64,000 nucleotides of DNA from Balneola sp. (GTDB taxonomy: Bacteria; Bacteroidota; Rhodothermia; Balneolales; Balneolaceae), in NCBI GenBank assembly GCA_002696035.1, contig NZQV01000007.1, positions 124,001 through 188,000 on the forward strand. Reading direction: 5' to 3'. A model generated the notes under the pieces. It was not told where the DNA came from. It saw only the letters and a program-made list of their open reading frames with translations, and made no database searches. Numbering within the stretch: the stretch's first letter is position 1; each line of letters starts with the position of its first letter. Shown here in pieces: positions 1 through 64,000 of the stretch. Both the position numbers and the translations under genes were made by a program.

Positions 1-1
1 G

Positions 2-889
2 GAAAGTGTACATCCTGAAGGCTATGCCATTCTCAATGCTGATGATGACAGAGTGTATGCGATGGAAGAATATCTGAAATGTACGCCCGTACTTTTCTCC
101 ATAAAGCACAATAATGCCCGGTTGACTAAACACCGTAAAGCAGGTGGGATATGCGCTGTTTTCACTGATAAGACAATAACAATCTGGGACGGACTAAATA
201 CATACGCTATTGAACATATTAAAAACGTGCCATTAAGCTTTGGTGGTCGGGCTCTTTTTATGATTGAGAATATACTGGCAGCTGTTGCCGTGGCTTATAC
301 TCAAAAGATATCTCCTGAGATCATTAGCAGTTCGCTAAGAAGCTTCTTGCCTTCACCGGAGCAAACCCCAGGGAGAATGAATCTGTTTCAATTTGAAAAT
401 TACGATGTTTTGGTTGATTACTGCCACAATCCTGCGGGAATGGTTGCGATTAAAGAATTTATTGATAATTCCTCCTACCTCTACAAAACGGGGATCATTT
501 GTGGTCTTGGGGATCGGAGAGAAGAAGACAGCCTGGAGCTTGGCAGGCTCTCTGCGGAAGTCTTTTGCAAAATTATTATACGAGAGGACAATGATTTGAG
601 GGGGAAAGCGAGCGGAGAGTCATCTGCTATTGTGAAACAAGGTGTTGAAAATTCCTGCTATAATCCTCCCGTAGTGTATATTCCTAATGAGAAGCAGGCC
701 CTTCTGTTTGCTATAGAAAATGCTCTGCCGGGTACACTTGTCATGCTCTGTGTAGAACATATCGACGAGATGATCAGCCTGGTAAAACTAATGCAGTTGG
801 ATGAGCAAAGAAAAAAAGCTAAAAAATTGGGTAAGGCTATGCGAAAGAAGAAAGAAACTACTTTTGGGGTGAATATTTTGCAAGAGTAA
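2..889 (+). CDS. cphA: Cyanophycin synthetase, C-terminal part (5' end outside window)
   Basis: The frame is open from the window edge, so only the last 295 or so residues are seen. They form the C-terminal half of a Mur-ligase-type module. The strings GRMNLFQFENYDVLVDYCHN, then PAGM, and a later GDRREED match the ligase region of cyanophycin synthetases, which polymerise aspartate and arginine into a cytoplasmic nitrogen reserve. The last 30 residues are lysine-rich. The apparent GTG start at 53 is internal. The ATP-grasp half, which would settle CphA against a MurE-like ligase, is outside the window; CphA is favoured by the GRMNL...DYxHNPAG motif. Confidence 0.85.
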   Translation, partial: ESVHPEGYAILNADDDRVYAMEEYLKCTPVLFSIKHNNARLTKHRKAGGICAVFTDKTITIWDGLNTYAIEHIKNVPLSFGGRALFMIENILAAVAVAYTQKISPEIISSSLRSFLPSPEQTPGRMNLFQFENYDVLVDYCHNPAGMVAIKEFIDNSSYLYKTGIICGLGDRREEDSLELGRLSAEVFCKIIIREDNDLRGKASGESSAIVKQGVENSCYNPPVVYIPNEKQALLFAIENALPGTLVMLCVEHIDEMISLVKLMQLDEQRKKAKKLGKAMRKKKETTFGVNILQE

Positions 890-970
890 ATTCATTACAG
901 AGAATCTATTCTTAATGATGAACATTTTTTTACGTATACCGATGACCATACTATCAAATTCAGGCATACA

Positions 971-1001
971 AAAAAAGCAGGCACTTTTGGGATGCCTGCT
1001 T
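971..1001 (-). terminator. Intrinsic terminator of the DUF3494 gene
   Basis: AAGCAGGCA (975-983) pairs with TGCCTGCTT (993-1001). Read on the minus strand, the stem is followed by a run of T (971-976), about 30 bp after the stop codon of the ice-binding-like gene. Confidence 0.85.
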
Positions 1002-1032
1002 AAAGAATTCAACGTTGTGTTCCGTTTTGTAC

Positions 1033-2337
1033 CTATTTGTTTGATGACGAAGCTTGGCCTTCCATGTTTTTTGGTTCCGTAATGGTGTTATCATCAAGGG
1101 TAATAGATGTTTGGCTAAACATTCTTCCATTCATTTTTGCCCCTTTATCAAACGTGATCTCATTCATGGACAGGATAATGCCTTCGAAAGAGGCGTTTCC
1201 GCCAACGCTTACTTCCCCTTCTACGTACCAAAAGACATTCTCTGCACGGGCACCATTAGTTAAAGTAAACATGGTATTCTCATCTACAATAAGATCCTTA
1301 CTTACCTTGAATAGCCACATATCATTTGCACTGCCTGATAGCGCAATATTAGATGATATTCGAAGAGATTCACTCCACTCGTGTACTCCGGCAGTCAATG
1401 CAATACTGTGAAAGTCTTCATTTTCATGGCTGGTTAGATCATTGCCGTTTAGCTTTGTGGCATCAGTGAAGGCAGAAACCATATCCTTAAGAGCTTCAGC
1501 AACATGAGCAGTATCCGTTTTGCTCAATTGCATATCTGAATTCTTATCTTCGGTAGATTGTACTGCAACCTTCGAACTGTTAGTTTTACTTACTGAAGAG
1601 CCCTCTCCTACATGTCCTGTAATATTGGAGCCTGATTGATTGTTTATATAATTTTTCACTAAAATTACATAGTGGTTGGCTTTTCCGAGGTCAATAATTT
1701 TCGATTCAGTTGTTGAAGTGATGAAAATTGGCTTGTCGTCAGTCAATTTCATGCCATAACTGCCACTTTGTTTTTGTTTTTTAAGGGAGTTTGAACCAGG
1801 TGTGTTTACGGTTGAGAAACTCCAGCTATGGTCAGTTTCAATAGCAATATAATCCAAACTTTGCACACCGCTTGTTACAGTGAAGGTGTACATAGTACCC
1901 TCGCTTAATTTCTCATTTGGTGTGAAGACAGCAACTTTATTAGAATAGCTGATGGTTCCACTTACAGCACTCATAGTTTGTTGTCGGGAATTTTTAGAAT
2001 CTTTAATGACTGACCGGTCCGATTGGTCTCTTATTTGTTCATCAAACATCACTTCGCTGTAGTTGTTAGGAATTGAATCTACATTAGCAGCGTGTAATAA
2101 TAATGTAGCTCCATTGATGCTTGCTTCATACATATCAATACTGAATGTGATTTGAATAGCAATACCTGGATCAACATTCATCTCACCACCGCCGGGAGTC
2201 GTTGTTAGAATAGTGGGGGTATTTGTTTCAGGGTTAATAATAGTGCTTGTATCCTGTGCAATACTACCGACCGCAAACCCAGTGGATAACAGAGTAAGGA
2301 GGGCAATATTTTTAAAAAACTGTTTATGTATTCTCAT
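1033..2337 (-). CDS. Secreted ice-binding-like protein: Ig-like domain plus DUF3494
   Basis: Residues 1-27 form a signal peptide. Residues ~40-178 form a bacterial Ig-like (Big_5-type) domain with the typical TPGGGEMNVDPGIAIQITFS opening. Residues ~210-425 form a DUF3494 beta-solenoid: note SNITGHVGEG, then IALSGSANDMWLFKVSKDL, NVFWYVEGEVSVGGNASFEG and KMNGRMFSQTSITLDDNTI. DUF3494 proteins bind ice or act as surface adhesins, and both roles fit a secreted protein. The ATG at 2337 begins a clean signal sequence. The gene is monocistronic with its own terminator. The linker at ~180-290 is Ser/Asn/Lys-rich. Domain identity is firm; actual ice binding is inferred. Confidence 0.88.
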   Translation of the reverse strand: MRIHKQFFKNIALLTLLSTGFAVGSIAQDTSTIINPETNTPTILTTTPGGGEMNVDPGIAIQITFSIDMYEASINGATLLLHAANVDSIPNNYSEVMFDEQIRDQSDRSVIKDSKNSRQQTMSAVSGTISYSNKVAVFTPNEKLSEGTMYTFTVTSGVQSLDYIAIETDHSWSFSTVNTPGSNSLKKQKQSGSYGMKLTDDKPIFITSTTESKIIDLGKANHYVILVKNYINNQSGSNITGHVGEGSSVSKTNSSKVAVQSTEDKNSDMQLSKTDTAHVAEALKDMVSAFTDATKLNGNDLTSHENEDFHSIALTAGVHEWSESLRISSNIALSGSANDMWLFKVSKDLIVDENTMFTLTNGARAENVFWYVEGEVSVGGNASFEGIILSMNEITFDKGAKMNGRMFSQTSITLDDNTITEPKNMEGQASSSNK

Positions 2338-2628
2338 AATTTTGCTTTAAAAATTAGCGTGAAGTAATTATCACACCTCCAATCTGATTATAAATTGCCT
2401 GACAGTTGTTACAGCTTCCTGTTTGTGGATTACAGATTTAATTGAAGTACCCCCAGGCCCAAATAACTATTCTCTATATCTCTTAAAAGCCAAACTCTTT
2501 TCAAACATCTGTGATATATGTAACACTTTGAACATAACCCATAATGCTTGTCAGCATCAATCTCGTCAAATTATTTAAACGAATAGTATGTGTAGTATTC
2601 GTTTGTAATAAAGCAAAAATTAAACGAG

Positions 2629-2832
2629 ATGGTTATGAAACAAACATTGGGTAGTATTCTGAGCATAGGTGGATTAATCGGTGTCATTTATTTTGGTTAT
2701 ATGTATCTGGATGATTCTGAATCTTTTGAATTTCTAGGAGCAGACGTTGCGATAAGTACTGGTGATTACGTTCCAATTCTGATTTCACTAATAGTACTTG
2801 CCGCGGGAGTTTTATTATATCGGTCTGAATAA
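2629..2832 (+). CDS. Small two-TM membrane protein
   Basis: This 67-aa protein has two hydrophobic helices (residues ~5-26 and ~47-63) separated by an acidic loop with DDSESFEF. I do not recognise the family. ATGs at 2629 and 2635 are both possible; neither has a strong Shine-Dalgarno. It stands alone between the divergent DUF3494 gene and the M48 protease. A membrane-associated role is all that can be said. Confidence 0.55.
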   Translation: MVMKQTLGSILSIGGLIGVIYFGYMYLDDSESFEFLGADVAISTGDYVPILISLIVLAAGVLLYRSE

Positions 2833-2953
2833 TGGTAATGTTTTCTTTAGTGATAGCTGCTGATCGAGATAAGACCTTCAAGGCACCATACAAAGCTATT
2901 ATCTATTGCAAGCATAAATAATTGAGCTAATAGTTTAATGACTGGAGATCATA

Positions 2954-4450
2954 ATGAAGTCCAAAATTTTAAATATATGTCTGCTATTAACTCTTGGGCT
3001 ACTACTGTCAGCCTGTAGTATTCAAAAAAGTGCCATAAGTGGGGAGCGGCGTGCATACGGTTATAGCTGGGAACAAGAAAAACAGATTGGTAAAGATGCA
3101 GACCAGCAAATTCAACAGCAATACGGATTATATGCTAATGATGAACTTCAATCATATGTAAATAATATTGGGCAAGAGATGCTGGCCGTTAGCCATATGA
3201 ATCGTGCTGATACCCCAGGTGAGTATAAAGGAACAGACTTTTATTTCAGGGTTTTGGATAGTCCGGTTGTCAATGCTTTTGCCTTGCCGGGCGGATATAT
3301 TTATGTAACCCGGGGGCTGCTTTCGCATCTAGATAATGAGGCTCAGCTCTCGGTGGTGTTGGGGCATGAGATCGGGCACGTAATTGCACGTCATGCTTCT
3401 CAACGGGCTTTTGAACAACAAATGGGACAGATTGCTCTGATTGGAGGAGCTATAGGTGGAGAATTACTTGGGCTCCCCGGTGGAAATATTCTCGGTATTG
3501 GCAGTCAGGCGGCTCAACTTTTGTTTTTAAGCTATAGCAGAGATGATGAACGGGAATCGGACCGGCTTGGGGTGGAGTACGCCTCCATGCAAAGTTATAA
3601 GGCAGCCGAAGGAGCACAATTTTTCATTTCTCTGGAGCGGATGTCCAAACAGGCCGGCCAAAGTATACCTGACTGGCAATCTACTCATCCCGATCCAGCG
3701 GAAAGAGCAAAGAGTATTCCTGAACTAGCCGAAGAGTGGAGGGCCAAAGGATATGATCAAACCATTGACAATACCGATCAGTATATGGCCAAGCTTGACA
3801 ATATGATCTACGGTGATAATCCCCGTGAGGGATTCACAAAGAACGGTTTTTTCTACCATCCGGAAATGAAGTTTCAATTTTCATATCCTGAGAACTGGCA
3901 GATTATCAACCAGCGATCACTGGTTGCGGTTGTAAGCGAAGGTCAGGATGCAGTTTCAATAATGACTCTGGATAGCGAGTCGAGTGATGCAGAAGCGTCC
4001 GTAAATGAGTTTTTAAATCAAGAGGGCATTACAACGGTGAGAAAAGAAACCGCAGAAACCAATGGCCTTTCCGCATTTCAAGCAGAAGCTACAGGACAGA
4101 CTGAGGATGGCATTCAACTCAAATTTTATCTCTATTCGATAGAATATAACAGTTCCGTATATCGCTTTTTAAGCTATACAACACTTGAGAAATATGAAGC
4201 TTATGGTTCGGTTTTTGCTGAAATTACCGGAGGTTTTAATGAGCTAAAAGATGCCAGTATTCTAAATATCCAACCGGTTCATTTGGAAGTTGTTAAGGTC
4301 AACCGGTCAGGAACTTTTATATCCTTTTTGCCAAAGAATCTTGAAAGTTTTTCAATACTGCTGTCGCCAGAAGACCTCGCTATAATGAATCAGGTGGAGC
4401 TTGATGAGCAAATTAATACAGGTACCTGGCTAAAGCTTCCAAGGCAATAA
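2954..4450 (+). CDS. M48-family zinc metalloprotease lipoprotein
   Basis: A lipoprotein signal with lipobox LSAC (Cys21) should anchor it in the envelope. The M48 catalytic motif is HEIGH at residues 138-142, and the third zinc ligand is probably Glu201 in RDDERESDRLG. The family includes BepA/LoiP-like periplasmic proteases that handle misassembled outer-membrane proteins. Residues ~285-498 form an extra C-terminal region, first a PsbP-like beta domain (from GFFYHPEMKFQFSYPENW), then a short tail common in long M48 lipoproteins. GGAG at 2944-2947 precedes the ATG. Protease assignment is firm; the substrate is unknown. Confidence 0.9.
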   Translation: MKSKILNICLLLTLGLLLSACSIQKSAISGERRAYGYSWEQEKQIGKDADQQIQQQYGLYANDELQSYVNNIGQEMLAVSHMNRADTPGEYKGTDFYFRVLDSPVVNAFALPGGYIYVTRGLLSHLDNEAQLSVVLGHEIGHVIARHASQRAFEQQMGQIALIGGAIGGELLGLPGGNILGIGSQAAQLLFLSYSRDDERESDRLGVEYASMQSYKAAEGAQFFISLERMSKQAGQSIPDWQSTHPDPAERAKSIPELAEEWRAKGYDQTIDNTDQYMAKLDNMIYGDNPREGFTKNGFFYHPEMKFQFSYPENWQIINQRSLVAVVSEGQDAVSIMTLDSESSDAEASVNEFLNQEGITTVRKETAETNGLSAFQAEATGQTEDGIQLKFYLYSIEYNSSVYRFLSYTTLEKYEAYGSVFAEITGGFNELKDASILNIQPVHLEVVKVNRSGTFISFLPKNLESFSILLSPEDLAIMNQVELDEQINTGTWLKLPRQ

Positions 4451-4586
4451 AGAATGGATATAAACGTGGCGTGCTTAAATCAAATTAAAGCAATTATATA
4501 ACTATTAGCCGGCAAATTATAACGGATTAGGCTGTCTGTTACGATACATTGATTTCACATTAAATAGTTAAACAAAAGGAATAATC

Positions 4587-4700
4587 ATGGACAAGCATAA
4601 CAAAGACCATAAGAAAGAAGTCAAAAAAAGCGTGAACAAAAATCCGCAACACAAACCGGAAAAAAGTTCAGGCGATAAAGCAAAAAGCAAAAAAGCTTGA
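4587..4700 (+). CDS. Tiny highly basic protein (37 aa)
   Basis: ATG at 4587 follows AGGA at 4577-4580. The product is about 40 percent lysine with no hydrophobic stretch (MDKHNKDHKKEVKKSVNKNP at the start). A perfect 13-bp hairpin terminator begins 20 bp after the stop, which supports a real transcription unit. I know no family for it. It could be a nucleic-acid-binding or stress peptide, or the ORF may be incidental to an RNA. Confidence 0.5.
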   Translation: MDKHNKDHKKEVKKSVNKNPQHKPEKSSGDKAKSKKA

Positions 4701-4720
4701 TCAATAATTTGATCTCATCA

Positions 4721-4755
4721 AACGGGCGTCTGATTTTTCAGACGCCCGTTTTTTG
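4721..4755 (+). terminator. Strong intrinsic terminator
   Basis: AACGGGCGTCTGA (4721-4733) and TCAGACGCCCGTT (4738-4750) form a perfect 13-bp stem with a TTTT loop, followed by a T run. It ends the transcript of the 37-aa ORF. Confidence 0.92.
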
Positions 4756-4867
4756 ATTTATACTCTTTTTAACGATTTAAAGTACAAAGACTGTACAAGA
4801 GATCTCTGTATTATTCCGTATTATGAAAATCAGTTATAACGGTATTTAATTAATTGCAACAATTCCT

Positions 4868-5248
4868 ATGAGTTCAAACCATCAAGAATTAGAAAAAGCT
4901 AAAACTCATATTATAGTTGAGATCATTGAATACATTCCAAATTCTGTGGTCATTAAAACGATTATTAAAAAAAGTACGGGGAATATCTCCGCCGTTTCCT
5001 TTGATTCCGGTGAAGCCTTGTCAGAGAAAACCTCACCGTTTGATACTTTTATTCAGATTATTGACGGAGAGGCAGTAATAGTTATTGACAATAAAGCTCA
5101 TAAATTGGTTATTGGTGAATCTATAATTATTCCAGCGCACACCCGGAATATCATTGAAGCTAAAGTGCGCTTTAAGATGATTTCGACAATAATAAAAAGT
5201 GGTTATGATGAAGTGAGTTTGGATGGTATTTCAGCATATTCAGTATAG
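4868..5248 (+). CDS. Cupin-domain protein
   Basis: This is a 126-aa single-domain cupin. The two strands motifs are visible: the TSPFDTFIQIIDGEAVIVID region (residues ~56-75) and GESIIIPAHTRNIIEA (~83-98). The usual metal-binding histidines of cupin motif 1 are reduced: the family often has EHTAPFDA, while here the position reads EKTSPFDT. A metal-dependent activity is therefore doubtful. Small cupins of this type are usually cytosolic sensors or binding proteins. It is monocistronic. Confidence 0.75.
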   Translation: MSSNHQELEKAKTHIIVEIIEYIPNSVVIKTIIKKSTGNISAVSFDSGEALSEKTSPFDTFIQIIDGEAVIVIDNKAHKLVIGESIIIPAHTRNIIEAKVRFKMISTIIKSGYDEVSLDGISAYSV

Positions 5249-5645
5249 TCTCATCTTTAGTTTTTCTTTGAATCGTAAAAGCCATATACCCTTGTAAGTT
5301 TATCCTATCCCATTTTTTTGGTTGTTGGGGTAGTTAACTAGTCCCGCAGTTTAAGTCTCCTCTTTTTTTTTCCTTCTCAGCTTCCCTTGCATTATAGATT
5401 TAATAATAGATCTGAATATGTAATTCTGCTATTCCAATTTTCTAAGAGAAAAATTATTAAAAAAACATGTACAATTTGTTGAATTGGAAGTAATAAATGT
5501 AAATGTATTTGAAATAGATGTAACAACTTATACACTGATAATTCATATTTATTTGAAAGGCAGAGATACTAATATTCAGCAAAAAAACTGATGTATTGCC
5601 TTAGCACCAATAGGTGAAATTAGATAATCATATAGAGAGTTAACA
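5249..5645 (+). other. Gene-free stretch upstream of the sigma-54 activator
   Basis: The 397 bp are A+T-rich with poly-T tracts around 5361-5372. I see no ORF, no tRNA and no -24/-12 element. It presumably holds the promoter of the activator at 5646. Confidence 0.4.
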
Positions 5646-6668
5646 ATGAATATGTTTAATGAGGATGGGAATAAAATGGGCCCCGCAAAAGAGAATAAAC
5701 CGATGCTGATTACTCAGAACCAAACAATGATCGATCTCTGCCATAAAATAAAATTAATAGCCAAAACTAAGGCAACAGTATTAATAACGGGAGAAAACGG
5801 GACAGGAAAAGAAGTTTTTGCAGGTTTGTTGCACTATCATAATTCAAATAAAAACAGAAGTATGGTTACCGTTAATTGCGGTGCTATTCCCAAAGAATTG
5901 GTGGAGAGCGAGTTATTAGGTCATGAGAAAGGTGCATTTACAGGAGCCGATGCTCAAAAAAAAGGCTGTTTTGAATTAGCGGATAAAGGAACGCTCTTTT
6001 TGGATGAGATCGGTGAAATGTCACTTGATGCCCAGGTTAAATTACTCCGTGCAGTAGAACTGGGTTCATTTCGCAGAGTAGGTGGAAAAGAGGAGATCCA
6101 TGTGGATGTTACCTTAATTTCAGCCACAAACAAGATTCTTGATGACCAGGTTAAATCAGGAAGCTTTCGGGAAGATCTATACTACCGTCTGAATGTTGTG
6201 GAATTGTATGTGCCGCCTTTAAGGCATAGAAAAGAGGATATTCCATTACTAATGGAATTCTATAAAAACCATTATTGCGACTTATATGGAAAGCACGATT
6301 TCTCCTTTAATGATGAGAGCAATGCAATATTGATGGCCTATGACTGGCCGGGAAATATCCGGGAACTCAAAAATTGTATCGAGAGGTGTACCGTTCTTTT
6401 AGAAGAAGATGATTGCATCAGGGCTGAAATGTTACCTGACTCAATTACAAAAACGGATAAAAAACGCATGCCGTCCTATCATGGAGAAGACAAGAGGTTT
6501 CTTCATATTCCTGTTGGCACGAGTTTGGATGTTATTGAAAGAATGGCCATTCGTCAGACATTGAGTTCCGTAGACAATAATAAAACGGAAGCTGCAAAGA
6601 TTTTGGGTTTTGCCCGGAAAACTCTTCACAATAAACTGGATAAGTATGATAGTGAAGTCTATGTATAA
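5646..6668 (+). CDS. Sigma-54-dependent activator (AAA+ plus Fis HTH, no receiver)
   Basis: This is a 340-aa enhancer-binding protein. Walker A is GENGTGKE (49-56), the sigma-54 contact loop GAFTGA is intact (96-101), Walker B is LFLDEI (117-122), and a Fis-type HTH lies at ~296-335 (EAAKILGFARKTLHNKLDKY). It remodels RNA polymerase-sigma-54 at -24/-12 promoters. Only about 20 residues precede the AAA+ domain, so there is no receiver or sensor domain; activity must be controlled by a partner, by ligand or by level. It is the only competent activator in the window and so is a candidate for the sigma-54 promoters of the EPS locus 11-38 kb away. That link is inference. Confidence 0.92.
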   Translation: MNMFNEDGNKMGPAKENKPMLITQNQTMIDLCHKIKLIAKTKATVLITGENGTGKEVFAGLLHYHNSNKNRSMVTVNCGAIPKELVESELLGHEKGAFTGADAQKKGCFELADKGTLFLDEIGEMSLDAQVKLLRAVELGSFRRVGGKEEIHVDVTLISATNKILDDQVKSGSFREDLYYRLNVVELYVPPLRHRKEDIPLLMEFYKNHYCDLYGKHDFSFNDESNAILMAYDWPGNIRELKNCIERCTVLLEEDDCIRAEMLPDSITKTDKKRMPSYHGEDKRFLHIPVGTSLDVIERMAIRQTLSSVDNNKTEAAKILGFARKTLHNKLDKYDSEVYV

Positions 6669-6742
6669 GATTGTTTTTAGTACATATTAAGTAAGTAAAC
6701 AGAAGCTATCATATTTTTCAGTTTATTCCCCTTAAAGCAAGT

Positions 6743-6775
6743 AAAAAAGCTGAGTCCCGTTTTGGAACTCAGCTT
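6743..6775 (-). terminator. Intrinsic terminator of the GH5/FN3 gene
   Basis: AAGCTGAGT (6747-6755) pairs with ACTCAGCTT (6767-6775). On the minus strand the stem is followed by T6 (6743-6748). It lies about 70 bp after the stop of the GH5 gene and may also serve the convergent activator gene. Confidence 0.85.
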
Positions 6776-6846
6776 AAGTTTGATCTGCATTCTTTGAATT
6801 TGCAGAATTGGTTAGTTCCTGAGAATATCTCTTCGAGCTTTACTCC

Positions 6847-9570
6847 TTATTTCAGATTTCTCAAGTTGGTTACGTGGTTCTTGAAGTCGAGGTAGAGTTG
6901 AGTATCTTCACGTCCAGCGGGATAGCAAATATTTCCGCCAAATTCCCAGCACTTAGTTCCATCTGCCGTCAGTTGCCATAAAAGGTTTCCATCCAACTGA
7001 ATGAATTCGGCATGTTTATAGAGGGCACTGTACATGGTACTTACCCGCTCATCTGCCCAACCCGGAAACCCATATTCTCCAATTATAAAAGGCTTGCCGG
7101 AGCTTTCAGCAATTTTTTTATGGTCACTTAGCCAGGCCCGTTGAGCTTGTAACAAATCATTATCCATCTCAACACCAAATCCGTACTCAGATGGGTACCA
7201 ATGGGCATTTCCGAAGTCTATTTCAGGAATCGAAGTATTCATTACATAGCTTGATCCTACATCTGCCCGCAGCGTATAGGTGTTGCTGTATTCACCGACA
7301 GAATATACAGATGGGGTTCCTTCATCAAATCCTTCTTCACCAGTGGAAACCAGGTGGTTTGGATCTATAGATTTGATGTACTGAGCTATTTCCTGATACC
7401 AGTCGCGCAATATAGTAGCACTAGCACCGGGATTTCTGCCTTCATTCATGATTTGCCATGCAACTATAGCTGGCTCATCTTTATAGGCTACACCGGTTAC
7501 CGTATTCACCCTGTTCAGCAACATGTTGATATAATCTTTATACCATTTTTGCGTATCGCTGTTAGACATGAAGAATGCCATATTGGTAGAAGGATCGGAG
7601 GCTCCTGCCCAGGTATTGTACTGGCAAACGCCCCCCAATTCATCCCAGAAATTGATAAACGGTATGATAAACCCGATACCGCGTTCTTTTCCTTGGGCGA
7701 TAACGTTGTCCAGGTCTTGAAGGGCAGATTCACTATATACCCCGGGGGCAGTCTGGATAACATTTTCGTTTGCATCGTTCTGGCTGTAGCCACAATCATA
7801 TCCGTCATAAAATCCCCACATTCTTATTACGGAAATACCGGTATCTCTGAACAGGTCTAATGCCCGGGTAACCACAGCGGGGTTTAATTTTTCATAATTT
7901 GGCAAGTAATAGGCATTTGTGCCCGCAAAGCGTAAGATTTCTCCGTCAACTACAAAGTTGGAATTATGAACTTCAACAAAGGAGCCGAACGATGGTGGAG
8001 CCGGTGAGTTTGGTTCAGACATAGTCATAAAGCTTCTTGGATCAGACCACTCGTGACCTTCTCCGTTTCCTTTGACTCTCCAGTAGTACTGTGTCTGATA
8101 GTCCAGGTTGTTGGCTTGGTAAGTTGTACCAAACTCTATAGATCCTACAATCAATGAAGAAAATGTGCTATTGTCAGCAAGTTGGAATTCATACTCACTT
8201 GCTCCAGCTAATTCACTCCATTCAAAGCCCGGATTGATTGAGAGGCCGGACGCGTTATCGGCCGGAGACAATAGTTTTACGGTGGTTGAATTCCCAGGAT
8301 CAGAGTCAGTTGTTCCTGTGGTAAAGCTCCAAACTTCTGACCAGGTTTCCCCAGTGTTATCTCCAGAACTTTTTACCCTCCAGTAGTATTTTTTCTGATA
8401 GATCAGGCTGTTGGGTTTGTAAGTAGTGCCAGAAACAATGTCTTCTGTAATGATTGAGTTAAATGTGCTGTTATCTGAGAGCTGGTATTCATATTCACTA
8501 ATTCCAGACAATGGTTGCCATGAAAACTCAAGATCTGTGGATACCTTATCTGCATTATTAATCGGCGTAACCAGAGTGACTGGAGTTGTTGTTTCTATGT
8601 TTTCAGGTTCGGTAGTAAAATTCCAAACGTCTGACCAGGTTTCGCCAGTTGTGTCTTGGGAATCTTTTACTCTCCAATAGTATGTTTTCTGGTATAAAAG
8701 ATTTTCCGGCTTATAAGAATTGCCAGGGACCGTTTCTTCTATAATTACTGAACTGAATGAGTTGTCTTCTGTAAGCTGGTATGTATATTCACTGGCTTCA
8801 GGCAATAGTTCCCATTTAAATTCTAATTCTATAGATACATCATCAGCACTATTGACGGGGGCAATCAGAGTGACGGAAGGTGTGGCTTCTGTATTTTCAG
8901 GTTTGGTAGTAAAATTCCAAATTTCTGACCAGGTTTCACCAGTTGTATCTTGTGAATCCTTTACTCTCCAATAGTATTTTTTCTGGTGTAAGAGATTTTC
9001 TGGCTTATAAGTATTGTCAGAAACCGTTTCTTCTGTGATCACTTCACTGAATGAGCTGTCTACTGTGAGCTGATACTCATATTCACTGACTTCTGGTAGT
9101 GGGGCCCATTTAAATTCTAATTCTGTGGGTACCTCATCAGCATTATCGGCTGGCGCTATCAGAGTGACAGCATCTATAGATATTGAATCTATCATTTCAG
9201 CGGTAAAACTCCAGACTTCGGACCAGGGACCGCTTTTGTTATTTTTGATAGGTAATACTTTCCAGTTATAGGTTATTTCTGGTTTTAGAGGTGACGTTAT
9301 AATAGAAGTTGCGGATACAATGGTATCCATTTCTGTTTTATCAAACTTATCAGATTCAGAAAGTAACAAGTGATAAGATTTGGCTCCTTTTATTTGTTTC
9401 CAGACCAGCTCTGTTTCAAGGGTTTCTACAGTTGATTTGTCTACAGGAGCAACAAGTTCAATTGGTATCAAGTCTTCCGTATCAGGGATTTCTGTTTTAA
9501 CGTTCTTGCACTGAGTTAAGACCCCAAGCATAAGAACTGCGTAGACTATTTGATTAGCTAAACGTTTCAT
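6847..9570 (-). CDS. Lipoprotein glycoside hydrolase GH5 (mannanase-like) with five FN3-like repeats
   Basis: A lipobox (LTQC, Cys21) marks a lipoprotein. Five FN3-like repeats of about 88 residues follow (~37-123, 135-222, 233-320, 330-418, 431-516), each ending in a K-YYWRVK...WS-x-W-FTT pattern. Residues ~528-907 are a GH5 catalytic domain: acid/base Glu710 in QIMNEGRNPG and nucleophile Glu832 in FIIGEYGFPGW. The domain resembles beta-mannanases (GH5_7-like) more than cellulases. The FN3 array probably spaces the enzyme from the cell surface. Repeats 2-4 are also similar at DNA level, a sign of recent tandem duplication. Its catalytic domain is a paralogue of the gene at 9929-11197. It may trim or release the EPS. 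Confidence 0.9.
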   Translation of the reverse strand: MKRLANQIVYAVLMLGVLTQCKNVKTEIPDTEDLIPIELVAPVDKSTVETLETELVWKQIKGAKSYHLLLSESDKFDKTEMDTIVSATSIITSPLKPEITYNWKVLPIKNNKSGPWSEVWSFTAEMIDSISIDAVTLIAPADNADEVPTELEFKWAPLPEVSEYEYQLTVDSSFSEVITEETVSDNTYKPENLLHQKKYYWRVKDSQDTTGETWSEIWNFTTKPENTEATPSVTLIAPVNSADDVSIELEFKWELLPEASEYTYQLTEDNSFSSVIIEETVPGNSYKPENLLYQKTYYWRVKDSQDTTGETWSDVWNFTTEPENIETTTPVTLVTPINNADKVSTDLEFSWQPLSGISEYEYQLSDNSTFNSIITEDIVSGTTYKPNSLIYQKKYYWRVKSSGDNTGETWSEVWSFTTGTTDSDPGNSTTVKLLSPADNASGLSINPGFEWSELAGASEYEFQLADNSTFSSLIVGSIEFGTTYQANNLDYQTQYYWRVKGNGEGHEWSDPRSFMTMSEPNSPAPPSFGSFVEVHNSNFVVDGEILRFAGTNAYYLPNYEKLNPAVVTRALDLFRDTGISVIRMWGFYDGYDCGYSQNDANENVIQTAPGVYSESALQDLDNVIAQGKERGIGFIIPFINFWDELGGVCQYNTWAGASDPSTNMAFFMSNSDTQKWYKDYINMLLNRVNTVTGVAYKDEPAIVAWQIMNEGRNPGASATILRDWYQEIAQYIKSIDPNHLVSTGEEGFDEGTPSVYSVGEYSNTYTLRADVGSSYVMNTSIPEIDFGNAHWYPSEYGFGVEMDNDLLQAQRAWLSDHKKIAESSGKPFIIGEYGFPGWADERVSTMYSALYKHAEFIQLDGNLLWQLTADGTKCWEFGGNICYPAGREDTQLYLDFKNHVTNLRNLK

Positions 9571-9928
9571 TGTAGGTGAGAGTTAGAGATTGAGCTTTTC
9601 TAATAAGAGTTCTTTATAAAGAGCAACATTAGAGCGTTAATTATAAAGAACAGGACTTATCTGATAGCGTTTTATGATTTATACGTGTTTTAAAATCGCT
9701 TCAGCCGGAATCCACATCACAAGAATGGTAATCACGATTAGGGGGGAGCGTCCTATCTGAACTCCCGGTCGTATTTATTGTTTCCGAATTTAATATATGT
9801 GGGAATGGAAACAGCAGAGAATGGATGTTTAACCCGCTGCTATTCAGAGAATTAGATGGGAGAAAATAAATTATTAGAAATTTTATCCTTATTTGAAGGG
9901 GAAAGGTTAACGATGTTAGAACAAATAG
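9571..9928. other. Gene-free stretch between the two GH5 genes
   Basis: The 358 bp contain one weak GGGAG/CTCCC inverted repeat near 9742-9766. I find no -24/-12 element on the minus strand, so the FN3-GH5 gene may use an ordinary promoter here or be read from upstream. Nothing else is seen. Confidence 0.4.
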
Positions 9929-11197
9929 TTAAGGCTGAGTAATTGTTTGTAATTGTTTGATGTGATTCATGAATGCTATGAAGAGTTCTGAGTCTTCTCT
10001 GCCTGCAGGCCAGCAAATATTCCCTCCCGATTCTGCACACTTGGTGTAATCAGAGGTTAGTTGCCAGAGCAGGCTGCCATCAAGATTCATCTCTTCAGCT
10101 TTGGCCCATAGAGCTGTATACATTGCTGTAACGCGTTCGTCACCCCAACCCGGAAATCCATATTCACCCAACATGAAAGGCTTGTCAAATTTCTTTGCAA
10201 TTTTTGAGTGATCAATCAGCCATGCATTTTGGGAATTTAAAAGCTCTTCTGTAATAGCATGGCCGAAGCCATACTCCGATGGATACCAATGGGCATTTCC
10301 ATAATCAATTTCCGGAATCGCCGTATTAAGTAAGTAACTAGTTCCTTCATTGGCTCGCAGAGTGTACTGATTACTGTATTGGTTGACCGAGTAAACAGCA
10401 GGTTTATTATGATCAAAGCCCTCCTCACCAGTGCCAACCAGATGATCAGGATCTATTGATTTGATATACTGGGCAATTTCACGGTACCAGTTCCGCAGTA
10501 CTTCGGGGTCTTGGCCGGGATTTCTACCTTCATTCATAATCTGCCAAGAAAATATTGCTGGTTCATTTTTATAAGCAATCCCGGTGAAGGTGTTTACTCG
10601 GTTGAGCATCATATGAATATATTGTTTGTACCATAATTGGGTGTTCTTGTCAGAAAGAAAAAAATCCATATTAGCTGAAGGATTTTCGGCACCGGCCCAG
10701 GTATTGTATTGACAGATCCCCCCCAATTCATCCCAATAGTTAATGAAGGGAAGAATGAATCGAATATTCTGCTTTTTCCCTCTTGCGATCACAAAATCCA
10801 AATCCCGAAGGGCATCTTCGTTGTAAATGCCCGGTGAGGTCTGTATTACATTCTCGCCGGCATCTAAGGAGCTATATCCGCAATCGTAGCCATCATAATA
10901 AGCCCACATACGAACCACTGTAATATCTGCGGCCTTAAAGGTATTAAATGTTCTTTCTACAACGCCGGGGTCTATCTTATTATAGTTAGGCAGGTAATAG
11001 GCATTTGTGCCGGCAAATAGGAACTCAATGTCATCCACGGCAAACATGCCATCTTTTATATGTACAAAACCTGGTTTTGTATTGGGCTCAACATCAGGAT
11101 CGCGAGTCGGGGCCAGATCTATATCTTTAATACCTATACTCTGTAAGAGCAGAAAAAGACTGATCACAAGCACACTGAAATTCAATTTTCTATTCAT
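9929..11197 (-). CDS. Secreted GH5 hydrolase (mannanase-like)
   Basis: The 422-aa protein has a hydrophobic signal (residues ~6-21) and then one GH5 domain with acid/base Glu223 (QIMNEGRNPG) and nucleophile Glu345 (MLGEYGFPGW). It is closely related to the catalytic domain of the FN3-bearing GH5 gene downstream but has no FN3 repeats and no lipobox, so it is probably periplasmic or secreted. Its ATG overlaps the stop of the upstream GNAT gene as ATGA, so it belongs to the EPS operon. In EPS loci such enzymes typically trim, process or clear polymer. The substrate (mannan-like backbone) is inferred from family only. Confidence 0.9.
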   Translation of the reverse strand: MNRKLNFSVLVISLFLLLQSIGIKDIDLAPTRDPDVEPNTKPGFVHIKDGMFAVDDIEFLFAGTNAYYLPNYNKIDPGVVERTFNTFKAADITVVRMWAYYDGYDCGYSSLDAGENVIQTSPGIYNEDALRDLDFVIARGKKQNIRFILPFINYWDELGGICQYNTWAGAENPSANMDFFLSDKNTQLWYKQYIHMMLNRVNTFTGIAYKNEPAIFSWQIMNEGRNPGQDPEVLRNWYREIAQYIKSIDPDHLVGTGEEGFDHNKPAVYSVNQYSNQYTLRANEGTSYLLNTAIPEIDYGNAHWYPSEYGFGHAITEELLNSQNAWLIDHSKIAKKFDKPFMLGEYGFPGWGDERVTAMYTALWAKAEEMNLDGSLLWQLTSDYTKCAESGGNICWPAGREDSELFIAFMNHIKQLQTITQP

Positions 11198-11970
11198 TTT
11201 GATATGCCGTTGCTTAGCTTCTTTTCGAGTTTTGGAGTGTGTTTCGTTTCCGGTATTTGAGATTTTTTACTGGGTTTATTTTTGACTGAATCAGTGATTA
11301 CATAAAAATGGTTATCCATTGTATCTGTAATGGGATGAAAGGTGCTGCTTAGTTGAAATAGGAACCAATGGTCTTTCCTAATCAAATAGGGTTTAAACCC
11401 AGATCGCTGACATCCTTTGAGGGATGGGATATTGGTTACATCTACAAAAGTATTAACCCACCGGGCGTTAATCTCAGTAGCTTTTTCTGCTATCAAAGCC
11501 ATAGCCATAGGCATAATTCGCAAACCTCGATAGGCAGGATTGCTATAAGCCCCTTCCAGAAGAGCTTCAGATTTTTTCAATGCAGGGAAGACCCCTTTAA
11601 AGTGTTTCTCTATATCCTGATTTTTATCATTTCCAATCAGCCATTGCATGTAACAGGGTTTATCATCGGTTGTTACTGCAACAAAACAGGTTGGGATATT
11701 AGCATTTACCATACTTAGTTGGTTGGCTATGATCCGGGGATTTATGGTGGGATCAGATGTAGGATCCAGTAATTCAGCGACATCTTCCTTTCTCAGTTTT
11801 CGAACTTGAATATCAATTTTTGCTGACGGTGCTTGGTATTCATCATTCAGGTCTCTTTGCAGGCCAATCGATACAGAGCGGGAATAGATGCGCTTTTTGA
11901 ATTCATTTAATAGAACAATGAAATGACCTTTACGAATCAGCTGTAATGCATTATATATTTTTGAAGACAT
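11194..11970 (-). CDS. GNAT-fold acyltransferase of the EPS operon
   Basis: The 258-aa protein has a GNAT-like core at residues ~55-205: an acetyl-CoA loop-like NPAYRGLRIMPMAMALIAEK and a following WVNTFVDVTNIPSLKGCQRS segment typical of the beta4-alpha4 part of GNATs. Residues ~225-258 are a basic, low-complexity tail. No signal peptide is seen, so it is cytoplasmic. It is translationally coupled to the GH5 gene (ATGA) and follows the GH18-like gene after 23 bp. It probably acylates a sugar or amino-sugar precursor. The exact donor and acceptor are unknown. Confidence 0.72.
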   Translation of the reverse strand: MSSKIYNALQLIRKGHFIVLLNEFKKRIYSRSVSIGLQRDLNDEYQAPSAKIDIQVRKLRKEDVAELLDPTSDPTINPRIIANQLSMVNANIPTCFVAVTTDDKPCYMQWLIGNDKNQDIEKHFKGVFPALKKSEALLEGAYSNPAYRGLRIMPMAMALIAEKATEINARWVNTFVDVTNIPSLKGCQRSGFKPYLIRKDHWFLFQLSSTFHPITDTMDNHFYVITDSVKNKPSKKSQIPETKHTPKLEKKLSNGISK

Positions 11971-11993
11971 AGGAGATTGAAATAGTTAGAGGG

Positions 11994-13196
11994 TTATTTG
12001 AGGCTTATTGGTTTGTTTATATGAGTTTTTACAGCATCGAGAAGCGGGTTTTCAAGAGAGGCATTCGGGGTAAATGCACCGCTCAGTTCCCAGATCATGA
12101 TACCTCCCAGCCGGTTTCTTTTTGCATAGTTCATTTTGATGGAGATGGACTTCTCATTATCAAAGCTGACAAATGTACTAGGATCCAATTGGTGCAAATA
12201 TGCCGCCTGAGCCTTTTCATCCCACTCAAATTCAGTCAGGTCAAAGTTTCTGCTTATTTCAGAATAAGGGAGTATACCGTAGATAGATTGATCCTCCGTT
12301 GGCCATGTGTCCCATTTTTCAAGCAGATGGACGTTCTCCCAAACGGCGCCGTAAAAGCTGATCGTGAATCCTATTTTTGAACGGTCTACCCCAGCATCAA
12401 TCCATTCGTTGATTTTTTGATTGACCGAAGGGAGGTACTGGGTTGTATTTTCCAATACAAGGCTATTATTAAACATAGCCGAATGATGCCAGGTCAACCA
12501 TCCCCTCCAGGGGCGGGCCATCTCATAGGTCAGGATGTTGATCTGATCAAAATGTTGATGGAGATCTTTGAAGAGGGAGCTTAGTCCTACGGCATTTGTT
12601 GCTACAGCCGTTAAAAGGGGCTTATTATTTTGGTTGGTTCTCAACGTATCGAATGTGTTGCTTAACTGGCGAACAAATTCTTTGTAGTTTGCATAATCCT
12701 GCGGTAGAATGGGTGTCATGTTCAGGCTCACACCGTCAAAACCATATTCAGTTATCAGGTTAGTTATCGTTTCAATGAATCTTGACTTACTTGTATCAAT
12801 AGCTGCACTAAATCCCTCATAATTGGTTCCGTTTCCCACACTGAATAAAATCTTGGTATTGTTAGCATGTGCAGCAGGGACAATAGCGTGTAATCTGTCA
12901 GAGTTAAAATTATGCCTTAGAGTAGGATCAAGGCTTAAAGTTGGTAAGCCATTGCCTGCAATGTCGAGAGAGAAATAGGTTAGGTGTGTCATTGCATCCC
13001 AATCAATTTCACTCGTTCGTACGATGCCACTGTTTATCAGAGTAGTTTCCGGGTTATGTTCCCAGGAAAGCAGGTATGCATTTACCCAGATATCTTCATT
13101 GATGGGCTCACCAGAATTATTGTCAAATAAACTACAGGATGACAATGAGATGGATAGGACAAGTATTAAGAAGGTTGCTAAAATTTTATGAATCAT
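11994..13196 (-). CDS. GH18-like lipoprotein lacking catalytic residues
   Basis: The likely start is ATG 13196, which gives a lipoprotein signal with lipobox LSSC (Cys21); the longer frame would overlap the upstream gene. The fold is that of family 18 chitinases (YLLSWEHN strand, FSVGNGTNYEGFS, GFDGVSLNMTP, QINILTYEMARPW, LGGIMIWELSG). The DxxDxDxE signature reads DGVSLNMT at residues 154-161: the two later Asp and the catalytic Glu are Ser157, Asn159 and Thr161. By GH18 mechanism it should be unable to hydrolyse beta-1,4-GlcNAc bonds. A lectin-like role binding the EPS at the envelope is more likely. It lies 25 bp after the WecA-like gene. Confidence 0.85.
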   Translation of the reverse strand: MIHKILATFLILVLSISLSSCSLFDNNSGEPINEDIWVNAYLLSWEHNPETTLINSGIVRTSEIDWDAMTHLTYFSLDIAGNGLPTLSLDPTLRHNFNSDRLHAIVPAAHANNTKILFSVGNGTNYEGFSAAIDTSKSRFIETITNLITEYGFDGVSLNMTPILPQDYANYKEFVRQLSNTFDTLRTNQNNKPLLTAVATNAVGLSSLFKDLHQHFDQINILTYEMARPWRGWLTWHHSAMFNNSLVLENTTQYLPSVNQKINEWIDAGVDRSKIGFTISFYGAVWENVHLLEKWDTWPTEDQSIYGILPYSEISRNFDLTEFEWDEKAQAAYLHQLDPSTFVSFDNEKSISIKMNYAKRNRLGGIMIWELSGAFTPNASLENPLLDAVKTHINKPISLK

Positions 13197-13221
13197 ATTG
13201 AATGACAAAATTTGGTTAATA

Positions 13222-15159
13222 TTACAATGAACTGACGGCGTCTTTAGACTCAATTTGTATTGATACCCCTTCAAGGTCTGTGTTCTCAATCTCATTAAGA
13301 GTAATATTGAGTTTTTTTAGCGCGATCTTTTTTTCGCAAGCGATGTTTCGAAGTCGTTTTAAGTTTTCACTGCGGATATCTTCATCACAAAGATAAATGG
13401 AGTCAATTTTATGGCTCCGATGAGTTTTTGATAAGATCCAGTGACCACCAAGAATTGGATATCCAGAGATGAGTTTGCCTTCCATGGCTGGGTCATCATC
13501 CAGAAAGCCTATGACCTTTAAATCATTTTTGTTAGAGTTTAAAATGTTTTGAAGGATAAGGGAGCCATACTCGCCTGCTCCATAAATCAGAATATTTTTG
13601 CCCGTTCTCTTATCTCTGTTAAACCAAAAGCTGAGTGCCTGGTAAGCAATTCTGTAGCCAAAGAGCAGCGTAAGAAGGAAATAGAAGTCAAAGATCAGAA
13701 ACTGTACTGTTTCAATTAAGGTCAGGAATTCCATGAGCAGGAATAAAATGCCTGTCAAGCCTACTGCTGAACCAATAGATGCGATAATGTGAAGGACGTT
13801 GGCAATACCAAGTTGATCCATTTTTAAGCGATATAACCCCGTAGCCCATAGAGTGATAAGTTGAAGGGGGAGTACGAACAGAAGAGTTAAACCAAAGCTC
13901 ATTTGTAGTTCATCGGTAACAGGGTTAACCAGATAAACCATGGTATAGCTTAGAGAATATGAGATGGCAATAAAAAGGATATCGGCAAAACTGACCCATT
14001 GGGATTGTTTCAGGATCCATTTTTCATAGAAAGGCATCATCAAACCATTATTGAAGATGGCTATTTCGTAGTAGCGCAATTTTTTAATGAAAAGAATGAG
14101 TATAACACCCAGAACAAATGCAATAGTTACAGACCTCTGAACAGTATCAATTTGTGTAAAGAGGAATGCACTGAACGCAAAAAACATAGAGACCATGTAG
14201 AGTACCAATACTGTACTTCGATGGCTTAACCCCAAAGACAGGAGTCTATGATGGATGTGTAATTTATCGGGGGTAAACATTCCATGAAGGCGACGAAGAA
14301 TAGATCGAGAAGGCATTTCAGGATCCCGGTTAAGGAAACTGCCGATCAACCTTCGGGTCATGGAAACCAATGTATCTGTAATTGGAAGGGCAAGTACGAG
14401 TATTGGAAGAAGTACGGCAAATCCGGTTGAAATTTTAGCTGTGCTCTGTATGGATAGAAGAGCAAGTGCAAAACCGATGAACAGGCTACCCGAATCTCCG
14501 AGAAATATTTTGGCAGGATTGAAATTGTATCTCAAAAAGCCAACCAAGGCTCCTGCAATGATCAGTGAGAATATAGCCGCCCAAATTTGCCCGGATAGAG
14601 AAGTAATTATAAAAATAGAAATACAAGCGATCACTGCGACACCCGCTGCCAGCCCATCAAGGCCATCAATAAGGTTAAATGCATTGGTGATACCTACGAT
14701 CCAAAGGATGGTAATGGGCAAGTCAAAAATACCAATTTCTAATACGCCGGTATCGAGAGGATTAGTAATGTTTGAGATCTTGAATCCTGCAAAATAGATA
14801 ACTGCTGCCAGTACAAACTGTACACCAAACTTAACTTCGGGAGAGAGCGGTTTAAGGTCATCGCGAAAACCAAGCACAAACAGGATAGCGAAGCAAAGAA
14901 TTACGATCAGGGTGGTGTAGCTTCCATCAAACAAATTGGGGAGATATTCTGAATATAGCATATACAGTGTCAGAATTGCACCTGCCACACTAAGTATTAC
15001 GGCCATACCTCCGATCCTCGGCATCACTGATGTATGGACCTTACGCTCTGCGGGAGAGTCGGTCGCACCAATTTTGTACGCAAACTTGATGACCAGGGGC
15101 GTAAGCAGCAGCGACAGTAAAAGGGGTAACAGAAATGCTATAGTAAACAGAGGAATCAT
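13222..15159 (-). CDS. WecA/MraY-like sugar-1-P transferase fused to a Rossmann domain
   Basis: Residues 1-~345 are a multi-TM polyprenyl-phosphate sugar-1-phosphate transferase of the WecA/TagO group. Motifs are FRDDLKPL (98-105), NLIDGLDGL (162-170), GDSGS (221-225) and HIHHRLL (301-307). It should start the lipid-linked repeat unit at the inner membrane. Residues ~385-510 carry about four more TM helices, and ~520-615 are a Rossmann unit (YGAGEYG, 526-532; GFLDDDP) like the N-terminal half of FlaA1/EpsC/WbpM proteins, but without their SDR catalytic part. At 645 aa it is nearly twice the WecA length. The fusion suggests nucleotide or redox control of chain initiation. Confidence 0.88.
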   Translation of the reverse strand: MIPLFTIAFLLPLLLSLLLTPLVIKFAYKIGATDSPAERKVHTSVMPRIGGMAVILSVAGAILTLYMLYSEYLPNLFDGSYTTLIVILCFAILFVLGFRDDLKPLSPEVKFGVQFVLAAVIYFAGFKISNITNPLDTGVLEIGIFDLPITILWIVGITNAFNLIDGLDGLAAGVAVIACISIFIITSLSGQIWAAIFSLIIAGALVGFLRYNFNPAKIFLGDSGSLFIGFALALLSIQSTAKISTGFAVLLPILVLALPITDTLVSMTRRLIGSFLNRDPEMPSRSILRRLHGMFTPDKLHIHHRLLSLGLSHRSTVLVLYMVSMFFAFSAFLFTQIDTVQRSVTIAFVLGVILILFIKKLRYYEIAIFNNGLMMPFYEKWILKQSQWVSFADILFIAISYSLSYTMVYLVNPVTDELQMSFGLTLLFVLPLQLITLWATGLYRLKMDQLGIANVLHIIASIGSAVGLTGILFLLMEFLTLIETVQFLIFDFYFLLTLLFGYRIAYQALSFWFNRDKRTGKNILIYGAGEYGSLILQNILNSNKNDLKVIGFLDDDPAMEGKLISGYPILGGHWILSKTHRSHKIDSIYLCDEDIRSENLKRLRNIACEKKIALKKLNITLNEIENTDLEGVSIQIESKDAVSSL

Positions 15160-15207
15160 AGTTGGCCTTACAAATGGTTACGAAGGTTGGTAATTAGACA
15201 AAGTTGA

Positions 15208-16032
15208 TTATTCATCTTGATATGGTAATTGCCAGTTCATAGAAAATGGAAGATGGTGAGACTTAATTAACTGTCCCTGGGAAAGCAGAGCACCCTGTAA
15301 GATGGCATTCTTGAGCTGCAGTACATTTCCAGGCCATCGGTAGGCTAAGCACTCGCGCATAGCATCATCAGTTATGGATAGATGAGACCAGGCGGGTTCA
15401 GAGCGCTTGGCATCTTCTATGAATGCTAATATGAGTGCAAAGATGTCCTCACGTCTTTCCCGAAGTGGTGGAATCATAATTGAGACAGGGTTGAGCAACG
15501 CAAGAAGCTTGGTCCATGCTTCAGTCTTGATTAATTGCTGAAATGAATCCTGGTTAACCGATATGATCAATCTGGGCGATGTAGCAATATTGTAACGAAA
15601 CAACTGATTGCAGCCATGAATGTAGGAGTCAATAATATTCAGCATAAATTCATTTGAAAGGTCTGAAAACTTATTCAGATAGAGGATCCCATTGCTGGCT
15701 TTTTCCAGTACATCATATCTTAAATGAAGGTGCTCGTTTTCAACATGCACCTGCTCCCAAAAAGCTGCTTTAAATTCCTCTTCGTTAGCATTTATGCAGT
15801 AGAATGAATGGAAAGGACCTTTTGCTCTTCTGCTAATTTTATGGATAGCATGAGCCAGACTTTTTTTTCCAACTCCAATTTCACCGATCAAAACCAAATG
15901 CATGTCCAGGTTCGCAATGCTTTTCACTTTTCTGTAAATATCTTTCATCAAGGGACTTTTCGTCTGAAAGCCACTTTCAACTTCAATTTTTGTGTTTTGT
16001 GGTAGGGCAATATTTGATTGTAAAGTCTGCAT
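15208..16032 (-). CDS. Degenerate sigma-54-type AAA+ protein, probably not an active ATPase
   Basis: The 274-aa protein has the AAA+ layout of sigma-54 activators: a Walker A GEIGVGKKS (50-58), PPLRERREDI (188-197) and RWPGNVLQLKN (232-242). The key parts are lost. Walker B reads ILYLNKF (116-122), with Asn and Lys where Asp-Glu hydrolyse ATP. No GAFTGA loop is present at the expected place (~88-101), and there is no Fis HTH. By what is known of the family it should neither activate sigma-54 nor bind DNA. It lies inside the EPS operon, 1 codon-scale gap after the barrel gene, so it could be a feedback partner that modulates a true activator such as the one at 5646. Confidence 0.82.
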   Translation of the reverse strand: MQTLQSNIALPQNTKIEVESGFQTKSPLMKDIYRKVKSIANLDMHLVLIGEIGVGKKSLAHAIHKISRRAKGPFHSFYCINANEEEFKAAFWEQVHVENEHLHLRYDVLEKASNGILYLNKFSDLSNEFMLNIIDSYIHGCNQLFRYNIATSPRLIISVNQDSFQQLIKTEAWTKLLALLNPVSIMIPPLRERREDIFALILAFIEDAKRSEPAWSHLSITDDAMRECLAYRWPGNVLQLKNAILQGALLSQGQLIKSHHLPFSMNWQLPYQDE

Positions 16033-16036
16033 TTGC

Positions 16037-17014
16037 TTAGAATTGAAGGGTTATACCAACCTGATGAAACTGCTCTCCGGTTAAATTTTTAGGTGCGATC
16101 CCGTAATCGATCTGTAGTATGCCAGCGTTAATGCCAAGTCCAACTCGGGGAATAAAAAGTGATTGTTCAAAGTTGACCATGGCGCCACTTCTGATGGCGA
16201 TAAATGAAAAGGGAGCTATTTCTATACCTCCTTTATACCATAAACCCTCCTGCCCAAATCGTTTTTCGTTTGCAAACGAAATAGAGAGGTACATTCTTTC
16301 TTCTATTGGGTATCGAAGTGTTGCACCAAGTTCCAAAACCTGTGTTGCCAAGCGACTACCAAGCGTAGTTTGATTGGTTTCAATGATTTCATAAGTGGTT
16401 TCATTGCCTAACCCTCTAAAAACCAAACCATAGGAGACCGGACCATCCGGGGCATACACCAAGCCAATGTCAGCAAAATAATTCCAGTATTTTGCCTCTT
16501 CATTTTCATTGGTGGTTGTATAAGAGAGGCTCTGAAGTGCACCTAAACTTAAATTGTTGTTGAAAGCGATGGCATAAGCGATTTCACCACGATACATGAG
16601 GATGTCAGGATGAGACAGGGAGGGAGAACTTGTGAAAGGGAGGTTGTCGAATCCCTTATGAAGATAGACGAACCGCCCGGTAACATGATGAAGTCCATGG
16701 GAGAGGGAGGGAAGCGTCAGATCTTGCTGCATGAGATTGTTGTCCCAATTGTGATTGGTGTTGAACTGAATGAATGATGGGTCAATGAATAAACCAAAGA
16801 GAGCAGTGTTTATACCGATTGTCGGTGTGCTATATACATCTGCTATGGTAGTGTTTGCCATTGAAAGGGAACGGGTGTCGTAGATTTGGTTTGGCAACAC
16901 ACCTTTTATGTTATCATTTTGTATTTGTGCTACTACAGGATTCAGGTAAAACAACGTGAAACAGAATATCATTGTGATAAGAGGACGGGTACAAACTAAT
17001 AGTAGTTTTTTCAT
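16037..17014 (-). CDS. Outer-membrane beta-barrel protein (PorV/PorQ-like)
   Basis: The start is set at ATG 17014, one base after the stop of the wza-like gene; it gives a signal peptide ending near VVAQ (residue ~30). The longer frame would overlap the upstream gene by 100 bp. The mature part is rich in alternating aromatic/polar strands and ends in GITLQF, the C-terminal aromatic signature of outer-membrane barrels. It resembles the PorV/PorQ/FadL-like barrels of Bacteroidota. Coupled to the export lipoprotein, it may form the outer-membrane passage or anchor for the polymer. That role is inferred. Confidence 0.75.
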   Translation of the reverse strand: MKKLLLVCTRPLITMIFCFTLFYLNPVVAQIQNDNIKGVLPNQIYDTRSLSMANTTIADVYSTPTIGINTALFGLFIDPSFIQFNTNHNWDNNLMQQDLTLPSLSHGLHHVTGRFVYLHKGFDNLPFTSSPSLSHPDILMYRGEIAYAIAFNNNLSLGALQSLSYTTTNENEEAKYWNYFADIGLVYAPDGPVSYGLVFRGLGNETTYEIIETNQTTLGSRLATQVLELGATLRYPIEERMYLSISFANEKRFGQEGLWYKGGIEIAPFSFIAIRSGAMVNFEQSLFIPRVGLGINAGILQIDYGIAPKNLTGEQFHQVGITLQF

Positions 17015-17015
17015 G

Positions 17016-17729
17016 TTAATTGAAGACTCTAAATATTCCGAATAGGATGATGACATCTCGTAAAAACTCTGACATTTCACGTACTGCATTTTCTTTCTTG
17101 GGGACATAAACGATATCACCGGGTCGTACGAGAAGTGTTGAAGAGTTCATTTGACCACTCTCCAGGTATTCAAAGAGGTCTAGGGTGACATACTCTTCAG
17201 GGCCAGTTTGTCGGTATAATTTTACTTTTTTAAGATTAGCATCTTCTGTAGTACCACCGGCAGTAGAGAGGATCCTGAATATGGAAGTTTGATCAACAAC
17301 CGGGTAATTGTCTGGACGTGCGACCATACCCAGAACGGAGACGATCAGGATATCTGTATTCCGGATCGATATTGTAAGATTCATTTCCCCTTTGATATAT
17401 TCTGCCAGCTTGCCTTCCAGCTCTCTTTTTAGTTGTTCTTGTGTAAGTCCGGCAACTATGATCTCTCCTACAAGTGGAATGGCTATAGTTCCAAGCCTTG
17501 ATACGGTGGTGAGGGTATTGAAGCTAGGCTGTTCCCACACAAGGATCTCTATCTCATCACCAGGACGTATGATATATATCTTCTCTGATTCCGCAGTTTG
17601 TGGAAGGATGGTTTTTGAAATTTGAGGGGGAGGATCGGAAGGTAACTCCCGGGTAGAAGTACATGCCTGAGCCGTTATTAGAACAAGAAATAGGAACAGT
17701 AAATAATGGGAGTATTGATTGGTTGTCAT
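17016..17729 (-). CDS. Polysaccharide export lipoprotein (Wza-like)
   Basis: Lipobox AQAC at Cys23. A Poly_export domain begins at IIRPGDEIEILVWEQPSFN, with a SLBB region following (LIVSVLGMVARPDNYPV; VRPGDIVYVPKKE). A hydrophobic C-terminal helix (~222-236) could cross the outer membrane as in Wza. At 237 aa it is shorter than E. coli Wza (about 380 aa) but usual for Bacteroidota. It is the first gene of the leftward EPS arm, with a -24/-12 element about 50 bp upstream. Confidence 0.92.
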   Translation of the reverse strand: MTTNQYSHYLLFLFLVLITAQACTSTRELPSDPPPQISKTILPQTAESEKIYIIRPGDEIEILVWEQPSFNTLTTVSRLGTIAIPLVGEIIVAGLTQEQLKRELEGKLAEYIKGEMNLTISIRNTDILIVSVLGMVARPDNYPVVDQTSIFRILSTAGGTTEDANLKKVKLYRQTGPEEYVTLDLFEYLESGQMNSSTLLVRPGDIVYVPKKENAVREMSEFLRDVIILFGIFRVFN

Positions 17730-17780
17730 AGCTTTTAAAGCCTTTTGATATTTTATATTTGAATAGACTGTCTTCCGTGA

Positions 17781-17798
17781 TTACAACAAGTATGCCAA
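17781..17798 (-). promoter_or_regulatory. Putative sigma-54 promoter of the wza-like operon
   Basis: On the minus strand: TTGGCAT, 5 nt, TTGTAA. The GG-to-GT spacing is 12 as required; the -12 GC is GT. The predicted start near 17772 leaves a ~43-nt leader before 17729. It shares the TTGTAA variant with the element at 39853. Confidence 0.6.
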
Positions 17799-18075
17799 AC
17801 AAATTGAGAAGGCTTTATTTAGGGGTGCTAAGAATTTGTTATATATATATTTAATAATATTATTGAATGGTCAGTTAAGGACGGGTTTCATACTCAGGAA
17901 ATTGAAATAGAGTAGTTAATGCACATCGGTGCAGGGAGTTGAGTAAATACGATGCGATTCTAAAGGAGAGGGGATCGATAGAGGGGATGAAAAAATATAA
18001 TTACTAGCAATAATAGGCCATTATAGATCCTTAAAGCGGCTATTCCTGTTAAGAACCAACAAAGCAGTTTCACGT

Positions 18076-18092
18076 TGGCATAACAATTGCAA
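18076..18092 (+). promoter_or_regulatory. Sigma-54 promoter of the wzz/wzc-like operon
   Basis: TGGCAT, 5 nt (AACAA), TTGCAA with GG (18077) and GC (18089) 12 bp apart. Transcription would start near 18101, so the in-frame ATG at 18097 is upstream of the RNA and ATG 18148 must be used. A TGCACatcgGTGCA palindrome about 150 bp upstream (near 17920-17935) could be an activator site. Confidence 0.78.
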
Positions 18093-18147
18093 TTCGATGT
18101 CTGTAATTCAATTTCACCCTTTTAAATACTCTTTTAGAATAAAATAT

Positions 18148-19476
18148 ATGTATGAAATACAAGATGTAGCCCAAGACCTGAAGGCCTCTGTAAAGCGCAG
18201 ACGTTTTCTTTTGATTTTGTCACCCATACTGTTTGTGATTGCAGCATTGTTGGCTATTTACTTTATCGAACCTAAATACCAGTCTACTACAACTATTCTG
18301 GTACAAAAGGATGAGACATTGAATCCACTTGTTCTCTATGAAATTGCAGTCCATATAGTTGCTGAAGACAGGATCCAATCGCTGAATGAGATCATTTATA
18401 GCAGATCCACAATGGAAATTTTGATTGACAGCCTGAAGCTTGACAGCAAGGTACAAAGCGAGGCTGATAAACAGCTATTGATAGTTAATACTCAAAAAAA
18501 TATCGGTACAAAGTTAAAAGCTTCTGATGCCTTTGAGATCAGCTACTTCGATACCGATCCTGTTCGTGCCCGTGATGGAGCAGAGCTTCTTGCCAATCAT
18601 TTTATAAATACCAAGCTCTTGATGGAATCTCGCAGACATAAAGAGACCGTTGATTTTTTCAGTAATAAATTGTCTGAGCTTGAAGCCATTGTTGATGATC
18701 AAAGAAATCAAACCGTTTCATCAACCTCAGATCGAATGGGAAATTTACCCAGTAGTTCAGAGGTGTTGCAAGAGCGCTTACAAAGTATAAATGGTCAATT
18801 TGATACCATTGAATGGCAACTGTTACAAGAGGAAGAAAAGCTTGCCAATTTCAATTCCTTTAAAAGCGAAGCAAATATAAATATTGGGATCAGTCACCTG
18901 TATAAGCTTCCATTGATGGATATGCAGTTTGGAGAAGAGCTGATACTACTTTTGAATGAGTACGACAATCTTCGTCAGCAGTTTACCGAAAGTTATCCAA
19001 GGCTTCGGAGTTTGGCAGAGCAGATTAAACAGGTTGCAGGCCGCATGCCCCCTACACTGACAACCAATATACAGCGACTCAACTCCCAAAAAAGAGATCT
19101 AGCCCTCCAAAAGAAGCGGGTTGTCGAAGATATGCAACAATATTTTGTTGCTACCCAAAGAGCAAGTTCACAACAATCTGACTTTAGTATTTATGAGGGC
19201 TTACAGGCTGAAATGAGAGTAAAGCTGGAACAGGCTAAAATGACACGTGATATAGGCATGCAGGCAGCAGACCAATTTATTGTTCTTGATGCAGCCGTTG
19301 TCCCAGAAAAACCAGTTTCACCCAATAAAAAATTAATCCTGGGTATTGGCCTGCTCCTCGGTCTTATCTTGGGCATCGTTGCAAGTGCTGTAGCTGAGGT
19401 TATGGATACAACGCTTCGAGATGAATCTGATATGCCATTTGACAAACCAATCATCGCATACATAACGAACGGCTAA
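18148..19476 (+). CDS. Chain-length/export inner-membrane protein (Wzz/Wzc N-terminal type)
   Basis: Two TM helices (residues ~23-43 and ~402-422) flank a large periplasmic part with coiled coil, the layout of PCP proteins. PVSPNKKLILGIGLLLGLIL before the second helix is typical. Start at 18148 is chosen because the -24/-12 element places transcription after the upstream ATG at 18097. The kinase domain is not attached; it is encoded by the next gene two bases after the stop, so this is a split Wzc. It controls chain length and bridges the export channel. Confidence 0.9.
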   Translation: MYEIQDVAQDLKASVKRRRFLLILSPILFVIAALLAIYFIEPKYQSTTTILVQKDETLNPLVLYEIAVHIVAEDRIQSLNEIIYSRSTMEILIDSLKLDSKVQSEADKQLLIVNTQKNIGTKLKASDAFEISYFDTDPVRARDGAELLANHFINTKLLMESRRHKETVDFFSNKLSELEAIVDDQRNQTVSSTSDRMGNLPSSSEVLQERLQSINGQFDTIEWQLLQEEEKLANFNSFKSEANINIGISHLYKLPLMDMQFGEELILLLNEYDNLRQQFTESYPRLRSLAEQIKQVAGRMPPTLTTNIQRLNSQKRDLALQKKRVVEDMQQYFVATQRASSQQSDFSIYEGLQAEMRVKLEQAKMTRDIGMQAADQFIVLDAAVVPEKPVSPNKKLILGIGLLLGLILGIVASAVAEVMDTTLRDESDMPFDKPIIAYITNG

Positions 19477-19478
19477 AA

Positions 19479-20210
19479 ATGGATAATCAAATGAGTAGCC
19501 AAAATATTTTCACAAAAAAAGGTAATCAGTCTATTGAAATTATTGGAAATGGTGAACTTGTGAAGCCTTCCAGTCTTCTGCCGGTTCATATATCAGCCAA
19601 TACGCTGACTACCGTAGACGCTAAAATGATTGCATTGAAGTATTACAATAGCTTCAACTTCTCAAAGCTTGCCGCCACTTTTGATAAAGAAAAGATGACC
19701 ATTGGAATAACCAGTGCGAACAGAAATGATGGAAAAACATTGGTTGCAGCAAACATGGCAGTCTCTTTGGCAACCGGTTATAAACAGAAAACCTTATTGG
19801 TGGATATGAATTTCAGCCATCCCAAACTGCATAAAGTTTTTGGAACAGATCAAAGCCCGGGAATGGCTGAAGCAATTGCCTATAAAAAAGTAAGAGTGGT
19901 GCCTACAAGTGTTAATAACCTTTACCTGATGACAGCAGGCGATAGTTCACTGACTCCGGGAATTGAACAAACCCTGATTTTGAGACGGATTCTATCTGCA
20001 CTCAGGTACAAGTTTGATTTTGTAATTATCGATATGGGATCCATTTATCCGGTCGAGGAGTTTCCGATTCATTTTATAAATGAAATTGATGGACTGATTG
20101 GTGTGATCGACAGCAGGAAAACAAAAAAAGCAGATTTCAAGAGAATGTTCAAACATTTGGATGAATCACATTTCATTGCCTATGTATTTAACCGGGTCAG
20201 CAAATCATGA
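19479..20210 (+). CDS. CpsD/CapB-like ATPase of the EPS exporter (tyrosine-kinase type)
   Basis: The 243-aa protein has a P-loop of the BY-kinase/MinD type: GITSANRNDGKTLVAANMAV (Walker A) and LLVDMNFSHPKLHKVF (Walker A'), then DFVIIDMGS (Walker B). Compared with CapB kinases, Walker A' has Met-Asn-Phe in place of the usual Asp-Ala-Asp-Leu context and there is no C-terminal tyrosine cluster, so phosphorylation by this protein is uncertain. It probably cycles with the preceding Wzz-like partner to control polymerisation. Its stop overlaps the start of the 53-aa ORF as ATGA. Confidence 0.82.
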   Translation: MDNQMSSQNIFTKKGNQSIEIIGNGELVKPSSLLPVHISANTLTTVDAKMIALKYYNSFNFSKLAATFDKEKMTIGITSANRNDGKTLVAANMAVSLATGYKQKTLLVDMNFSHPKLHKVFGTDQSPGMAEAIAYKKVRVVPTSVNNLYLMTAGDSSLTPGIEQTLILRRILSALRYKFDFVIIDMGSIYPVEEFPIHFINEIDGLIGVIDSRKTKKADFKRMFKHLDESHFIAYVFNRVSKS

Positions 20211-20368
20211 TTGTTTTACTTGGAATCATAGCTGTTCATTTACTGGTCATACTCAGAGCCAAGCAACCGATCCTGGAAAGAGTTCCTTTTGCCACAATAT
20301 TTTTTTTAACGGTACTAATGGTAACGTACGTCGTTTTCATGATGTATACCATGGTGCCTCCTGCGTGA
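20207..20368 (+). CDS. Small membrane protein between cpsD-like and wzy-like genes (53 aa)
   Basis: ATG 20207 overlaps the stop of the CpsD-like gene (ATGA), so it is translationally coupled. The product has two hydrophobic helices (residues ~2-16 and ~28-49) around a short basic loop (RAKQPILERV). It ends 13 bp before the polymerase gene. I know no family. The coupling and hydrophobicity make a real accessory subunit of the assembly machinery likely. Its length makes it easy to miss in automated annotation. Confidence 0.65.
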   Translation: MIVLLGIIAVHLLVILRAKQPILERVPFATIFFLTVLMVTYVVFMMYTMVPPA

Positions 20369-20381
20369 TGAGAGAAAAACT

Positions 20382-21938
20382 ATGAAAACTATTAGCCATT
20401 CATTGTACGGTTCCATCTATCAAAGAGTCTTTCTTTCCCCTTTGGGACTGGATAAGGAGAATTCATCCGTACTTTGGATTCTATTACTGTTTGCGGCCAT
20501 GTTGTCTGGGGGAATGTATTATTTTGATGGTAACGTAGCACTGGTAACAGGAATCCTCTATTTAACATTTGTTCTGTTATTGAGTCTGTTCCGAATCGAT
20601 TACAGTTTTTATCTGTTCATTTTTACGGTCCTGTTATTCGAACAGTATGCCATACCAGGTTTTCCATCTATAACCCGCGACGTTGCTTTTTTCAGTAATC
20701 TGAAAGAGATCAGTTATGTTCCATTTTTTGAAGCCGGGATGATTAGTCCGTTTGAGATTCACATCATCTTTATTACGCTTGCTCTTTTTCTACATATCAG
20801 TATTCGCAAAGATTTTGAATTGAAGCCAATTTCTGTTTGGGGCGCCTTCCTGCTTTTCTTCGTTTGTTTGTTTCTGGCATTTATGAATGGCATGCGTACC
20901 GGTGGTGATTTTATGGTTGCCCTGTGGGAGGTTCGGGCTTTGTTCTACCTTTGTTTGATGTATCTGATTGTACCGCAGATCCTGGATACAAAGAAGCAGA
21001 TCACATTGTTGTTTTGGGTTATCATCATTGGTATAACCATAAAAGCCCTACAGGGAGTTGTCAGGTTTGTTGATCTTGGTTTTACAACAGGTGGATTTGC
21101 AGTACTTACAAACCATGAGGATCCGGTTTTCATGGTTACCCTGTTTGTACTTTTAATTGGATTTCTGCTATACAATACCGGGCAAAAACAGAAATTGCTG
21201 CTGCTGATATCCCTTTTGTTTTTATTTGTGGGTTTTTATGTAGCGCAACGTCGGGCTTCCTATGCTTCTTTTATGGTTTCACTTACGACACTACTGTTTA
21301 TACTACCTGCGCTTAAAAGGAATCAGTTACTAAAGTATTTACTCCCGGTTTTAGCCATTTTGCTCATCTATGGTTTCGCTTTCTGGAATAATAATAGTAC
21401 AGCAGGCCGGCCTGTTCAGATGATCAAATCTGGATTTGTTGTACCTGACAAGGAGACTAATTTTGAGGATTACTCTTCCAATCTCTACCGGGATTATGAG
21501 AGTTATAACCTTGCGCAAACAGTGGTAAACCATACCGTTCTGGGTACCGGATTTGGCAAGAAATACGACCAACCTATTCCATTGGTAAATATTCGGTTTA
21601 CACTACGAGATTATATCCCTCATAATCAGATCTATTGGGTTTTAGTGAAAATGGGGACTGTAGGATTCTTTGCATTCTGGTTCTTTCTTAACTGTTTTGC
21701 TGCGAAGGGCACACAGGTTTTTACCCGCCTTAACGATCCGTACCTGAAGGTGATCACACTGGTCATAATTATTGCAGTCATCAACCAGATGGTAGTCTCA
21801 TTTTATGATCTCCAGCTTACCTATTACCGAAGCATGATCTACCTGGGCTGCTTAATGGGGCTTCTTCCTATAATTGAACGCATCGACAAAGAACAGAAAT
21901 CGCAGGAAGTTTCTGGTAAGGGGAGATCGTATGAGTAA
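20382..21938 (+). CDS. O-antigen ligase/polymerase-like membrane protein (Wzy/Wzx-dependent EPS)
   Basis: The 518-aa protein has about 11-12 TM helices and a large extracytoplasmic loop (~345-400) before GTGFGKKYDQP and a HNQIYWVLVKMG segment, as in the Wzy_C/WaaL family (HN in the loop is a conserved feature). It would join lipid-linked repeat units in the periplasm. Its last 8 bp overlap the flippase gene. Confidence 0.88.
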   Translation: MKTISHSLYGSIYQRVFLSPLGLDKENSSVLWILLLFAAMLSGGMYYFDGNVALVTGILYLTFVLLLSLFRIDYSFYLFIFTVLLFEQYAIPGFPSITRDVAFFSNLKEISYVPFFEAGMISPFEIHIIFITLALFLHISIRKDFELKPISVWGAFLLFFVCLFLAFMNGMRTGGDFMVALWEVRALFYLCLMYLIVPQILDTKKQITLLFWVIIIGITIKALQGVVRFVDLGFTTGGFAVLTNHEDPVFMVTLFVLLIGFLLYNTGQKQKLLLLISLLFLFVGFYVAQRRASYASFMVSLTTLLFILPALKRNQLLKYLLPVLAILLIYGFAFWNNNSTAGRPVQMIKSGFVVPDKETNFEDYSSNLYRDYESYNLAQTVVNHTVLGTGFGKKYDQPIPLVNIRFTLRDYIPHNQIYWVLVKMGTVGFFAFWFFLNCFAAKGTQVFTRLNDPYLKVITLVIIIAVINQMVVSFYDLQLTYYRSMIYLGCLMGLLPIIERIDKEQKSQEVSGKGRSYE

Positions 21939-23433
21939 TCAAAGTACACGGGCTGAGATCGGTCAATCAGTTGCTCAGAACATGTCTGTAATGTTTGGAG
22001 CGCAAGTTGTTACCTGGGGCTCCAGTTTCCTTTTACTCTATTTTTTACCACGATACCTCGGGGCTGAAGACTTTGGTAGACTCTACCTTGCCCTTTCCAT
22101 AAAAATGATCCTCGGCCTATTTATAGATTTTGGCGGCAATTATCTGATCCCGAAAGAAGTTGCCCGGTCCCAGTCAAAAGGCGAGACTATTCTGAGTAGC
22201 TACATTTTGTTTCGGTCTTTACTCTGGGTTCTTTCTATCGCCCTAATACTACTGTTTTCAAATTTACTTGGTTATTCACAGCATGTTCATCTTTTGATAC
22301 TGATCTTGGTAATAGCCAAACTTTGGGAGGGGGGAACGACTGCTTTGAGCGGCTATTTCCAGGGGATCGAAAAAATGGAGTACCCTTCCATTGGAAATAT
22401 TGTGGAGAAGGTTTTTGTAGCTGTATTTGCGGTTGGCGCTTTGCTTATGGGAGCAGATTCCATCGGCGTTGCAGTGGTCATGACCATTGGTGCATTACTG
22501 AACCTTATTGTTATCTATGGCTATTCCAGGAGGGTTGTGCGGATAAGCTACAAATTTGATCCTGAAATGTTTTCTCTCTTTCGAGCAGGAATGCCCTTCT
22601 TTCTATTTTCGCTCTTTTCGGTCATTTATTATCGTATTGATGCTATCATGCTTGCTTCATTTACTTCTGAAGAGGTTACCGGCTGGTACGGTGGGGCTTT
22701 TCGTTTTTTCGATATCGTCATGGTTCTGCCCTTGCTATATAAGACCGCCATTTTTCCTGTGTTCTCGAAACTCTGGGATAATAAAAAAGGGGTTCTGGAG
22801 AGTACAGTGGCGCACAGTATGAGGTTGATGATAATTTTGGGGCTGCCGGTAGCGGCACTCATTTATATTTTTGCTGAACCGATTATACACTTTTTTATGG
22901 GGCTTGAAGAGTATGGCCCTTCCATCATTATTCTGCAGATATTTGCTCTTAGCATTCCGTTCATCTACATCGATATAATTTTGGGCAGTGCTCTTATGGG
23001 TGCGGCCAACATGCAAAAAAAATGGGCTGTTGTAGGGTTCATTGCTATTCTTATCAATATATCGGCTAATTATCTGATGATTCCATATGCTCAGCAAGTC
23101 TTCTTAAATGGAGGGATAGGAGCTGCGGTAGCCACCCTTATAACTGAGATCTTTGTGTTGGGTTCAGCCTTCTATCTGCTTCCAAAAGAGTATCTGCAAA
23201 CCTTCAAAAGCTCTTACATTTTTAAACCCGTTTCGGCAACGATCTTCATGATTCTGCCGGTCATTCTTTTGCTTTCCTATACCGGTCTTTACTGGATGAT
23301 CATCCTGTTATTTGCCACTGTAATCTATATATCCGGCCTTTTTCTTTTAAAGGCCTTTGATACAGTTGAGTTGAAAATGATCACGCTTTTCATCTCCCAA
23401 AGCCGTCAAAACCTACTCGCATACATTAAGTAA
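21931..23433 (+). CDS. Polysaccharide flippase (Wzx/MATE-like)
   Basis: Start ATG 21931 is preceded by GGGGAGA at 21920-21926 and overlaps the polymerase stop; the longer frame would be buried in it. The 500-aa product has 12-14 TM helices with the usual opening (SVMFGAQVVTWGSSFLLLYF, then LPRYLGAEDFGRLYLAL). It should flip the lipid-linked repeat unit across the inner membrane. Together with the polymerase and the split Wzc it defines a Wzx/Wzy-type pathway. Confidence 0.92.
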   Translation: MSNQSTRAEIGQSVAQNMSVMFGAQVVTWGSSFLLLYFLPRYLGAEDFGRLYLALSIKMILGLFIDFGGNYLIPKEVARSQSKGETILSSYILFRSLLWVLSIALILLFSNLLGYSQHVHLLILILVIAKLWEGGTTALSGYFQGIEKMEYPSIGNIVEKVFVAVFAVGALLMGADSIGVAVVMTIGALLNLIVIYGYSRRVVRISYKFDPEMFSLFRAGMPFFLFSLFSVIYYRIDAIMLASFTSEEVTGWYGGAFRFFDIVMVLPLLYKTAIFPVFSKLWDNKKGVLESTVAHSMRLMIILGLPVAALIYIFAEPIIHFFMGLEEYGPSIIILQIFALSIPFIYIDIILGSALMGAANMQKKWAVVGFIAILINISANYLMIPYAQQVFLNGGIGAAVATLITEIFVLGSAFYLLPKEYLQTFKSSYIFKPVSATIFMILPVILLLSYTGLYWMIILLFATVIYISGLFLLKAFDTVELKMITLFISQSRQNLLAYIK

Positions 23434-23441
23434 TTATAAAA

Positions 23442-24743
23442 ATGAAAATATTATATCTCATACCCTATAGTCCTGCAAACCCTGTTTTTGGTGGCGCGTT
23501 ACGTATCTATCACCTTTTAAAACATTTGTATAAGCATCATGAAGTAACAGTAGCTGGTTTCAGCAGTGAGGAAGAAGAAAGGGAATTAATAAAGCAGTTT
23601 CCGCTGCTTGCAGGTAAAACTCATTTTGTAAACTATCCTTACTCCGACCGGTCCGTACGCTGGAGCCTGATCAAATCTCTGTTTACTTCTCATAGTAACT
23701 GGCATCAGCTAACAAGGTCGCCACAGTTTCAACAAAAGCTTGATCAGCTTCTGGCTGTTGAGTCATTTGATATCATTCAAAGTGAATTTCCGGTTATGGC
23801 GATGTTTCACTATAAAAACCCTGCGATAAAGATCATAGATGCGCATAACGTGGAATACGACAATTTTAAACGCATGGCTAAGGTGAAGAATCCATTCAAA
23901 AAGTTATTTTATCATCTTGAAGCCTATAAATTTTATAAGGAAGAAACAGCCGTTTGCGCACAACAGGATGCAATTTTTGCAACCAGTGAGCGGGATATCT
24001 CCATTTTTGATCAAACCGAGCCGGATGTAAAAAAATATCTGGTTCCCAATGGAGTAGATACCAACTATTTCCAGCCTTCCACAACTCAGCCCGTTCCGCA
24101 TTCCATGGTGTTTGTGGGCATGATGAAATATGTACCTAACGATGATGGGATCACTTGGTTCCTGGATGAGGTATTTCCAAAAATCCTGGAGAAAATTCCG
24201 GATGCAACGATCACCATTGTTGGGAAAAATCCATCCCCTTCCCTCTTGAGTAGAGGGAGTAAGAATATCATTGTTACAGGTTTTGTGGAAGATACCCGGC
24301 CCTATATCGAGAATGCGGCTGCCTTTGTTGTTCCATTGAGAATGGGAGGTGGTACCCGGCTTAAGATCATGGAAGCACTGGCTGTGAAGATACCCATGGT
24401 TACAACCTCTATCGGGTGTGAGGGTATTGATGTAGTAAATGGGGAGTCTATACTGATTGCAGATGAACCTCATGAATTTGCAGAAAAAGTTATTGAGCTC
24501 TTTACAGATCCAAAACAAGCCGAGTATCTAACAAATAAAGGCTATGAACTGGTGAAGAGTAAATATAGGTGGGAAAGTATTGGCAAACAGATGGATCAGG
24601 CCTATACCGAGCTGACAGGTTTTGGTAAGCTTCCTACCAGACCTAAGAAATTTATGGAGGCAGATTTGGCCGCTATGGATCGATGGAATGATGAAAGCAA
24701 CGGAAACTATGAAGCCAAGAACACTAGACAGGGATCGATATGA
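23442..24743 (+). CDS. Glycosyltransferase, GT4-like
   Basis: GT-B fold. The N-terminal half starts KILYLIPYSPANPVFGGALR (nucleotide-free acceptor side) and the donor half contains VGMMKYVPNDDG, TIVGKNP, and the GT4-type VVPLRMGGGTRLKIMEALA with the conserved Glu. It is likely to add a sugar to the lipid-linked unit in the cytoplasm. It is 8 bp after the flippase stop and overlaps the acyltransferase gene as ATGA. The C-terminal ~35 residues are charged. Confidence 0.9.
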   Translation: MKILYLIPYSPANPVFGGALRIYHLLKHLYKHHEVTVAGFSSEEEERELIKQFPLLAGKTHFVNYPYSDRSVRWSLIKSLFTSHSNWHQLTRSPQFQQKLDQLLAVESFDIIQSEFPVMAMFHYKNPAIKIIDAHNVEYDNFKRMAKVKNPFKKLFYHLEAYKFYKEETAVCAQQDAIFATSERDISIFDQTEPDVKKYLVPNGVDTNYFQPSTTQPVPHSMVFVGMMKYVPNDDGITWFLDEVFPKILEKIPDATITIVGKNPSPSLLSRGSKNIIVTGFVEDTRPYIENAAAFVVPLRMGGGTRLKIMEALAVKIPMVTTSIGCEGIDVVNGESILIADEPHEFAEKVIELFTDPKQAEYLTNKGYELVKSKYRWESIGKQMDQAYTELTGFGKLPTRPKKFMEADLAAMDRWNDESNGNYEAKNTRQGSI

Positions 24744-26074
24744 ATGACGAGGTGATGACGGCCGAACTACCAAAAGTAAGATCAATTAAGCAGTATGCCC
24801 GAAATAAGGATTTGACTGTGAACATTCACACCAATGAAAATGCCTTTGAAAAGCTTGATGCAGAATGGACAGAACTGGCCTGCTTGTCAAATCAAATGAT
24901 CTGTATGTCTCCTGGATGGGCTTCCAGTTGGTGGAGGCATTTCGGGCGTCATAAAAACCGATCCTTGTTCATAATAACGGTTCATGACAATCAGAAGCTG
25001 GTAGCCATTTTCCCATTTTATAAAGGTGCTACAAAGGTGGGGGGCTTCACTATGCAGCGGCGGCTTCAATTAATTGGAAGCGGAGGGAGTCTGAATGAGC
25101 AGTTTGGTTTCTCGGATGATTACGGGATCAGTGATTTTCTGGATATCATTGTTGATCCGGATTACAAGAATCCTATTGCTGACCTTTTTGTGAAACTTCT
25201 TTGTACGCCGGAAATGTCTGCTTACAAGATTACCTTTCATCAGTCTAGAGATGATGGATACATGATGCAAACCATCTATCCTTTACTTAAAGAGACAAAG
25301 TGCCGTGTGGAGGCACTACATACTGATGTGTGCTATTATGTAGAAGTTGACCAGGATGGAGACTTTCAAGATTTCATCAAAAACTCAAAATCTAATGCAA
25401 GACGACGGTTCAGGCAAACTATACGTGCTCGGGGAATCGGGAATGAATACATCATAAAAGGTCCGGACGGAATTGGTGAAGCGGATCAGATGCTTGAAAG
25501 ATTGATACATTTGCATCAGGAAAGATGGAATAAAGTTGGTCATCCCGGAGTTTTTGAGGATGAGAGATTTCGGGAGTTTTTCAAGGAGATCTCATTGACT
25601 GCATTTTGGGATAACAGGCTTTGGTTGAAGCAGGCAGTTGATAATGACGGGGTATGTTCAGTGAGAATGTTACTGATGTACAACGGCAGATATTACGATT
25701 ATATGAGCGGTTATAATGATGATAGTCCTTCATCCAAATATCGCCCCGGAATCGGACTTCTTTTAGACTTGGTTGAATGTTCACTTGAACAGCCTGTAGA
25801 AAGGATTGAACTAATGCGGGGAGATGAACGCTATAAATTAGACTTCACAGATCTTGCCATCAACAACTGGAAAATTGTAATTCCTGAGGTTAGAAACTGG
25901 AAAACAGGCTGGGCTGTTCCGGCTGCAATTGTCCAGCTTTGTTCAGTCTTCTATAAATACTTTAATAGAGAGAAAGAGCTCTTGAAGGTGCAGTATAAAA
26001 AAGTGGGATTTTTACACATGCTTCCTATGTACTTCAAATTCCGGATAGACACGGTTATTCACAAAATAAATTAG
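24740..26074 (+). CDS. CelD/BcsL-like GNAT acyltransferase (FemAB-like)
   Basis: The 444-aa protein belongs to the GNAT group found in cellulose/EPS loci (Acetyltransf_6 type): NAFEKLDAEWTELACLS and WASSWWRHFGRHKNRSLFII in the first half, then FIKNSKSNARRRFRQTIRAR and WNKVGHPGVFEDERFREFFK. It is paralogous to the gene at 33992. This group transfers acyl, sometimes aminoacyl, groups to sugars or peptides. Translation is coupled to the GT4-like gene (ATGA). It is the last gene of the first rightward operon. Confidence 0.82.
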   Translation: MNDEVMTAELPKVRSIKQYARNKDLTVNIHTNENAFEKLDAEWTELACLSNQMICMSPGWASSWWRHFGRHKNRSLFIITVHDNQKLVAIFPFYKGATKVGGFTMQRRLQLIGSGGSLNEQFGFSDDYGISDFLDIIVDPDYKNPIADLFVKLLCTPEMSAYKITFHQSRDDGYMMQTIYPLLKETKCRVEALHTDVCYYVEVDQDGDFQDFIKNSKSNARRRFRQTIRARGIGNEYIIKGPDGIGEADQMLERLIHLHQERWNKVGHPGVFEDERFREFFKEISLTAFWDNRLWLKQAVDNDGVCSVRMLLMYNGRYYDYMSGYNDDSPSSKYRPGIGLLLDLVECSLEQPVERIELMRGDERYKLDFTDLAINNWKIVIPEVRNWKTGWAVPAAIVQLCSVFYKYFNREKELLKVQYKKVGFLHMLPMYFKFRIDTVIHKIN

Positions 26075-26236
26075 AAAATGAACCAGGATAGAATGTGCAA
26101 ATATTACACTAAACCCTTGCTTAAAGATATAAATTGCACGTTCAGGTTAAAGAATTGAGAGAGAACTTAGTTTAAAACCTTCCATTGCATGTATGCTATG
26201 CAATGATCTGTAGAAATAAAATAATAACCGGTTGAA

Positions 26237-26253
26237 TGGCACACTTGTTGCAA
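26237..26253 (+). promoter_or_regulatory. Sigma-54 promoter of the deacetylase operon
   Basis: TGGCAC, 5 nt (ACTTG), TTGCAA, GG-to-GC spacing 12: a full consensus match. Predicted start near 26262. Upstream lies the inverted repeat CATTGCAT-7 nt-ATGCAATG (about 26186-26208), a candidate activator site. Confidence 0.85.
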
Positions 26254-26308
26254 ATACAAATGATTATAAAACAGTGTTTTGACAAGGTTGCTAACTGATA
26301 ACATATAT

Positions 26309-27190
26309 ATGAAAGAGTCAAACAGAATTCTAAAAATAAAAGTACTTATGTATCACAGGGTACTTGAAAAAAAACCTGAAAAAGAAAGCAGATGGCATTA
26401 TGTGACTGTCTCAGAATTCAGAAAACAGATGAACATGATTGAAAGGTGGGGCTATACTCCGATCACATTTTCCGATTATCAACTTTTTCTTGAGGGTAAA
26501 CTCACATTGCCTTCGCGGCCTATCATCATCACTTTTGATGATGGATATCAGGACACCCTTGAAAATGCCATTCCTGTACTTGTTGAGTTGAATATACGGG
26601 CGGTCATTTTTGTGATGGGTAATCGAAAATTAAAAAGTGCACGTTGGGATGAACTGGATGACTTGGGCAGTTGCCCATTAATGACTGACGAGCAGGTGCG
26701 GACGGTGCAAAAGATGGGGTTTGAGATCGGGGCGCATTCCCTCAATCATACAGCACTTACAAGCCTCTCAAAAATAGATATGACTAATGAGATTATGGGT
26801 TCGAAGGAAGAGCTCGAAAAAATTCTTGGAAGCCCAATTCAAACGTTCTCATACCCCTATGGAAGCGTTAATGAGAGGGTGAAAAAAGTTGTATCAGATT
26901 CAGGATTTTCATTTGCCTGTGGGGTGTACTCAGGGGCTGCTCAATTCAGCCAATCCATGATGGATTTCAGAAGGCTGGCAGTCAATCAGGATACTTCAAG
27001 GTTAAAGTTTTTAGTCATCCTGTTATTGCCTTATCAGTATATCGAATGGCTCTATGCTCGTCTGAAAAATAAAATGACGCAAGACATTAAAATGGAGGTT
27101 CAGAGTAGTGTTCAACCACACTCTAAAAATGGGACCATCAAACCTGAAAGTTTTGATGTTCACAATATGGTTAATCCAAACTCTCTTTAA
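26309..27190 (+). CDS. Polysaccharide deacetylase (NodB/CE4-like)
   Basis: Start ATG 26309 is favoured over TTG 26279 because it leaves a ~46-nt leader after the sigma-54 start. The NodB domain shows TFDDGYQDT (catalytic Asp and first metal Asp), the HxxxH-type metal pair in GAHSLNHTAL, and the FSYPYGS motif. It should remove N-acetyl groups from GlcNAc-type residues. No signal peptide is seen, so it may act on cytoplasmic precursors. The C-terminal ~50 residues are a polar tail. First gene of a three-gene sigma-54 operon. Confidence 0.88.
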   Translation: MKESNRILKIKVLMYHRVLEKKPEKESRWHYVTVSEFRKQMNMIERWGYTPITFSDYQLFLEGKLTLPSRPIIITFDDGYQDTLENAIPVLVELNIRAVIFVMGNRKLKSARWDELDDLGSCPLMTDEQVRTVQKMGFEIGAHSLNHTALTSLSKIDMTNEIMGSKEELEKILGSPIQTFSYPYGSVNERVKKVVSDSGFSFACGVYSGAAQFSQSMMDFRRLAVNQDTSRLKFLVILLLPYQYIEWLYARLKNKMTQDIKMEVQSSVQPHSKNGTIKPESFDVHNMVNPNSL

Positions 27191-27199
27191 TAACACCTT

Positions 27200-28369
27200 A
27201 TGAAAACACTATATATTATTTCCAAGGGAATGGACAAGCAGTCGGATGAAGAGTTACGGCAGCTTGAGATTGAGGATAAGATCCCCCGGGTTTCGCTGCT
27301 TGAAGATGCTATTTCGGCGGAGGTGCTTGATGAACGATACCTGACTGAGAAGCCACCCTATTTACGCAGATTATTCTACGGACTTATCCCGGTAAGCATT
27401 GCTCAACTGCTCGAAGCTCTCTTCATTATGCACCGGTACGATCTGATCTTGACTCACACTGAGAAAGTAAGCTTTCCATTAGCCCTGATATTGAAGTGGA
27501 TTCGCTCATCGAAGCCGCATATTGTAGTATTGTCACGGATCACATCCGTGGATGTAAAGAAAACGAAGCAGAAACTGTGGTTTTTAAAAAGAACCAGGAA
27601 TTCAGTTACCTGTTTTCTGATCTGGTCTTCTGTGCAGCGAAAAATTGCCATTGAACGATTTGGGGTATCTGCGGATAAGATCATACTTCTTAAAAGAGGG
27701 ATCGATCAGCTTTTTTGGAGTCCAAGGGAAATTGAAACGGATATGATCTGTTCAGTAGGAATGGAGGCTCGCGATTATCCGACACTGGTTGAGGCCCTTC
27801 GTCATCTAAAGATTCCTTGTCATATTGCAGCCGGAGCATCCCGGGGAGATATTTTTAAAACGATCGAAAGACTACATGATATCGAGGATATTCCGGACTG
27901 GGTAACCATTGGACCCAAAAAACCAATGGATCTCAGATCATTATATGCACGTTCTCGATTTTCCGTCATCTCTCTTTTACCAACAGATTCTGATAACGGA
28001 TTAACAGCCATACTTGAATCAATGGCAATGGGAAAACCCGTCATTTGTACAAGAGCTGAGGGACAGGTAGATATTATTCAGGATGGTATTACCGGAATAT
28101 TTGTGCCACAAGGAGAACCCGGGGCAATGAGAGATGCAATACAGTCTCTTTGGAACGATCCTGAACGTTGTGAAAGGATGGGTGAAGCTGCGCGGGAATT
28201 TATAGTGAAGAATCATAATATGGAACAATTTGTAGCTGCCATTAAACATGAGGTTGACCGGGCTGTTCATATACAGGTTCCTCAATTTCATGCTTCATCA
28301 TCCCATCTGAAGTCAGCATCACCAGCTATATTTGTGGAATCCGATAAATTTGATTCTGAGATGGATTGA
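27200..28369 (+). CDS. Glycosyltransferase, GT4-like
   Basis: A 389-aa GT-B protein. The donor half carries ICSVGMEARDYPTLVEAL, FSVISLLPTDSDNGLTAILE and SMAMGKPVICTRAEGQVDII, the usual GT4 arrangement with Glu in the E-x7-E position. The N-terminal half is diverged (TLYIISKGMDKQSDEELRQL). It starts 9 bp after the deacetylase stop, so both act on the same product. Confidence 0.85.
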   Translation: MKTLYIISKGMDKQSDEELRQLEIEDKIPRVSLLEDAISAEVLDERYLTEKPPYLRRLFYGLIPVSIAQLLEALFIMHRYDLILTHTEKVSFPLALILKWIRSSKPHIVVLSRITSVDVKKTKQKLWFLKRTRNSVTCFLIWSSVQRKIAIERFGVSADKIILLKRGIDQLFWSPREIETDMICSVGMEARDYPTLVEALRHLKIPCHIAAGASRGDIFKTIERLHDIEDIPDWVTIGPKKPMDLRSLYARSRFSVISLLPTDSDNGLTAILESMAMGKPVICTRAEGQVDIIQDGITGIFVPQGEPGAMRDAIQSLWNDPERCERMGEAAREFIVKNHNMEQFVAAIKHEVDRAVHIQVPQFHASSSHLKSASPAIFVESDKFDSEMD

Positions 28370-28459
28370 AATCCTGAATAGTGATATCAGCATCTTTAAA
28401 AAGCCTAAAGAAAACATGAAGCATAAAAAATTTAAAAAACACCCGGTTGGGTAAACCCG

Positions 28460-29659
28460 ATGATCTTTATTGAAGTTATATTTTTAACCTTTTTTCTATT
28501 ATTGGGTCCGTTGTTAGGCTACCAGTTTTTTTTGAGCGTGGTGTCATTTTTTGCTAAAAAAAGGACCACTTTCAATTCGGAGCTAAACCGAAAGTTTGCT
28601 TTTATCATACCTGCTCACAACGAAGAAAAAATTATCTCAAAAACGATTTATAGCTTGTCTGGACTTATATATCCAAAAATAAATTATGATGTTTTCGTCA
28701 TAGCTGATAATTGCACAGATCAAACTGCCCAGATCGCAAGAACACTCGGAACCAACGTACTGGAACGTACGAATCCCGATCGCAAAGGGAAAGGATATGC
28801 GTTGAGATGGGCTTTTGATACGGTATTGTCACATAAGAAAAAATATGATGCATTAATTGTGGTGGATGCAGATAGCCTGGTATCAGGTAATTTTCTGGAA
28901 GTGATGAATGATTACCTTGATCGCGGTAGCCGGGTGATGCAATGCAGCGACCTGGTGTTGCCTGAACCTGGAAACTGGAGTGTGGAAGCTACACGTATCG
29001 GGTTTCTGCTATATAATTATGTAAAACCTCTCGGACGGAAAGTGCTCGGCTTAAATATGGGACTGAGAGGGAACGGCATGTGCTTCAGCGCTGATGTTCT
29101 GAAAGAAATTCCGTGGCAGGCCTGGTCGTTGACTGAAGATGTTGAGTACGGGCTCGTACTGTTATTGAAAGGGGAAAGAATCGATTTTGCTCCCGAGGCG
29201 GAAGTGTATGCACAGATGCCAATAGAAGCTTCAAATGCAGAAACACAACGCTCCCGTTGGGAGATTGGACGCTTTCAAATTATCAGATCCTATGCACCAA
29301 AGTTTTTCTATAAGGCCATAAGTAAAGGATCTTTGACTTATTTTGATGTATTCGTTGATCTGATCACTCCGCCGTTTGTGAATATGATGTTTATGGTAAC
29401 GATGATCTTTAGTGCCGGGCTTATTCTTTGGTTATTGGCACTATTACCTGTTATGCACTTGTTAATGTGGGGGGGCTTACTATCCACAGGAATATTTTAC
29501 TTGTTTATTGGACTGTATGTAGGGGGAGCTGATAAAGCACTTTACAAGTCATTGCTTCGACTGCCAAAGTATATTTTCTGGAAGCTAAAAGTATATGTTA
29601 AAGCCCTGTCAATAGGGAAAGAGGATAATTGGATCAGAACAACAAGGGATTCCAAATAA
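28460..29659 (+). CDS. Membrane glycosyltransferase, GT2 (beta-glycan synthase-like)
   Basis: The 399-aa protein has an N-terminal TM helix, a GT-A domain with FIIPAHNEEKIISKTIYSL, VVDADS (DxD), TEDVEYG (TED-type) and AETQRSRWEIGR (QxxRW motif of processive beta-glycan synthases), and C-terminal TM helices (~306-365). Its layout is like N-acetylglucosaminyltransferases of the PgaC type. It probably makes a beta-linkage or chain at the inner membrane. It follows the GT4-like gene by 90 bp. Confidence 0.88.
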   Translation: MIFIEVIFLTFFLLLGPLLGYQFFLSVVSFFAKKRTTFNSELNRKFAFIIPAHNEEKIISKTIYSLSGLIYPKINYDVFVIADNCTDQTAQIARTLGTNVLERTNPDRKGKGYALRWAFDTVLSHKKKYDALIVVDADSLVSGNFLEVMNDYLDRGSRVMQCSDLVLPEPGNWSVEATRIGFLLYNYVKPLGRKVLGLNMGLRGNGMCFSADVLKEIPWQAWSLTEDVEYGLVLLLKGERIDFAPEAEVYAQMPIEASNAETQRSRWEIGRFQIIRSYAPKFFYKAISKGSLTYFDVFVDLITPPFVNMMFMVTMIFSAGLILWLLALLPVMHLLMWGGLLSTGIFYLFIGLYVGGADKALYKSLLRLPKYIFWKLKVYVKALSIGKEDNWIRTTRDSK

Positions 29660-29777
29660 GATGGATTTACATAGGTGTAAGCGATAAGATTCAAGAACTA
29701 TAAAATTGAAATGTATCTTTGATCTTGTCGATTTTAAATGATTCAATATTTATGATTACGGCATTTAAAGATACAAC

Positions 29778-29858
29778 ATGCCTTATACCATCAACCAAAT
29801 AGCCAACCTGCTCCGTGAAGTTTTACAGCTTATGCAATTTGGCAGGAGAAACGTCTAA
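29778..29858 (+). pseudogene. Possible remnant ORF (26 aa)
   Basis: A short frame, MPYTINQIANLLREVLQLMQ and onward, lies ahead of the GH9 gene. Its first dozen residues look like the beginning of a MurF-like ligase, but the rest does not continue. It may be a decayed fragment or chance. Confidence 0.2.
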
Positions 29859-29881
29859 AAGTAATTGCTTTTAATAAAGTT

Positions 29882-31609
29882 ATGAAAAATATTCAGCTTT
29901 TAACTATTGTTATTTCCCTGGCTTTATTGAGTGGTTGCATTCGGTCTCCGGAAAATAAATTTATTGCTGTTAATCAGGTTGGCTACGAAATAGACAACCC
30001 CAAACAGGCCTTCTTAGTCAATGCAGAAGCCGATAGGTTTGAGCTGTTACGAGCAGAGGATTCAAGGGTGGTTTTTTCAGGTTTAATAAAAACACTTTCT
30101 GAAAAGGATACTGTTTCTGGTGATAAAATTTCGGTGATAGATTTCTCTGATTATCATTCAGAGGGTGAATATATGATCAAGACGGTTGGACCAAAACCTA
30201 TTGCATCAAACAAATTTCGCGTAAGTCAAAACGTATATGCTGATGCATTAAAAATCATGAGCAAAAGCTATTATTATCATCGGTGCGGAACTCAGGTAGG
30301 CGGTGAATCTGACTGGGGGTATGAAATCTGCCATTTGGAAGACGCACCTTTCTTTGATGCTCCGGAAAGTTCAAAAGATGTGACCGGGGGCTGGCACGAT
30401 GCGGGCGACTACAACAAGTTTACGGTGAATACTGCTTTGAGTGCCGGACTTCTGCTATATGCCTATGAATCTAATCCCGGTAATTTTTGGGACAACCAAT
30501 TGAGGATCCCTGAATCAGGCAACGGCATCCCTGACCTGATTGATGAGGTAAGCTGGGCGTTAGAATGGTTACTGAAAATGCAGCGTGATGACGGGGCTGT
30601 ATATCATAAAGTATCCCAGAATAAATGGGAGGGTGAGTATTTGCCACATACTGATCCTGCTACACGATATATTTTTGATATTAGCAGCGCCGCTACGGCA
30701 TCATTTACGGCTGCGACTGCAATCGGTTCTCGCCATTTGAAGAACTATAACCCGGATCTTTCTCAAAAGTTAAAGGTTGCCGCTGAACGTGCCTGGAACT
30801 GGCTGGAAGAAAACCCACAAAATGTTCCGACAGGTGGGTTTAAAAATCCTGAGGGTGTTACCGGTGGCGAATATGGTGATCCGTCGGACATTGATGAACG
30901 CCTCTGGGCAGTTATAGAACTATACTTGCTCACGAACAATGACAAGTACCTCTCATTTTTTATTGAACATTACAAAAAACTCTTTCAAGCAGGCATTCCA
31001 CCTATAAGCTGGCGTGATGCAAACAGCCTGGCATTGGATGCTTTTCTTCGATCGGAAACAAATGGGGAATATCAAAAAGAAATAGATGCTGTGAGAGAAG
31101 CAACCATTCTGCAGGCTGATACTATATTAGAAGCTCACAGTCATAATAAGTACCATAATTTGCTTCGTTATAATCAGTATTACTGGGGCTCAAACAGTGT
31201 AGGTCTTGCTTTAGCTTTCGATCTGATCCAAGCCTATAATATTGCCGGCCAAACAGAGTATAAAAATGCAGCACTCGATCAGCTTCACTTCATATTAGGA
31301 CGAAATCCTCTAAACCTATCACAAGTGACGGGTGTTGGTTCTGTTTCCGTGCAAAATCCATACCATCAGCTTTCTGAGATGGATGACGTCAATGCCCCTG
31401 TACCCGGAATGCTGGTGGGTGGACCAAACGATCATCTGCTATTGAACAACAAAAAGATCTCACCGTACCCATCAAAAAACTATGAAGATCTTTTCAAAAA
31501 CTACCTGGTAAATGAGCCTGCCATTAATTTCACTGCTATTCTAGTTTATGTAACCGGCGCTATCTCAACCCCAATAGATAAACCTAAGAATACCAACATT
31601 TCTAAATAG
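29882..31609 (+). CDS. Endoglucanase, GH9 lipoprotein
   Basis: Lipobox LSGC (Cys19). An N-terminal Ig-like CelD_N domain (~25-115; FIAVNQVGYEIDNPKQAFLV) precedes the GH9 catalytic barrel: GGWHDAGDYNKF (169-180) supplies Asp173/Asp176, and NEPAINFTAI near the end supplies the general-acid Glu545. LGRNPLNLSQVTGVG is also typical. GH9 enzymes cut beta-1,4-glucan; in EPS loci they often trim the polymer in the envelope. It follows the GT2 gene by 222 bp without a visible -24/-12 element. Confidence 0.92.
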   Translation: MKNIQLLTIVISLALLSGCIRSPENKFIAVNQVGYEIDNPKQAFLVNAEADRFELLRAEDSRVVFSGLIKTLSEKDTVSGDKISVIDFSDYHSEGEYMIKTVGPKPIASNKFRVSQNVYADALKIMSKSYYYHRCGTQVGGESDWGYEICHLEDAPFFDAPESSKDVTGGWHDAGDYNKFTVNTALSAGLLLYAYESNPGNFWDNQLRIPESGNGIPDLIDEVSWALEWLLKMQRDDGAVYHKVSQNKWEGEYLPHTDPATRYIFDISSAATASFTAATAIGSRHLKNYNPDLSQKLKVAAERAWNWLEENPQNVPTGGFKNPEGVTGGEYGDPSDIDERLWAVIELYLLTNNDKYLSFFIEHYKKLFQAGIPPISWRDANSLALDAFLRSETNGEYQKEIDAVREATILQADTILEAHSHNKYHNLLRYNQYYWGSNSVGLALAFDLIQAYNIAGQTEYKNAALDQLHFILGRNPLNLSQVTGVGSVSVQNPYHQLSEMDDVNAPVPGMLVGGPNDHLLLNNKKISPYPSKNYEDLFKNYLVNEPAINFTAILVYVTGAISTPIDKPKNTNISK

Positions 31610-31700
31610 GCATTGAGCATGATTTTTGATCCAACAATTATTCCATTCCATCTTTTTTTACTCCGAGGCTGGTTAAAAGTACTGAGCATAAAAAAAGAAG

Positions 31701-32741
31701 CTACTGATCTACTTTGAAGGCCCTATTTATTGCATTATAGTAAACGGTTCCCATAACAGAATAACCCATTTCATTTAAGTGCACACCATCATTTGAAAGG
31801 TGTATAGCTGGATCTAAAGCAGCTTCCATATCAGCCAGAATGATGAGATCGCCATTCGTTTTTCGGTCACTAATAATAGAGCGTATTTCGGCATTATATC
31901 GCTGAACCATAACAGCTCTATCTTTGATCGTCATGTCTGAACTTCCTACATTTTTTGGTGAAACGGGCGGGATTGTAGCAGCAAGGATGTAGGTTCCCGG
32001 CTCGGATGAGTTAAAAATACGATCAATCAGAGCATCCCACCGGGAAGCAATTTCGGGAGCAGTTTCATCAAAATACCAGGCAATATCATTGGTTCCCACC
32101 ATCAGGGCTACATATTTGGGGCTGTGTGTCTGCATCAGAGATTCTGCCTTATCTATGATGCCTTCGATCTTTATGCCACCCACACCCTCATGATCAGCAT
32201 CTGGGATAGAGCTTGTTTGATATTGATTGCCCACAAAATCCAGATCATGGCCATCATCAGTCAGTAAATTCCAAAGTTTTACTCTTGGGCGGGAATCGTT
32301 GGTCATACTGTCGCCCAATGGCATAATAACTAGTAATTGATCTAAAGGAGTAGCTGGGACTGAATGTTCTTCAATCTTATACATTAATTTAGCTTCAAGG
32401 GTCACATTATCGCTGTTAGTAATAGTGGCCTGAATTTTAAACTCTCCTGTCAGTTCCTCAGGTTGGCTTATCCTGAAGGAACCATCACTATAAGAGACAA
32501 CGGTGATTTGATGAACCTCACTGAAGAACTCTGTGTTTACAATCGGAGTTTTGCTGTCAAAGTAATCCAAAATATGGAAATCCTTGATTTGCCCTTTACT
32601 TCCTTTCAAGGTATCGGCAATTTGAATGATTGGGATAAGTGATTTTTCAACTGATGGTTCATTTGGCACATCAATTGGCTGAGTGCAACTCATAAAAATG
32701 AAGCATATAGAAATGCAGGACATAAGAATATATTTAAACAT
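31701..32741 (-). CDS. SGNH-hydrolase lipoprotein (CE3-like esterase)
   Basis: Lipobox FMSC (Cys19). An N-terminal beta domain (~30-130) precedes a GDSL/SGNH hydrolase: GDSMT with Ser145, Gly188 (VGGIKI), Asn218 (GTNDI) and Asp318/His321 (NDGVHLNEMGY). The full Ser-Gly-Asn-His set is present. It probably removes O-acyl groups from the polymer outside the inner membrane. Last gene of the leftward decoration operon, 120 bp after the aminotransferase start. Confidence 0.88.
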   Translation of the reverse strand: MFKYILMSCISICFIFMSCTQPIDVPNEPSVEKSLIPIIQIADTLKGSKGQIKDFHILDYFDSKTPIVNTEFFSEVHQITVVSYSDGSFRISQPEELTGEFKIQATITNSDNVTLEAKLMYKIEEHSVPATPLDQLLVIMPLGDSMTNDSRPRVKLWNLLTDDGHDLDFVGNQYQTSSIPDADHEGVGGIKIEGIIDKAESLMQTHSPKYVALMVGTNDIAWYFDETAPEIASRWDALIDRIFNSSEPGTYILAATIPPVSPKNVGSSDMTIKDRAVMVQRYNAEIRSIISDRKTNGDLIILADMEAALDPAIHLSNDGVHLNEMGYSVMGTVYYNAINRAFKVDQ

Positions 32742-32861
32742 GATAGAGTTGCTTTATCTTAAAGAATGAAAGAACTCTGTATAATCAGGTAACTCAAAAT
32801 TTGTTCCATAAATTAAATTCTACAATTCAGGAAAATTGACAGGTGTTGTATAAGACTAAGA

Positions 32862-33995
32862 TCACGGCGATAAGATATTCAGGCAGTCAACCATGCTTTT
32901 CAATTGTGCTGGAGCTATATACTTATGTACAGGCAGCTCCAACAGTCCATATTTAAGTTTTTCGGCTTGTTGGAATCCCTTCTTCCCAAATGGTGCTTCC
33001 GGCCAGCCAATGTAGCAGACCACACCAGCATTTCGCAAAGCTTGTTGTACTTGCTCACGCATGTTGGCGGGGATAAGAACAGGCATGCTAAAGGGGGTGA
33101 AGCCCTTATTTAGTGAATAAGCATTCGTCTTTTCTTTGGTAGCATAACGTTTAATCCCCAGGGGCTGAATAAATGAATGATTCCGAATTCCGTTAAGTAA
33201 ATACAAGAAGTTCTCGCGCCTTTTATTTACCAATTTATCTACATCAAGTAATTTGCAATACCATTCGGAAAATCGGTCCATTATTTTCACATGTACAACA
33301 TGGTTTCCTGATAAATCAATATATCCGGTACCTGGTAATGATAATTTTCGAAATGGATTATATCCGTTCAAAGCGTTGTTAATGGTAAATTTTAGCCGGG
33401 ATCCAGCCAAATGATAAGCCATGAAAGAACTACTCACTCGCTTTGTATCTGAAGGTTTAAATTTCCAAGGTTGTGAATTTAAGACCAAAACGCCGCCGCA
33501 ATGAAATTGCATCATCTTTCTGGTACTGAACAATGTAAAATCACCTGTGGAGCCAAGCTGTTTGTCCTTGTAATACCCGTTTATACTGTGGGCACAATCC
33601 TCAATAAGAAATATGCCAGCTCGTTCTGTTAAGTCTTTTAATGGCTGTAAATCCACGGGAACCCCGAAGAAGTGAACGGCAAAGATGGCTTGTGTCTGAT
33701 CATCTATCAAACTGCCGATTTCATTCGGGTCAATATTAAAATCTGTAGGAACATCGTAAAATTTAGGTTCAAATCCTGCAGCAAGGATAAACCGGTACAG
33801 CTTGGCCGGTATATAGACCGGCATAACAATATTCGGTTTTTTCTTTGGACGGTTCTTTTGTATCCAAATCATTACATCATAGAAGGCATGTGCTGCATTA
33901 CCATAAAAATGGGATTTTCCTTCAAATTGATCCAGATATTGACGAAATGATACAGTCGGAACCGATTCTTCTGAATACCCTGTAGTTTCTTTCAT
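32862..33995 (-). CDS. DegT/DnrJ/EryC1-type PLP aminotransferase
   Basis: The 377-aa protein has the PLP-binding Asp in IEDCAHSI (Asp133) and the Schiff-base lysine in FSTRKMMQFHCGG (Lys160), as in sugar aminotransferases of the DegT family. The N-terminal region (~1-60) is diverged. It would make an amino sugar that the formyltransferase or the acyltransferases could then modify. It overlaps the preceding acyltransferase gene as ATGA. Confidence 0.85.
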   Translation of the reverse strand: MKETTGYSEESVPTVSFRQYLDQFEGKSHFYGNAAHAFYDVMIWIQKNRPKKKPNIVMPVYIPAKLYRFILAAGFEPKFYDVPTDFNIDPNEIGSLIDDQTQAIFAVHFFGVPVDLQPLKDLTERAGIFLIEDCAHSINGYYKDKQLGSTGDFTLFSTRKMMQFHCGGVLVLNSQPWKFKPSDTKRVSSSFMAYHLAGSRLKFTINNALNGYNPFRKLSLPGTGYIDLSGNHVVHVKIMDRFSEWYCKLLDVDKLVNKRRENFLYLLNGIRNHSFIQPLGIKRYATKEKTNAYSLNKGFTPFSMPVLIPANMREQVQQALRNAGVVCYIGWPEAPFGKKGFQQAEKLKYGLLELPVHKYIAPAQLKSMVDCLNILSP

Positions 33996-35380
33996 TTATG
34001 TGATCTCTGTTCAATACGCTCATGCAGAAGGTGTATGTAATCACTTAATCCGGAGTTAAATGACTTATCTTCAAATAGGTATTTAAGATGTAATCTTTCG
34101 TTCCTGATGTATTTAACCACATTCATTGAACTCTTTATTAGTCTGGGTAACAACCTTCCGTTTTTATAGTCAGGACACAAGGTGATTTTTTGGTTTTGTT
34201 TGATCTCGGTAGCCAATCTTAATTTAAATTCTTCCGCTCCGCGCAGCATATCAAAAACCTTAACCCCATCATTAATAGCTTCATGTAATCTTGCGTATAG
34301 CAGTACATTTCCCGGTCCCTGCTTTATATATTGTGATTCTTCGTCCATGCCCCGATGCATAAGGGATATTCTATTTTTATAGGTTATGCATACATCAATA
34401 GCTACATATTTTGCGTTTTCTTCTTCCGGAATGGCCACATTAACCTCTATCCAGTTTTTCTCATAAAATGATTGAGCGATTTCCATAAAAAAATCACGCA
34501 TCCTTTTTTCCGAAAATGTACCTGAGAACCCCCGGTCATTCCATTGCTGCTGATGCATTCGAATAAAGTCTGTCAATACTACGGGCAATTCGATGGGGTC
34601 TTTTATTTTATCGATCTTAAAAGCATTAGGGTTTCCTGTTTCTGACCGTTTAAAATAACGCCGGGCATGATACCGGGCTTTTTTGGGCAAAGATTTCAAA
34701 TATTCATCCCAAGTAGAATCCAGCATTATTACCGGACTTGAAGACGCCTTTTCCATTATGCAGTTCAGTTCCTGATCACCCGATGCAATAAGTGGGAGCA
34801 ATGTATTGAGTATGTCGCTTTTTTTGGGAACTTCATCCAAAATGATCTCATCATAAACCGAATTGATGTCATTGAAATGCTGAAGGAATGATTGATAGAA
34901 TATTTGCTCACACCCTGGGCGAATTATACAATCCAGGTAATCTGAATAGGAGATGGAGCCTAACAATGGTTCGCCTTCCGGTTGACTTACATAAGATCCC
35001 AGGAATCTTAAACAGGTATAAACTTTGTGGCCAAAGAGGGTTACGGTGTCTTCAAAGAGGGGAGCGATACCTATTAGTTTGTTTTCTGTATAAACTGTAA
35101 GAATATGCAGTTTTTTGTTAGCTCCAAAATGCTTCCACCATACCTGATTCCATTCAAAAGTTTGGAAAATTTGAGTGTTAGCTTCCATTACCAACTCTTG
35201 CCACTCCTTTTCTAAGGTTTCAAAATCTTCGATGTGGGTGATGATTCTGATTTCAGTTTGGCTACTGTCTGTCCTTCTACTAATATCATCTATTTGTGAT
35301 TGTTCAGATTCACCTGTTGTATAAGCTGATATTGAGGAGGTCTCATTGATTTCATTATGATCAATCAATTTTACTCCCAT
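33992..35380 (-). CDS. CelD-like GNAT acyltransferase (FemAB-like)
   Basis: The 462-aa protein is a paralogue of the gene at 24740: WQELVMEANTQIFQTFEWNQ, then YLKSLPKKARYHARRYFKRS and MHQQQWNDRGFSGTFSEKRM. An extra ~45-residue polar N-terminus is present. It has the Acetyltransf_6 layout. In the company of a carrier protein and an adenylating enzyme it is a candidate to move an aminoacyl group from carrier to sugar, as FemX-type enzymes do from aminoacyl-tRNA. That use is inference. Confidence 0.78.
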   Translation of the reverse strand: MGVKLIDHNEINETSSISAYTTGESEQSQIDDISRRTDSSQTEIRIITHIEDFETLEKEWQELVMEANTQIFQTFEWNQVWWKHFGANKKLHILTVYTENKLIGIAPLFEDTVTLFGHKVYTCLRFLGSYVSQPEGEPLLGSISYSDYLDCIIRPGCEQIFYQSFLQHFNDINSVYDEIILDEVPKKSDILNTLLPLIASGDQELNCIMEKASSSPVIMLDSTWDEYLKSLPKKARYHARRYFKRSETGNPNAFKIDKIKDPIELPVVLTDFIRMHQQQWNDRGFSGTFSEKRMRDFFMEIAQSFYEKNWIEVNVAIPEEENAKYVAIDVCITYKNRISLMHRGMDEESQYIKQGPGNVLLYARLHEAINDGVKVFDMLRGAEEFKLRLATEIKQNQKITLCPDYKNGRLLPRLIKSSMNVVKYIRNERLHLKYLFEDKSFNSGLSDYIHLLHERIEQRSHK

Positions 35381-35535
35381 TAAATCTTTGATAATGCAAT
35401 TTGTATGACATTATATTTCTACGTTGTATTTGTGGCAAAAGCCCTTGGAAAGAATTAAACATCTGAGGTTTAACCCGGAATTCAGATTCAGATAGTTTGT
35501 TAAAAGTGCTGAATTTTTCAGTCGTGGGAAATTCT

Positions 35536-36672
35536 TCAAAGAACCCATAGATCTCCTTCAAGTCGTGTTAAAAAAGCGTTGCCGGTTTGTATAGTATGTT
35601 TCAGTTCAAAATCGCTGCTATGTATTAAGGTCCACATCCTTGCCGGAACAGAAAAAGCTTTCCTGGTAAATGGGGTTTGTAGCTGGCTGGGCATCAGTCG
35701 TCCGGAAAGTTCCACGCCACCCTTGGAAAAAGCGTGCCAGGTTAGAGCATTAAATAATTCGGTTTCTTTACCCGGTATTGATACCGCCTGAATGACCTCA
35801 CAAACACCCTTTTTTTGAGCATAGTAGATAAACCAGCCAATGGGTTGATTATTCGGATCAAAGAGCGCGGCTTTATGCAGCGTTCCATATTTGGTTTCTC
35901 CCTCCAGCAGCTGGAACAAACTGTCAATATCTGTTAGATTGTATGTAGGAAAAAGGAGATAGAAAGGTTCTATTATTTCCAACAGAACGCTCATTAATTC
36001 TGTACTGAGTGGTATAATACCGTTAAAAGGTTTTTTTTGATAAAAGAGTGGGATCTTCAACCTCTCGGCGATCGAATCCATACTTGCCGCTACAAAGCGA
36101 AGGCTTTCACCCATCCGGTTTGGATACTGTTTTAACAAATGAATCGTGGCCAATGAAAGCGGTCGCAATGGGATTTTATAATAAAGACTTTCCCCTGTAA
36201 CGAATTCTCCGCCAAGCCGTTTCCATAACTCCATTGTAGAATCAGCAGAACCGTCAGAAAGAGAGATATCCTGAGGGCCGGAAAGAAAATGTTGGAGTAA
36301 TCTCATCGGCATAAGTTGCTTTCTTCCATCCTCCGTTGCCATTAAATGATGGCAATTAGCCATGGTGATCATTCTGTTTTTGTATTGGAATGATTTTGTG
36401 ATGATACCTAAAAAGCCATTGATATCTCCATTTGCTGATCGGCTGACAATGGGTTTGACATGCGGGAGAAGCTCTCCGTCTTTGAAATAGAGCTGAGCAG
36501 TCCTCTTTTTTAGAGTTTGAAAGGAAGACTCCTTGCTGCCAGGAAAGTATAAACGAGAGAGTTCTACTACGGAATCGATATCATCTGTAGTTAGCAGCGT
36601 AATTGGGGGATTCTCTTGTTTTAAAATTCCTTGGTGTTTATAGGTGCCGGCCAAATTTAGATCTGGATCCAT
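35536..36672 (-). CDS. GNAT-fold acyltransferase-like protein
   Basis: The 378-aa protein has a GNAT domain at ~22-170 (LTTDDIDSVVELSRLYFPGS; NGFLGIITKSFQYKNRMITM; LMPMRLLQHFLSG; SADSTMELWKRLGGEFVTGE) and a second GNAT-like half (~265-370, IGWFIYY). Such bilobal proteins act in acyl transfer to sugars or peptides. It follows the carrier-protein gene by 72 bp, so it is in the same operon. Substrate unknown. Confidence 0.7.
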   Translation of the reverse strand: MDPDLNLAGTYKHQGILKQENPPITLLTTDDIDSVVELSRLYFPGSKESSFQTLKKRTAQLYFKDGELLPHVKPIVSRSANGDINGFLGIITKSFQYKNRMITMANCHHLMATEDGRKQLMPMRLLQHFLSGPQDISLSDGSADSTMELWKRLGGEFVTGESLYYKIPLRPLSLATIHLLKQYPNRMGESLRFVAASMDSIAERLKIPLFYQKKPFNGIIPLSTELMSVLLEIIEPFYLLFPTYNLTDIDSLFQLLEGETKYGTLHKAALFDPNNQPIGWFIYYAQKKGVCEVIQAVSIPGKETELFNALTWHAFSKGGVELSGRLMPSQLQTPFTRKAFSVPARMWTLIHSSDFELKHTIQTGNAFLTRLEGDLWVL

Positions 36673-36744
36673 TATATCGGGTATGATTGTTCATAATAGC
36701 TTAAAGTAAACCGGGCTTCTCTCTTGCCTCGGACAAAAAAGGGA

Positions 36745-37020
36745 TCAGCTGCCCACACTAACAGATAAAGGTACAGGTAGTGAAAGTCGTGTGATCATCG
36801 CAGTCATCGCCTTCACTGATCTATAATCCTCAAAATCGATTTCTTCAGGCTCAATCCTGATATTGAATTCATTTTCCAAGGCTACCATCAATTGTATAAG
36901 TGATAGTGAATCAAGTACTCCGGTGTCGATCAGGTCTTCTTCAAATGCGATCGTTTCAAGGGTTAATGTCTTGCAGACAGTGGATGTGACTTTTATTTGG
37001 ATGGGCTGTTGCTGCTTCAT
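36745..37020 (-). CDS. Stand-alone acyl/peptidyl carrier protein (DltC-like)
   Basis: The 91-aa protein has the phosphopantetheine site GVLDSLSLIQL with Ser38 and an acidic helix before it. Its size and sequence resemble DltC and discrete PCPs more than fatty-acid ACPs. It sits 43 bp after the adenylation gene, which should load it. Residues 80-91 are a Ser/Val/Pro tail. Confidence 0.9.
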   Translation of the reverse strand: MKQQQPIQIKVTSTVCKTLTLETIAFEEDLIDTGVLDSLSLIQLMVALENEFNIRIEPEEIDFEDYRSVKAMTAMITRLSLPVPLSVSVGS

Positions 37021-37063
37021 ACTTGTATAATGATTTTTGGGATGTGTTTACACCAAACTAATT

Positions 37064-38665
37064 TTATTGCGGTCTTGGCTTTTGCTGAAACTGATCGGAT
37101 AATATTTTCCGGTCAATTTTACCATTACCGTTTCTTGGAAGGAGGTCATATTCCTGCCAAACCTGAGGCATCATATAGGAAGGTATTTTGTCCTTTAACT
37201 TTTGTTTGAGAAGGGGGGCAAGAACACCATTCTTCATTGAAGTGCCTACATAAGCACATCCAATGGCTGTGCCATCAAATCCATCTATATGAACCGGGAC
37301 CACTGCGTATTCCCTGAGCATTTCGTCTTGTCCGAGGGCAGCCTCTATTTCACCAAGTTCGATGCGATACCCTCTGCTTTTAATTTGATAGTCAGATCTT
37401 CCGTGAAAGTAGATCAGCCCGTCTTTGCCAAGTGAGGCTAGGTCTCCTGTTTTATATATCCTTTCGCGTCTCCCTTCTACGTTAGTGTATCTAAAAAATG
37501 CGGCTTTTGTTTTATCAATGTCTTGCCAGTACCCCGGGCTTAAACCGCTCCCTTCAATATAAAGATCACCCACTTCTCCGATCTTTTTTTGACAAAGATC
37601 TTTATCCAGAACCAATAGCTTTTCGTTTGAACAAGGCTCTCCAATCGGAATTTCGGTGAGATTGTCGGGATGTTCCCTTACTGTATAATAACTGCTTGCT
37701 ATCGTTGCCTCTGTGGGGCCGTAGAGGTTGGTGAATTGAACATCAGGAAGGTTTCTCATCCAATATTGTAAAGCAGGAACCGGGAAAACTTCACCGCACC
37801 AGATCAACCGCTTCAGGTCAGGATAGCCTCCCTTGGGTACAACCTGAAACTTTGCAAGATAACTGAGCGCAGAGGGCACGGAAAACCACTGATTCAGTTT
37901 GTTTTCGAGAATGAACGCAGATAATTTTTTCGGATCAGTGCTAATGCCAGCCGGCACCAAATGAAGATGTGCACCTGAAGCAAAAGCACCGTAGATGTCA
38001 AATGTAGAGAGATCAAAATGAAGAGGAGAATGACAGGAGGTATGTTCACCTTGTTTCATATTGAAAAAAGGAACGGCCCAGTTTATAAAGGCTTCAATAT
38101 TCGCATGGGTAATGACAACCCCTTTCGGCTGTCCGGTTGAGCCAGATGTAAACAAAATATGAGCAGCCCTTGCCGGATTTCGTATTACCTGATAAGCTTC
38201 ATTTTTCTGGCTCTTTATATCTTTATAGATAAATTGTGGCGGGAAGTCATCTCCATGTAACAAAGATTCCGCTGACCACCATATCCAGGGAATTAAACCG
38301 GTTTCCGGGTCAGAATGTATAATATTCTGAAACTGATGAGTTGTATCATGATCAACAAAAAATAGAGAAGGTTTTGATGATTTGATGATCTTGGCTACTC
38401 TTTCTGTTGGGCTATGGGGGTCGAGCGGTACGTAGACACCACCTGCTTTTGTGATCCCAAGCATCGCGATGATAGTTTTTGGGGTCTTCTCCATAAACAA
38501 CCCTACACGATCACCAGGCGAAAGGTTATGTCTAATTAACATCCCCGCTAGTTTGTTACTCTCCGATTCAAGTTCTCCGTAGGTTATCTTCTCATCATTA
38601 AGAGAGACGGCAGTTTGATTCCCATTTATATGTGCCTGTTTTCTCGACCAATCGTAGATCATCAT
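37064..38665 (-). CDS. Stand-alone amino-acid adenylating enzyme (DltA/NRPS A-domain-like)
   Basis: The 533-aa protein has the A-domain core motifs: TSGSTGQPKG (173-182), NLYGPTEATIASS (313-325), YKTGDLA (404-410) and NGNGKIDRK with catalytic Lys516. Asp218 in HFDLSTFDIYG holds the alpha-amino group, so the substrate should be an amino acid. Cys290 in IWCGEVFPV matches the Cys of the DltA pocket (FCGEVLPV), which points to alanine or another small residue. It would adenylate that amino acid and load the carrier protein encoded next. It overlaps the monooxygenase gene as ATGA. Confidence 0.9.
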   Translation of the reverse strand: MMIYDWSRKQAHINGNQTAVSLNDEKITYGELESESNKLAGMLIRHNLSPGDRVGLFMEKTPKTIIAMLGITKAGGVYVPLDPHSPTERVAKIIKSSKPSLFFVDHDTTHQFQNIIHSDPETGLIPWIWWSAESLLHGDDFPPQFIYKDIKSQKNEAYQVIRNPARAAHILFTSGSTGQPKGVVITHANIEAFINWAVPFFNMKQGEHTSCHSPLHFDLSTFDIYGAFASGAHLHLVPAGISTDPKKLSAFILENKLNQWFSVPSALSYLAKFQVVPKGGYPDLKRLIWCGEVFPVPALQYWMRNLPDVQFTNLYGPTEATIASSYYTVREHPDNLTEIPIGEPCSNEKLLVLDKDLCQKKIGEVGDLYIEGSGLSPGYWQDIDKTKAAFFRYTNVEGRRERIYKTGDLASLGKDGLIYFHGRSDYQIKSRGYRIELGEIEAALGQDEMLREYAVVPVHIDGFDGTAIGCAYVGTSMKNGVLAPLLKQKLKDKIPSYMMPQVWQEYDLLPRNGNGKIDRKILSDQFQQKPRPQ

Positions 38666-39672
38666 GCTTTCACCATATAACTAGATGCATGTTCAAAGAC
38701 ATGAAGGGTAGTTTGTAAATCTATTTCTGAGACAGGGATGTCCAGAATGCAGGTCTTGCATCCGATTTGCAGGTAACCGGAAAGTTCCCGGGCTACTTCA
38801 TCAAAATCGCCTACAAGGTAAGGGCAGAAAGTATGATAATGCTTGAATGGGCCCAGCCAGTAGACTGATTCTTCACTGAGATCGTAACCGTTTTGCCCGG
38901 AGAGTGTCTTGTGCCATTCAGAATCAGAGGTTTTATGAGCCACCTGATGAGAGAGCTCACCAGATCGCGTATTTGGAAAACGAATAAGGGCATCACTCCA
39001 CGCTTTATCATGAGAATGCCGTGCTAGTATTCCTACCCGAATTCCTTTAATTCCATTTCCATTAGTTCTTCCCGATTTTGCATAATCGGCTGTGGGCTCG
39101 GGATACTCGATGAGTTTGGCCCCGAGTCGTACTGCCGTTTTTCGGGCCATATCTGAAGAGCCGGACAGATAATATGTGGGTTGTAAATGTTCCGGGAGTG
39201 TAGGTTGTAATTTTAAGTTCTTAATTACGTAGAATTCTCCCTCATAGGTAACGGCTTTTTTAGAGGTAAGTAGCAACTGTATAACTTCGGTATATTCGGC
39301 GAGACGTTCATAACGCTGGTCGTGAGGCGTGTGGTCTCCCATTGCTTTCAAGTCATTTACAAACCCACCGGCCACCAGGTTTAATGCGATCGGACGATCA
39401 TAGATCAATCCTATGGAAGCAATTTTTTTAGCCACCGTATAAGGATGCATATACATGGGCTGTAGGGCTATCATCGGCAAAAGATGATGTGTTTCAGTAA
39501 GTATGATGCCGGTGATCAACCACGGATCTGCCAGCCGGTTATCACTGTAAACAAGAATTCCTTTATATCCATATTTTTCAGTTTGCTTAGCAATTCTCTT
39601 CAGCTCTTTAAGAAACAAGTGCCGGTCAAATTCAACAGATTGTGGTGTAGTTGTAAACAGATCAATATCCAT
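38662..39672 (-). CDS. FMN-dependent luciferase-like monooxygenase (SsuD-like LLM)
   Basis: The 336-aa protein is a TIM-barrel LLM flavoprotein near the alkanesulfonate monooxygenase group: GILVYSDNRLADPWLITGII, then LPMIALQPMYMHPYTVAKKI and DRPIALNLVAGGFVNDLKAM. LLMs of this branch also occur in nonribosomal-peptide clusters, where they oxidise carrier-bound substrates. Being first and translationally coupled to the adenylation gene, it probably oxidises the activated amino acid or the amino sugar; a housekeeping sulfonate role is unlikely here. It needs a separate FMN reductase, which is not in the window. Confidence 0.88.
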   Translation of the reverse strand: MDIDLFTTTPQSVEFDRHLFLKELKRIAKQTEKYGYKGILVYSDNRLADPWLITGIILTETHHLLPMIALQPMYMHPYTVAKKIASIGLIYDRPIALNLVAGGFVNDLKAMGDHTPHDQRYERLAEYTEVIQLLLTSKKAVTYEGEFYVIKNLKLQPTLPEHLQPTYYLSGSSDMARKTAVRLGAKLIEYPEPTADYAKSGRTNGNGIKGIRVGILARHSHDKAWSDALIRFPNTRSGELSHQVAHKTSDSEWHKTLSGQNGYDLSEESVYWLGPFKHYHTFCPYLVGDFDEVARELSGYLQIGCKTCILDIPVSEIDLQTTLHVFEHASSYMVKA

Positions 39673-39852
39673 AGAGCTTATAAAATTGTTGGATCAAAGA
39701 AGATCAATTCATAAATAGAAGTAAACGAACTGAGGGTTTGATGCCGGTTCGAAAATTTCAAGCAAGCCTCTTTTTGAAAAGTTACACCCCTTGCTCAGAA
39801 GGATGTTTAGTTCGATCTGAAGGAATGAATGACTGCTTCTGTTTGAAGGCTA

Positions 39853-39870
39853 TTACAAAAGATGTGCCAA
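39853..39870 (-). promoter_or_regulatory. Putative sigma-54 promoter of the decoration operon
   Basis: On the minus strand: TTGGCAC, 5 nt (ATCTT), TTGTAA, with correct 12-bp GG-to-GT spacing. The -12 GC is GT, the same variant as before the wza-like operon. The predicted start near 39843 gives a ~170-nt leader to 39672. Reading outward on the other strand, the formyltransferase gene has no such element. Confidence 0.62.
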
Positions 39871-40114
39871 ACGTGATCAAGATTGTAAACAGTATAGAGA
39901 AGGCGTAAAACAAGTGTTATAGGAATGGTTTTGAAGGGATTCTTTATTTTTAACTGAGAGTTGATACCTAGGCAATATTACACAAGAAGAAAAGGGGGTG
40001 TGCAGAAAGTTCACACTTCAATTGAGTATCTTAGCAAGAGAATTTTCAGAGAGAACTGAATGGCTGCTGATTTTTTCAGCTAATTTAAAAACAACTTTTT
40101 CCCAGAATAATAAA

Positions 40115-41119
40115 ATGACCGCTACCCATCAGAAGAATGTTTTATTGGTTGTTGAAGAGGCTGCTGGAGCCCATGCACTTCGGTTGCTTTTGGAGAGCAA
40201 TCATATACTTGCGGGGGTTTTAACTTCTGGTAATTTACCTGATACTGCTAAATATCAAGATGAGTCATTAAAGGATGCCGATGCAAACACCAAGCCGCCA
40301 AATTCAAATATTGCTGCCAAAGCAAGTAGCTTAGGGATTCCGGTTTTTGATGCAAAAAAAGTACAGGATCCGGACTTTGCTAAATGGATGGGTGCCCATC
40401 AAATTGATGTTCTTTTGAACGTACATTCTTTGTATAGAATTTGCCCCGAAGTTGTGCACGCAGTACGCATTGGGGGCTTTAATCTTCACCCGGGGCCGTT
40501 GCCGGGTTATTCTGGGCTAAATGTGCCAAGCTGGGCGATTTATAATGAAGAGCCCACACATGCGGTTACGCTTCATTATATCACAGATAAAATAGATACC
40601 GGCCATATTGTATATGAAACCCAATTTCCTCTTACTGCAAAGGATACCGGATTAACTGTAAGCCTGAAGTGCGTGCAAAAGGGTCTGCAGCTGATCGAAC
40701 GTTTATTGAAGGAACTTAGCCGAGTTCCTTTTTATATGCCTTCTCAACCACAGGAACTAGGTGAACGTAGATTTTATAAAAGGTTTCAGATACCGGGAAA
40801 TGGGTTCATACAGTGGACCGATCCTGCTCATAAAATTGATGCCTTCATCAGGGCTTGCAATTACTCGCCATTTCCATCTCCCTGGGGGGAGCCGAAAACA
40901 AGATGGAGGGAAAGAAATATCTCGATCCTGAAGGCTGAAATAAGCAATAAAGTTTGTGATGATGCCCCGGGTACAGTTGGACCAATGGTGGATGGTAAAA
41001 CAGCCATTGCAACCGCTGATTATTGGGTGTTGATTGACAAATGTAAGGTGGATGGTGAGCCTTTTGTTGCAGCTTCTTTTTTGGCTCCCGGAGATAAGCT
41101 GATCGCTGAGAAAAACTAA
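40115..41119 (+). CDS. N10-formyl-THF formyltransferase (sugar/amino N-formyltransferase)
   Basis: Start ATG 40115 is preferred over GTG 39998, which adds 39 unlike residues. The 334-aa protein has the formyltransferase triad: Asn123 and His125 in FNLHPGPLPGYSG, and Asp161 in DKIDTG. The C-terminal part (~225-330) is the OB-like Formyl_trans_C region. It is Fmt-like, but its place beside the aminotransferase and carrier module points to N-formylation of an amino sugar or aminoacyl group, not of Met-tRNA. The start region is divergent from the monooxygenase operon. Confidence 0.85.
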   Translation: MTATHQKNVLLVVEEAAGAHALRLLLESNHILAGVLTSGNLPDTAKYQDESLKDADANTKPPNSNIAAKASSLGIPVFDAKKVQDPDFAKWMGAHQIDVLLNVHSLYRICPEVVHAVRIGGFNLHPGPLPGYSGLNVPSWAIYNEEPTHAVTLHYITDKIDTGHIVYETQFPLTAKDTGLTVSLKCVQKGLQLIERLLKELSRVPFYMPSQPQELGERRFYKRFQIPGNGFIQWTDPAHKIDAFIRACNYSPFPSPWGEPKTRWRERNISILKAEISNKVCDDAPGTVGPMVDGKTAIATADYWVLIDKCKVDGEPFVAASFLAPGDKLIAEKN

Positions 41120-41121
41120 TT

Positions 41122-41208
41122 ATGAGAGGAAACGCTGTTTTAGGCACTCTATTTGCTAGGGAGATGAAAAGTGCCATTTATAAACTATCGATCGGTAGCA
41201 ATCCATGA
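41122..41208 (+). CDS. Possible 28-aa leader peptide
   Basis: The frame begins two bases after the formyltransferase stop and its TGA overlaps the ATG of the acyltransferase (ATGA). It could couple translation of the two genes. There is no clear ribosome-binding site and no known family. Confidence 0.25.
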
Positions 41209-41780
41209 ATTACAAGAGAGACCTGTCTAAAATCTTTTCACGTTTACGTAAATATTCTATGTGGGAACATATAGCGGGACTTTGGCTTTCGCGCAAGTTT
41301 GACCGCAATGGCTACCTTATTGTTACCGGAGGCTGGCCTATGCCTAAAGTTATACATAAAGGCGGAACGCTGGTAGCCGGGAACTGCCAATTCTATTCCG
41401 GAGTTCGAATAGAGCTAGGCGCCAGGGCTACTCTGTTGATTGGAAACGGGAGTTATTTAAACCGGAATACGCTGATAGTATGTGAAGATCGGGTTGAGAT
41501 AGGGGAAAATTGCAAAATAGCCTGGGATGTGATCATCATGGATAGTGACCTCCATCCCATAAACGACAAATCGCCGATCGTTAACAAACCTGTACGTATA
41601 GGAGATGGTGTTTGGATCGGGTGCCGGTCCATTATCCTGAAAGGAGTTACGATCGGAGAAGGAGCAGTGATAGCAGCCGGCTCCGTAGTTACCAAAAACA
41701 TCCCGCCAAGAACGGTTTATGGAGGTTCTCCGGCAAAGCTCATTGCCAAATTGGATGCTTCCATACCAGTTCATGCCTGA
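41205..41780 (+). CDS. Hexapeptide-repeat O/N-acyltransferase (WbbJ-like)
   Basis: The 191-aa protein has a left-handed beta-helix of hexapeptide repeats from ~residue 50 ([75 protein letters not shown]). The loop His in DSDLHPIN is the general-base His of the family. It should acetylate a sugar using acetyl-CoA. A short ORF couples it to the formyltransferase gene. Confidence 0.9.
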
Positions 41781-41944
41781 TAGGGTATTTCCCGAATAGG
41801 TGATATATATAACATATTTCTTCTGCGCTGTAATAGTTTATCAGTAAAATTTAACCACGTTGCAATGTGGTACTTGACACTGTATGAACTATAGAAAATC
41901 TGTAGTTCCAGACATACAACACATCTTTACAGAAGGTATTCAAA

Positions 41945-42313
41945 ATGATGAATCGATATTTAAAACCGCTACTTATGATTGTTGGAGTCAGCTTTATTGC
42001 AGCATGCGCCAGTACAAATCCTCCGACCCAACAGCTCACAGAAACAAGAATGGTTATTGAACGGGCCGAACAGGATGGAGCTCAAGAATATGCCCCGCTT
42101 GAACTCCGGGATGCAGGAATCAAACTACAACAGGCACGCGAAGCCGTGGATGCTGAAAATTATAAGAAAGCTATCCGTCTACTTGAACATGCAAGAGTTG
42201 ATGCTGAGCTGGCCCAAGTGAAAGCAGTTTCTGCCAAATCACAGGAAGCCGCGGCTGAACTGAAAGAAAGCATTCGCATTCTAAAGGAAGAACTTGAAAG
42301 AAAAAATAAATAG
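41945..42313 (+). CDS. DUF4398 lipoprotein
   Basis: Lipobox IAAC (Cys22). Residues ~25-122 are a helical DUF4398 domain with the typical QTETRMVIERAEQDGAQEYAPLEL-like start and EAVDAENYKKAIRLLEHARV helix. ATGs at 41945 and 41948 are both possible, with AGAAGG just upstream (41931-41936). DUF4398 proteins are commonly next to OmpA-like lipoproteins, as here. A cell-envelope role is inferred. Confidence 0.82.
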   Translation: MMNRYLKPLLMIVGVSFIAACASTNPPTQQLTETRMVIERAEQDGAQEYAPLELRDAGIKLQQAREAVDAENYKKAIRLLEHARVDAELAQVKAVSAKSQEAAAELKESIRILKEELERKNK

Positions 42314-42337
42314 AGCAATAAACAGAGGGTTTAAATT

Positions 42338-43279
42338 ATGAAATCAATTATGTTACGTAACAATCGGCTTACAATGTACACCATGTTGCCGCTTTTGATC
42401 TTAATGATCGGCTGCGCAGGACCACCGGCAAATAATCCACTGCTCAACAACGCACGTGATAACTACAAGGCGGCTTACAATGATGAAAAAATTGTCAGGC
42501 TAGCTCCGGTTGAACTGAAAGAGGCCGAAGAGGCACTGGCAAAAAGTACTAAATTATGGGAGTCAAAAGCAGACAAGACTCAGGTGAATCACTACGCCTA
42601 TCTGGCTGAGAAAAAGACAATGATAGCACGCGAAACGGCTCTTATGAAAGCAGCTGAGCAGGAAATATCAGATGGAGAAACCGAACGTCAGCAGGTAATG
42701 CTGGATGTACGCCGTGCAGATGCACAGCGTTCTGAACAACGTGCCAACAGTGCCCTTGAAGATGCACAACGTGAACGCTTAGCGGCCTCTGAAGCACGGG
42801 AAGGAGCTGAAACAGCACGCCTTAGTGCAGAAGAATCACGGCTAAAGTCCGAAGAATTGGCCAAAAAAGTGCGTGAACTTGAGGCAAGACCCACCGACAG
42901 AGGACTGGTATTGACCCTGGGTGATGTGCTATTTGATTTTGGACAAGCCACCTTAAAAACAGGCAGTATGCAATCAACAGATCAGCTGGCTAAATTCCTG
43001 AAAGAGTATCCTGAGCGCAATATATTGATCGAAGGATTCACTGATAGTATTGGGTCAGAAGCATTTAATCAAAGTCTTTCAGCTCAGAGAGCAGAAAATG
43101 TAAAAAACGCACTGATGAGCAAGGGAATCCAATCAGACCGGATCCGCACTTTTGGGTACGGCACACAACACCCGGTAGCTAGTAATGCCACCGAAGAAGG
43201 CCGTCGGCAAAATCGCAGGGTCGAAGTAGTGATCTCTGATCAGGATGGGGTTATCAAAGCCCGTACCGGACCGAATTAG
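42338..43279 (+). CDS. OmpA-family peptidoglycan-binding lipoprotein
   Basis: Lipobox IGC (Cys26). A long Ala/Glu/Arg-rich coiled coil (~95-195) precedes an OmpA-C domain (~200-305; LGDVLFDFGQATLKTGSM, then IEGFTDSIGSEAFNQSLSAQ and GRRQNRRVEVVI). The OmpA-C domain binds peptidoglycan and the lipid anchors the other end, so it should tether outer membrane to wall. It lies 24 bp after the DUF4398 gene, same operon. Confidence 0.92.
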   Translation: MKSIMLRNNRLTMYTMLPLLILMIGCAGPPANNPLLNNARDNYKAAYNDEKIVRLAPVELKEAEEALAKSTKLWESKADKTQVNHYAYLAEKKTMIARETALMKAAEQEISDGETERQQVMLDVRRADAQRSEQRANSALEDAQRERLAASEAREGAETARLSAEESRLKSEELAKKVRELEARPTDRGLVLTLGDVLFDFGQATLKTGSMQSTDQLAKFLKEYPERNILIEGFTDSIGSEAFNQSLSAQRAENVKNALMSKGIQSDRIRTFGYGTQHPVASNATEEGRRQNRRVEVVISDQDGVIKARTGPN

Positions 43280-43298
43280 AACGAGAATTTCAAACATA

Positions 43299-43355
43299 AA
43301 ACCGGGAGTTTGTTGGTACCAAAAGGTATCACCTGACAACTCCCGGTTTTTTTTT
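43299..43355 (+). terminator. Intrinsic terminator after the OmpA gene
   Basis: AAACCGGGAGTT and AACTCCCGGTTT arms enclose an internal loop with GGTACC/GGTATC; a run of nine T follows. It ends the DUF4398-OmpA operon and separates it from the sigma-54 promoter at 43718. Confidence 0.9.
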
Positions 43356-43717
43356 ATGACAGTAACTTTCGCCTTTTCCATGCTAATCCATTAGCGCCCT
43401 GCATTGGTTACTTTCTGCAACTTCAAATGTAGATTCTGAAAGTTTGTATGAAAGATGATGATAATGATGATGTGCAGGTCGGCTTCAGGGTAATTTTCTT
43501 AAAAGTCGTTCCCTTCTGATATGCGAAGATCGCAGTAACCGTATTCCCCCTCTAATAGCTCATTCTTGAGTGGTATTCTTAATTCACTCCCTGAGTATAG
43601 ATCTTACTCATTTCCTCTGATACCCTCGGGAAAGAACGATACAGTACCTTCCAATACAGAATAGTTTTTTACATAAAAACAGGCTTTAAATCTATTTAAA
43701 GAAGGTTTTTGTTGTGT
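43356..43717. other. Gene-free stretch ahead of the tagA-like operon
   Basis: The 362 bp hold the upstream side of a sigma-54 promoter. Inverted repeats TGAGTA-7 nt-TACTCA (near 43592-43610) and TGCGA-2-TCGCA (near 43521-43532) are candidate activator sites. No ORF is supported. Confidence 0.4.
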
Positions 43718-43734
43718 TGGCACGTCAATTGCAT
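43718..43734 (+). promoter_or_regulatory. Sigma-54 promoter of the tagA-like/epimerase operon
   Basis: TGGCAC, 5 nt (GTCAA), TTGCAT with 12-bp GG-to-GC spacing: a full consensus match. Predicted start near 43744; AGAGGAGAG just upstream of 43808 is the ribosome-binding site. Confidence 0.87.
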
Positions 43735-43807
43735 AGTATGATATATGGACCCTATCAAAGATAGATTTTGGCCAGGTATCAAGAGTGCAAATTAGAGGAG
43801 AGAGTAC

Positions 43808-44626
43808 ATGTATACCCATACAGAAAGTGAAGCCTACCCGGTTTTTGGAGTAAATATTTCAAGCTGTTCAAAGGAGGATTTCTTTGTGTCGGTGAATGAA
43901 AGATTACTGAATAGTGAAGAGGGACTAACCCCGTTATTTGTAGTCACCGTGAATCCAGAGATCGCAATTCAGTCTATAACCGACAATACCTACAGAACCA
44001 TACTACAATCATCGAATATCAATACGGCTGATGGAGTAGGAATTAGCTGGGCTGTAAAATATCTTTATAACAGATCGGTGGACCGGATTACTGGTTCTGA
44101 CTCACTTGAAAAAATATGTGCGGCGTGCACAACACTTGATCAATCCGTTTTCTTCTACGGTGCCGGGCCGGGTGTTGCAGATAAAGCTGCCTCAATACTT
44201 GTAACAAGAAATCCCGGATTGCGGGTAGAAGGGGTCTATGCTCCTGATTCTCCGGATATCTATTATGAAGACCTTCCTTTATCCACTCAAATTGAACTAA
44301 AACACTCCTCTGTAGTATTTGTGGCACTTGGTGCCCCATCTCAAGAGAAATGGATCTATGATAATATGCACCACCTAACCCGGTGTAGGTTGATCATTGG
44401 GATAGGAGGGAGTTTCGATTTTATTGCAGGAACTCAAAAACGAGCCCCTCTATTTTTAAGGAAGTCTGGACTGGAATGGATGTACCGCCTTTATAAAGAG
44501 CCTGCACGATGGCGCAGAATGCTACGGTTACCGCTGTTTGTGCTCAATATTTTACTTTTGAAAGCAAGTAATACCACCGCCCCAAAAAACAAATTGATCA
44601 ATGTGCCTAAAGAGGAGATCGCATGA
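43808..44626 (+). CDS. WecG/TagA/CpsF family glycosyltransferase (GT26)
   Basis: The 272-aa protein carries the family motifs VTVNPEIAI, NTADGVGISWA, YGAGPG, ALGAPSQEKWI, IGIGGSFDFIAG and GLEWMYRLYKEPARWRRM. Relatives add ManNAc(A) or another sugar to the lipid-linked first sugar, the second step of EPS or teichoic-acid linkage units. This fits a WecA-like initiator. It overlaps the epimerase gene as ATGA and is under a sigma-54 promoter. Confidence 0.92.
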   Translation: MYTHTESEAYPVFGVNISSCSKEDFFVSVNERLLNSEEGLTPLFVVTVNPEIAIQSITDNTYRTILQSSNINTADGVGISWAVKYLYNRSVDRITGSDSLEKICAACTTLDQSVFFYGAGPGVADKAASILVTRNPGLRVEGVYAPDSPDIYYEDLPLSTQIELKHSSVVFVALGAPSQEKWIYDNMHHLTRCRLIIGIGGSFDFIAGTQKRAPLFLRKSGLEWMYRLYKEPARWRRMLRLPLFVLNILLLKASNTTAPKNKLINVPKEEIA

Positions 44627-45687
44627 AAATATTAGTTACAGGGGCTGCTGGGTTTATTGGTTATCACCTTTGCAAAAGGCTTCTTGAGGACGGTATGGAA
44701 GTAATTGGGTTGGATAATCTGAACGATTATTACACCGTAAATTTAAAATATGCCCGGCTTGAATTATTAGGGGTAAAAAAAGATGCATTAAATTCATTGC
44801 AAGTGCTAACCAAAAGCGAAACATCCGATCAATTTTCTTTCCTGAAATGTGACCTTTGCGATGAATTCAGGCTTTCCCGTCTTTTTGAAGATCAGCAGTT
44901 TGATGTAGTAATAAATCTGGCAGCCCAGGCGGGAGTCAGATATAGCATCGAGAATCCCCGCGCCTATACGTCCTCAAATATCGAGGGGTTTTTAAACATT
45001 CTTGAAGGCTGTCGTCAAAACCCGGTAAGGCACCTTATCTTCGCTTCATCGAGTTCCGTTTATGGACTGAACACTGAGATGCCCTTCGAAACTGAGCACC
45101 GTACGGATCAACCTGCGAGCCTGTACGCAGCCACTAAAAAAGCTAATGAGCTAATGGCGCACACCTATGCTCATCTATACAATATTCCCTGTACAGGACT
45201 TCGATTTTTCACCGTTTATGGTCCTCTCGGAAGGCCCGATATGGCCTATTTTAAATTTGCGAATCTTATTATGGAAGGAAAACCAATTGACGTATACAAC
45301 CAAGGCAAAATGGGCCGTGATTTCACCTTCGTAGGCGATATTGTAGAAAGCCTGGTACGATTAATTCCCAAACCCATGAAAACCGGAAAGGGCATCTCGT
45401 ATCAATTGTTTAATATTGGAAATGGTGCTCCCGTATCGCTAATGGATTTCGTAACTATTCTGGAGAGGCTTCTGGGAAGATCCTCCCCCAAAAATATGCT
45501 CCCTATGCAGCCTGGTGATGTTGAAAAAACCTGGGCAAATGTTGATCAATTATACCAATACATTAACTATCGCCCGCAAGTAAATTTAGAACAGGGATTA
45601 GCTCATTTTGTGCATTGGTACAAAAATTACTACGGTTTTAGCGGGGTGAATTCAAAAGTTAAAGTAGAGGTAGTCAGAATTGAATAA
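44623..45687 (+). CDS. NAD-dependent nucleotide-sugar epimerase (UDP-glucuronate 4-epimerase-like)
   Basis: An extended SDR of 354 aa: NAD motif GAAGFIGYH (7-15), FASSSSVYG, catalytic Tyr and Lys in YAATKKANE, and TGLRFFTVYGPLGRPDMAYF, which is close to UDP-glucuronate 4-epimerases (CapI/WbnF-like). It should supply UDP-GalA or a related uronic acid, which would make the polymer acidic. The substrate is predicted from similarity. Confidence 0.88.
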   Translation: MKILVTGAAGFIGYHLCKRLLEDGMEVIGLDNLNDYYTVNLKYARLELLGVKKDALNSLQVLTKSETSDQFSFLKCDLCDEFRLSRLFEDQQFDVVINLAAQAGVRYSIENPRAYTSSNIEGFLNILEGCRQNPVRHLIFASSSSVYGLNTEMPFETEHRTDQPASLYAATKKANELMAHTYAHLYNIPCTGLRFFTVYGPLGRPDMAYFKFANLIMEGKPIDVYNQGKMGRDFTFVGDIVESLVRLIPKPMKTGKGISYQLFNIGNGAPVSLMDFVTILERLLGRSSPKNMLPMQPGDVEKTWANVDQLYQYINYRPQVNLEQGLAHFVHWYKNYYGFSGVNSKVKVEVVRIE

Positions 45688-46138
45688 GGCGTGCATATAT
45701 CTCAACTCAATAATTCAATTTCAACACAATTTTTTGAGGGTGAGGGCTTTCCTTTTTGTAAAAAGAGATCAGAGAGCCCGGTGTAAAATCGAATTTTCAT
45801 AATTACGATTTCAGAATTTGGGTACATGTATAAAACGGTGATTTATATAAAGGTTTCTGGCACGTTTGTAAGAGAAGTCAATCTGGAATCAGTTACTATG
45901 TATTGGTTAAGATAGATTATTAAGTATCAAGCTAGAGAGAGAGCAATTAGGGGAACGGGTTTAGAGCCCTGTTTCCCTTTTTGTTTATTTCCCAACCGTA
46001 TAAAATGCTACTTTCGGGAAAGGGGGACTGAGCGCAGTAAATATTTTTATAGACGCAGAAATATTTGAATCTGGGTAATAAGGCAGGAATTACTTTAAAG
46101 CTATTCTCTTTGTGAAGCGGTTCTTATTAAAAAACACC
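45688..46138. other. Gene-poor stretch between the EPS locus and the accessory region
   Basis: Apart from the terminator at 45950-45983 I see no gene. A TGGCACG half-site near 45858 has no correctly spaced -12 element. Confidence 0.4.
45950..45983 (+). terminator. Probable intrinsic terminator of the tagA-like operon
   Basis: GGGAACGGG (45951-45959) pairs imperfectly with CCCTGTTTCCC (45967-45977), followed by a T run. It lies about 260 bp after the epimerase stop, so the 3' UTR would be long. Confidence 0.6.
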
Positions 46139-46699
46139 TTATAGGTCTTCCAGGTTTTTTAATCTCTTTTCCTTTAACGTTTTGAAATAAGTAGGGGTAA
46201 GGCCCGTAATTTTTTTGAACTGATTGGAGAGGTGGGAAACACTGCTATAGTTTAATTTGTAGGCTATTTCAGTTAGGGTAAGCTCATCATATAACAAAAG
46301 TTCTTTAACCCGTTCAATTTTGTGCTGTATAATATATTGCTGAATGGTAATCCCCTTTACTTCAGAAAATGTATTGGAAAGGTAGGTATACTCATACCCT
46401 AATTTTTCACTGATAAAGTCTGAGTCATTAACAGTAGGAAATTCATCTGAATAATGAATCATTTCAACGATAATACTTTTTATTTTTTCAACAAGAATAT
46501 GCTTCTTGTTGTCCAAAAGTTCCAATCCACCCTTGATTAAAGCTTCTTCGAAGGCCTTTCTTTGTTCTTCTGTGATGTCATCCTGAATCTCTACAAAACC
46601 CAGTTCAACCGAAGCACAGTTGATCCCGAGTTTATCCAACTCATTCTTAACGAACATCTTGCATCGCAAGCTAACCATATATTTAACATATAGCTTCAT
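46139..46699 (-). CDS. AraC-family transcriptional regulator with short N-terminal domain
   Basis: The 186-aa protein has an AraC HTH pair at ~95-180: YEYTYLSNTFSEVKGITIQQ and LTLTEIAYKLNYSSVSHLSN then QFKKITGLTPTYFKTLK. The N-terminal ~90 residues form a small alpha/beta domain with MVSLRCKMFVKNELDKLG. This two-domain type is common in Bacteroidota; its ligand is not known. Monocistronic, regulated genes unknown. The ATG at 46699 is the only reasonable start. Confidence 0.85.
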   Translation of the reverse strand: MKLYVKYMVSLRCKMFVKNELDKLGINCASVELGFVEIQDDITEEQRKAFEEALIKGGLELLDNKKHILVEKIKSIIVEMIHYSDEFPTVNDSDFISEKLGYEYTYLSNTFSEVKGITIQQYIIQHKIERVKELLLYDELTLTEIAYKLNYSSVSHLSNQFKKITGLTPTYFKTLKEKRLKNLEDL

Positions 46700-47086
46700 G
46701 TTACATAATTATGAGTGAACACAGGTTTCAGTTAAATATGATGTTGAAAGCTAATAAAGAGGAAAGTGTTTAATACAAACCACCTTAATATTATTATACT
46801 TTAGAACTTAACTATTATTAGATGGCTTCTCTTATTTAATTTATACTAAACGTTACATATATCACGGGTAATAATTTGTGTAAGTCCCTGAGAGAGCAAT
46901 GTTTTGAGGTGCAAGACTCAAGCAACCGGTACATTATACAATATATAGTCGTCAGTAATTTTTACATGTTAGATCAGGACAATGGCCAAGTAACAGTAGA
47001 AAATGAGTAATTTACTCTTTAAGGTAAGTTTAAGTTTAGGATCGAATATTTCGTAACTGACTGCTGCTCTTCAGAGTGTATTGCAA
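46700..47086. other. Gene-free stretch upstream of the AraC-type gene
   Basis: The 387 bp contain a small hairpin TTGAG-8 nt-CTCAA near 46912-46931 and an open frame of about 50 codons without a canonical start. I cannot support a gene or a known riboswitch here. Confidence 0.3.
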
Positions 47087-47536
47087 TTAGGTTTTATCGG
47101 GGAGCCACTTGAAATTTTCGGTTTTCGGAAAGCGGTTCATGACTTCCCTCAATTCTGGGATGGTGCCCAGAGTTCTGCTGTCCAGATTTAGCCAAGCCCC
47201 GTCAACAGCAATTTGAGCCGCTTTAATACCATTCTCACCTTCCTTTAGTAGTTCATGCAGAAAGCTCCATCGGGAGCCATCCCGGCGCATCATGGTCAAT
47301 GCACAAGTAACCGTGATGGTTTCAAGCAGGTGAATTTCTTTAAAGAACTTGGTCTCTTCCTGGAATAAAACCGGACCATAACCCAAACGTGCGATCTCAT
47401 TTATGGAAAGGTCGAAATCAGAGAACATGGCAACTCGGGTCTGTGCTGCATAATCATTGTACACAGAATGACGCATATGGCGATTGGGGTCCATATCCGC
47501 CCATTTTACCTCATAAATTTTGCTGTATGTTTGCAT
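47087..47536 (-). CDS. Acyl-CoA thioesterase, hotdog fold (4HBT)
   Basis: The 149-aa protein shows the hotdog-fold entry YEVKWADMDPNRHMRHSVYN, with the conserved Asp-x-Asp-x-x-x-His context of 4-hydroxybenzoyl-CoA thioesterase-like enzymes, and later FKEIHLLETITVTCALTMMR. It should hydrolyse a short- or medium-chain acyl-CoA in the cytoplasm. Stand-alone gene. The substrate is not predictable from sequence. Confidence 0.88.
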   Translation of the reverse strand: MQTYSKIYEVKWADMDPNRHMRHSVYNDYAAQTRVAMFSDFDLSINEIARLGYGPVLFQEETKFFKEIHLLETITVTCALTMMRRDGSRWSFLHELLKEGENGIKAAQIAVDGAWLNLDSRTLGTIPELREVMNRFPKTENFKWLPDKT

Positions 47537-47962
47537 GGAGTGACATGATAAGTAGGCTGATGTTACTCAGGGAATTTCAATATAGATAATGGGAGGGCGT
47601 ATTCCTACCAGGCCTAAATAAGGCTCCTGTGGTTCTGTAATGTACTTGATCGATATCAGAGTGCTATTGTTTTCTGTTTTCATTTACCTCTTTGTCCTCA
47701 TCGCAGTATTCTGCCCATTATAGATGCCAGTCATTGTGGGTACCTCTGTTTAAAATTCATTCAAAAAATATTGCGTACAGCTAATCTTTCTTTAATACCT
47801 TTGCCCTTGGCGGTGCTAAAAAAGCACCTAATTCTACAGGCAATTAATTACATGTTAAAAGAACTTATTTTATATGCGGACGAATCTGTTAAAAGCGTGA
47901 CTGGATACAGTTATAATGAAATTGGTTACTTAGCAGTAAGAGGATCACATGTGAAAAAGGTT
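47537..47962. other. Gene-poor stretch upstream of the thioesterase gene
   Basis: It contains a GGTGCT-AAAAA-AGCACC hairpin at 47812-47828 without a T run. A plus-strand frame beginning at 47851 is open for about 40 codons before it runs over the HTH gene on the other strand. I do not support a gene. Confidence 0.3.
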
Positions 47963-48268
47963 TCAGGAATTCATCAAAACCTTCGTAACCCAAGCCCGGC
48001 TAACCCCAAACTTCCGAGCAAGGGCTGCCTTGTTCTTTACCTTCCCGGAGTCCAACAATTTCCTATACAATTTAGCCTGCTCAGCAGGGGAGAGCTTCTT
48101 CTTTTCAGGCGGTTTTTGGTTAACAGAAAGGCGTGGTTTACAAAGGTTCGCATGATTTAAAAAAGGGTATATTTTGAGCAATTTTTCCCAGTCTATTTCG
48201 AAGCGATATCCTTTTGGACCTCTGTTCAAAGCCCTAAGGGGCCATTTTATAGAAAACAAAATTCGCAA
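47963..48268 (-). CDS. Small HTH protein, possibly a recombinase or regulator fragment
   Basis: The 101-aa protein ends in a clear helix-turn-helix: KKKLSPAEQAKLYRKLLDSG followed by NKAALARKFGVSRAWVTKVL. The N-terminal 50 residues are basic and aromatic, with no known domain. Such HTH modules are found at the C-terminus of site-specific recombinases and in ParB-like regulators, so this may be the remnant of a mobile-element protein. The plus-strand ORF overlapping it is a shadow. Confidence 0.55.
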   Translation of the reverse strand: MRILFSIKWPLRALNRGPKGYRFEIDWEKLLKIYPFLNHANLCKPRLSVNQKPPEKKKLSPAEQAKLYRKLLDSGKVKNKAALARKFGVSRAWVTKVLMNS

Positions 48269-48293
48269 GTTCGCTACTTCCGGGGAGCTCTGA

Positions 48294-48335
48294 AAGCCTT
48301 AAACGCTATTTAAATATGCGTTTAAGGCTTTTTTA
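48294..48335 (+). terminator. Strong hairpin with plus-strand T run
   Basis: AAGCCTTAAACGC (48294-48306) pairs with GCGTTTAAGGCTT (48318-48330), a perfect 13-bp stem, followed by T6. It lies between the divergent HTH and SDR genes. Its T run is on the plus strand, so it would stop transcripts entering from the left. Confidence 0.75.
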
Positions 48336-48485
48336 CTTTTAGGTGGGTACAACAATAGTAAAACACTTCCAATAGCTCCTCAATCGGGTAATCTGAGTCC
48401 TTCAAACAACTAAATAGGATCGTCAGAACAGTTATGGTCGCAGGCCGGTATGAACTAATTCGGGAAAAGATTAGCTTAATTATAT

Positions 48486-49934
48486 ATGAGAAATTCCCAA
48501 ACCCAGTCATCTGCGAAAAAAATACTTCTAACCGGCGCAACAGGATACATTGGCAAGCGGTTGCTTCCAAAACTGATCGAAGAAGGTCATATGGTGTATT
48601 GCTGTGTTCGGGATCGTGAACGTTTCGATACCTCGCGCTATGAATCTGACCGAATTGAAGTTGTTGAAGCAGATTTTCTAAAACCCGAAACATTAAACAA
48701 TATTCCCGGAGATCTGGATGCTGCTTATTACCTGATCCATTCCATGAATTCCTCAAAAGATTCATTCGAGGAGCTGGAAAGGGAAGCGGCTTTGAATTTC
48801 AGGGCGGCAATTTCGGATACATCGGTTGAACAGGTGATCTATCTTAGCGGAATTGTGAATGATGAACACCTTTCTACTCATTTGCGATCACGAAAAGCGG
48901 TAGAGGAGATCTTATCCGATTCCTCGTTTCACCTGACCACACTTAGGGCCGGTATCATTGTAGGTTCGGGAAGTGCTTCCTTTGAGATCATCCGGGACCT
49001 GGTAGAAAAACTTCCGGTGATGATCGCCCCGAAGTGGCTGAATACCCGCACCCAACCCATCGCCATTCGCAATGTAATACAGTTTCTGAGTGGAGTACTG
49101 CTTAAACCGTTTAGTTACGATCAGAATTTTGACATCGGAGGTCCACACGTAATGACCTATAAAGAGATGTTGAAAACGTTTAGCAAGGTGCGCGGCCTGA
49201 ACAGGGCTATTTTAACGGTACCCGTATTAACGCCCAAACTTTCCTCTTACTGGCTCTATTTTATTACCTCTACTTCTTACAATCTCGCTTCAAGTCTGGT
49301 TGGCAGTATGATGGTGGATGTGGTCTGTAAACCGAATGATCTGCATGAGCGGCTGGGGATTGATTTGATATCTTACCGAGAGGCGATCGTACTAGCCTTT
49401 GGAAAAATTGAACAGCAAGAGGTGATCTCAAGTTGGGTGGATGCTACTTCGAGTAATAAACTTGAGAAAGGGGTGGCCCGGTTAGTAGAAGTTCCAACTT
49501 ATGGCTGTTTTACCGACCAAAGAAAGGCCTCCCTGAATGATGTTCAGCAAACCATAGATAGAATATGGTCCATAGGTGGAGATACAGGCTGGTACTACGC
49601 AGACTGGCTTTGGAAACTGCGTGGATTTCTCGATAAACTGGTTGGAGGAGTGGGGCTCAGAAGGGGACGGAGGAGTTCAGAAATGATATCAGCGGGTGAT
49701 GCTCTCGATTTTTGGCGCGTACTTCATGCTGATAAGGAGAATGGCCGGTTGCTCCTCTATGCAGAAATGAAGCTTCCGGGAGAAGCATGGCTTGAGTTCA
49801 GGGTTGAAAATGATACTCTCATTCAAACGGCTACATTTCGGCCACTCGGACTGGCAGGTCGACTATACTGGTACTCGCTGCTACCATTCCACGGGTTTAT
49901 TTTTCAGGGAATGCTTGATAGGCTGGCCGAGTGA
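48486..49934 (+). CDS. NAD(P)-binding SDR-like protein with DUF2867
   Basis: The N-terminal half is an atypical SDR (LLTGATGYIGKRLLPKLIEE; GGPHVMTYKEML) of the NmrA-like group. The C-terminal half (~310-480) is DUF2867 (TGWYYADWLWKLRGFLDKLV; LPGEAWLEFRVENDTLIQTA), common in 480-500-aa quinone or redox proteins of this architecture. The function is not known beyond NAD(P) binding. Single gene, no partner. Confidence 0.85.
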   Translation: MRNSQTQSSAKKILLTGATGYIGKRLLPKLIEEGHMVYCCVRDRERFDTSRYESDRIEVVEADFLKPETLNNIPGDLDAAYYLIHSMNSSKDSFEELEREAALNFRAAISDTSVEQVIYLSGIVNDEHLSTHLRSRKAVEEILSDSSFHLTTLRAGIIVGSGSASFEIIRDLVEKLPVMIAPKWLNTRTQPIAIRNVIQFLSGVLLKPFSYDQNFDIGGPHVMTYKEMLKTFSKVRGLNRAILTVPVLTPKLSSYWLYFITSTSYNLASSLVGSMMVDVVCKPNDLHERLGIDLISYREAIVLAFGKIEQQEVISSWVDATSSNKLEKGVARLVEVPTYGCFTDQRKASLNDVQQTIDRIWSIGGDTGWYYADWLWKLRGFLDKLVGGVGLRRGRRSSEMISAGDALDFWRVLHADKENGRLLLYAEMKLPGEAWLEFRVENDTLIQTATFRPLGLAGRLYWYSLLPFHGFIFQGMLDRLAE

Positions 49935-50028
49935 TATTGCTGATTGTTACAGAAAGGACAAGTGTATTCTTTTATACCCTTTTTTTTAGGTTTTTGATTT
50001 ATCAGCGTACACACAATTCGTTAACCTA

Positions 50029-50076
50029 GTTCCCAACGACCCCGTTGGGAATGCCCTGCCGGACCACCCGGTCCGA
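50029..50076 (-). repeat. REP-like double hairpin, copy 1
   Basis: TTCCCAACGACCCCGTTGGGAA (hairpin 1) and CGGACCACCCGGTCCG (hairpin 2) with ATGCCCTGC between. The 48-nt core is the same as in copy 2. It lies 24 bp after the DUF1828 gene. Confidence 0.85.
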
Positions 50077-50099
50077 GAGAGCAGCAAAGGGGGGGCAAC

Positions 50100-50876
50100 T
50101 TATTTTACAGCCGTTTCTAAATAGTTATGAATTCTCTCTTTGTTTGAAATAAGACTGGAAAATTGCTTATCTGAAACGTCGCTGAATCGTGCCAATACTT
50201 TACGGTTAATGTCCGTTTGGTTTTCGAAAATAGCCAGAGAGCGGAAGGGGATTCCCCATTTTTCAAACTGGTGCAGACTGATAGTTACGTCGCGGCATTT
50301 GACGTCGTTTTGAATTGCAAAAATCAGAAGCGGGACTTCCATATTGTTTACAAAACAATCCACAGGATAGCTTTTTTGCTGATCGTGTTCTTCAAAATGA
50401 TGATCGAAAGTGTAGCGACCGTCAGGAAGTTCAGCCTGCATTGTCTGTTTAAAGTCTTCTATAAACGTGGACTTTACGATTTCCCGGTTCAGGTAACTCA
50501 GGTCCGAGATCTTTGTCAATGCTTGCAGGTATGTATACAATGCATTACCTGCTTCATCAGGTTCAAAGCGTATTTCAAGAGAACCGTCAGATTCTGAAAT
50601 CCCAAAATTATTTAAAACAGAATCCAGTATTTCAGCACGATTACCGCGTTCCAAAGCTGCCATATCCATCTCATAGCTCATATGCATAAAGGTGTGGCCT
50701 TCGTCACTGAGCATCCAGCCGTTCCCATTTTTTTGGAGAACAATCGAAAAGCCATCTCCGTCATCAAAGGTAAATGGAGTCAACACACGGTACCGGTTCA
50801 CTCCTTCCTCATGAAGGCGTACCGCCTCCGAGACTTTTTCTTTAAAATCGTTTGCTATGTGTTCTGTTGTATTCAA
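50100..50876 (-). CDS. DUF1828/DUF1829-type protein
   Basis: The 258-aa protein has a DUF1828-like N-terminal half (~25-115; TPFTFDDGDGFSIVLQKNGN and MLSDEGHTFMHMSY) and a DUF1829-like C-terminal half (~150-250; YPVDCFVNNMEVPLLIFAIQ). The functions of these domains are not established. It starts 6 bp after the stop of the DUF6978-like gene, so they form an operon. The pair lies between two REP-like repeats of the same orientation. It resembles small two-gene accessory modules, possibly toxin-antitoxin or defence related, but this is speculation. Confidence 0.72.
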   Translation of the reverse strand: MNTTEHIANDFKEKVSEAVRLHEEGVNRYRVLTPFTFDDGDGFSIVLQKNGNGWMLSDEGHTFMHMSYEMDMAALERGNRAEILDSVLNNFGISESDGSLEIRFEPDEAGNALYTYLQALTKISDLSYLNREIVKSTFIEDFKQTMQAELPDGRYTFDHHFEEHDQQKSYPVDCFVNNMEVPLLIFAIQNDVKCRDVTISLHQFEKWGIPFRSLAIFENQTDINRKVLARFSDVSDKQFSSLISNKERIHNYLETAVK

Positions 50877-50882
50877 GATCTA

Positions 50883-51365
50883 TTAAAGCTCAAGCTTTGT
50901 TTGGGGATTCTCCTTTAAAGATACATTACAGTCATCAATTAAACATCGAAGAGCACTCCGAAGGTTCGAATATCGATCCGTTATTTCAGCATAAAATTCT
51001 TCTTTTCGACCGGCAAGCTGATAACGCTCGGTAGCTATGTGAATATGAAAATCATAAAAAGCCGGTTCTTTATCCAAAACGTTTCGGTGCTCATGACTTT
51101 TGCCATTATAACGTGTCAATTTAAAAACCGTATTTAATTCTTTCGGGCTATATCCTAAAATCGCTGAAAAGTCGAGAGGGTTCTTCCGGTTCTGTCTGAG
51201 TTTAAGATAAAATGAACTTCCGTCTTTTCTTGGAATCGTGTAGTCAAATTCTTTATGCCCGTTCTTATCCTTCATTCGGGAGAACAGTTCTTCGAACTCC
51301 AAGTTAACATATTTCTCTTCTTCAATTAACGCCCGAATTTCCCCGTTGGTCAGAGTTATTTTCAT
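50883..51365 (-). CDS. DUF6978-like protein
   Basis: Start ATG 51365 is chosen because the longer frame runs into a REP-like repeat. The 160-aa protein has ITLTNGEIRALIEEEKY near the start and FYDFHIHIATERYQLAGRKE later, like the DUF6978 family as I remember it. Its function is unknown. It is the first gene of the two-gene operon with the DUF1828-type gene. Confidence 0.62.
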   Translation of the reverse strand: MKITLTNGEIRALIEEEKYVNLEFEELFSRMKDKNGHKEFDYTIPRKDGSSFYLKLRQNRKNPLDFSAILGYSPKELNTVFKLTRYNGKSHEHRNVLDKEPAFYDFHIHIATERYQLAGRKEEFYAEITDRYSNLRSALRCLIDDCNVSLKENPQTKLEL

Positions 51366-51442
51366 GTCTGATCTCAAATTGTATTCTGTAACCTTAACAA
51401 TATGAGTAAATTGGGGTAATTTTGGAAATGGAACTTTAGACT

Positions 51443-51492
51443 CATTCCCAACGACCCCGTTGGGAATGCCCTGCCGGACCACCCGGTCCGAG
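51443..51492 (-). repeat. REP-like double hairpin, copy 2
   Basis: Same orientation and nearly identical core as copy 1: TTCCCAACGACCCCGTTGGGAA and CGGACCACCCGGTCCG. It lies about 78 bp upstream of the DUF6978-like gene. Confidence 0.85.
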
Positions 51493-51883
51493 TGAGCCGT
51501 AAAAAGGTTTAAGTTCGATGATAAGGGACATGCCTAAGTCAAGGGTTGAAAACCCCTTGTACGGTGAGTTAGTCAAACGAATAGTCCCCGTAAAACCAAT
51601 CTGGCTGATATTCAATCGTCGGACGATGAAAGGGCTAAAAAAACAAGCAAGACCTTGTCCACCGATTTGTGAATTGGCAAAACTCCCAATCGATTCCGAA
51701 GAGAAGATCCCCAATTCAATGTACCGTCATTCATACGCGAAAACTTCTTAAGAGAAATTAAAATCATCCGATAAGAGATAGAGGTACAGGCTATTTAAAA
51801 GTGACTTGCTGGTTCATTAGTTGAAGTAGGTCGTGATATAAATAGACCTCCAACTTTGGCTTAATATTTAAAATGACCCGGTT
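51493..51883. repeat. Gene-free stretch with degenerate palindromic repeats
   Basis: It contains CAAGGGTT-3-AACCCCTTG (near 51540-51560) and a palindrome ATCGTCGGACGAT (51615-51627). The segment 51585-51628, read on the minus strand, resembles 55831-55870: TCGTCCGACGATTGAAT, 4 nt, then GC-AGATTGG. Small frames in both directions here are not supported as genes. Confidence 0.5.
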
Positions 51884-52945
51884 ATGATCAGAGTACTCGT
51901 TGTGGATGATTCTGAAGTGGATAGAAAAATAATCTCCTTTGCACTGAATAATGCAGATGACATTGAGATCGTGGGAACGGCAGAGAATCCGTACGTGGCC
52001 AAAGACCTGATAAAGGTGCTTAAGCCAGATGTGATCACATTAGACATTCAGATGCCAAGAATGAATGGGTTGACTTTTCTGAGCAAGATCATGGAGTACC
52101 ATCCGCTTCCGGTCATTATTGTGAGTTCTTATTCCCCAAAAAACAGCGTGAATACCTTGCGGGCGTTACGGTTGGGCGCATTGGATACCATCTCAAAACC
52201 GGGCCTGGAATATAACCTGCATGAATTTTCCAGTTTGTTGGTCCGAACCATTCGCGGAGCTTCGGAAGCAAAAATTTCATCACCCGAAAAAAACGGGAAT
52301 CCGGAAATTCTCCAAAAGCCTGACAGATTCTCTACACCAATATCTGCAGCTGATCTCGATTCAAAAGTCATAGCTATAGGTGCTTCAACAGGAGGCACAA
52401 GGGCCTTGGAATACGTGCTTAAACAACTTCCCTCACAATTGCCTGCTATTTTGATCGTGCAGCACCTTCCGGAATCGTTCACCAATAGTTTTGCTAAAAG
52501 ACTAAATACTCATTCCGACCTTCAGATCGCTGAAGCAACAGATGGTGAAAAAGTGAAGCCGGGACATGTTTATATAGCCCCGGGGAACAAACATATGGTG
52601 CTGGAAAAAAGACTCAGTAAGTATAATGTGAAGATCACAGAAGGTGAAAGAGTGCATTATCAACGGCCTAGTGTGGATGTACTGTTCAATTCTGTGGCTG
52701 AGCTAAAAGGACTGGAAGCCACCGGTGTGATATTGACAGGAATGGGAGCTGACGGAGCACAGGGGCTGCTTAACATGAAGAGTAACGGAGCCTACACGAT
52801 CGGTCAGGATGAGAATAGCTGTGTAGTATATGGGATGCCCAAAGCAGCTTTTGAAATGGGGGCTGTTTCAGAACAGGTTCCATTAAGAAATATACCCGAA
52901 AAAATAGTGAGTGTAGTATGTAGAGATCATACTGTTGGAGTGTGA
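51884..52945 (+). CDS. cheB: Protein-glutamate methylesterase CheB (response regulator)
   Basis: Receiver domain 1-~120 with phosphoacceptor Asp54 (LDIQMPRMNG); CheB domain ~160-350 with catalytic Ser168 (GASTGGT), His194 (VQHLPESF) and Asp290 (GMGADGAQG). CheB removes methyl groups from chemoreceptor glutamates. No CheR, CheA or receptor gene is in the window; the next gene is a PAS histidine kinase, so the two may form a non-chemotaxis module. Full length at 353 aa. Confidence 0.93.
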   Translation: MIRVLVVDDSEVDRKIISFALNNADDIEIVGTAENPYVAKDLIKVLKPDVITLDIQMPRMNGLTFLSKIMEYHPLPVIIVSSYSPKNSVNTLRALRLGALDTISKPGLEYNLHEFSSLLVRTIRGASEAKISSPEKNGNPEILQKPDRFSTPISAADLDSKVIAIGASTGGTRALEYVLKQLPSQLPAILIVQHLPESFTNSFAKRLNTHSDLQIAEATDGEKVKPGHVYIAPGNKHMVLEKRLSKYNVKITEGERVHYQRPSVDVLFNSVAELKGLEATGVILTGMGADGAQGLLNMKSNGAYTIGQDENSCVVYGMPKAAFEMGAVSEQVPLRNIPEKIVSVVCRDHTVGV

Positions 52946-53005
52946 ATCAATAATAATGGGATAACATCAGTCCTCAGGATATTATCCGAATTAGAGTGGA
53001 GCTAT

Positions 53006-54487
53006 ATGAATTACCTGGAAAAAGAGTTACGGGAATTAGTGAAAAAGGATGACAGCATTTTCGATTTTCTTCAAGAGTCGACCCTGGATGGAATGTGGTA
53101 TTGGGACCTGACGAATCAGGAAGAAGAGTGGATGAATAATGTCTTTTGGGAAAGACTTGGGTACGATCCGGATCAAATGCCTGCCAAAGCCGAAGCCTGG
53201 ATGGGTCTTATCAATCCTGAAGACATGGAGATCGCCAAGGCCAAAATTGCGGAACATATCGAAGATCCTGCGAAGCCTTATGATCAGGTGATTCGGTATA
53301 CCCATGCTCAGGGACATACCGTCTGGATCCGATGCCGAGGAATGATCCTTAGAACCGAGGATGGCTCGCCCATACGAATGCTGGGGGCTCATACCGATAT
53401 CACCAAAGCCAAAAGAAAGGAGATGATCCTGAAGCGCTGTAACGAAGCCGCAAACATAGGATATTGGGAAGTTGATTATCTCAATGAAAGGGTGACGTGG
53501 AGCAGTACTACAAAAGACATCTATAATGCATGTGACTCTTGTGTACCTGAGGTTCATGAGCCGTTTTGTTTCTTCAAGGAAGGGGCGCAAAAGGATATGA
53601 TCGACAAGGCAGTTCAAAAAGCCATTGCAGAAAGATCGGAAGTAAAAGAGGAAGCCAAGATCATTACCAAAAATGGTAAGGAGAAATGGGTTGAGATACT
53701 TTTGATCCCTGAATTCAAGGGCGACATGTGCACAAAGCTATTCGGTACGCTGCAGGATATTGATGTTCGGAAAAGAGCTTCTGAACAGGTTGAGGAATTA
53801 CTTCAAAAGACGGAACAACAAAATAACCGGCTTGCAAACTATGCACACACCATTTCCCATAATCTAAGGTCACAAGCCGGGGGCATTAGTTCGCTGCTGG
53901 AGCTGATCGAGCTTGAAAATCCAGAGATCAACGAAAACGAGCTTTTTAAGTACCTGAAAACGGCTTCATCCAAGCTATCAGAGACAGTGGTTCAGCTTTC
54001 AAATATTGACCTTTCGGATGAGATCAGTGAAGAGGATTACGAAATCATAAACCTGAGGGAATTTGTGTCCACCACGGTTAAGTCGATCCTGAATTTTGAG
54101 GAGCCCGAGAATCTGACCATTCGAAATCTAATTCCTGAGGGATTTAATCTCCGGACCATTTCAGCCTACTTAGATAGCATCTGCTTTAATTTGATCTCGA
54201 ATTCCATCAAATACAGAGACCCTGAGAAGGACGCAAAAATTGTCATAAAAGCAGGTTCTGAGGCAGATAAAGTATGGTTTTCTGTACAGGATAATGGATT
54301 GGGAATAGACCTTCAGAAGTACGGAACGAAGCTATTTTCGCTGCATACTACATTCCATGATAACGAAGATTCGTCGGGTATAGGGCTTTTCATTACCAAG
54401 AATCAGGTAGAATCGTTGGGCGGAGTTATTGAAGTTGAAAGTGAGCCTGATATAGGGTCTACATTCACCGTTAAGCTTCCGGTTTAA
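53006..54487 (+). CDS. Soluble PAS-PAS histidine kinase
   Basis: Two PAS_3-type folds (~30-135 and ~140-255) with no TM segments, then a HisKA-like dimerisation helix with phosphoacceptor His285 (HTISHNLRSQAGG) and a HATPase (~370-493; NLISNSIKYRD, DNGLGIDLQKYG, SGIGLFI). The kinase should respond to a cytoplasmic signal. It is 60 bp after cheB and probably co-transcribed. The likely partner receiver is CheB or an unlinked regulator. Confidence 0.92.
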   Translation: MNYLEKELRELVKKDDSIFDFLQESTLDGMWYWDLTNQEEEWMNNVFWERLGYDPDQMPAKAEAWMGLINPEDMEIAKAKIAEHIEDPAKPYDQVIRYTHAQGHTVWIRCRGMILRTEDGSPIRMLGAHTDITKAKRKEMILKRCNEAANIGYWEVDYLNERVTWSSTTKDIYNACDSCVPEVHEPFCFFKEGAQKDMIDKAVQKAIAERSEVKEEAKIITKNGKEKWVEILLIPEFKGDMCTKLFGTLQDIDVRKRASEQVEELLQKTEQQNNRLANYAHTISHNLRSQAGGISSLLELIELENPEINENELFKYLKTASSKLSETVVQLSNIDLSDEISEEDYEIINLREFVSTTVKSILNFEEPENLTIRNLIPEGFNLRTISAYLDSICFNLISNSIKYRDPEKDAKIVIKAGSEADKVWFSVQDNGLGIDLQKYGTKLFSLHTTFHDNEDSSGIGLFITKNQVESLGGVIEVESEPDIGSTFTVKLPV

Positions 54488-54544
54488 TAGGCAGTGGTTT
54501 TATGATTTATCTATACTGAGAATTCCCGTGCAGTGTGTGGTGTT

Positions 54545-55654
54545 TTAGGTTGAAATAACCCGGTTTTTTGCAGCTCCTAATCCAAATGCAAGCTGGAGAG
54601 CAGCTATCCCCAACATACTGTACAAGGGGATATTCCAGCTATTGGTGAGATCGTGGATGAAGCCAAATAACACCGGACCAAATGCAGCAATAAAGTATCC
54701 GACGGATTGAGCCATCCCGGAAAGACCCGTAGTCAGCTCGGCAGATTCAGCGCGCAACACCATAAAGAGCAGCGCCAGACTGAAATTTCCGCCCAGACCA
54801 AAGCCCAGTATTCCGGCCCAGGTTGAGACGAGAAAAGTATCGGTTAACAGAATTCCGGTTACTCCGATAATTTCCATAGCTCCGGTCACCACAACAATAC
54901 TCCTTTGATCTTTAAATCGTCCCGCGATCGCAGGAATGATCAGTGAGCCAAGGATGCCGGTTCCCTGAGAAATGGATAGTACCAGTCCCGCTTTAGTGGG
55001 GGTCATTCCTCTTTCAATAAGAATTTCAGGCAGCCACGCCAGGATGGCATAGAAAATAAGGGATTGCAATCCCATGAAAAATGCAATTTGCCATGCAATA
55101 GGGGAAGATCCCAGCTTTTTGAGTGCTGTGCCAATGTGAATTGGATTCTTAGGTTTTGTTCGGTTTCGAAGCTGTGGAATCCAGAACAGGAATCCCAGGA
55201 AGGATAAGATAGCCCAGCCTCCCAACGAAAACTGCCAGTTTGTGGCATGAGCCAGCGGGACACTCACTCCGGCGCCTAATGTTGCTCCGATCCCCATCAC
55301 CCCGGAATATAAACTGGTCATGAAACCCGATCGCTCCGGGAAATCACGTTTTACGATGGAAGGCATCAGTACATTCATGACAGCGATCCCGATTCCCAGA
55401 AAAAGGGTGCCGAGATAAAGAGCGGGAATGTTCGCGAAGGATCTTCCGACGGTACCGATGGTCAAAATAAAGAGGGCGGCTCCCAAAACAGTTTCAAGCC
55501 CAAAGCGCTGGGTGAAATAGAGTGTAAATCCTGAAAGAGCCGCAAAACAGATCAGCGGAAGGGTAGTGATCAGCCCGATCATGCTGTAAGAAAGTCCCAG
55601 TGCATTTTGGATGAATTCAGTAAGCGGTCCCACACTCGATAGCGGCGAACGCAT
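54545..55654 (-). CDS. MFS transporter (CynX/NimT-like), N-terminus uncertain
   Basis: About 11 TM helices with GPLTEFIQNALGLSYSMIGL, LFLGIGIAVMNVLMPSIVKR and an MFS loop. The ATG at 55654 begins inside the first helix: the frame continues upstream as KKRFILILGIVFIALS, the missing TM1, to a stop at 55769-55771. There is no ATG, GTG or TTG in that extension, only ATC at 55715 (after AAGAGG) or ATT. So the gene uses a rare start, is damaged, or this frame is misread. Substrate is probably an anion or nitrogen compound, from family only. Confidence 0.8.
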   Translation of the reverse strand: MRSPLSSVGPLTEFIQNALGLSYSMIGLITTLPLICFAALSGFTLYFTQRFGLETVLGAALFILTIGTVGRSFANIPALYLGTLFLGIGIAVMNVLMPSIVKRDFPERSGFMTSLYSGVMGIGATLGAGVSVPLAHATNWQFSLGGWAILSFLGFLFWIPQLRNRTKPKNPIHIGTALKKLGSSPIAWQIAFFMGLQSLIFYAILAWLPEILIERGMTPTKAGLVLSISQGTGILGSLIIPAIAGRFKDQRSIVVVTGAMEIIGVTGILLTDTFLVSTWAGILGFGLGGNFSLALLFMVLRAESAELTTGLSGMAQSVGYFIAAFGPVLFGFIHDLTNSWNIPLYSMLGIAALQLAFGLGAAKNRVIST

Positions 55655-55771
55655 GGATAAGGCAATGAAAACGATACCGAGAATCAGGATGAAACGTTTT
55701 TTGGATTTAGGGCTGATGGAAAGACCTCTTGCTTGAATAGATGATTTTATAGGGATGAAATACCGAGGTCA

Positions 55772-56256
55772 AATATACGGATGTTGGGATAAATTTTTTG
55801 AGCCCCGTTCATCGTCCGACGACTCCAAGCTCGTCCGACGATTGAATGCTGGCTAGATTGGATTTATGGCCTCGCATGCAGTAGTGTCCTTTCCATTCGG
55901 CGGACCACTTCAAGGATGTTCAGCCTACCTGTTTGGTTGATATAAAGAGCTTGTGAATTCTGCTTAGCGTTTCAGTGGTCGGACGATTTTTGGTATTCAA
56001 CAATAAATTCCACTGTTGTCATCCCTGTAGATGTTATGTAATTCGTTGAAAGCTTATTTGGGATGAACACCCTGAAAGGGTAAAACATGAATAGCCCCCG
56101 ACAATGAAATGCGACAGCATAGAAGCAGTCGGGGTAAATAGATATAAATCAGATAAAGCTTCTCCCGGTTGGTCAGAGGGAGCTGCGGAATAATATCTTC
56201 TATTTAATATTGCTCCATTATCAATTATATTGAATAGTAACAAACGGAATGGTGGC
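55772..56256. repeat. Gene-free stretch with palindromic elements
   Basis: It contains TCGTCCGACGA twice (55812-55843) and its related copy of 51585-51628, and at 56068-56135 an element with ACCCT-gaa-AGGGT, ATGAATAGC, then CCCCGAC...GTCGGGG. Such modules recur in Bacteroidota intergenic DNA. No gene is supported. Confidence 0.5.
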
Positions 56257-56487
56257 ATGAATACATTACAAACAGATAAAAAAGAATTATTGGATTGGAT
56301 TGAGGGAATTGAAGACCCTGAAGTATTGAAGGATCTCAAATCCATTAAAGAAAATCAGGATTCTATCTATTGGGATGACTTGTCGGACGATGTTAAAGAG
56401 GGCATTGAAAAAGGAAGGAAGGACGCTAAAGAAGGGAGAATTACACCGCACGAAGAGGTTAGAAAATCCTATGAAAAATGGCTCTGA
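56257..56487 (+). CDS. Antitoxin-like protein of a toxin-antitoxin pair
   Basis: ATG 56257 with GGTGG upstream is preferred to TTG 56230. The 76-aa product is acidic and helical (KELLDWIEGIEDPEVLKDLK, SDDVKEGIEKGRKDAKEGRI). Overlap of 10 bp with the ParE/RelE-like gene and its size fit an antitoxin. The C-terminal part should wrap the toxin. Confidence 0.8.
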   Translation: MNTLQTDKKELLDWIEGIEDPEVLKDLKSIKENQDSIYWDDLSDDVKEGIEKGRKDAKEGRITPHEEVRKSYEKWL

Positions 56488-56783
56488 AAAGATATTCGGT
56501 CGTATGGACGGATGAAGCCATTCGAAATAAAAATAACATCGCTGAATACCTGATTGAAAATTGGTCCGAAAGGGAATTACGAAACTTCTATAGAGAATTG
56601 GACCGAAGAATACTACTAATCTCACATAAGCCCGAACTTTATCAACTTGTAGAAGGTACCGACTTTACAAGACGCTCTGTTCTAAATAAACACACCATTA
56701 TTTTTTATGAATTCAGGAATGAAGTAGTAGAGATACTATACCTGTTCAACACCCGTCGAGATCCGGCTTCTTTGGATTTATGA
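56478..56783 (+). CDS. ParE/RelE-family toxin
   Basis: The 101-aa protein has the ParE fold pattern: VVWTDEAIRNKNNIAEYLIE, RNFYRELDRRILLISHKPEL, and the terminal FNTRRDPASL with the conserved basic residue. It should inhibit gyrase or ribosomes when not bound by the upstream antitoxin. A REP-like repeat follows at 56819. Confidence 0.88.
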   Translation: MALKRYSVVWTDEAIRNKNNIAEYLIENWSERELRNFYRELDRRILLISHKPELYQLVEGTDFTRRSVLNKHTIIFYEFRNEVVEILYLFNTRRDPASLDL

Positions 56784-56818
56784 TGTTATTTTTAGAATCA
56801 TCTAAAAAATTCACCATT

Positions 56819-56866
56819 GGAACCGGAGGTTCCTACAGGCATTCCGAACGGGACGTTCGGAATGAG
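56819..56866 (+). repeat. REP-like double hairpin, copy 3
   Basis: GGAACCGGAGGTTCC, then ACAGG, then CATTCCGAACGGGACGTTCGGAATG. Opposite orientation to copies 1 and 2; both stems are kept through changed but paired bases. A TTCGATATTGAATGTTC-type repeat follows to about 56930. Confidence 0.85.
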
Positions 56867-57018
56867 CATTAGGACTAGACCTTAACTTCAATGTTCGATA
56901 TTGAATGTTCAGTGTTCGATGTTCTTCCAGCTTACCAAATCTCGCCAAACATTTATCAAATCCTGACTTCCTCTTCGCCACGCTTTGAATTCACTGGGTA
57001 CTTACCTAATTTCGGGTC

Positions 57019-57453
57019 GTGAAAATTTCTGCCACATATCGTTTTATCGCCTCGGTACTATGTATCAGTATACTGATCGGAGTTTCCATTCCTACTGGGC
57101 TTCATGCTATGTCTGAAGAGGTGTGTGATGAGATGCAGGAAATGCAGCATCCGGTGGGGGAACATGTACAGGATTGTCCAATGGATGGACAAGATCCGAC
57201 TCACCCCAAAACAGATAAAACTCACCATAAAGCCCACGATCTTGGTTTTGCGTGTGCCTGCTCGGTAGAGGAAGCACCGGTAAAAACAGAAGCCCCTGTT
57301 TTTCAAAAAGTGAAGACTCAGGTATTAGCTGTTGTTGAGGTGCTGGCAGAAAATCACACCACTAAAACAGAATTCGATACCCATTCTTTTCCAATTTCGG
57401 ATTCCTATTCACCACCACCGATCTATCTCGCTAACGAGTCTTTTCTGATCTAG
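57019..57453 (+). CDS. Secreted His/Cys/Met-rich protein, likely metal-related
   Basis: GTG start at 57019; signal peptide 1-30 (LGVSIPTGLHA). The mature protein holds clustered metal-type residues: EEVCDEMQEMQHPVGEHVQD, HPKTDKTHHKAHD and ACACS, and a C-terminal PPPIYLANESFLI. It sits 350 bp upstream of the CusA gene, so a periplasmic copper/silver-binding role is likely. No known domain is evident. Confidence 0.62.
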   Translation: MKISATYRFIASVLCISILIGVSIPTGLHAMSEEVCDEMQEMQHPVGEHVQDCPMDGQDPTHPKTDKTHHKAHDLGFACACSVEEAPVKTEAPVFQKVKTQVLAVVEVLAENHTTKTEFDTHSFPISDSYSPPPIYLANESFLI

Positions 57454-57530
57454 GGATTGGTTTATTTGATTGAGTCGGTTGCCTTTTCTCTGACTCTCCT
57501 CCCCGCAAGTAACAGCAAAGCTGTTCTTGC

Positions 57531-57750
57531 TGTCCCTCCAAAGGGACACAGGTTTCTTGACCATAGCAAAATTGTAGTCATTAAATAGAACTTTAAGCAC
57601 TGGCAAGAACCTATCTCTCTTTGGAGAGAGACAGGATTTAGCTTGTCCCGAGCAGTCGGGAAGAGAGGGCAGTGAGGCAACCAAGCTCAAATCTACCTAT
57701 TTGGAACCGGAGGTTCCGGCAGGCATTCCGCAGCAGAGCAGCGGAACGAG
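57531..57750 (+). repeat. Composite palindromic repeat A (includes REP copy 4)
   Basis: A 220-bp block of hairpins: TGTCCCTCC..GGGACACAGG, a variable AT-rich part, GGCAAGAACC-TATCTCTCTTTGGAGAGAGA-CAGGATTTAG, GAGGCAACCAAGCTC and the REP-like GGAACCGGAGGTTCC plus CATTCCGC..GCGGAACG (57703-57750). It matches block B (61633-61850) in order and length, with differing stem bases. It ends 51 bp before cusA. Confidence 0.8.
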
Positions 57751-57801
57751 TATCTATCGAGTCTTAAAAACCATTAACCAATTCCTAATAACCAATCACC
57801 A

Positions 57802-60800
57802 ATGCTAAACAAAACCATCCGGTTTTTCCTGGAAAATAAACTCGTGGCTGTGCTGCTATTGCTGGTCATGGCGGGGTGGGGACTGGCGGTCGCTCCCTTT
57901 AACTGGAACCTGGATTTCCTGCCCCGTGATCCCGTTCCGGTGGATGCCATCCCGGATCTTGGCGAAAACCAGCAGATCGTTTATACCGAATGGGAAGGAC
58001 AGTCTCCGCAAGACATTGAAGACCAAATTACCTATCCGCTGACCACGCAGTTGCTAACCGTGCCTGGTGTGAAGACGGTCCGAAGTACCTCAATGACAGG
58101 AATTTCCAGCATTTACGTGATCTTTGAAGAGGATGTAGAATTTTACTGGAGTCGCTCGCGAATATTGGAGAAGCTGAATTCCCTGCCGGCAGGTACGTTG
58201 CCGGAAACGGCCAAACCAGCGCTTGGACCTGATGCCACGGCGCTGGGACAGATCTTCTGGTACACACTGGAAGGCCGGGATGAAAATGGTGATCCGGCAG
58301 GCGGCTGGGACCCGCAGGAATTACGATCGCTGCAGGATTTTTATGTGAAATACGGACTATCCGGTGCACAAGGAGTTGCTGAGGTCGCCTCCATCGGAGG
58401 ATACGTGATGGAGTACCAGGTCGACATCGACCCGAATAAACTAAAAACCTATGAGGTCACTCTTTCACAAGTCATTGATGCCGTGCGCAAAGCAAATGCC
58501 GAGACCGGCGCGCGTACCATCGAAATGAATAATGTCGAGTATTTGGTTCGCGGACTTGGTTATATCGAAAACCTGGAAGATATCGAGTCGGCTGTGGTGA
58601 AAGTGGTAGACAATACCCCAATTCGCATCCAGGATGTGGGGTTTGTGAGTATGGGCCCGGCGCCTCGAAGAGGAGCGTTGGATAAAGCCGGCGCCGAAGC
58701 CGTGGGTGGCGTAGTGGTTGCCCGACAAGGAGCCAACCCACAACAGGTCATTGATAACGTGAAGGCACAGATCGAAGAGATATCAGCCGGATTGCCTTCT
58801 AAAACGCTGGATGACGGCACCGAATCTAAAGTCACCATTGTGCCATTTTATGATCGCTCCACACTCATTGGCGAAACATTGGGTACGCTGGAAGAAGCAC
58901 TTTCGCTCCAAATACTCATCACCATCATCGTCATCATTATTATGGTGATGAACCTGCGGACTTCGGTCTTGATCTCCGCCATGCTGCCCATTGCCGTACT
59001 TATGACCTTCATCGCCATGAAATACTTCGGGGTAGATGCCAACATCGTGGCGCTTTCGGGGATTGCTATTGCCATCGGGACCATAGTGGATATGGGGGTG
59101 ATCCTTTCCGAGAATATGCTCCGGCATATGGAGGAAATGGAAGAGGAGGAATCGCTTTTGGAAGTCATTTATAACGCCACAGTTGAAGTAGCCGGTGCTG
59201 TCCTGACCGCTATCACCACCACCATTGTGAGTTTCCTGCCCGTCTTTACGATGATCGCTGCTGAAGGTAAACTTTTTAAGCCACTGGCCTACACCAAGAC
59301 CTTTGCACTGATCGCTTCCATTATCATCACCATCACGCTCATTCCACCTTTTGCCCACTGGTTCTTCGGGCTGAAGATCAATAACCGTAAACTCAAACTG
59401 GGTTGGAACGGATTATTAGTGATCGGTGGATTGATCACCATGTTCACCATTTCCGGATGGGGCGGCTTTTTGATCCTGGGTTTTGGACTGATCAATGGTG
59501 CCGGATTCTTTTTTGGGGAAAGCTATCAAGAGCGAATTCCGTTGTTGAATAATGCTTTGTCCGTAGTAGTGGTCACCTGGTTGTTGACGGTATACTGGCT
59601 GCCATTTGGTCCGTCGGTTTCATTTGCCGGAAACCTGTTTTTTATTGTGATGCTGATCGCCCTGATCTTGACCGCCTTCTGGCTTATCATCAAATATTAT
59701 CAACCCATCATTGGCTGGTGTCTGGATCATAAAAAGGCCTTTCTGGCCATCCCATCAGCATTTGTGGTTTTTGGGGTGATGATCTGGCTGGGCTTTGCTG
59801 CAACTTTCGGCTTTATAGCCAAGAGTTTTGATGTGATTGGGGTGGATGTCCGCGAAACGTCTGCATGGACTTCCGCCTCCGAAGCCTTCCCGGGACTGGG
59901 TGAGGAATTCATGCCCGCCCTGGATGAAGGCGCTTTTCTGCTGATGCCCACCACCATGCCGCACGCCGGAGTGGAAGAAGCCGAAGACGTGATGCGTAAA
60001 ATTGATATGGCCGTAAATGCCATTCCCGAAGTGGAAATGGTCGTTGGGAAAATGGGGCGAACCGAATCAGCCTTAGACCCAGCCCCGGTTTCCATGTTTG
60101 AGAATATCATCCTTTACAAATCCGAATACAAAACCGATGAAAACGGCCGCCGAATTCGCTTTCAGGTAGATGAACAGGGCGAGTTTGTGAAAAATGAAAA
60201 GGGCGAACCCATTCCTGATGAGGATGGCGAATATTACCGGCAGTGGAGAGATCATATCCAATCTCCCGATGATATCTGGGATGAGATTGTATCCGTTTCC
60301 CGAATTCCCGGAACCACGTCTGCTCCCAAACTTCAACCCATTGAAACGAGGCTGGTAATGTTGCAATCCGGCATGCGAGCACCGATGGGGGTGAAAGTAA
60401 AAGGAGATGACTTGAGAGAAATTGAGAACTTTGGGCTGGAGCTGGAAGAAGTGCTACGACAAGCAGAGGGCATAAAAGCCTCTTCCGTTTTTGCCGAGCG
60501 CATTGTCGGGAAACCATACCTGGAAGTGGATTGGAACCGCGATCAACTGGCCCGCTATGGACTTTCCGTTCAGGATGCCCAACAGTTTATGTCGATGGGT
60601 GTGGGCGGAATGGCGGTTTCCACCTCGGTAGAAGGGCGAGAACGGTATCCCATTCGGGTACGCTTTGCACGGGAACTGAGAAGTGATCCCGAGGTACTGG
60701 GTGAGCTCTTGGTTCCAACCAAAACCGGCACAGAAGTTCCGTTATCACAACTTGCCGAGATCAAATACCGGCAGGGACCACAGGCCATCAAAAGTGAAGA

Positions 60801-61560
60801 TACCTTTCTGGTCGGCTACGTCATCTTTGACAAGGTGGACGGCTATGCCGAAGTGGAAGTGGTGGAAAATGCCCGAAGGGAAATTCAGGACAATGTGGAT
60901 TCCGGAAATCTGACGATCCCGGCCGGTATCAACTTTGAGTTTGCGGGCAATTATGAAAATCAGGTTCGGGCGGAGAAGCGACTGGGCATCATCCTGCCCA
61001 TTGCACTGGTCATCATTTTCCTCATTATGTATTTCCAGTTTCGCTCGGTGAGTACCACTGCCATGATCTTCAGCAGTATTTTTGTGGCCTGGGCCGGGGG
61101 ATTTCTGCTTGTCTGGCTCTATGGTCAGGGCTGGTTCCTGAACTTTGACATGTTCGGGCAAAACCTGCGCGATCTCTTCCAGATGGGAACCGTGAACTTA
61201 AGCGTGGCCGTGTGGGTGGGCTTTATCGCCTTGTTTGGAATTGCTGCTGATGGAGGCGTAGTCATGGCCACTTACCTCGATCAGCTTTTCGACCGCAAGA
61301 AACCCAAAACATCGGCAGAACTAAGGGAAGTGGTCATTGAAGCGAGTACCCGAAGAATCCGTCCGACTCTGATGACTACGGCTACCACCATCCTGGCACT
61401 GCTGCCTGTGCTCACATCCACCGGTCGCGGTGCAGATATCATGGTCCCGATGGCCATCCCCAGTGTGGGCGGAATGTTTTTGCAAGTCATCACCCTGCTG
61501 GTGATTCCGGTGCTGTACTACATGTGGAAAGAATTTAAAATGAAACGAGAAATGTCATGA
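57802..61560 (+). CDS. cusA: RND copper/silver efflux transporter (CusA/CzcA-like)
   Basis: The 1252-aa protein begins with a typical heavy-metal RND N-terminus (VPVDAIPDLGENQQIVYTEW) and shows GIAIAIGTIVDMGVILSENM and a second AADGGVVMATYLDQ. It is proton-driven and exports Cu(I)/Ag(I)-type ions from the periplasm with CusB and CusC. Residues ~525-700 hold ~110 extra residues with about four hydrophobic helices, absent from E. coli CusA (1047 aa). It is flanked on both sides by the composite repeats and overlaps the TolC-like gene as ATGA. Confidence 0.93.
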   Translation: MLNKTIRFFLENKLVAVLLLLVMAGWGLAVAPFNWNLDFLPRDPVPVDAIPDLGENQQIVYTEWEGQSPQDIEDQITYPLTTQLLTVPGVKTVRSTSMTGISSIYVIFEEDVEFYWSRSRILEKLNSLPAGTLPETAKPALGPDATALGQIFWYTLEGRDENGDPAGGWDPQELRSLQDFYVKYGLSGAQGVAEVASIGGYVMEYQVDIDPNKLKTYEVTLSQVIDAVRKANAETGARTIEMNNVEYLVRGLGYIENLEDIESAVVKVVDNTPIRIQDVGFVSMGPAPRRGALDKAGAEAVGGVVVARQGANPQQVIDNVKAQIEEISAGLPSKTLDDGTESKVTIVPFYDRSTLIGETLGTLEEALSLQILITIIVIIIMVMNLRTSVLISAMLPIAVLMTFIAMKYFGVDANIVALSGIAIAIGTIVDMGVILSENMLRHMEEMEEEESLLEVIYNATVEVAGAVLTAITTTIVSFLPVFTMIAAEGKLFKPLAYTKTFALIASIIITITLIPPFAHWFFGLKINNRKLKLGWNGLLVIGGLITMFTISGWGGFLILGFGLINGAGFFFGESYQERIPLLNNALSVVVVTWLLTVYWLPFGPSVSFAGNLFFIVMLIALILTAFWLIIKYYQPIIGWCLDHKKAFLAIPSAFVVFGVMIWLGFAATFGFIAKSFDVIGVDVRETSAWTSASEAFPGLGEEFMPALDEGAFLLMPTTMPHAGVEEAEDVMRKIDMAVNAIPEVEMVVGKMGRTESALDPAPVSMFENIILYKSEYKTDENGRRIRFQVDEQGEFVKNEKGEPIPDEDGEYYRQWRDHIQSPDDIWDEIVSVSRIPGTTSAPKLQPIETRLVMLQSGMRAPMGVKVKGDDLREIENFGLELEEVLRQAEGIKASSVFAERIVGKPYLEVDWNRDQLARYGLSVQDAQQFMSMGVGGMAVSTSVEGRERYPIRVRFARELRSDPEVLGELLVPTKTGTEVPLSQLAEIKYRQGPQAIKSEDTFLVGYVIFDKVDGYAEVEVVENARREIQDNVDSGNLTIPAGINFEFAGNYENQVRAEKRLGIILPIALVIIFLIMYFQFRSVSTTAMIFSSIFVAWAGGFLLVWLYGQGWFLNFDMFGQNLRDLFQMGTVNLSVAVWVGFIALFGIAADGGVVMATYLDQLFDRKKPKTSAELREVVIEASTRRIRPTLMTTATTILALLPVLTSTGRGADIMVPMAIPSVGGMFLQVITLLVIPVLYYMWKEFKMKREMS

Positions 61561-63185
61561 AAAACCTAACATTTAATATTAAGAAGGCCATTCTGACGAA
61601 CCTCCCTGAAAAATCAGGCGAGCTGAATTTTCTGTCCCTCCCGGCGGGACACAGGTACTTGGAGGAATCAAAGAGTTTAACTCGAGTTAAAGAAGTTGGA
61701 CTTGGCAAGAACCCTATCTCTCTTTGGAGAGAGACAGGATTTAGATCCGCTATAATCCAGAGAGAGGACTGTGAGGGCAACCAAGCTCGAATCCAGTTTA
61801 TTGGAACCAGAGGTTCCGGCAGGCATTCCCAACGAGACGTTGGGAACGAGTTTCAACAACGAACAACGAACAAGGAACATCCAACATTGGAAGTGGAGAA
61901 GAAGTCTTCCGCGAACTTTGCGCAACCTTTGCGTCCTCTGCGGTTAATAGCATTGCTGTTATTGACTATGATGCCTTTTATGACTTCTGCCCAAACAATC
62001 ACCCAATACCAACAAGAAGCAGCTGAAAATAACCCCGAACTAAAGGCAAAATACCAGCAGTATCTATCGGCGTTGGAAGAAAGTCCTATTATGGGAACTT
62101 TGCCCGATCCTGAAGTCTCCTTTTCCTATTTCATCAAACCTATAGAGACGAGAGTGGGGCCACAGCAAGGACGTATCTCTGTTTCACAAATGCTACCGTG
62201 GTTTGGTTCTTTGAAGGATCAACGATCAGCTTCGGATCTAAGGGCAAAAGCGGCTTTTGAATCCTTTCAGGAAACCCGGAATCGCATTTTTCTGCAGGTG
62301 GAGCAAACACTTCTGGAACTTTATGAATTACAAGAAAGTATTCGCATTGCAGAAGAAAATCGGGCGATCCTGAATTCGTTAGTTGAACTGAGTCTGGCTC
62401 GGTATGAAACGGATCGCGGCACGCAAGTAGATGTATTACGAGCCCAGATTGAAGAGGAAGATCTCAACATTCAGATCGAGTTGCTTAAGGATAACCGGGA
62501 AGTATTGCTTCAGAAAATGAATGAGTTACTAAACCGAAGCGAAGGCTCCAAGATCATGCTTCCGGATTCTTTGGGAGAACCAGAGATCCAACCCCGCGAG
62601 CAACTCATGACTCAAATTCAACAGCAAAACCCAAATCTGAACCGACTTCGATACCAAGAAGCTGCTTCTGGAGAAATGAGATCACTGGCTCAGAAACAGA
62701 ACAGGCCGGGCATCAAACTTGGTGTGGATTACATCTTCACCGGCGAGACCGACATGCCGAATGTGGCTAACAGTGGGGAGGATGCCCTCATGGTCATGGC
62801 AGGATTCAAAGTGCCTATCTTCGGGAAAAAGAATACTGCGAAAGTGCAGCAAGCGGAGCGGAATATTGCTGAAATGCAGTACCAGATCTCAGCCCGCGAG
62901 AATTCCCTGCAAACTGAATTGGATGCATCCCTGAGGGATTATAATGATGCCCAACGGAAATTCGATCTTTATAACGAAAAACAAATTCAGCGTATCACCC
63001 AGGCCATCGACATTATGATGGAATCCTATTCCTCTGACAGTTCTGAATTCGAGGAGATCCTTCGGATGCAGCGCAAACAACTGGAATACCAGCTCAAACG
63101 CATTCAGGCCAAAACGGCGCTGCATAAGGCGGCGGCTTATACCGATTACCTAACCGGGAAAAACAATTTCAACCTAAATAATTAG
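61557..63185 (+). CDS. cusC: TolC/CusC-like outer-membrane efflux protein, start disrupted by repeat
   Basis: OEP-type coiled-coil protein: SFEETRNRIFLQVEQTLLEL-like helices and KVPIFGKKNTAKVQQAERNI. The frame starts at ATG 61557, overlapping cusA (ATGA), but residues ~14-124 are encoded by a palindromic repeat. The real signal peptide, LRLIALLLLTMMPFMTSAQ, comes only after it. TTG 61929 or ATG 61968 are the likelier functional starts; no good ribosome-binding site is seen. The repeat left the frame open. CusC would complete the CusABC channel. Confidence 0.85.
   Translation: MKNLTFNIKKAILTNLPEKSGELNFLSLPAGHRYLEESKSLTRVKEVGLGKNPISLWRETGFRSAIIQREDCEGNQARIQFIGTRGSGRHSQRDVGNEFQQRTTNKEHPTLEVEKKSSANFAQPLRPLRLIALLLLTMMPFMTSAQTITQYQQEAAENNPELKAKYQQYLSALEESPIMGTLPDPEVSFSYFIKPIETRVGPQQGRISVSQMLPWFGSLKDQRSASDLRAKAAFESFQETRNRIFLQVEQTLLELYELQESIRIAEENRAILNSLVELSLARYETDRGTQVDVLRAQIEEEDLNIQIELLKDNREVLLQKMNELLNRSEGSKIMLPDSLGEPEIQPREQLMTQIQQQNPNLNRLRYQEAASGEMRSLAQKQNRPGIKLGVDYIFTGETDMPNVANSGEDALMVMAGFKVPIFGKKNTAKVQQAERNIAEMQYQISARENSLQTELDASLRDYNDAQRKFDLYNEKQIQRITQAIDIMMESYSSDSSEFEEILRMQRKQLEYQLKRIQAKTALHKAAAYTDYLTGKNNFNLNN
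61633..61850 (+). repeat. Composite palindromic repeat B (includes REP copy 5)
   Basis: A 218-bp block equal in order to block A: TGTCCCTCCCGGCGGGACACAGG, variable centre with GTTTAACTCGAGTTAAAG, GGCAAGAACC-CTATCTCTCTTTGG-AGAGAGACAGGATTTAG, GGCAACCAAGCTC and REP copy 5 (61803-61850: GGAACCAGAGGTTCC, then TTCCCAACGAGACGTTGGGAA). It lies inside the 5' end of the TolC-like frame, 73 bp after the cusA stop. Confidence 0.82.
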
Positions 63186-63196
63186 TAGTGAGATTT

Positions 63197-63238
63197 GAGT
63201 ATTGAGTCGTGAGAAACTCAATACTCAATGCTCACGAC
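63197..63238 (+). repeat. Interlocked inverted repeats before cusB
   Basis: GAGTATTGAGT (63197-63207) pairs with ACTCAATACTC (63216-63226), and GTCGTGAG (63206-63213) pairs with CTCACGAC (63231-63238). The second left arm lies in the loop of the first, a pseudoknot-like layout. It stands 15 bp upstream of the cusB ATG. Confidence 0.5.
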
Positions 63239-63253
63239 CTAAAACTCAAAATC

Positions 63254-64000
63254 ATGAAAACGAAAAACATACTTATTTACTCCGGACTGCTTTTAGGTGG
63301 ACTCCTTTTCGGCTATTTACTATTTGGCGGAGGATCGTCCGAGCCGCAGTCGATGGAGGAACATATAGCCGAAACTCATACGAATGCGGAAGGCAACGTG
63401 GTATACACCTGCAGCATGCACCCTCAGGTGCGTGAAGATGAGCCCGGCGATTGTCCTATTTGCGGGATGGAACTCATTCCTGCTAATGAGCTTGGTGAAG
63501 ATAACGCATCAACCCAAAACCCAAATGCGGTGAAAATTTCCCAGGCTGCCATGGCTTTGGCGGATATTCAAACTACGGAAGTCCGAAAAGAGATCCCGGT
63601 TCAGGAAACACGTCTTCCAGGCAAGGTGGTGGTAAATCAAAATCTGGTTTCCAATATCACAGCCCATTTTCCGGGTCGGGTAAGGGAATTGTATGTAGAT
63701 TTTACGGGAGATTACGTCCGCAAGGGACAACGACTGGCGTCCATTTATTCGCCGGAACTGATCACGGCTCAAAGAGAGCTGCTGGAAACGGCCCGGTTCA
63801 AAGAGCAGAATCCGCGTTTGTATGAGTCGGCACGGCGAAAGCTGATGCTTTGGGAATTTCCGGAAGAAACGATCGATCAGATCGAACGATCTGGTGAAGT
63901 GATGCAAGAGCTGGATTTCTTTGCCCCGGTTTCTGGCTATGTGTCAGATATCAGCATTTCCAGGGAAGATCATATCAGTGAGGGTATGGTGATGTATCGC
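63254..64000 (+). CDS. cusB: Periplasmic adaptor (CusB-like, MFP) with N-terminal heavy-metal domain, 3' end outside window
   Basis: The gene is cut by the window edge, 249 codons visible. A signal anchor (~6-24) is followed by a heavy-metal-binding domain YTCSMHPQVREDEPGDCPIC with Cys53, Met55, His56, Cys67, Cys70 and Met72. From ~90 the membrane-fusion-protein barrel and lipoyl parts begin (RLPGKVVVNQN; PGRVRELYVDFTGDYVRKGQ; SPELITAQRELLETA). It bridges CusA and CusC and hands over metal. Confidence 0.93.
   Translation, partial: MKTKNILIYSGLLLGGLLFGYLLFGGGSSEPQSMEEHIAETHTNAEGNVVYTCSMHPQVREDEPGDCPICGMELIPANELGEDNASTQNPNAVKISQAAMALADIQTTEVRKEIPVQETRLPGKVVVNQNLVSNITAHFPGRVRELYVDFTGDYVRKGQRLASIYSPELITAQRELLETARFKEQNPRLYESARRKLMLWEFPEETIDQIERSGEVMQELDFFAPVSGYVSDISISREDHISEGMVMYR

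Follow-up and report, generated by a model that had tools for sequence, protein, structure and literature searches.

A four-gene core in a Balneolales exopolysaccharide locus as a candidate carrier-dependent aminoacyl decoration module

A set of four genes within an exopolysaccharide (EPS) locus was examined in a window of 64,000 nucleotides from Balneola sp. (contig NZQV01000007.1). By comparison of loci, the core is LLM monooxygenase - adenylation enzyme - carrier - tandem-GNAT acyltransferase (GNATx); a formyltransferase (FT) gene is transcribed divergently. We lean towards the reading that this core is an NRPS-type initiation module laid out as single proteins, which decorates the EPS with an oxidised, capped aminoacyl group. 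The reactions and the transfer to EPS we infer as follows. The adenylation enzyme, the family of which is assigned below, would activate a neutral α-amino acid and load it onto the 4'-phosphopantetheine of the carrier. The LLM flavoenzyme would oxidise the carrier-bound aminoacyl group, α-hydroxylation being the likeliest reaction given the precedent of flavin monooxygenases that act on carrier thioesters. FT, or a small GNAT in other lineages, would cap the amine, and GNATx would pass the carrier-bound acyl group on to an EPS amino sugar within the repeat unit, perhaps one unmasked by a PgaB-like deacetylase. The FemAB and DegT proteins may add a further, optional sugar modification.

Gene content and setting of the locus

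Nine open reading frames had been listed in a sequence-only reading of this DNA. All nine were found in place by ORF check, Pfam/NCBIfam profiles and a fold model, inside a Wzx/Wzy-type EPS locus of this Balneolales bacterium, so that both the gene list and its EPS setting hold. One flank encodes Wza-like export, Wzz-like and kinase-like proteins, Wzy, Wzx, three glycosyltransferases and a deacetylase; WecG/TagA and an epimerase lie on the other. The features are:

18097..31609, plus strand: EPS backbone (Wzz, kinase, Wzy, Wzx, GT, PF13480 GNAT, deacetylase, GT, GT2, GH9); profile matches, syntenic in relatives
31701..32741, minus strand: SGNH/GDSL esterase (Pfam/NCBIfam); not kept with the core
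32862..33995, minus strand: DegT/DnrJ/EryC1-type aminotransferase (Pfam/NCBIfam); accessory pair with FemAB
33992..35380, minus strand: FemAB/CelD-like GNAT, PF13480 (Pfam/NCBIfam); accessory pair with DegT
35536..36672, minus strand: GNATx, core gene 4, candidate transferase (AlphaFold2 and fold comparison)
36745..37020, minus strand: stand-alone carrier protein with phosphopantetheine site, core gene 3 (PF00550)
37064..38665, minus strand: stand-alone amino-acid adenylation enzyme, core gene 2 (TIGR01733)
38662..39672, minus strand: LLM (SsuD-fold) FMN-type monooxygenase, core gene 1 (PF00296, fold)
39673..40114, no strand: divergent intergenic region between LLM and FT (ORF coordinates)
40115..41119, plus strand: FT, ArnA/Fmt-like, divergent from the core (Formyl_trans N domain)
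41205..41780, plus strand: hexapeptide (WbbJ-like) acyltransferase (HEX), EPS side (Pfam/NCBIfam)
43808..45687, plus strand: WecG/TagA glycosyltransferase and sugar-nucleotide epimerase, other flank; syntenic in relatives

An Rfam scan of 30000-46200, including the LLM/FT intergenic region, returned no family at gathering score.

A conserved core within the leftward genes

The leftward genes had been taken as one operon. They do share a strand, but comparison of loci ruled out a nine-gene operon as a single unit and set a conserved core apart from a separable FemAB-DegT pair and from the SGNH gene, which is not conserved. The gene immediately 5' of the adenylation gene is LLM in each of the 16 distinct loci, mostly with stop/start overlap (4 bases in the window). 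The carrier is 3' of the adenylation gene in all 15 LLM-adenylation loci whose contig extends so far, three of which have a small GNAT gene between the two, and also in genome G010. In every one of the six other loci with both flanks visible (L021, L024, L025, L026, L062, L064), the core is bordered by GT2 at one end and by the FT/HEX/WecG side at the other. Three families of the order share the complete core in synteny, and the LLM-adenylation pair also occurs in a fourth family, where the contig ends. The scan of named genomes covered one protein, the adenylation enzyme, by exact peptide patterns, and hence reaches close relatives only; the search outside the phylum covered plasmids alone. 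Synteny across families, together with pN/pS of 0.14-0.44 for the five genes compared, indicates that the core is more than a chance arrangement.

Among 244 genomes of the class, LLM was found in 15 (E<=1e-60) and GNATx in 15 (E<=1e-10), although co-occurrence of neighbouring genes can reflect mere linkage. Nine of the 22 genomes carrying the EPS marker GT2 are without the cassette. In both decayed loci found, FT is gone together with LLM function and the carrier, and the neighbours remain. G010 has adenylation, carrier and GNATx genes without LLM, and in G021 the four core genes are intact but FT and the small GNAT are both missing, so that oxidation and capping are not obligatory. The proposal that adenylation enzyme, carrier, LLM and GNAT form a unit of the EPS locus is thus supported by synteny, co-occurrence, co-loss and fused relatives elsewhere, and on the same comparisons FT probably belongs to the unit.

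The formyltransferase and the fused relatives

The FT reading frame was listed from GTG 39998; orthologues begin near ATG 40115, the likely start. The protein falls in the sugar N-formyltransferase/Fmt superfamily, having a Formyl_trans N domain and an Asn-His-Asp catalytic set that is invariant in 6/6 sequences, and reaches none of the NCBIfam equivalog cut-offs for sugar N-formyltransferases. Its best solved match is ArnA (E 3e-20), followed by nucleotide-amino-sugar formyltransferases, and it is more distant from the NRPS formylation domain of LgrA (1e-7). Because of this resemblance FT may formylate a sugar. FT and HEX might then modify a sugar nucleotide with an N-formyl or acetyl group, while LLM, adenylation enzyme, carrier and GNATx would make an aminoacyl decoration separately; the divergent orientation of FT, on the same strand as HEX, and the core without FT in G021 would fit. 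We regard this as possible but rather less than probable, since, among the 244 genomes, every FT that passes the threshold is accompanied by LLM, and since HEX stays in the decayed loci from which FT was lost. This alternative overlaps the aminoacyl reading and differs from it only in the role of FT.

FT was detected in 11 of the 244 genomes (E<=1e-50), every one among the 15 LLM genomes. The small GNAT was detected in four (E<=1e-20), all of them GNATx genomes and none with FT; one of these, G010, lacks LLM. Both genes track clades, so their mutual exclusivity rests on few independent events.

Relatives in other phyla also speak against a separate role for FT. In Aliiroseovarius and Ruegeria, FT, an adenylation domain with LLM inserted and a carrier form a single protein, and in a Deinococcus polysaccharide region GNAT, FT and an adenylation(LLM)-carrier gene adjoin. 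FT was present in 2/3 of such fused or adjacent MupA/Atu3671-type sets when scanned as one chain. These arrangements support a single pathway. The Aliiroseovarius fusion has denitrification and NRPS/PKS genes as neighbours, and the 14.8 kb shown include no polysaccharide gene.

The tandem-GNAT protein and its context

The GNATx sequence (35536-36672) matched nothing in Pfam or NCBIfam at E<=0.01 and gave no significant PDB profile match; one of ten family members reaches NMT_C (E 0.0075). Its AlphaFold2 model (mean pLDDT 79.5) has a tandem GNAT fold, with Z scores of 19.0 to 3n7z, 17.8 to Eis and 17.5 to NMT. On this predicted fold GNATx is a tandem-GNAT protein, which upholds its earlier designation as a second GNAT-type acyltransferase.

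The acyl group need not end up on the polymer. The core could make an oxidised amino acid, N-acylated or formylated, for secretion, sharing only its regulation with EPS, much as N-acyl amino acid synthases are found near PEP-CTERM/exosortase EPS genes. According to the cited excerpt, PEP-CTERM and EPS genes occur close to a putative stieleriacine cluster (PMC7293339). In the window, the Wzz and kinase of the EPS locus are XrtA-like, with scores below curated cut-offs, and elsewhere LLM relatives at 34-43% identity accompany adenylation, carrier or NRPS genes, as in NRPS-like clusters, in 5/5 regions opened. We nevertheless think a secreted product unlikely: the ten ORFs scanned at 31701-42313 contain no condensation domain or transporter family by Pfam, and EPS genes flank the core in the six other two-flank loci.

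The LLM monooxygenase and the probable site of oxidation

The LLM protein belongs to the LLM superfamily (PF00296, E 1e-29). Its earlier description as SsuD-like is right as to fold (Z 26.7 to 1nqk) but not as to membership, as it scores 107.5 bits against an SsuD alkanesulfonate monooxygenase equivalog cut-off of 518.2. The equivalents of the SsuD active-site residues His228, which is catalytic, Cys54 and Arg297 are not retained in an alignment read by eye; His228 aligns to Gly214, which is invariant in 10/10 sequences. On the cut-off and these residues, alkanesulfonate chemistry was rejected for the LLM. The MupA/Atu3671 LLM family was likewise rejected: identity to three such LLM domains, those of the fused proteins, is 18-20%, and the 14 NCBIfam families listed for the window LLM include no model of this family. 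The LLM of the fused proteins is thus an analogue rather than an orthologue.

Oxidation at the amine nitrogen rather than the α-carbon, followed by a formyl or acetyl cap, would give a hydroxamate and a metal-binding polysaccharide. Siderophores contain N-formyl and N-acetyl hydroxamates, and FT in some loci and an acetyltransferase-like small GNAT in others mirror this pair. A stand-alone adenylation enzyme, carrier and flavin N-oxygenase acting on aminoacyl-carrier exist in ChmGHIJ of chalkophomycin; in the cited excerpt, however, the oxygenase ChmG is of the acyl-CoA dehydrogenase family, the substrate is proline and the product is fed to an NRPS (PMC10849742). Flavin monooxygenases α-hydroxylate carrier-bound substrates (PMC10204066, PMC10952193), flavin monooxygenase domains of NRPS modules are described as α-hydroxylases (PMC10204066), and G010 has the small GNAT without LLM. 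Hydroxamate formation is therefore quite improbable, and still more speculative is the notion that many N-formyl or N-acetyl N-hydroxy-aminoacyl groups, made with LLM as N-oxygenase by siderophore-like chemistry, turn the slime into a polymeric metal chelator.

The adenylation enzyme and the carrier

The adenylation enzyme passes the amino-acid adenylation model TIGR01733 (367.7 bits against a cut-off of 317.4), so that of the label DltA/NRPS-like the amino-acid adenylation part stands; DltA D-alanine ligase itself fails (318.2 bits, TIGR01734 cut-off 559.85). The Asp that binds the α-amine (position 235) corresponds to Asp218 and Lys 517 to Lys516, and both are retained in 12/12 aligned proteins, seven of them from cassette loci. 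The specificity code by alignment is DLFFICLIAK and near-invariant, and the nearest solved structures in the pocket region are a prolyl-carrier ligase first and DltA second. The code points to a neutral α-amino acid, with traits of both DltA and prolyl ligase and without a single residue being read out. The GxLDS serine of the carrier is invariant in 10/10 sequences, and the genome holds one PPTase-family match.

DltA and DltC, which serve D-alanylation of a cell-surface polymer with transfer by membrane DltB, are likewise a separate adenylation enzyme and carrier, and to our knowledge Dlt systems are without LLM or FT. A DltABCD-like D-alanylation of the EPS, for which the DltA score and a common cysteine at code position 301 might argue, is very unlikely given the failed cut-off, a pocket code that differs from DltA at 5/9 positions compared, the LLM in the operon and the lack of a DltB-like (MBOAT) Pfam match among the 30 window proteins scanned. 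Other polysaccharide loci activate acyl groups, as with the Vibrio cholerae O1 tetronate genes or the exosortase A-associated AMP ligase; the window enzyme is far from the cut-off for the latter (TIGR03098, 217.9 against 592.35 bits) and was rejected as a member.

Relation to known systems

The sequence-only reading knew of no described system with this set. That holds for the exact set in a polysaccharide locus as far as the literature was searched, but the general idea has precedents in lincosamide synthetase and the NRPS flavin monooxygenase domains. In the open-licence PMC literature we found no report of LLM combined with adenylation, carrier or polysaccharide, which is a weak negative. 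In lincosamide synthetase, an amino acid activated by stand-alone LmbC and the LmbN carrier domain is joined to an amino sugar through an amide bond (PMC4351081). The cassette likewise has a stand-alone adenylation enzyme and carrier; lincosamide synthetase, in contrast, makes an antibiotic rather than a polymer, its further subunits LmbE and LmbV resemble mycothiol enzymes, and the cited excerpt names no LLM, tandem GNAT or formyltransferase. In the myxothiazol, melithiazol and solanimycin NRPS modules, a flavin monooxygenase domain lies within the adenylation domain and acts on the carrier-bound amino acid, and the MupA/Atu3671-type FT-adenylation-LLM-carrier proteins share this logic. The cassette differs from both in having each component as a protein of its own, in its EPS location and in its distant LLM.

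If the aminoacyl reading is correct, bacteria apply NRPS logic (adenylation, carrier tethering, on-carrier oxidation and amine capping) to non-sugar EPS decorations, adding a class of polymer substituents overlooked by sugar-centred annotation. LLM-adenylation-carrier-GNATx or FT-adenylation(LLM)-carrier within polysaccharide loci would then serve as a search signature across phyla, and the tandem-GNAT family would be a candidate carrier-to-sugar transferase.

Accessory genes

DegT and FemAB had been read as partners of the pathway. They are not required: L086 and L087 carry their homologues as a pair but no core, and DegT is absent on the GNATx side of seven intact loci with that side visible (L017, L021, L024, L025, L026, L062, L064). 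The SGNH esterase finds no support as a pathway member, with no homologue at E<=1e-5 in 28 other loci, many of which end soon after GNATx and some of which are one genome twice. HEX was not found in L025 and L026. The hexapeptide acyltransferase is real and placed as described previously, but its retention in both decayed loci groups it with the WecG flank, not with the core.

Gene content and exopolysaccharide setting

The window lies on contig 11 of the 27 contigs of its 3.97-Mb genome. Pfam and NCBIfam searches showed that all nine ORFs claimed by the sequence-only reading are present, and the exopolysaccharide (EPS) setting that it had proposed is firm, with polysaccharide-type genes flanking both sides of the set.

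Genes of the core and its flanks
35536-39672 (-): core, with LLM monooxygenase (LLM), adenylation enzyme, carrier protein and GNATx acyltransferase
One flank: polysaccharide export, chain-length, kinase-like, Wzy, Wzx, three glycosyltransferases, deacetylase, GH9
Opposite flank: WecG/TagA, epimerase

GNATx, which had been read as a second GNAT, had no Pfam or NCBIfam family match. Fold comparison of its predicted model (mean pLDDT 79.5, from ten aligned sequences) identified it as a tandem GNAT: at 9-13% identity, the Z scores were 19.0 with 3n7z, 17.8 with Eis and 17.5 with N-myristoyltransferase. Fold relatives were also listed with Foldseek. Orthologues of the divergent formyltransferase (FT) start near ATG 40115, and the listed GTG start, which adds the stretch 39998-40114, is probably too early, the real start lying near that ATG. 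A 645-aa ORF at 13222-15159 combines a glycosyltransferase-4 (WecA/MraY-like) domain and a CoA_binding_3 domain in one chain.

A four-gene core is conserved and accessory to the EPS locus

Window proteins were compared with fetched loci by tblastn and blastp, counting each genome once. LLM immediately preceded the adenylation gene in all 16 loci, mostly with stop/start overlap (the window, G021, G209, G343, G354, G048, G044, G039, G047, G056, G358, G359, G378, G379, G381 and record JAIUMT010000032, where the contig end cuts LLM). The carrier gene was downstream of the adenylation gene in 15/15, leaving out G048, whose contig ends within the adenylation gene; this order also holds in G010, which has no LLM. 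A small GNAT gene lies between adenylation enzyme and carrier in G010, G378, G379 and G381. In all six non-window loci showing both flanks (L021, L024, L025, L026, L062, L064), the core sits between the glycosyltransferase gene GT2 and FT, the hexapeptide acyltransferase (HEX) or WecG. The compared genes had pN/pS of 0.14-0.44, with synonymous sites near saturation. The comparisons mark LLM-adenylation-carrier-GNATx as the conserved core. The cassette is real, conserved and coherent; its function we infer.

Related adenylation genes occurred in seven named records, four from Balneolales/Balneolaceae, one from Rhodothermia and two titled Bacteroidetes. The gene is rare: of 296 genomes sampled across the phylum, five carried it (E<=1e-110). 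At E<=1e-80 it was present in 8 of 57 relatives, including the window's genome, and in none of nine same-genus genomes, yet it is 78-81% identical in two other families, which suggests lateral transfer. Among 244 class genomes, GNATx was detected in 15 (E<=1e-10), LLM in 15 (E<=1e-60), FT in 11 (E<=1e-50), the small GNAT in four (E<=1e-20) and GT2, our EPS marker, in 22 (E<=1e-90); co-occurrence among them is linked by ancestry and gene proximity and does not represent independent trials. All 11 FT genomes have LLM. FT was not found in four LLM genomes (G021, G378, G379, G381). GNATx is present in each of the four genomes that carry the small GNAT, and FT in none of them; G021 has the core with neither FT nor small GNAT. 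LLM or GNATx accompanied GT2 in 13 of 22 genomes and was absent from nine (among them G355, 62% complete, and G009, 83% complete), so the core is an accessory part of the EPS locus.

Two loci in metagenome-type assemblies carry decaying copies with several separate losses each. L063 (G342) has an in-frame internal deletion in LLM, lacks a detectable carrier and FT in the locus, and retains adenylation enzyme, GNATx, FemAB, DegT, HEX, WecG and epimerase. In L022 the adenylation gene is internally deleted with altered core motifs; LLM, carrier, GNATx and FT were not found in the locus, and FemAB, DegT, HEX, WecG and epimerase remain. Assembly error could explain part of these losses; the altered motifs of L022 speak for real decay. 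From these losses and retentions, FT appears to travel with LLM and carrier, whereas HEX does not.

The leftward genes had been taken as a single operon. Synteny bears this out for the core, and not for the FemAB-DegT pair or the SGNH esterase (31701-32741, -) as fixed members: L086 and L087 have FemAB-DegT homologues (30-31% and 43-44% identical) but no core, and SGNH was found in 0 of 28 other loci. In the same-genus and same-family EPS loci just named (L086 6443-7612, 10653-11972; L087 7779-9095, 12082-13323), a weakly AMP-ligase-like protein replaces the core alongside the DegT and FemAB homologues, together with a further protein related to a nucleotidyltransferase-like gene of L027.

Candidate chemistry on the carrier

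The adenylation enzyme retains the α-amine-binding Asp and catalytic Lys. Its specificity code by alignment, at the standard code positions, is DLFFICLIAK, identical in L066 and differing at one or two positions in five other aligned cassette proteins, even though overall identity drops to 43-45%, so the substrate is probably the same across cassettes. Among solved structures, the pocket region is closest to a prolyl-carrier ligase (E 4e-22), followed by a D-alanine ligase (1.7e-16), and the enzyme would activate a neutral α-amino acid, no particular residue being named. The carrier's GxLDS serine was conserved in 10/10, and the window's genome has one PPTase family match.

The LLM model has an SsuD/SfnG-type fold (Z 26.7). 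It is not an SsuD enzyme: despite the fold, it lacks the SsuD catalytic residues. All five regions examined around plasmid-borne relatives (34-43% identity; 18 records matched; three distinct alphaproteobacterial and two similar Streptomyces regions) contain genes of the AMP-binding, carrier, PPTase, halogenase, P450 or NRPS kind. The motif TFCPYLVG is common to the five relatives and the window LLM. This neighbourhood points to carrier-bound substrates, and LLM would oxidise a carrier-bound aminoacyl group. Siderophore hydroxamates offer a background comparison. MupA, a TIM-barrel flavin monooxygenase, is described as requiring an ACP-bound substrate (PMC10952193), and PMC10204066 describes flavin monooxygenase domains in NRPS modules, and a stand-alone enzyme in skyllamycin, as α-hydroxylating glycyl thioesters, without terming them luciferase-like in that passage. 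FT would formylate the carrier-bound amino acid, as reported for F domains (PMC8949500). In L093-L097, the LLM family (34-43% identical, with TFCPYLVG) lies in NRPS-like clusters that also encode a halogenase, P450 or acyl-CoA dehydrogenase; none of four scanned reached NCBIfam cut-offs.

Parallel sets and known systems

Among the best eight of 85 records matching FT on plasmids, three are annotated as MupA/Atu3671-family LLM, including L098 and L100; the L098, L099 and L100 regions were examined. A single chain in both L098 and L100 combines FT, an adenylation domain into which an LLM is inserted, and a carrier domain. The Ruegeria fusion (L100 6992-11662) lies among PKS, GT2, sugar transferase and VPLPA-CTERM protein genes, and the Aliiroseovarius fusion (L098) has denitrification and NRPS/PKS genes rather than polysaccharide genes as neighbours. 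Deinococcus L099 (7936-14321) has successive PF13480 GNAT, FT (39% identical to the window's), A(LLM)-carrier protein and PKS genes, adjoining capsule and polysaccharide genes. Since the inserted LLM is only 18-20% identical to the window's, these sets in other phyla are parallel assemblies of the same functions, and independently support FT, adenylation enzyme, LLM and carrier acting together. On a Pseudohalocynthiibacter plasmid (L061 6383-10560), genes for an adenylation enzyme, a carrier, an acyl-CoA dehydrogenase and a methyltransferase adjoin YjbF/YjbH and polysaccharide export genes. This is a further carrier-based set within an EPS locus, and its product may be a pyrrole-type acyl group.

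Vibrio cholerae O1 tetronate carrier genes and DltB are also points of comparison. The cassette resembles lincosamide synthetase, in which a stand-alone adenylation enzyme and carrier ready an amino acid that an amino sugar is to receive (PMC4351081), and ChmGHIJ, in which a flavoenzyme oxidises an aminoacyl-carrier (PMC10849742, PMC11085572), but we class it with neither. That the core makes a small molecule rather than an EPS decoration is a real alternative; PMC7293339 reports genes for N-acyl amino acid synthases beside PEP-CTERM/exosortase genes.

Distant GNATx relatives (about 26% identity) occur on Sinorhizobium plasmids L059 and L060 (about 9992-11110), each with a second, weaker GNATx-like ORF; the L060 surroundings also include genes for a small methyltransferase, Wzz, an asparagine-synthase-like protein and an AMP-ligase-like protein.
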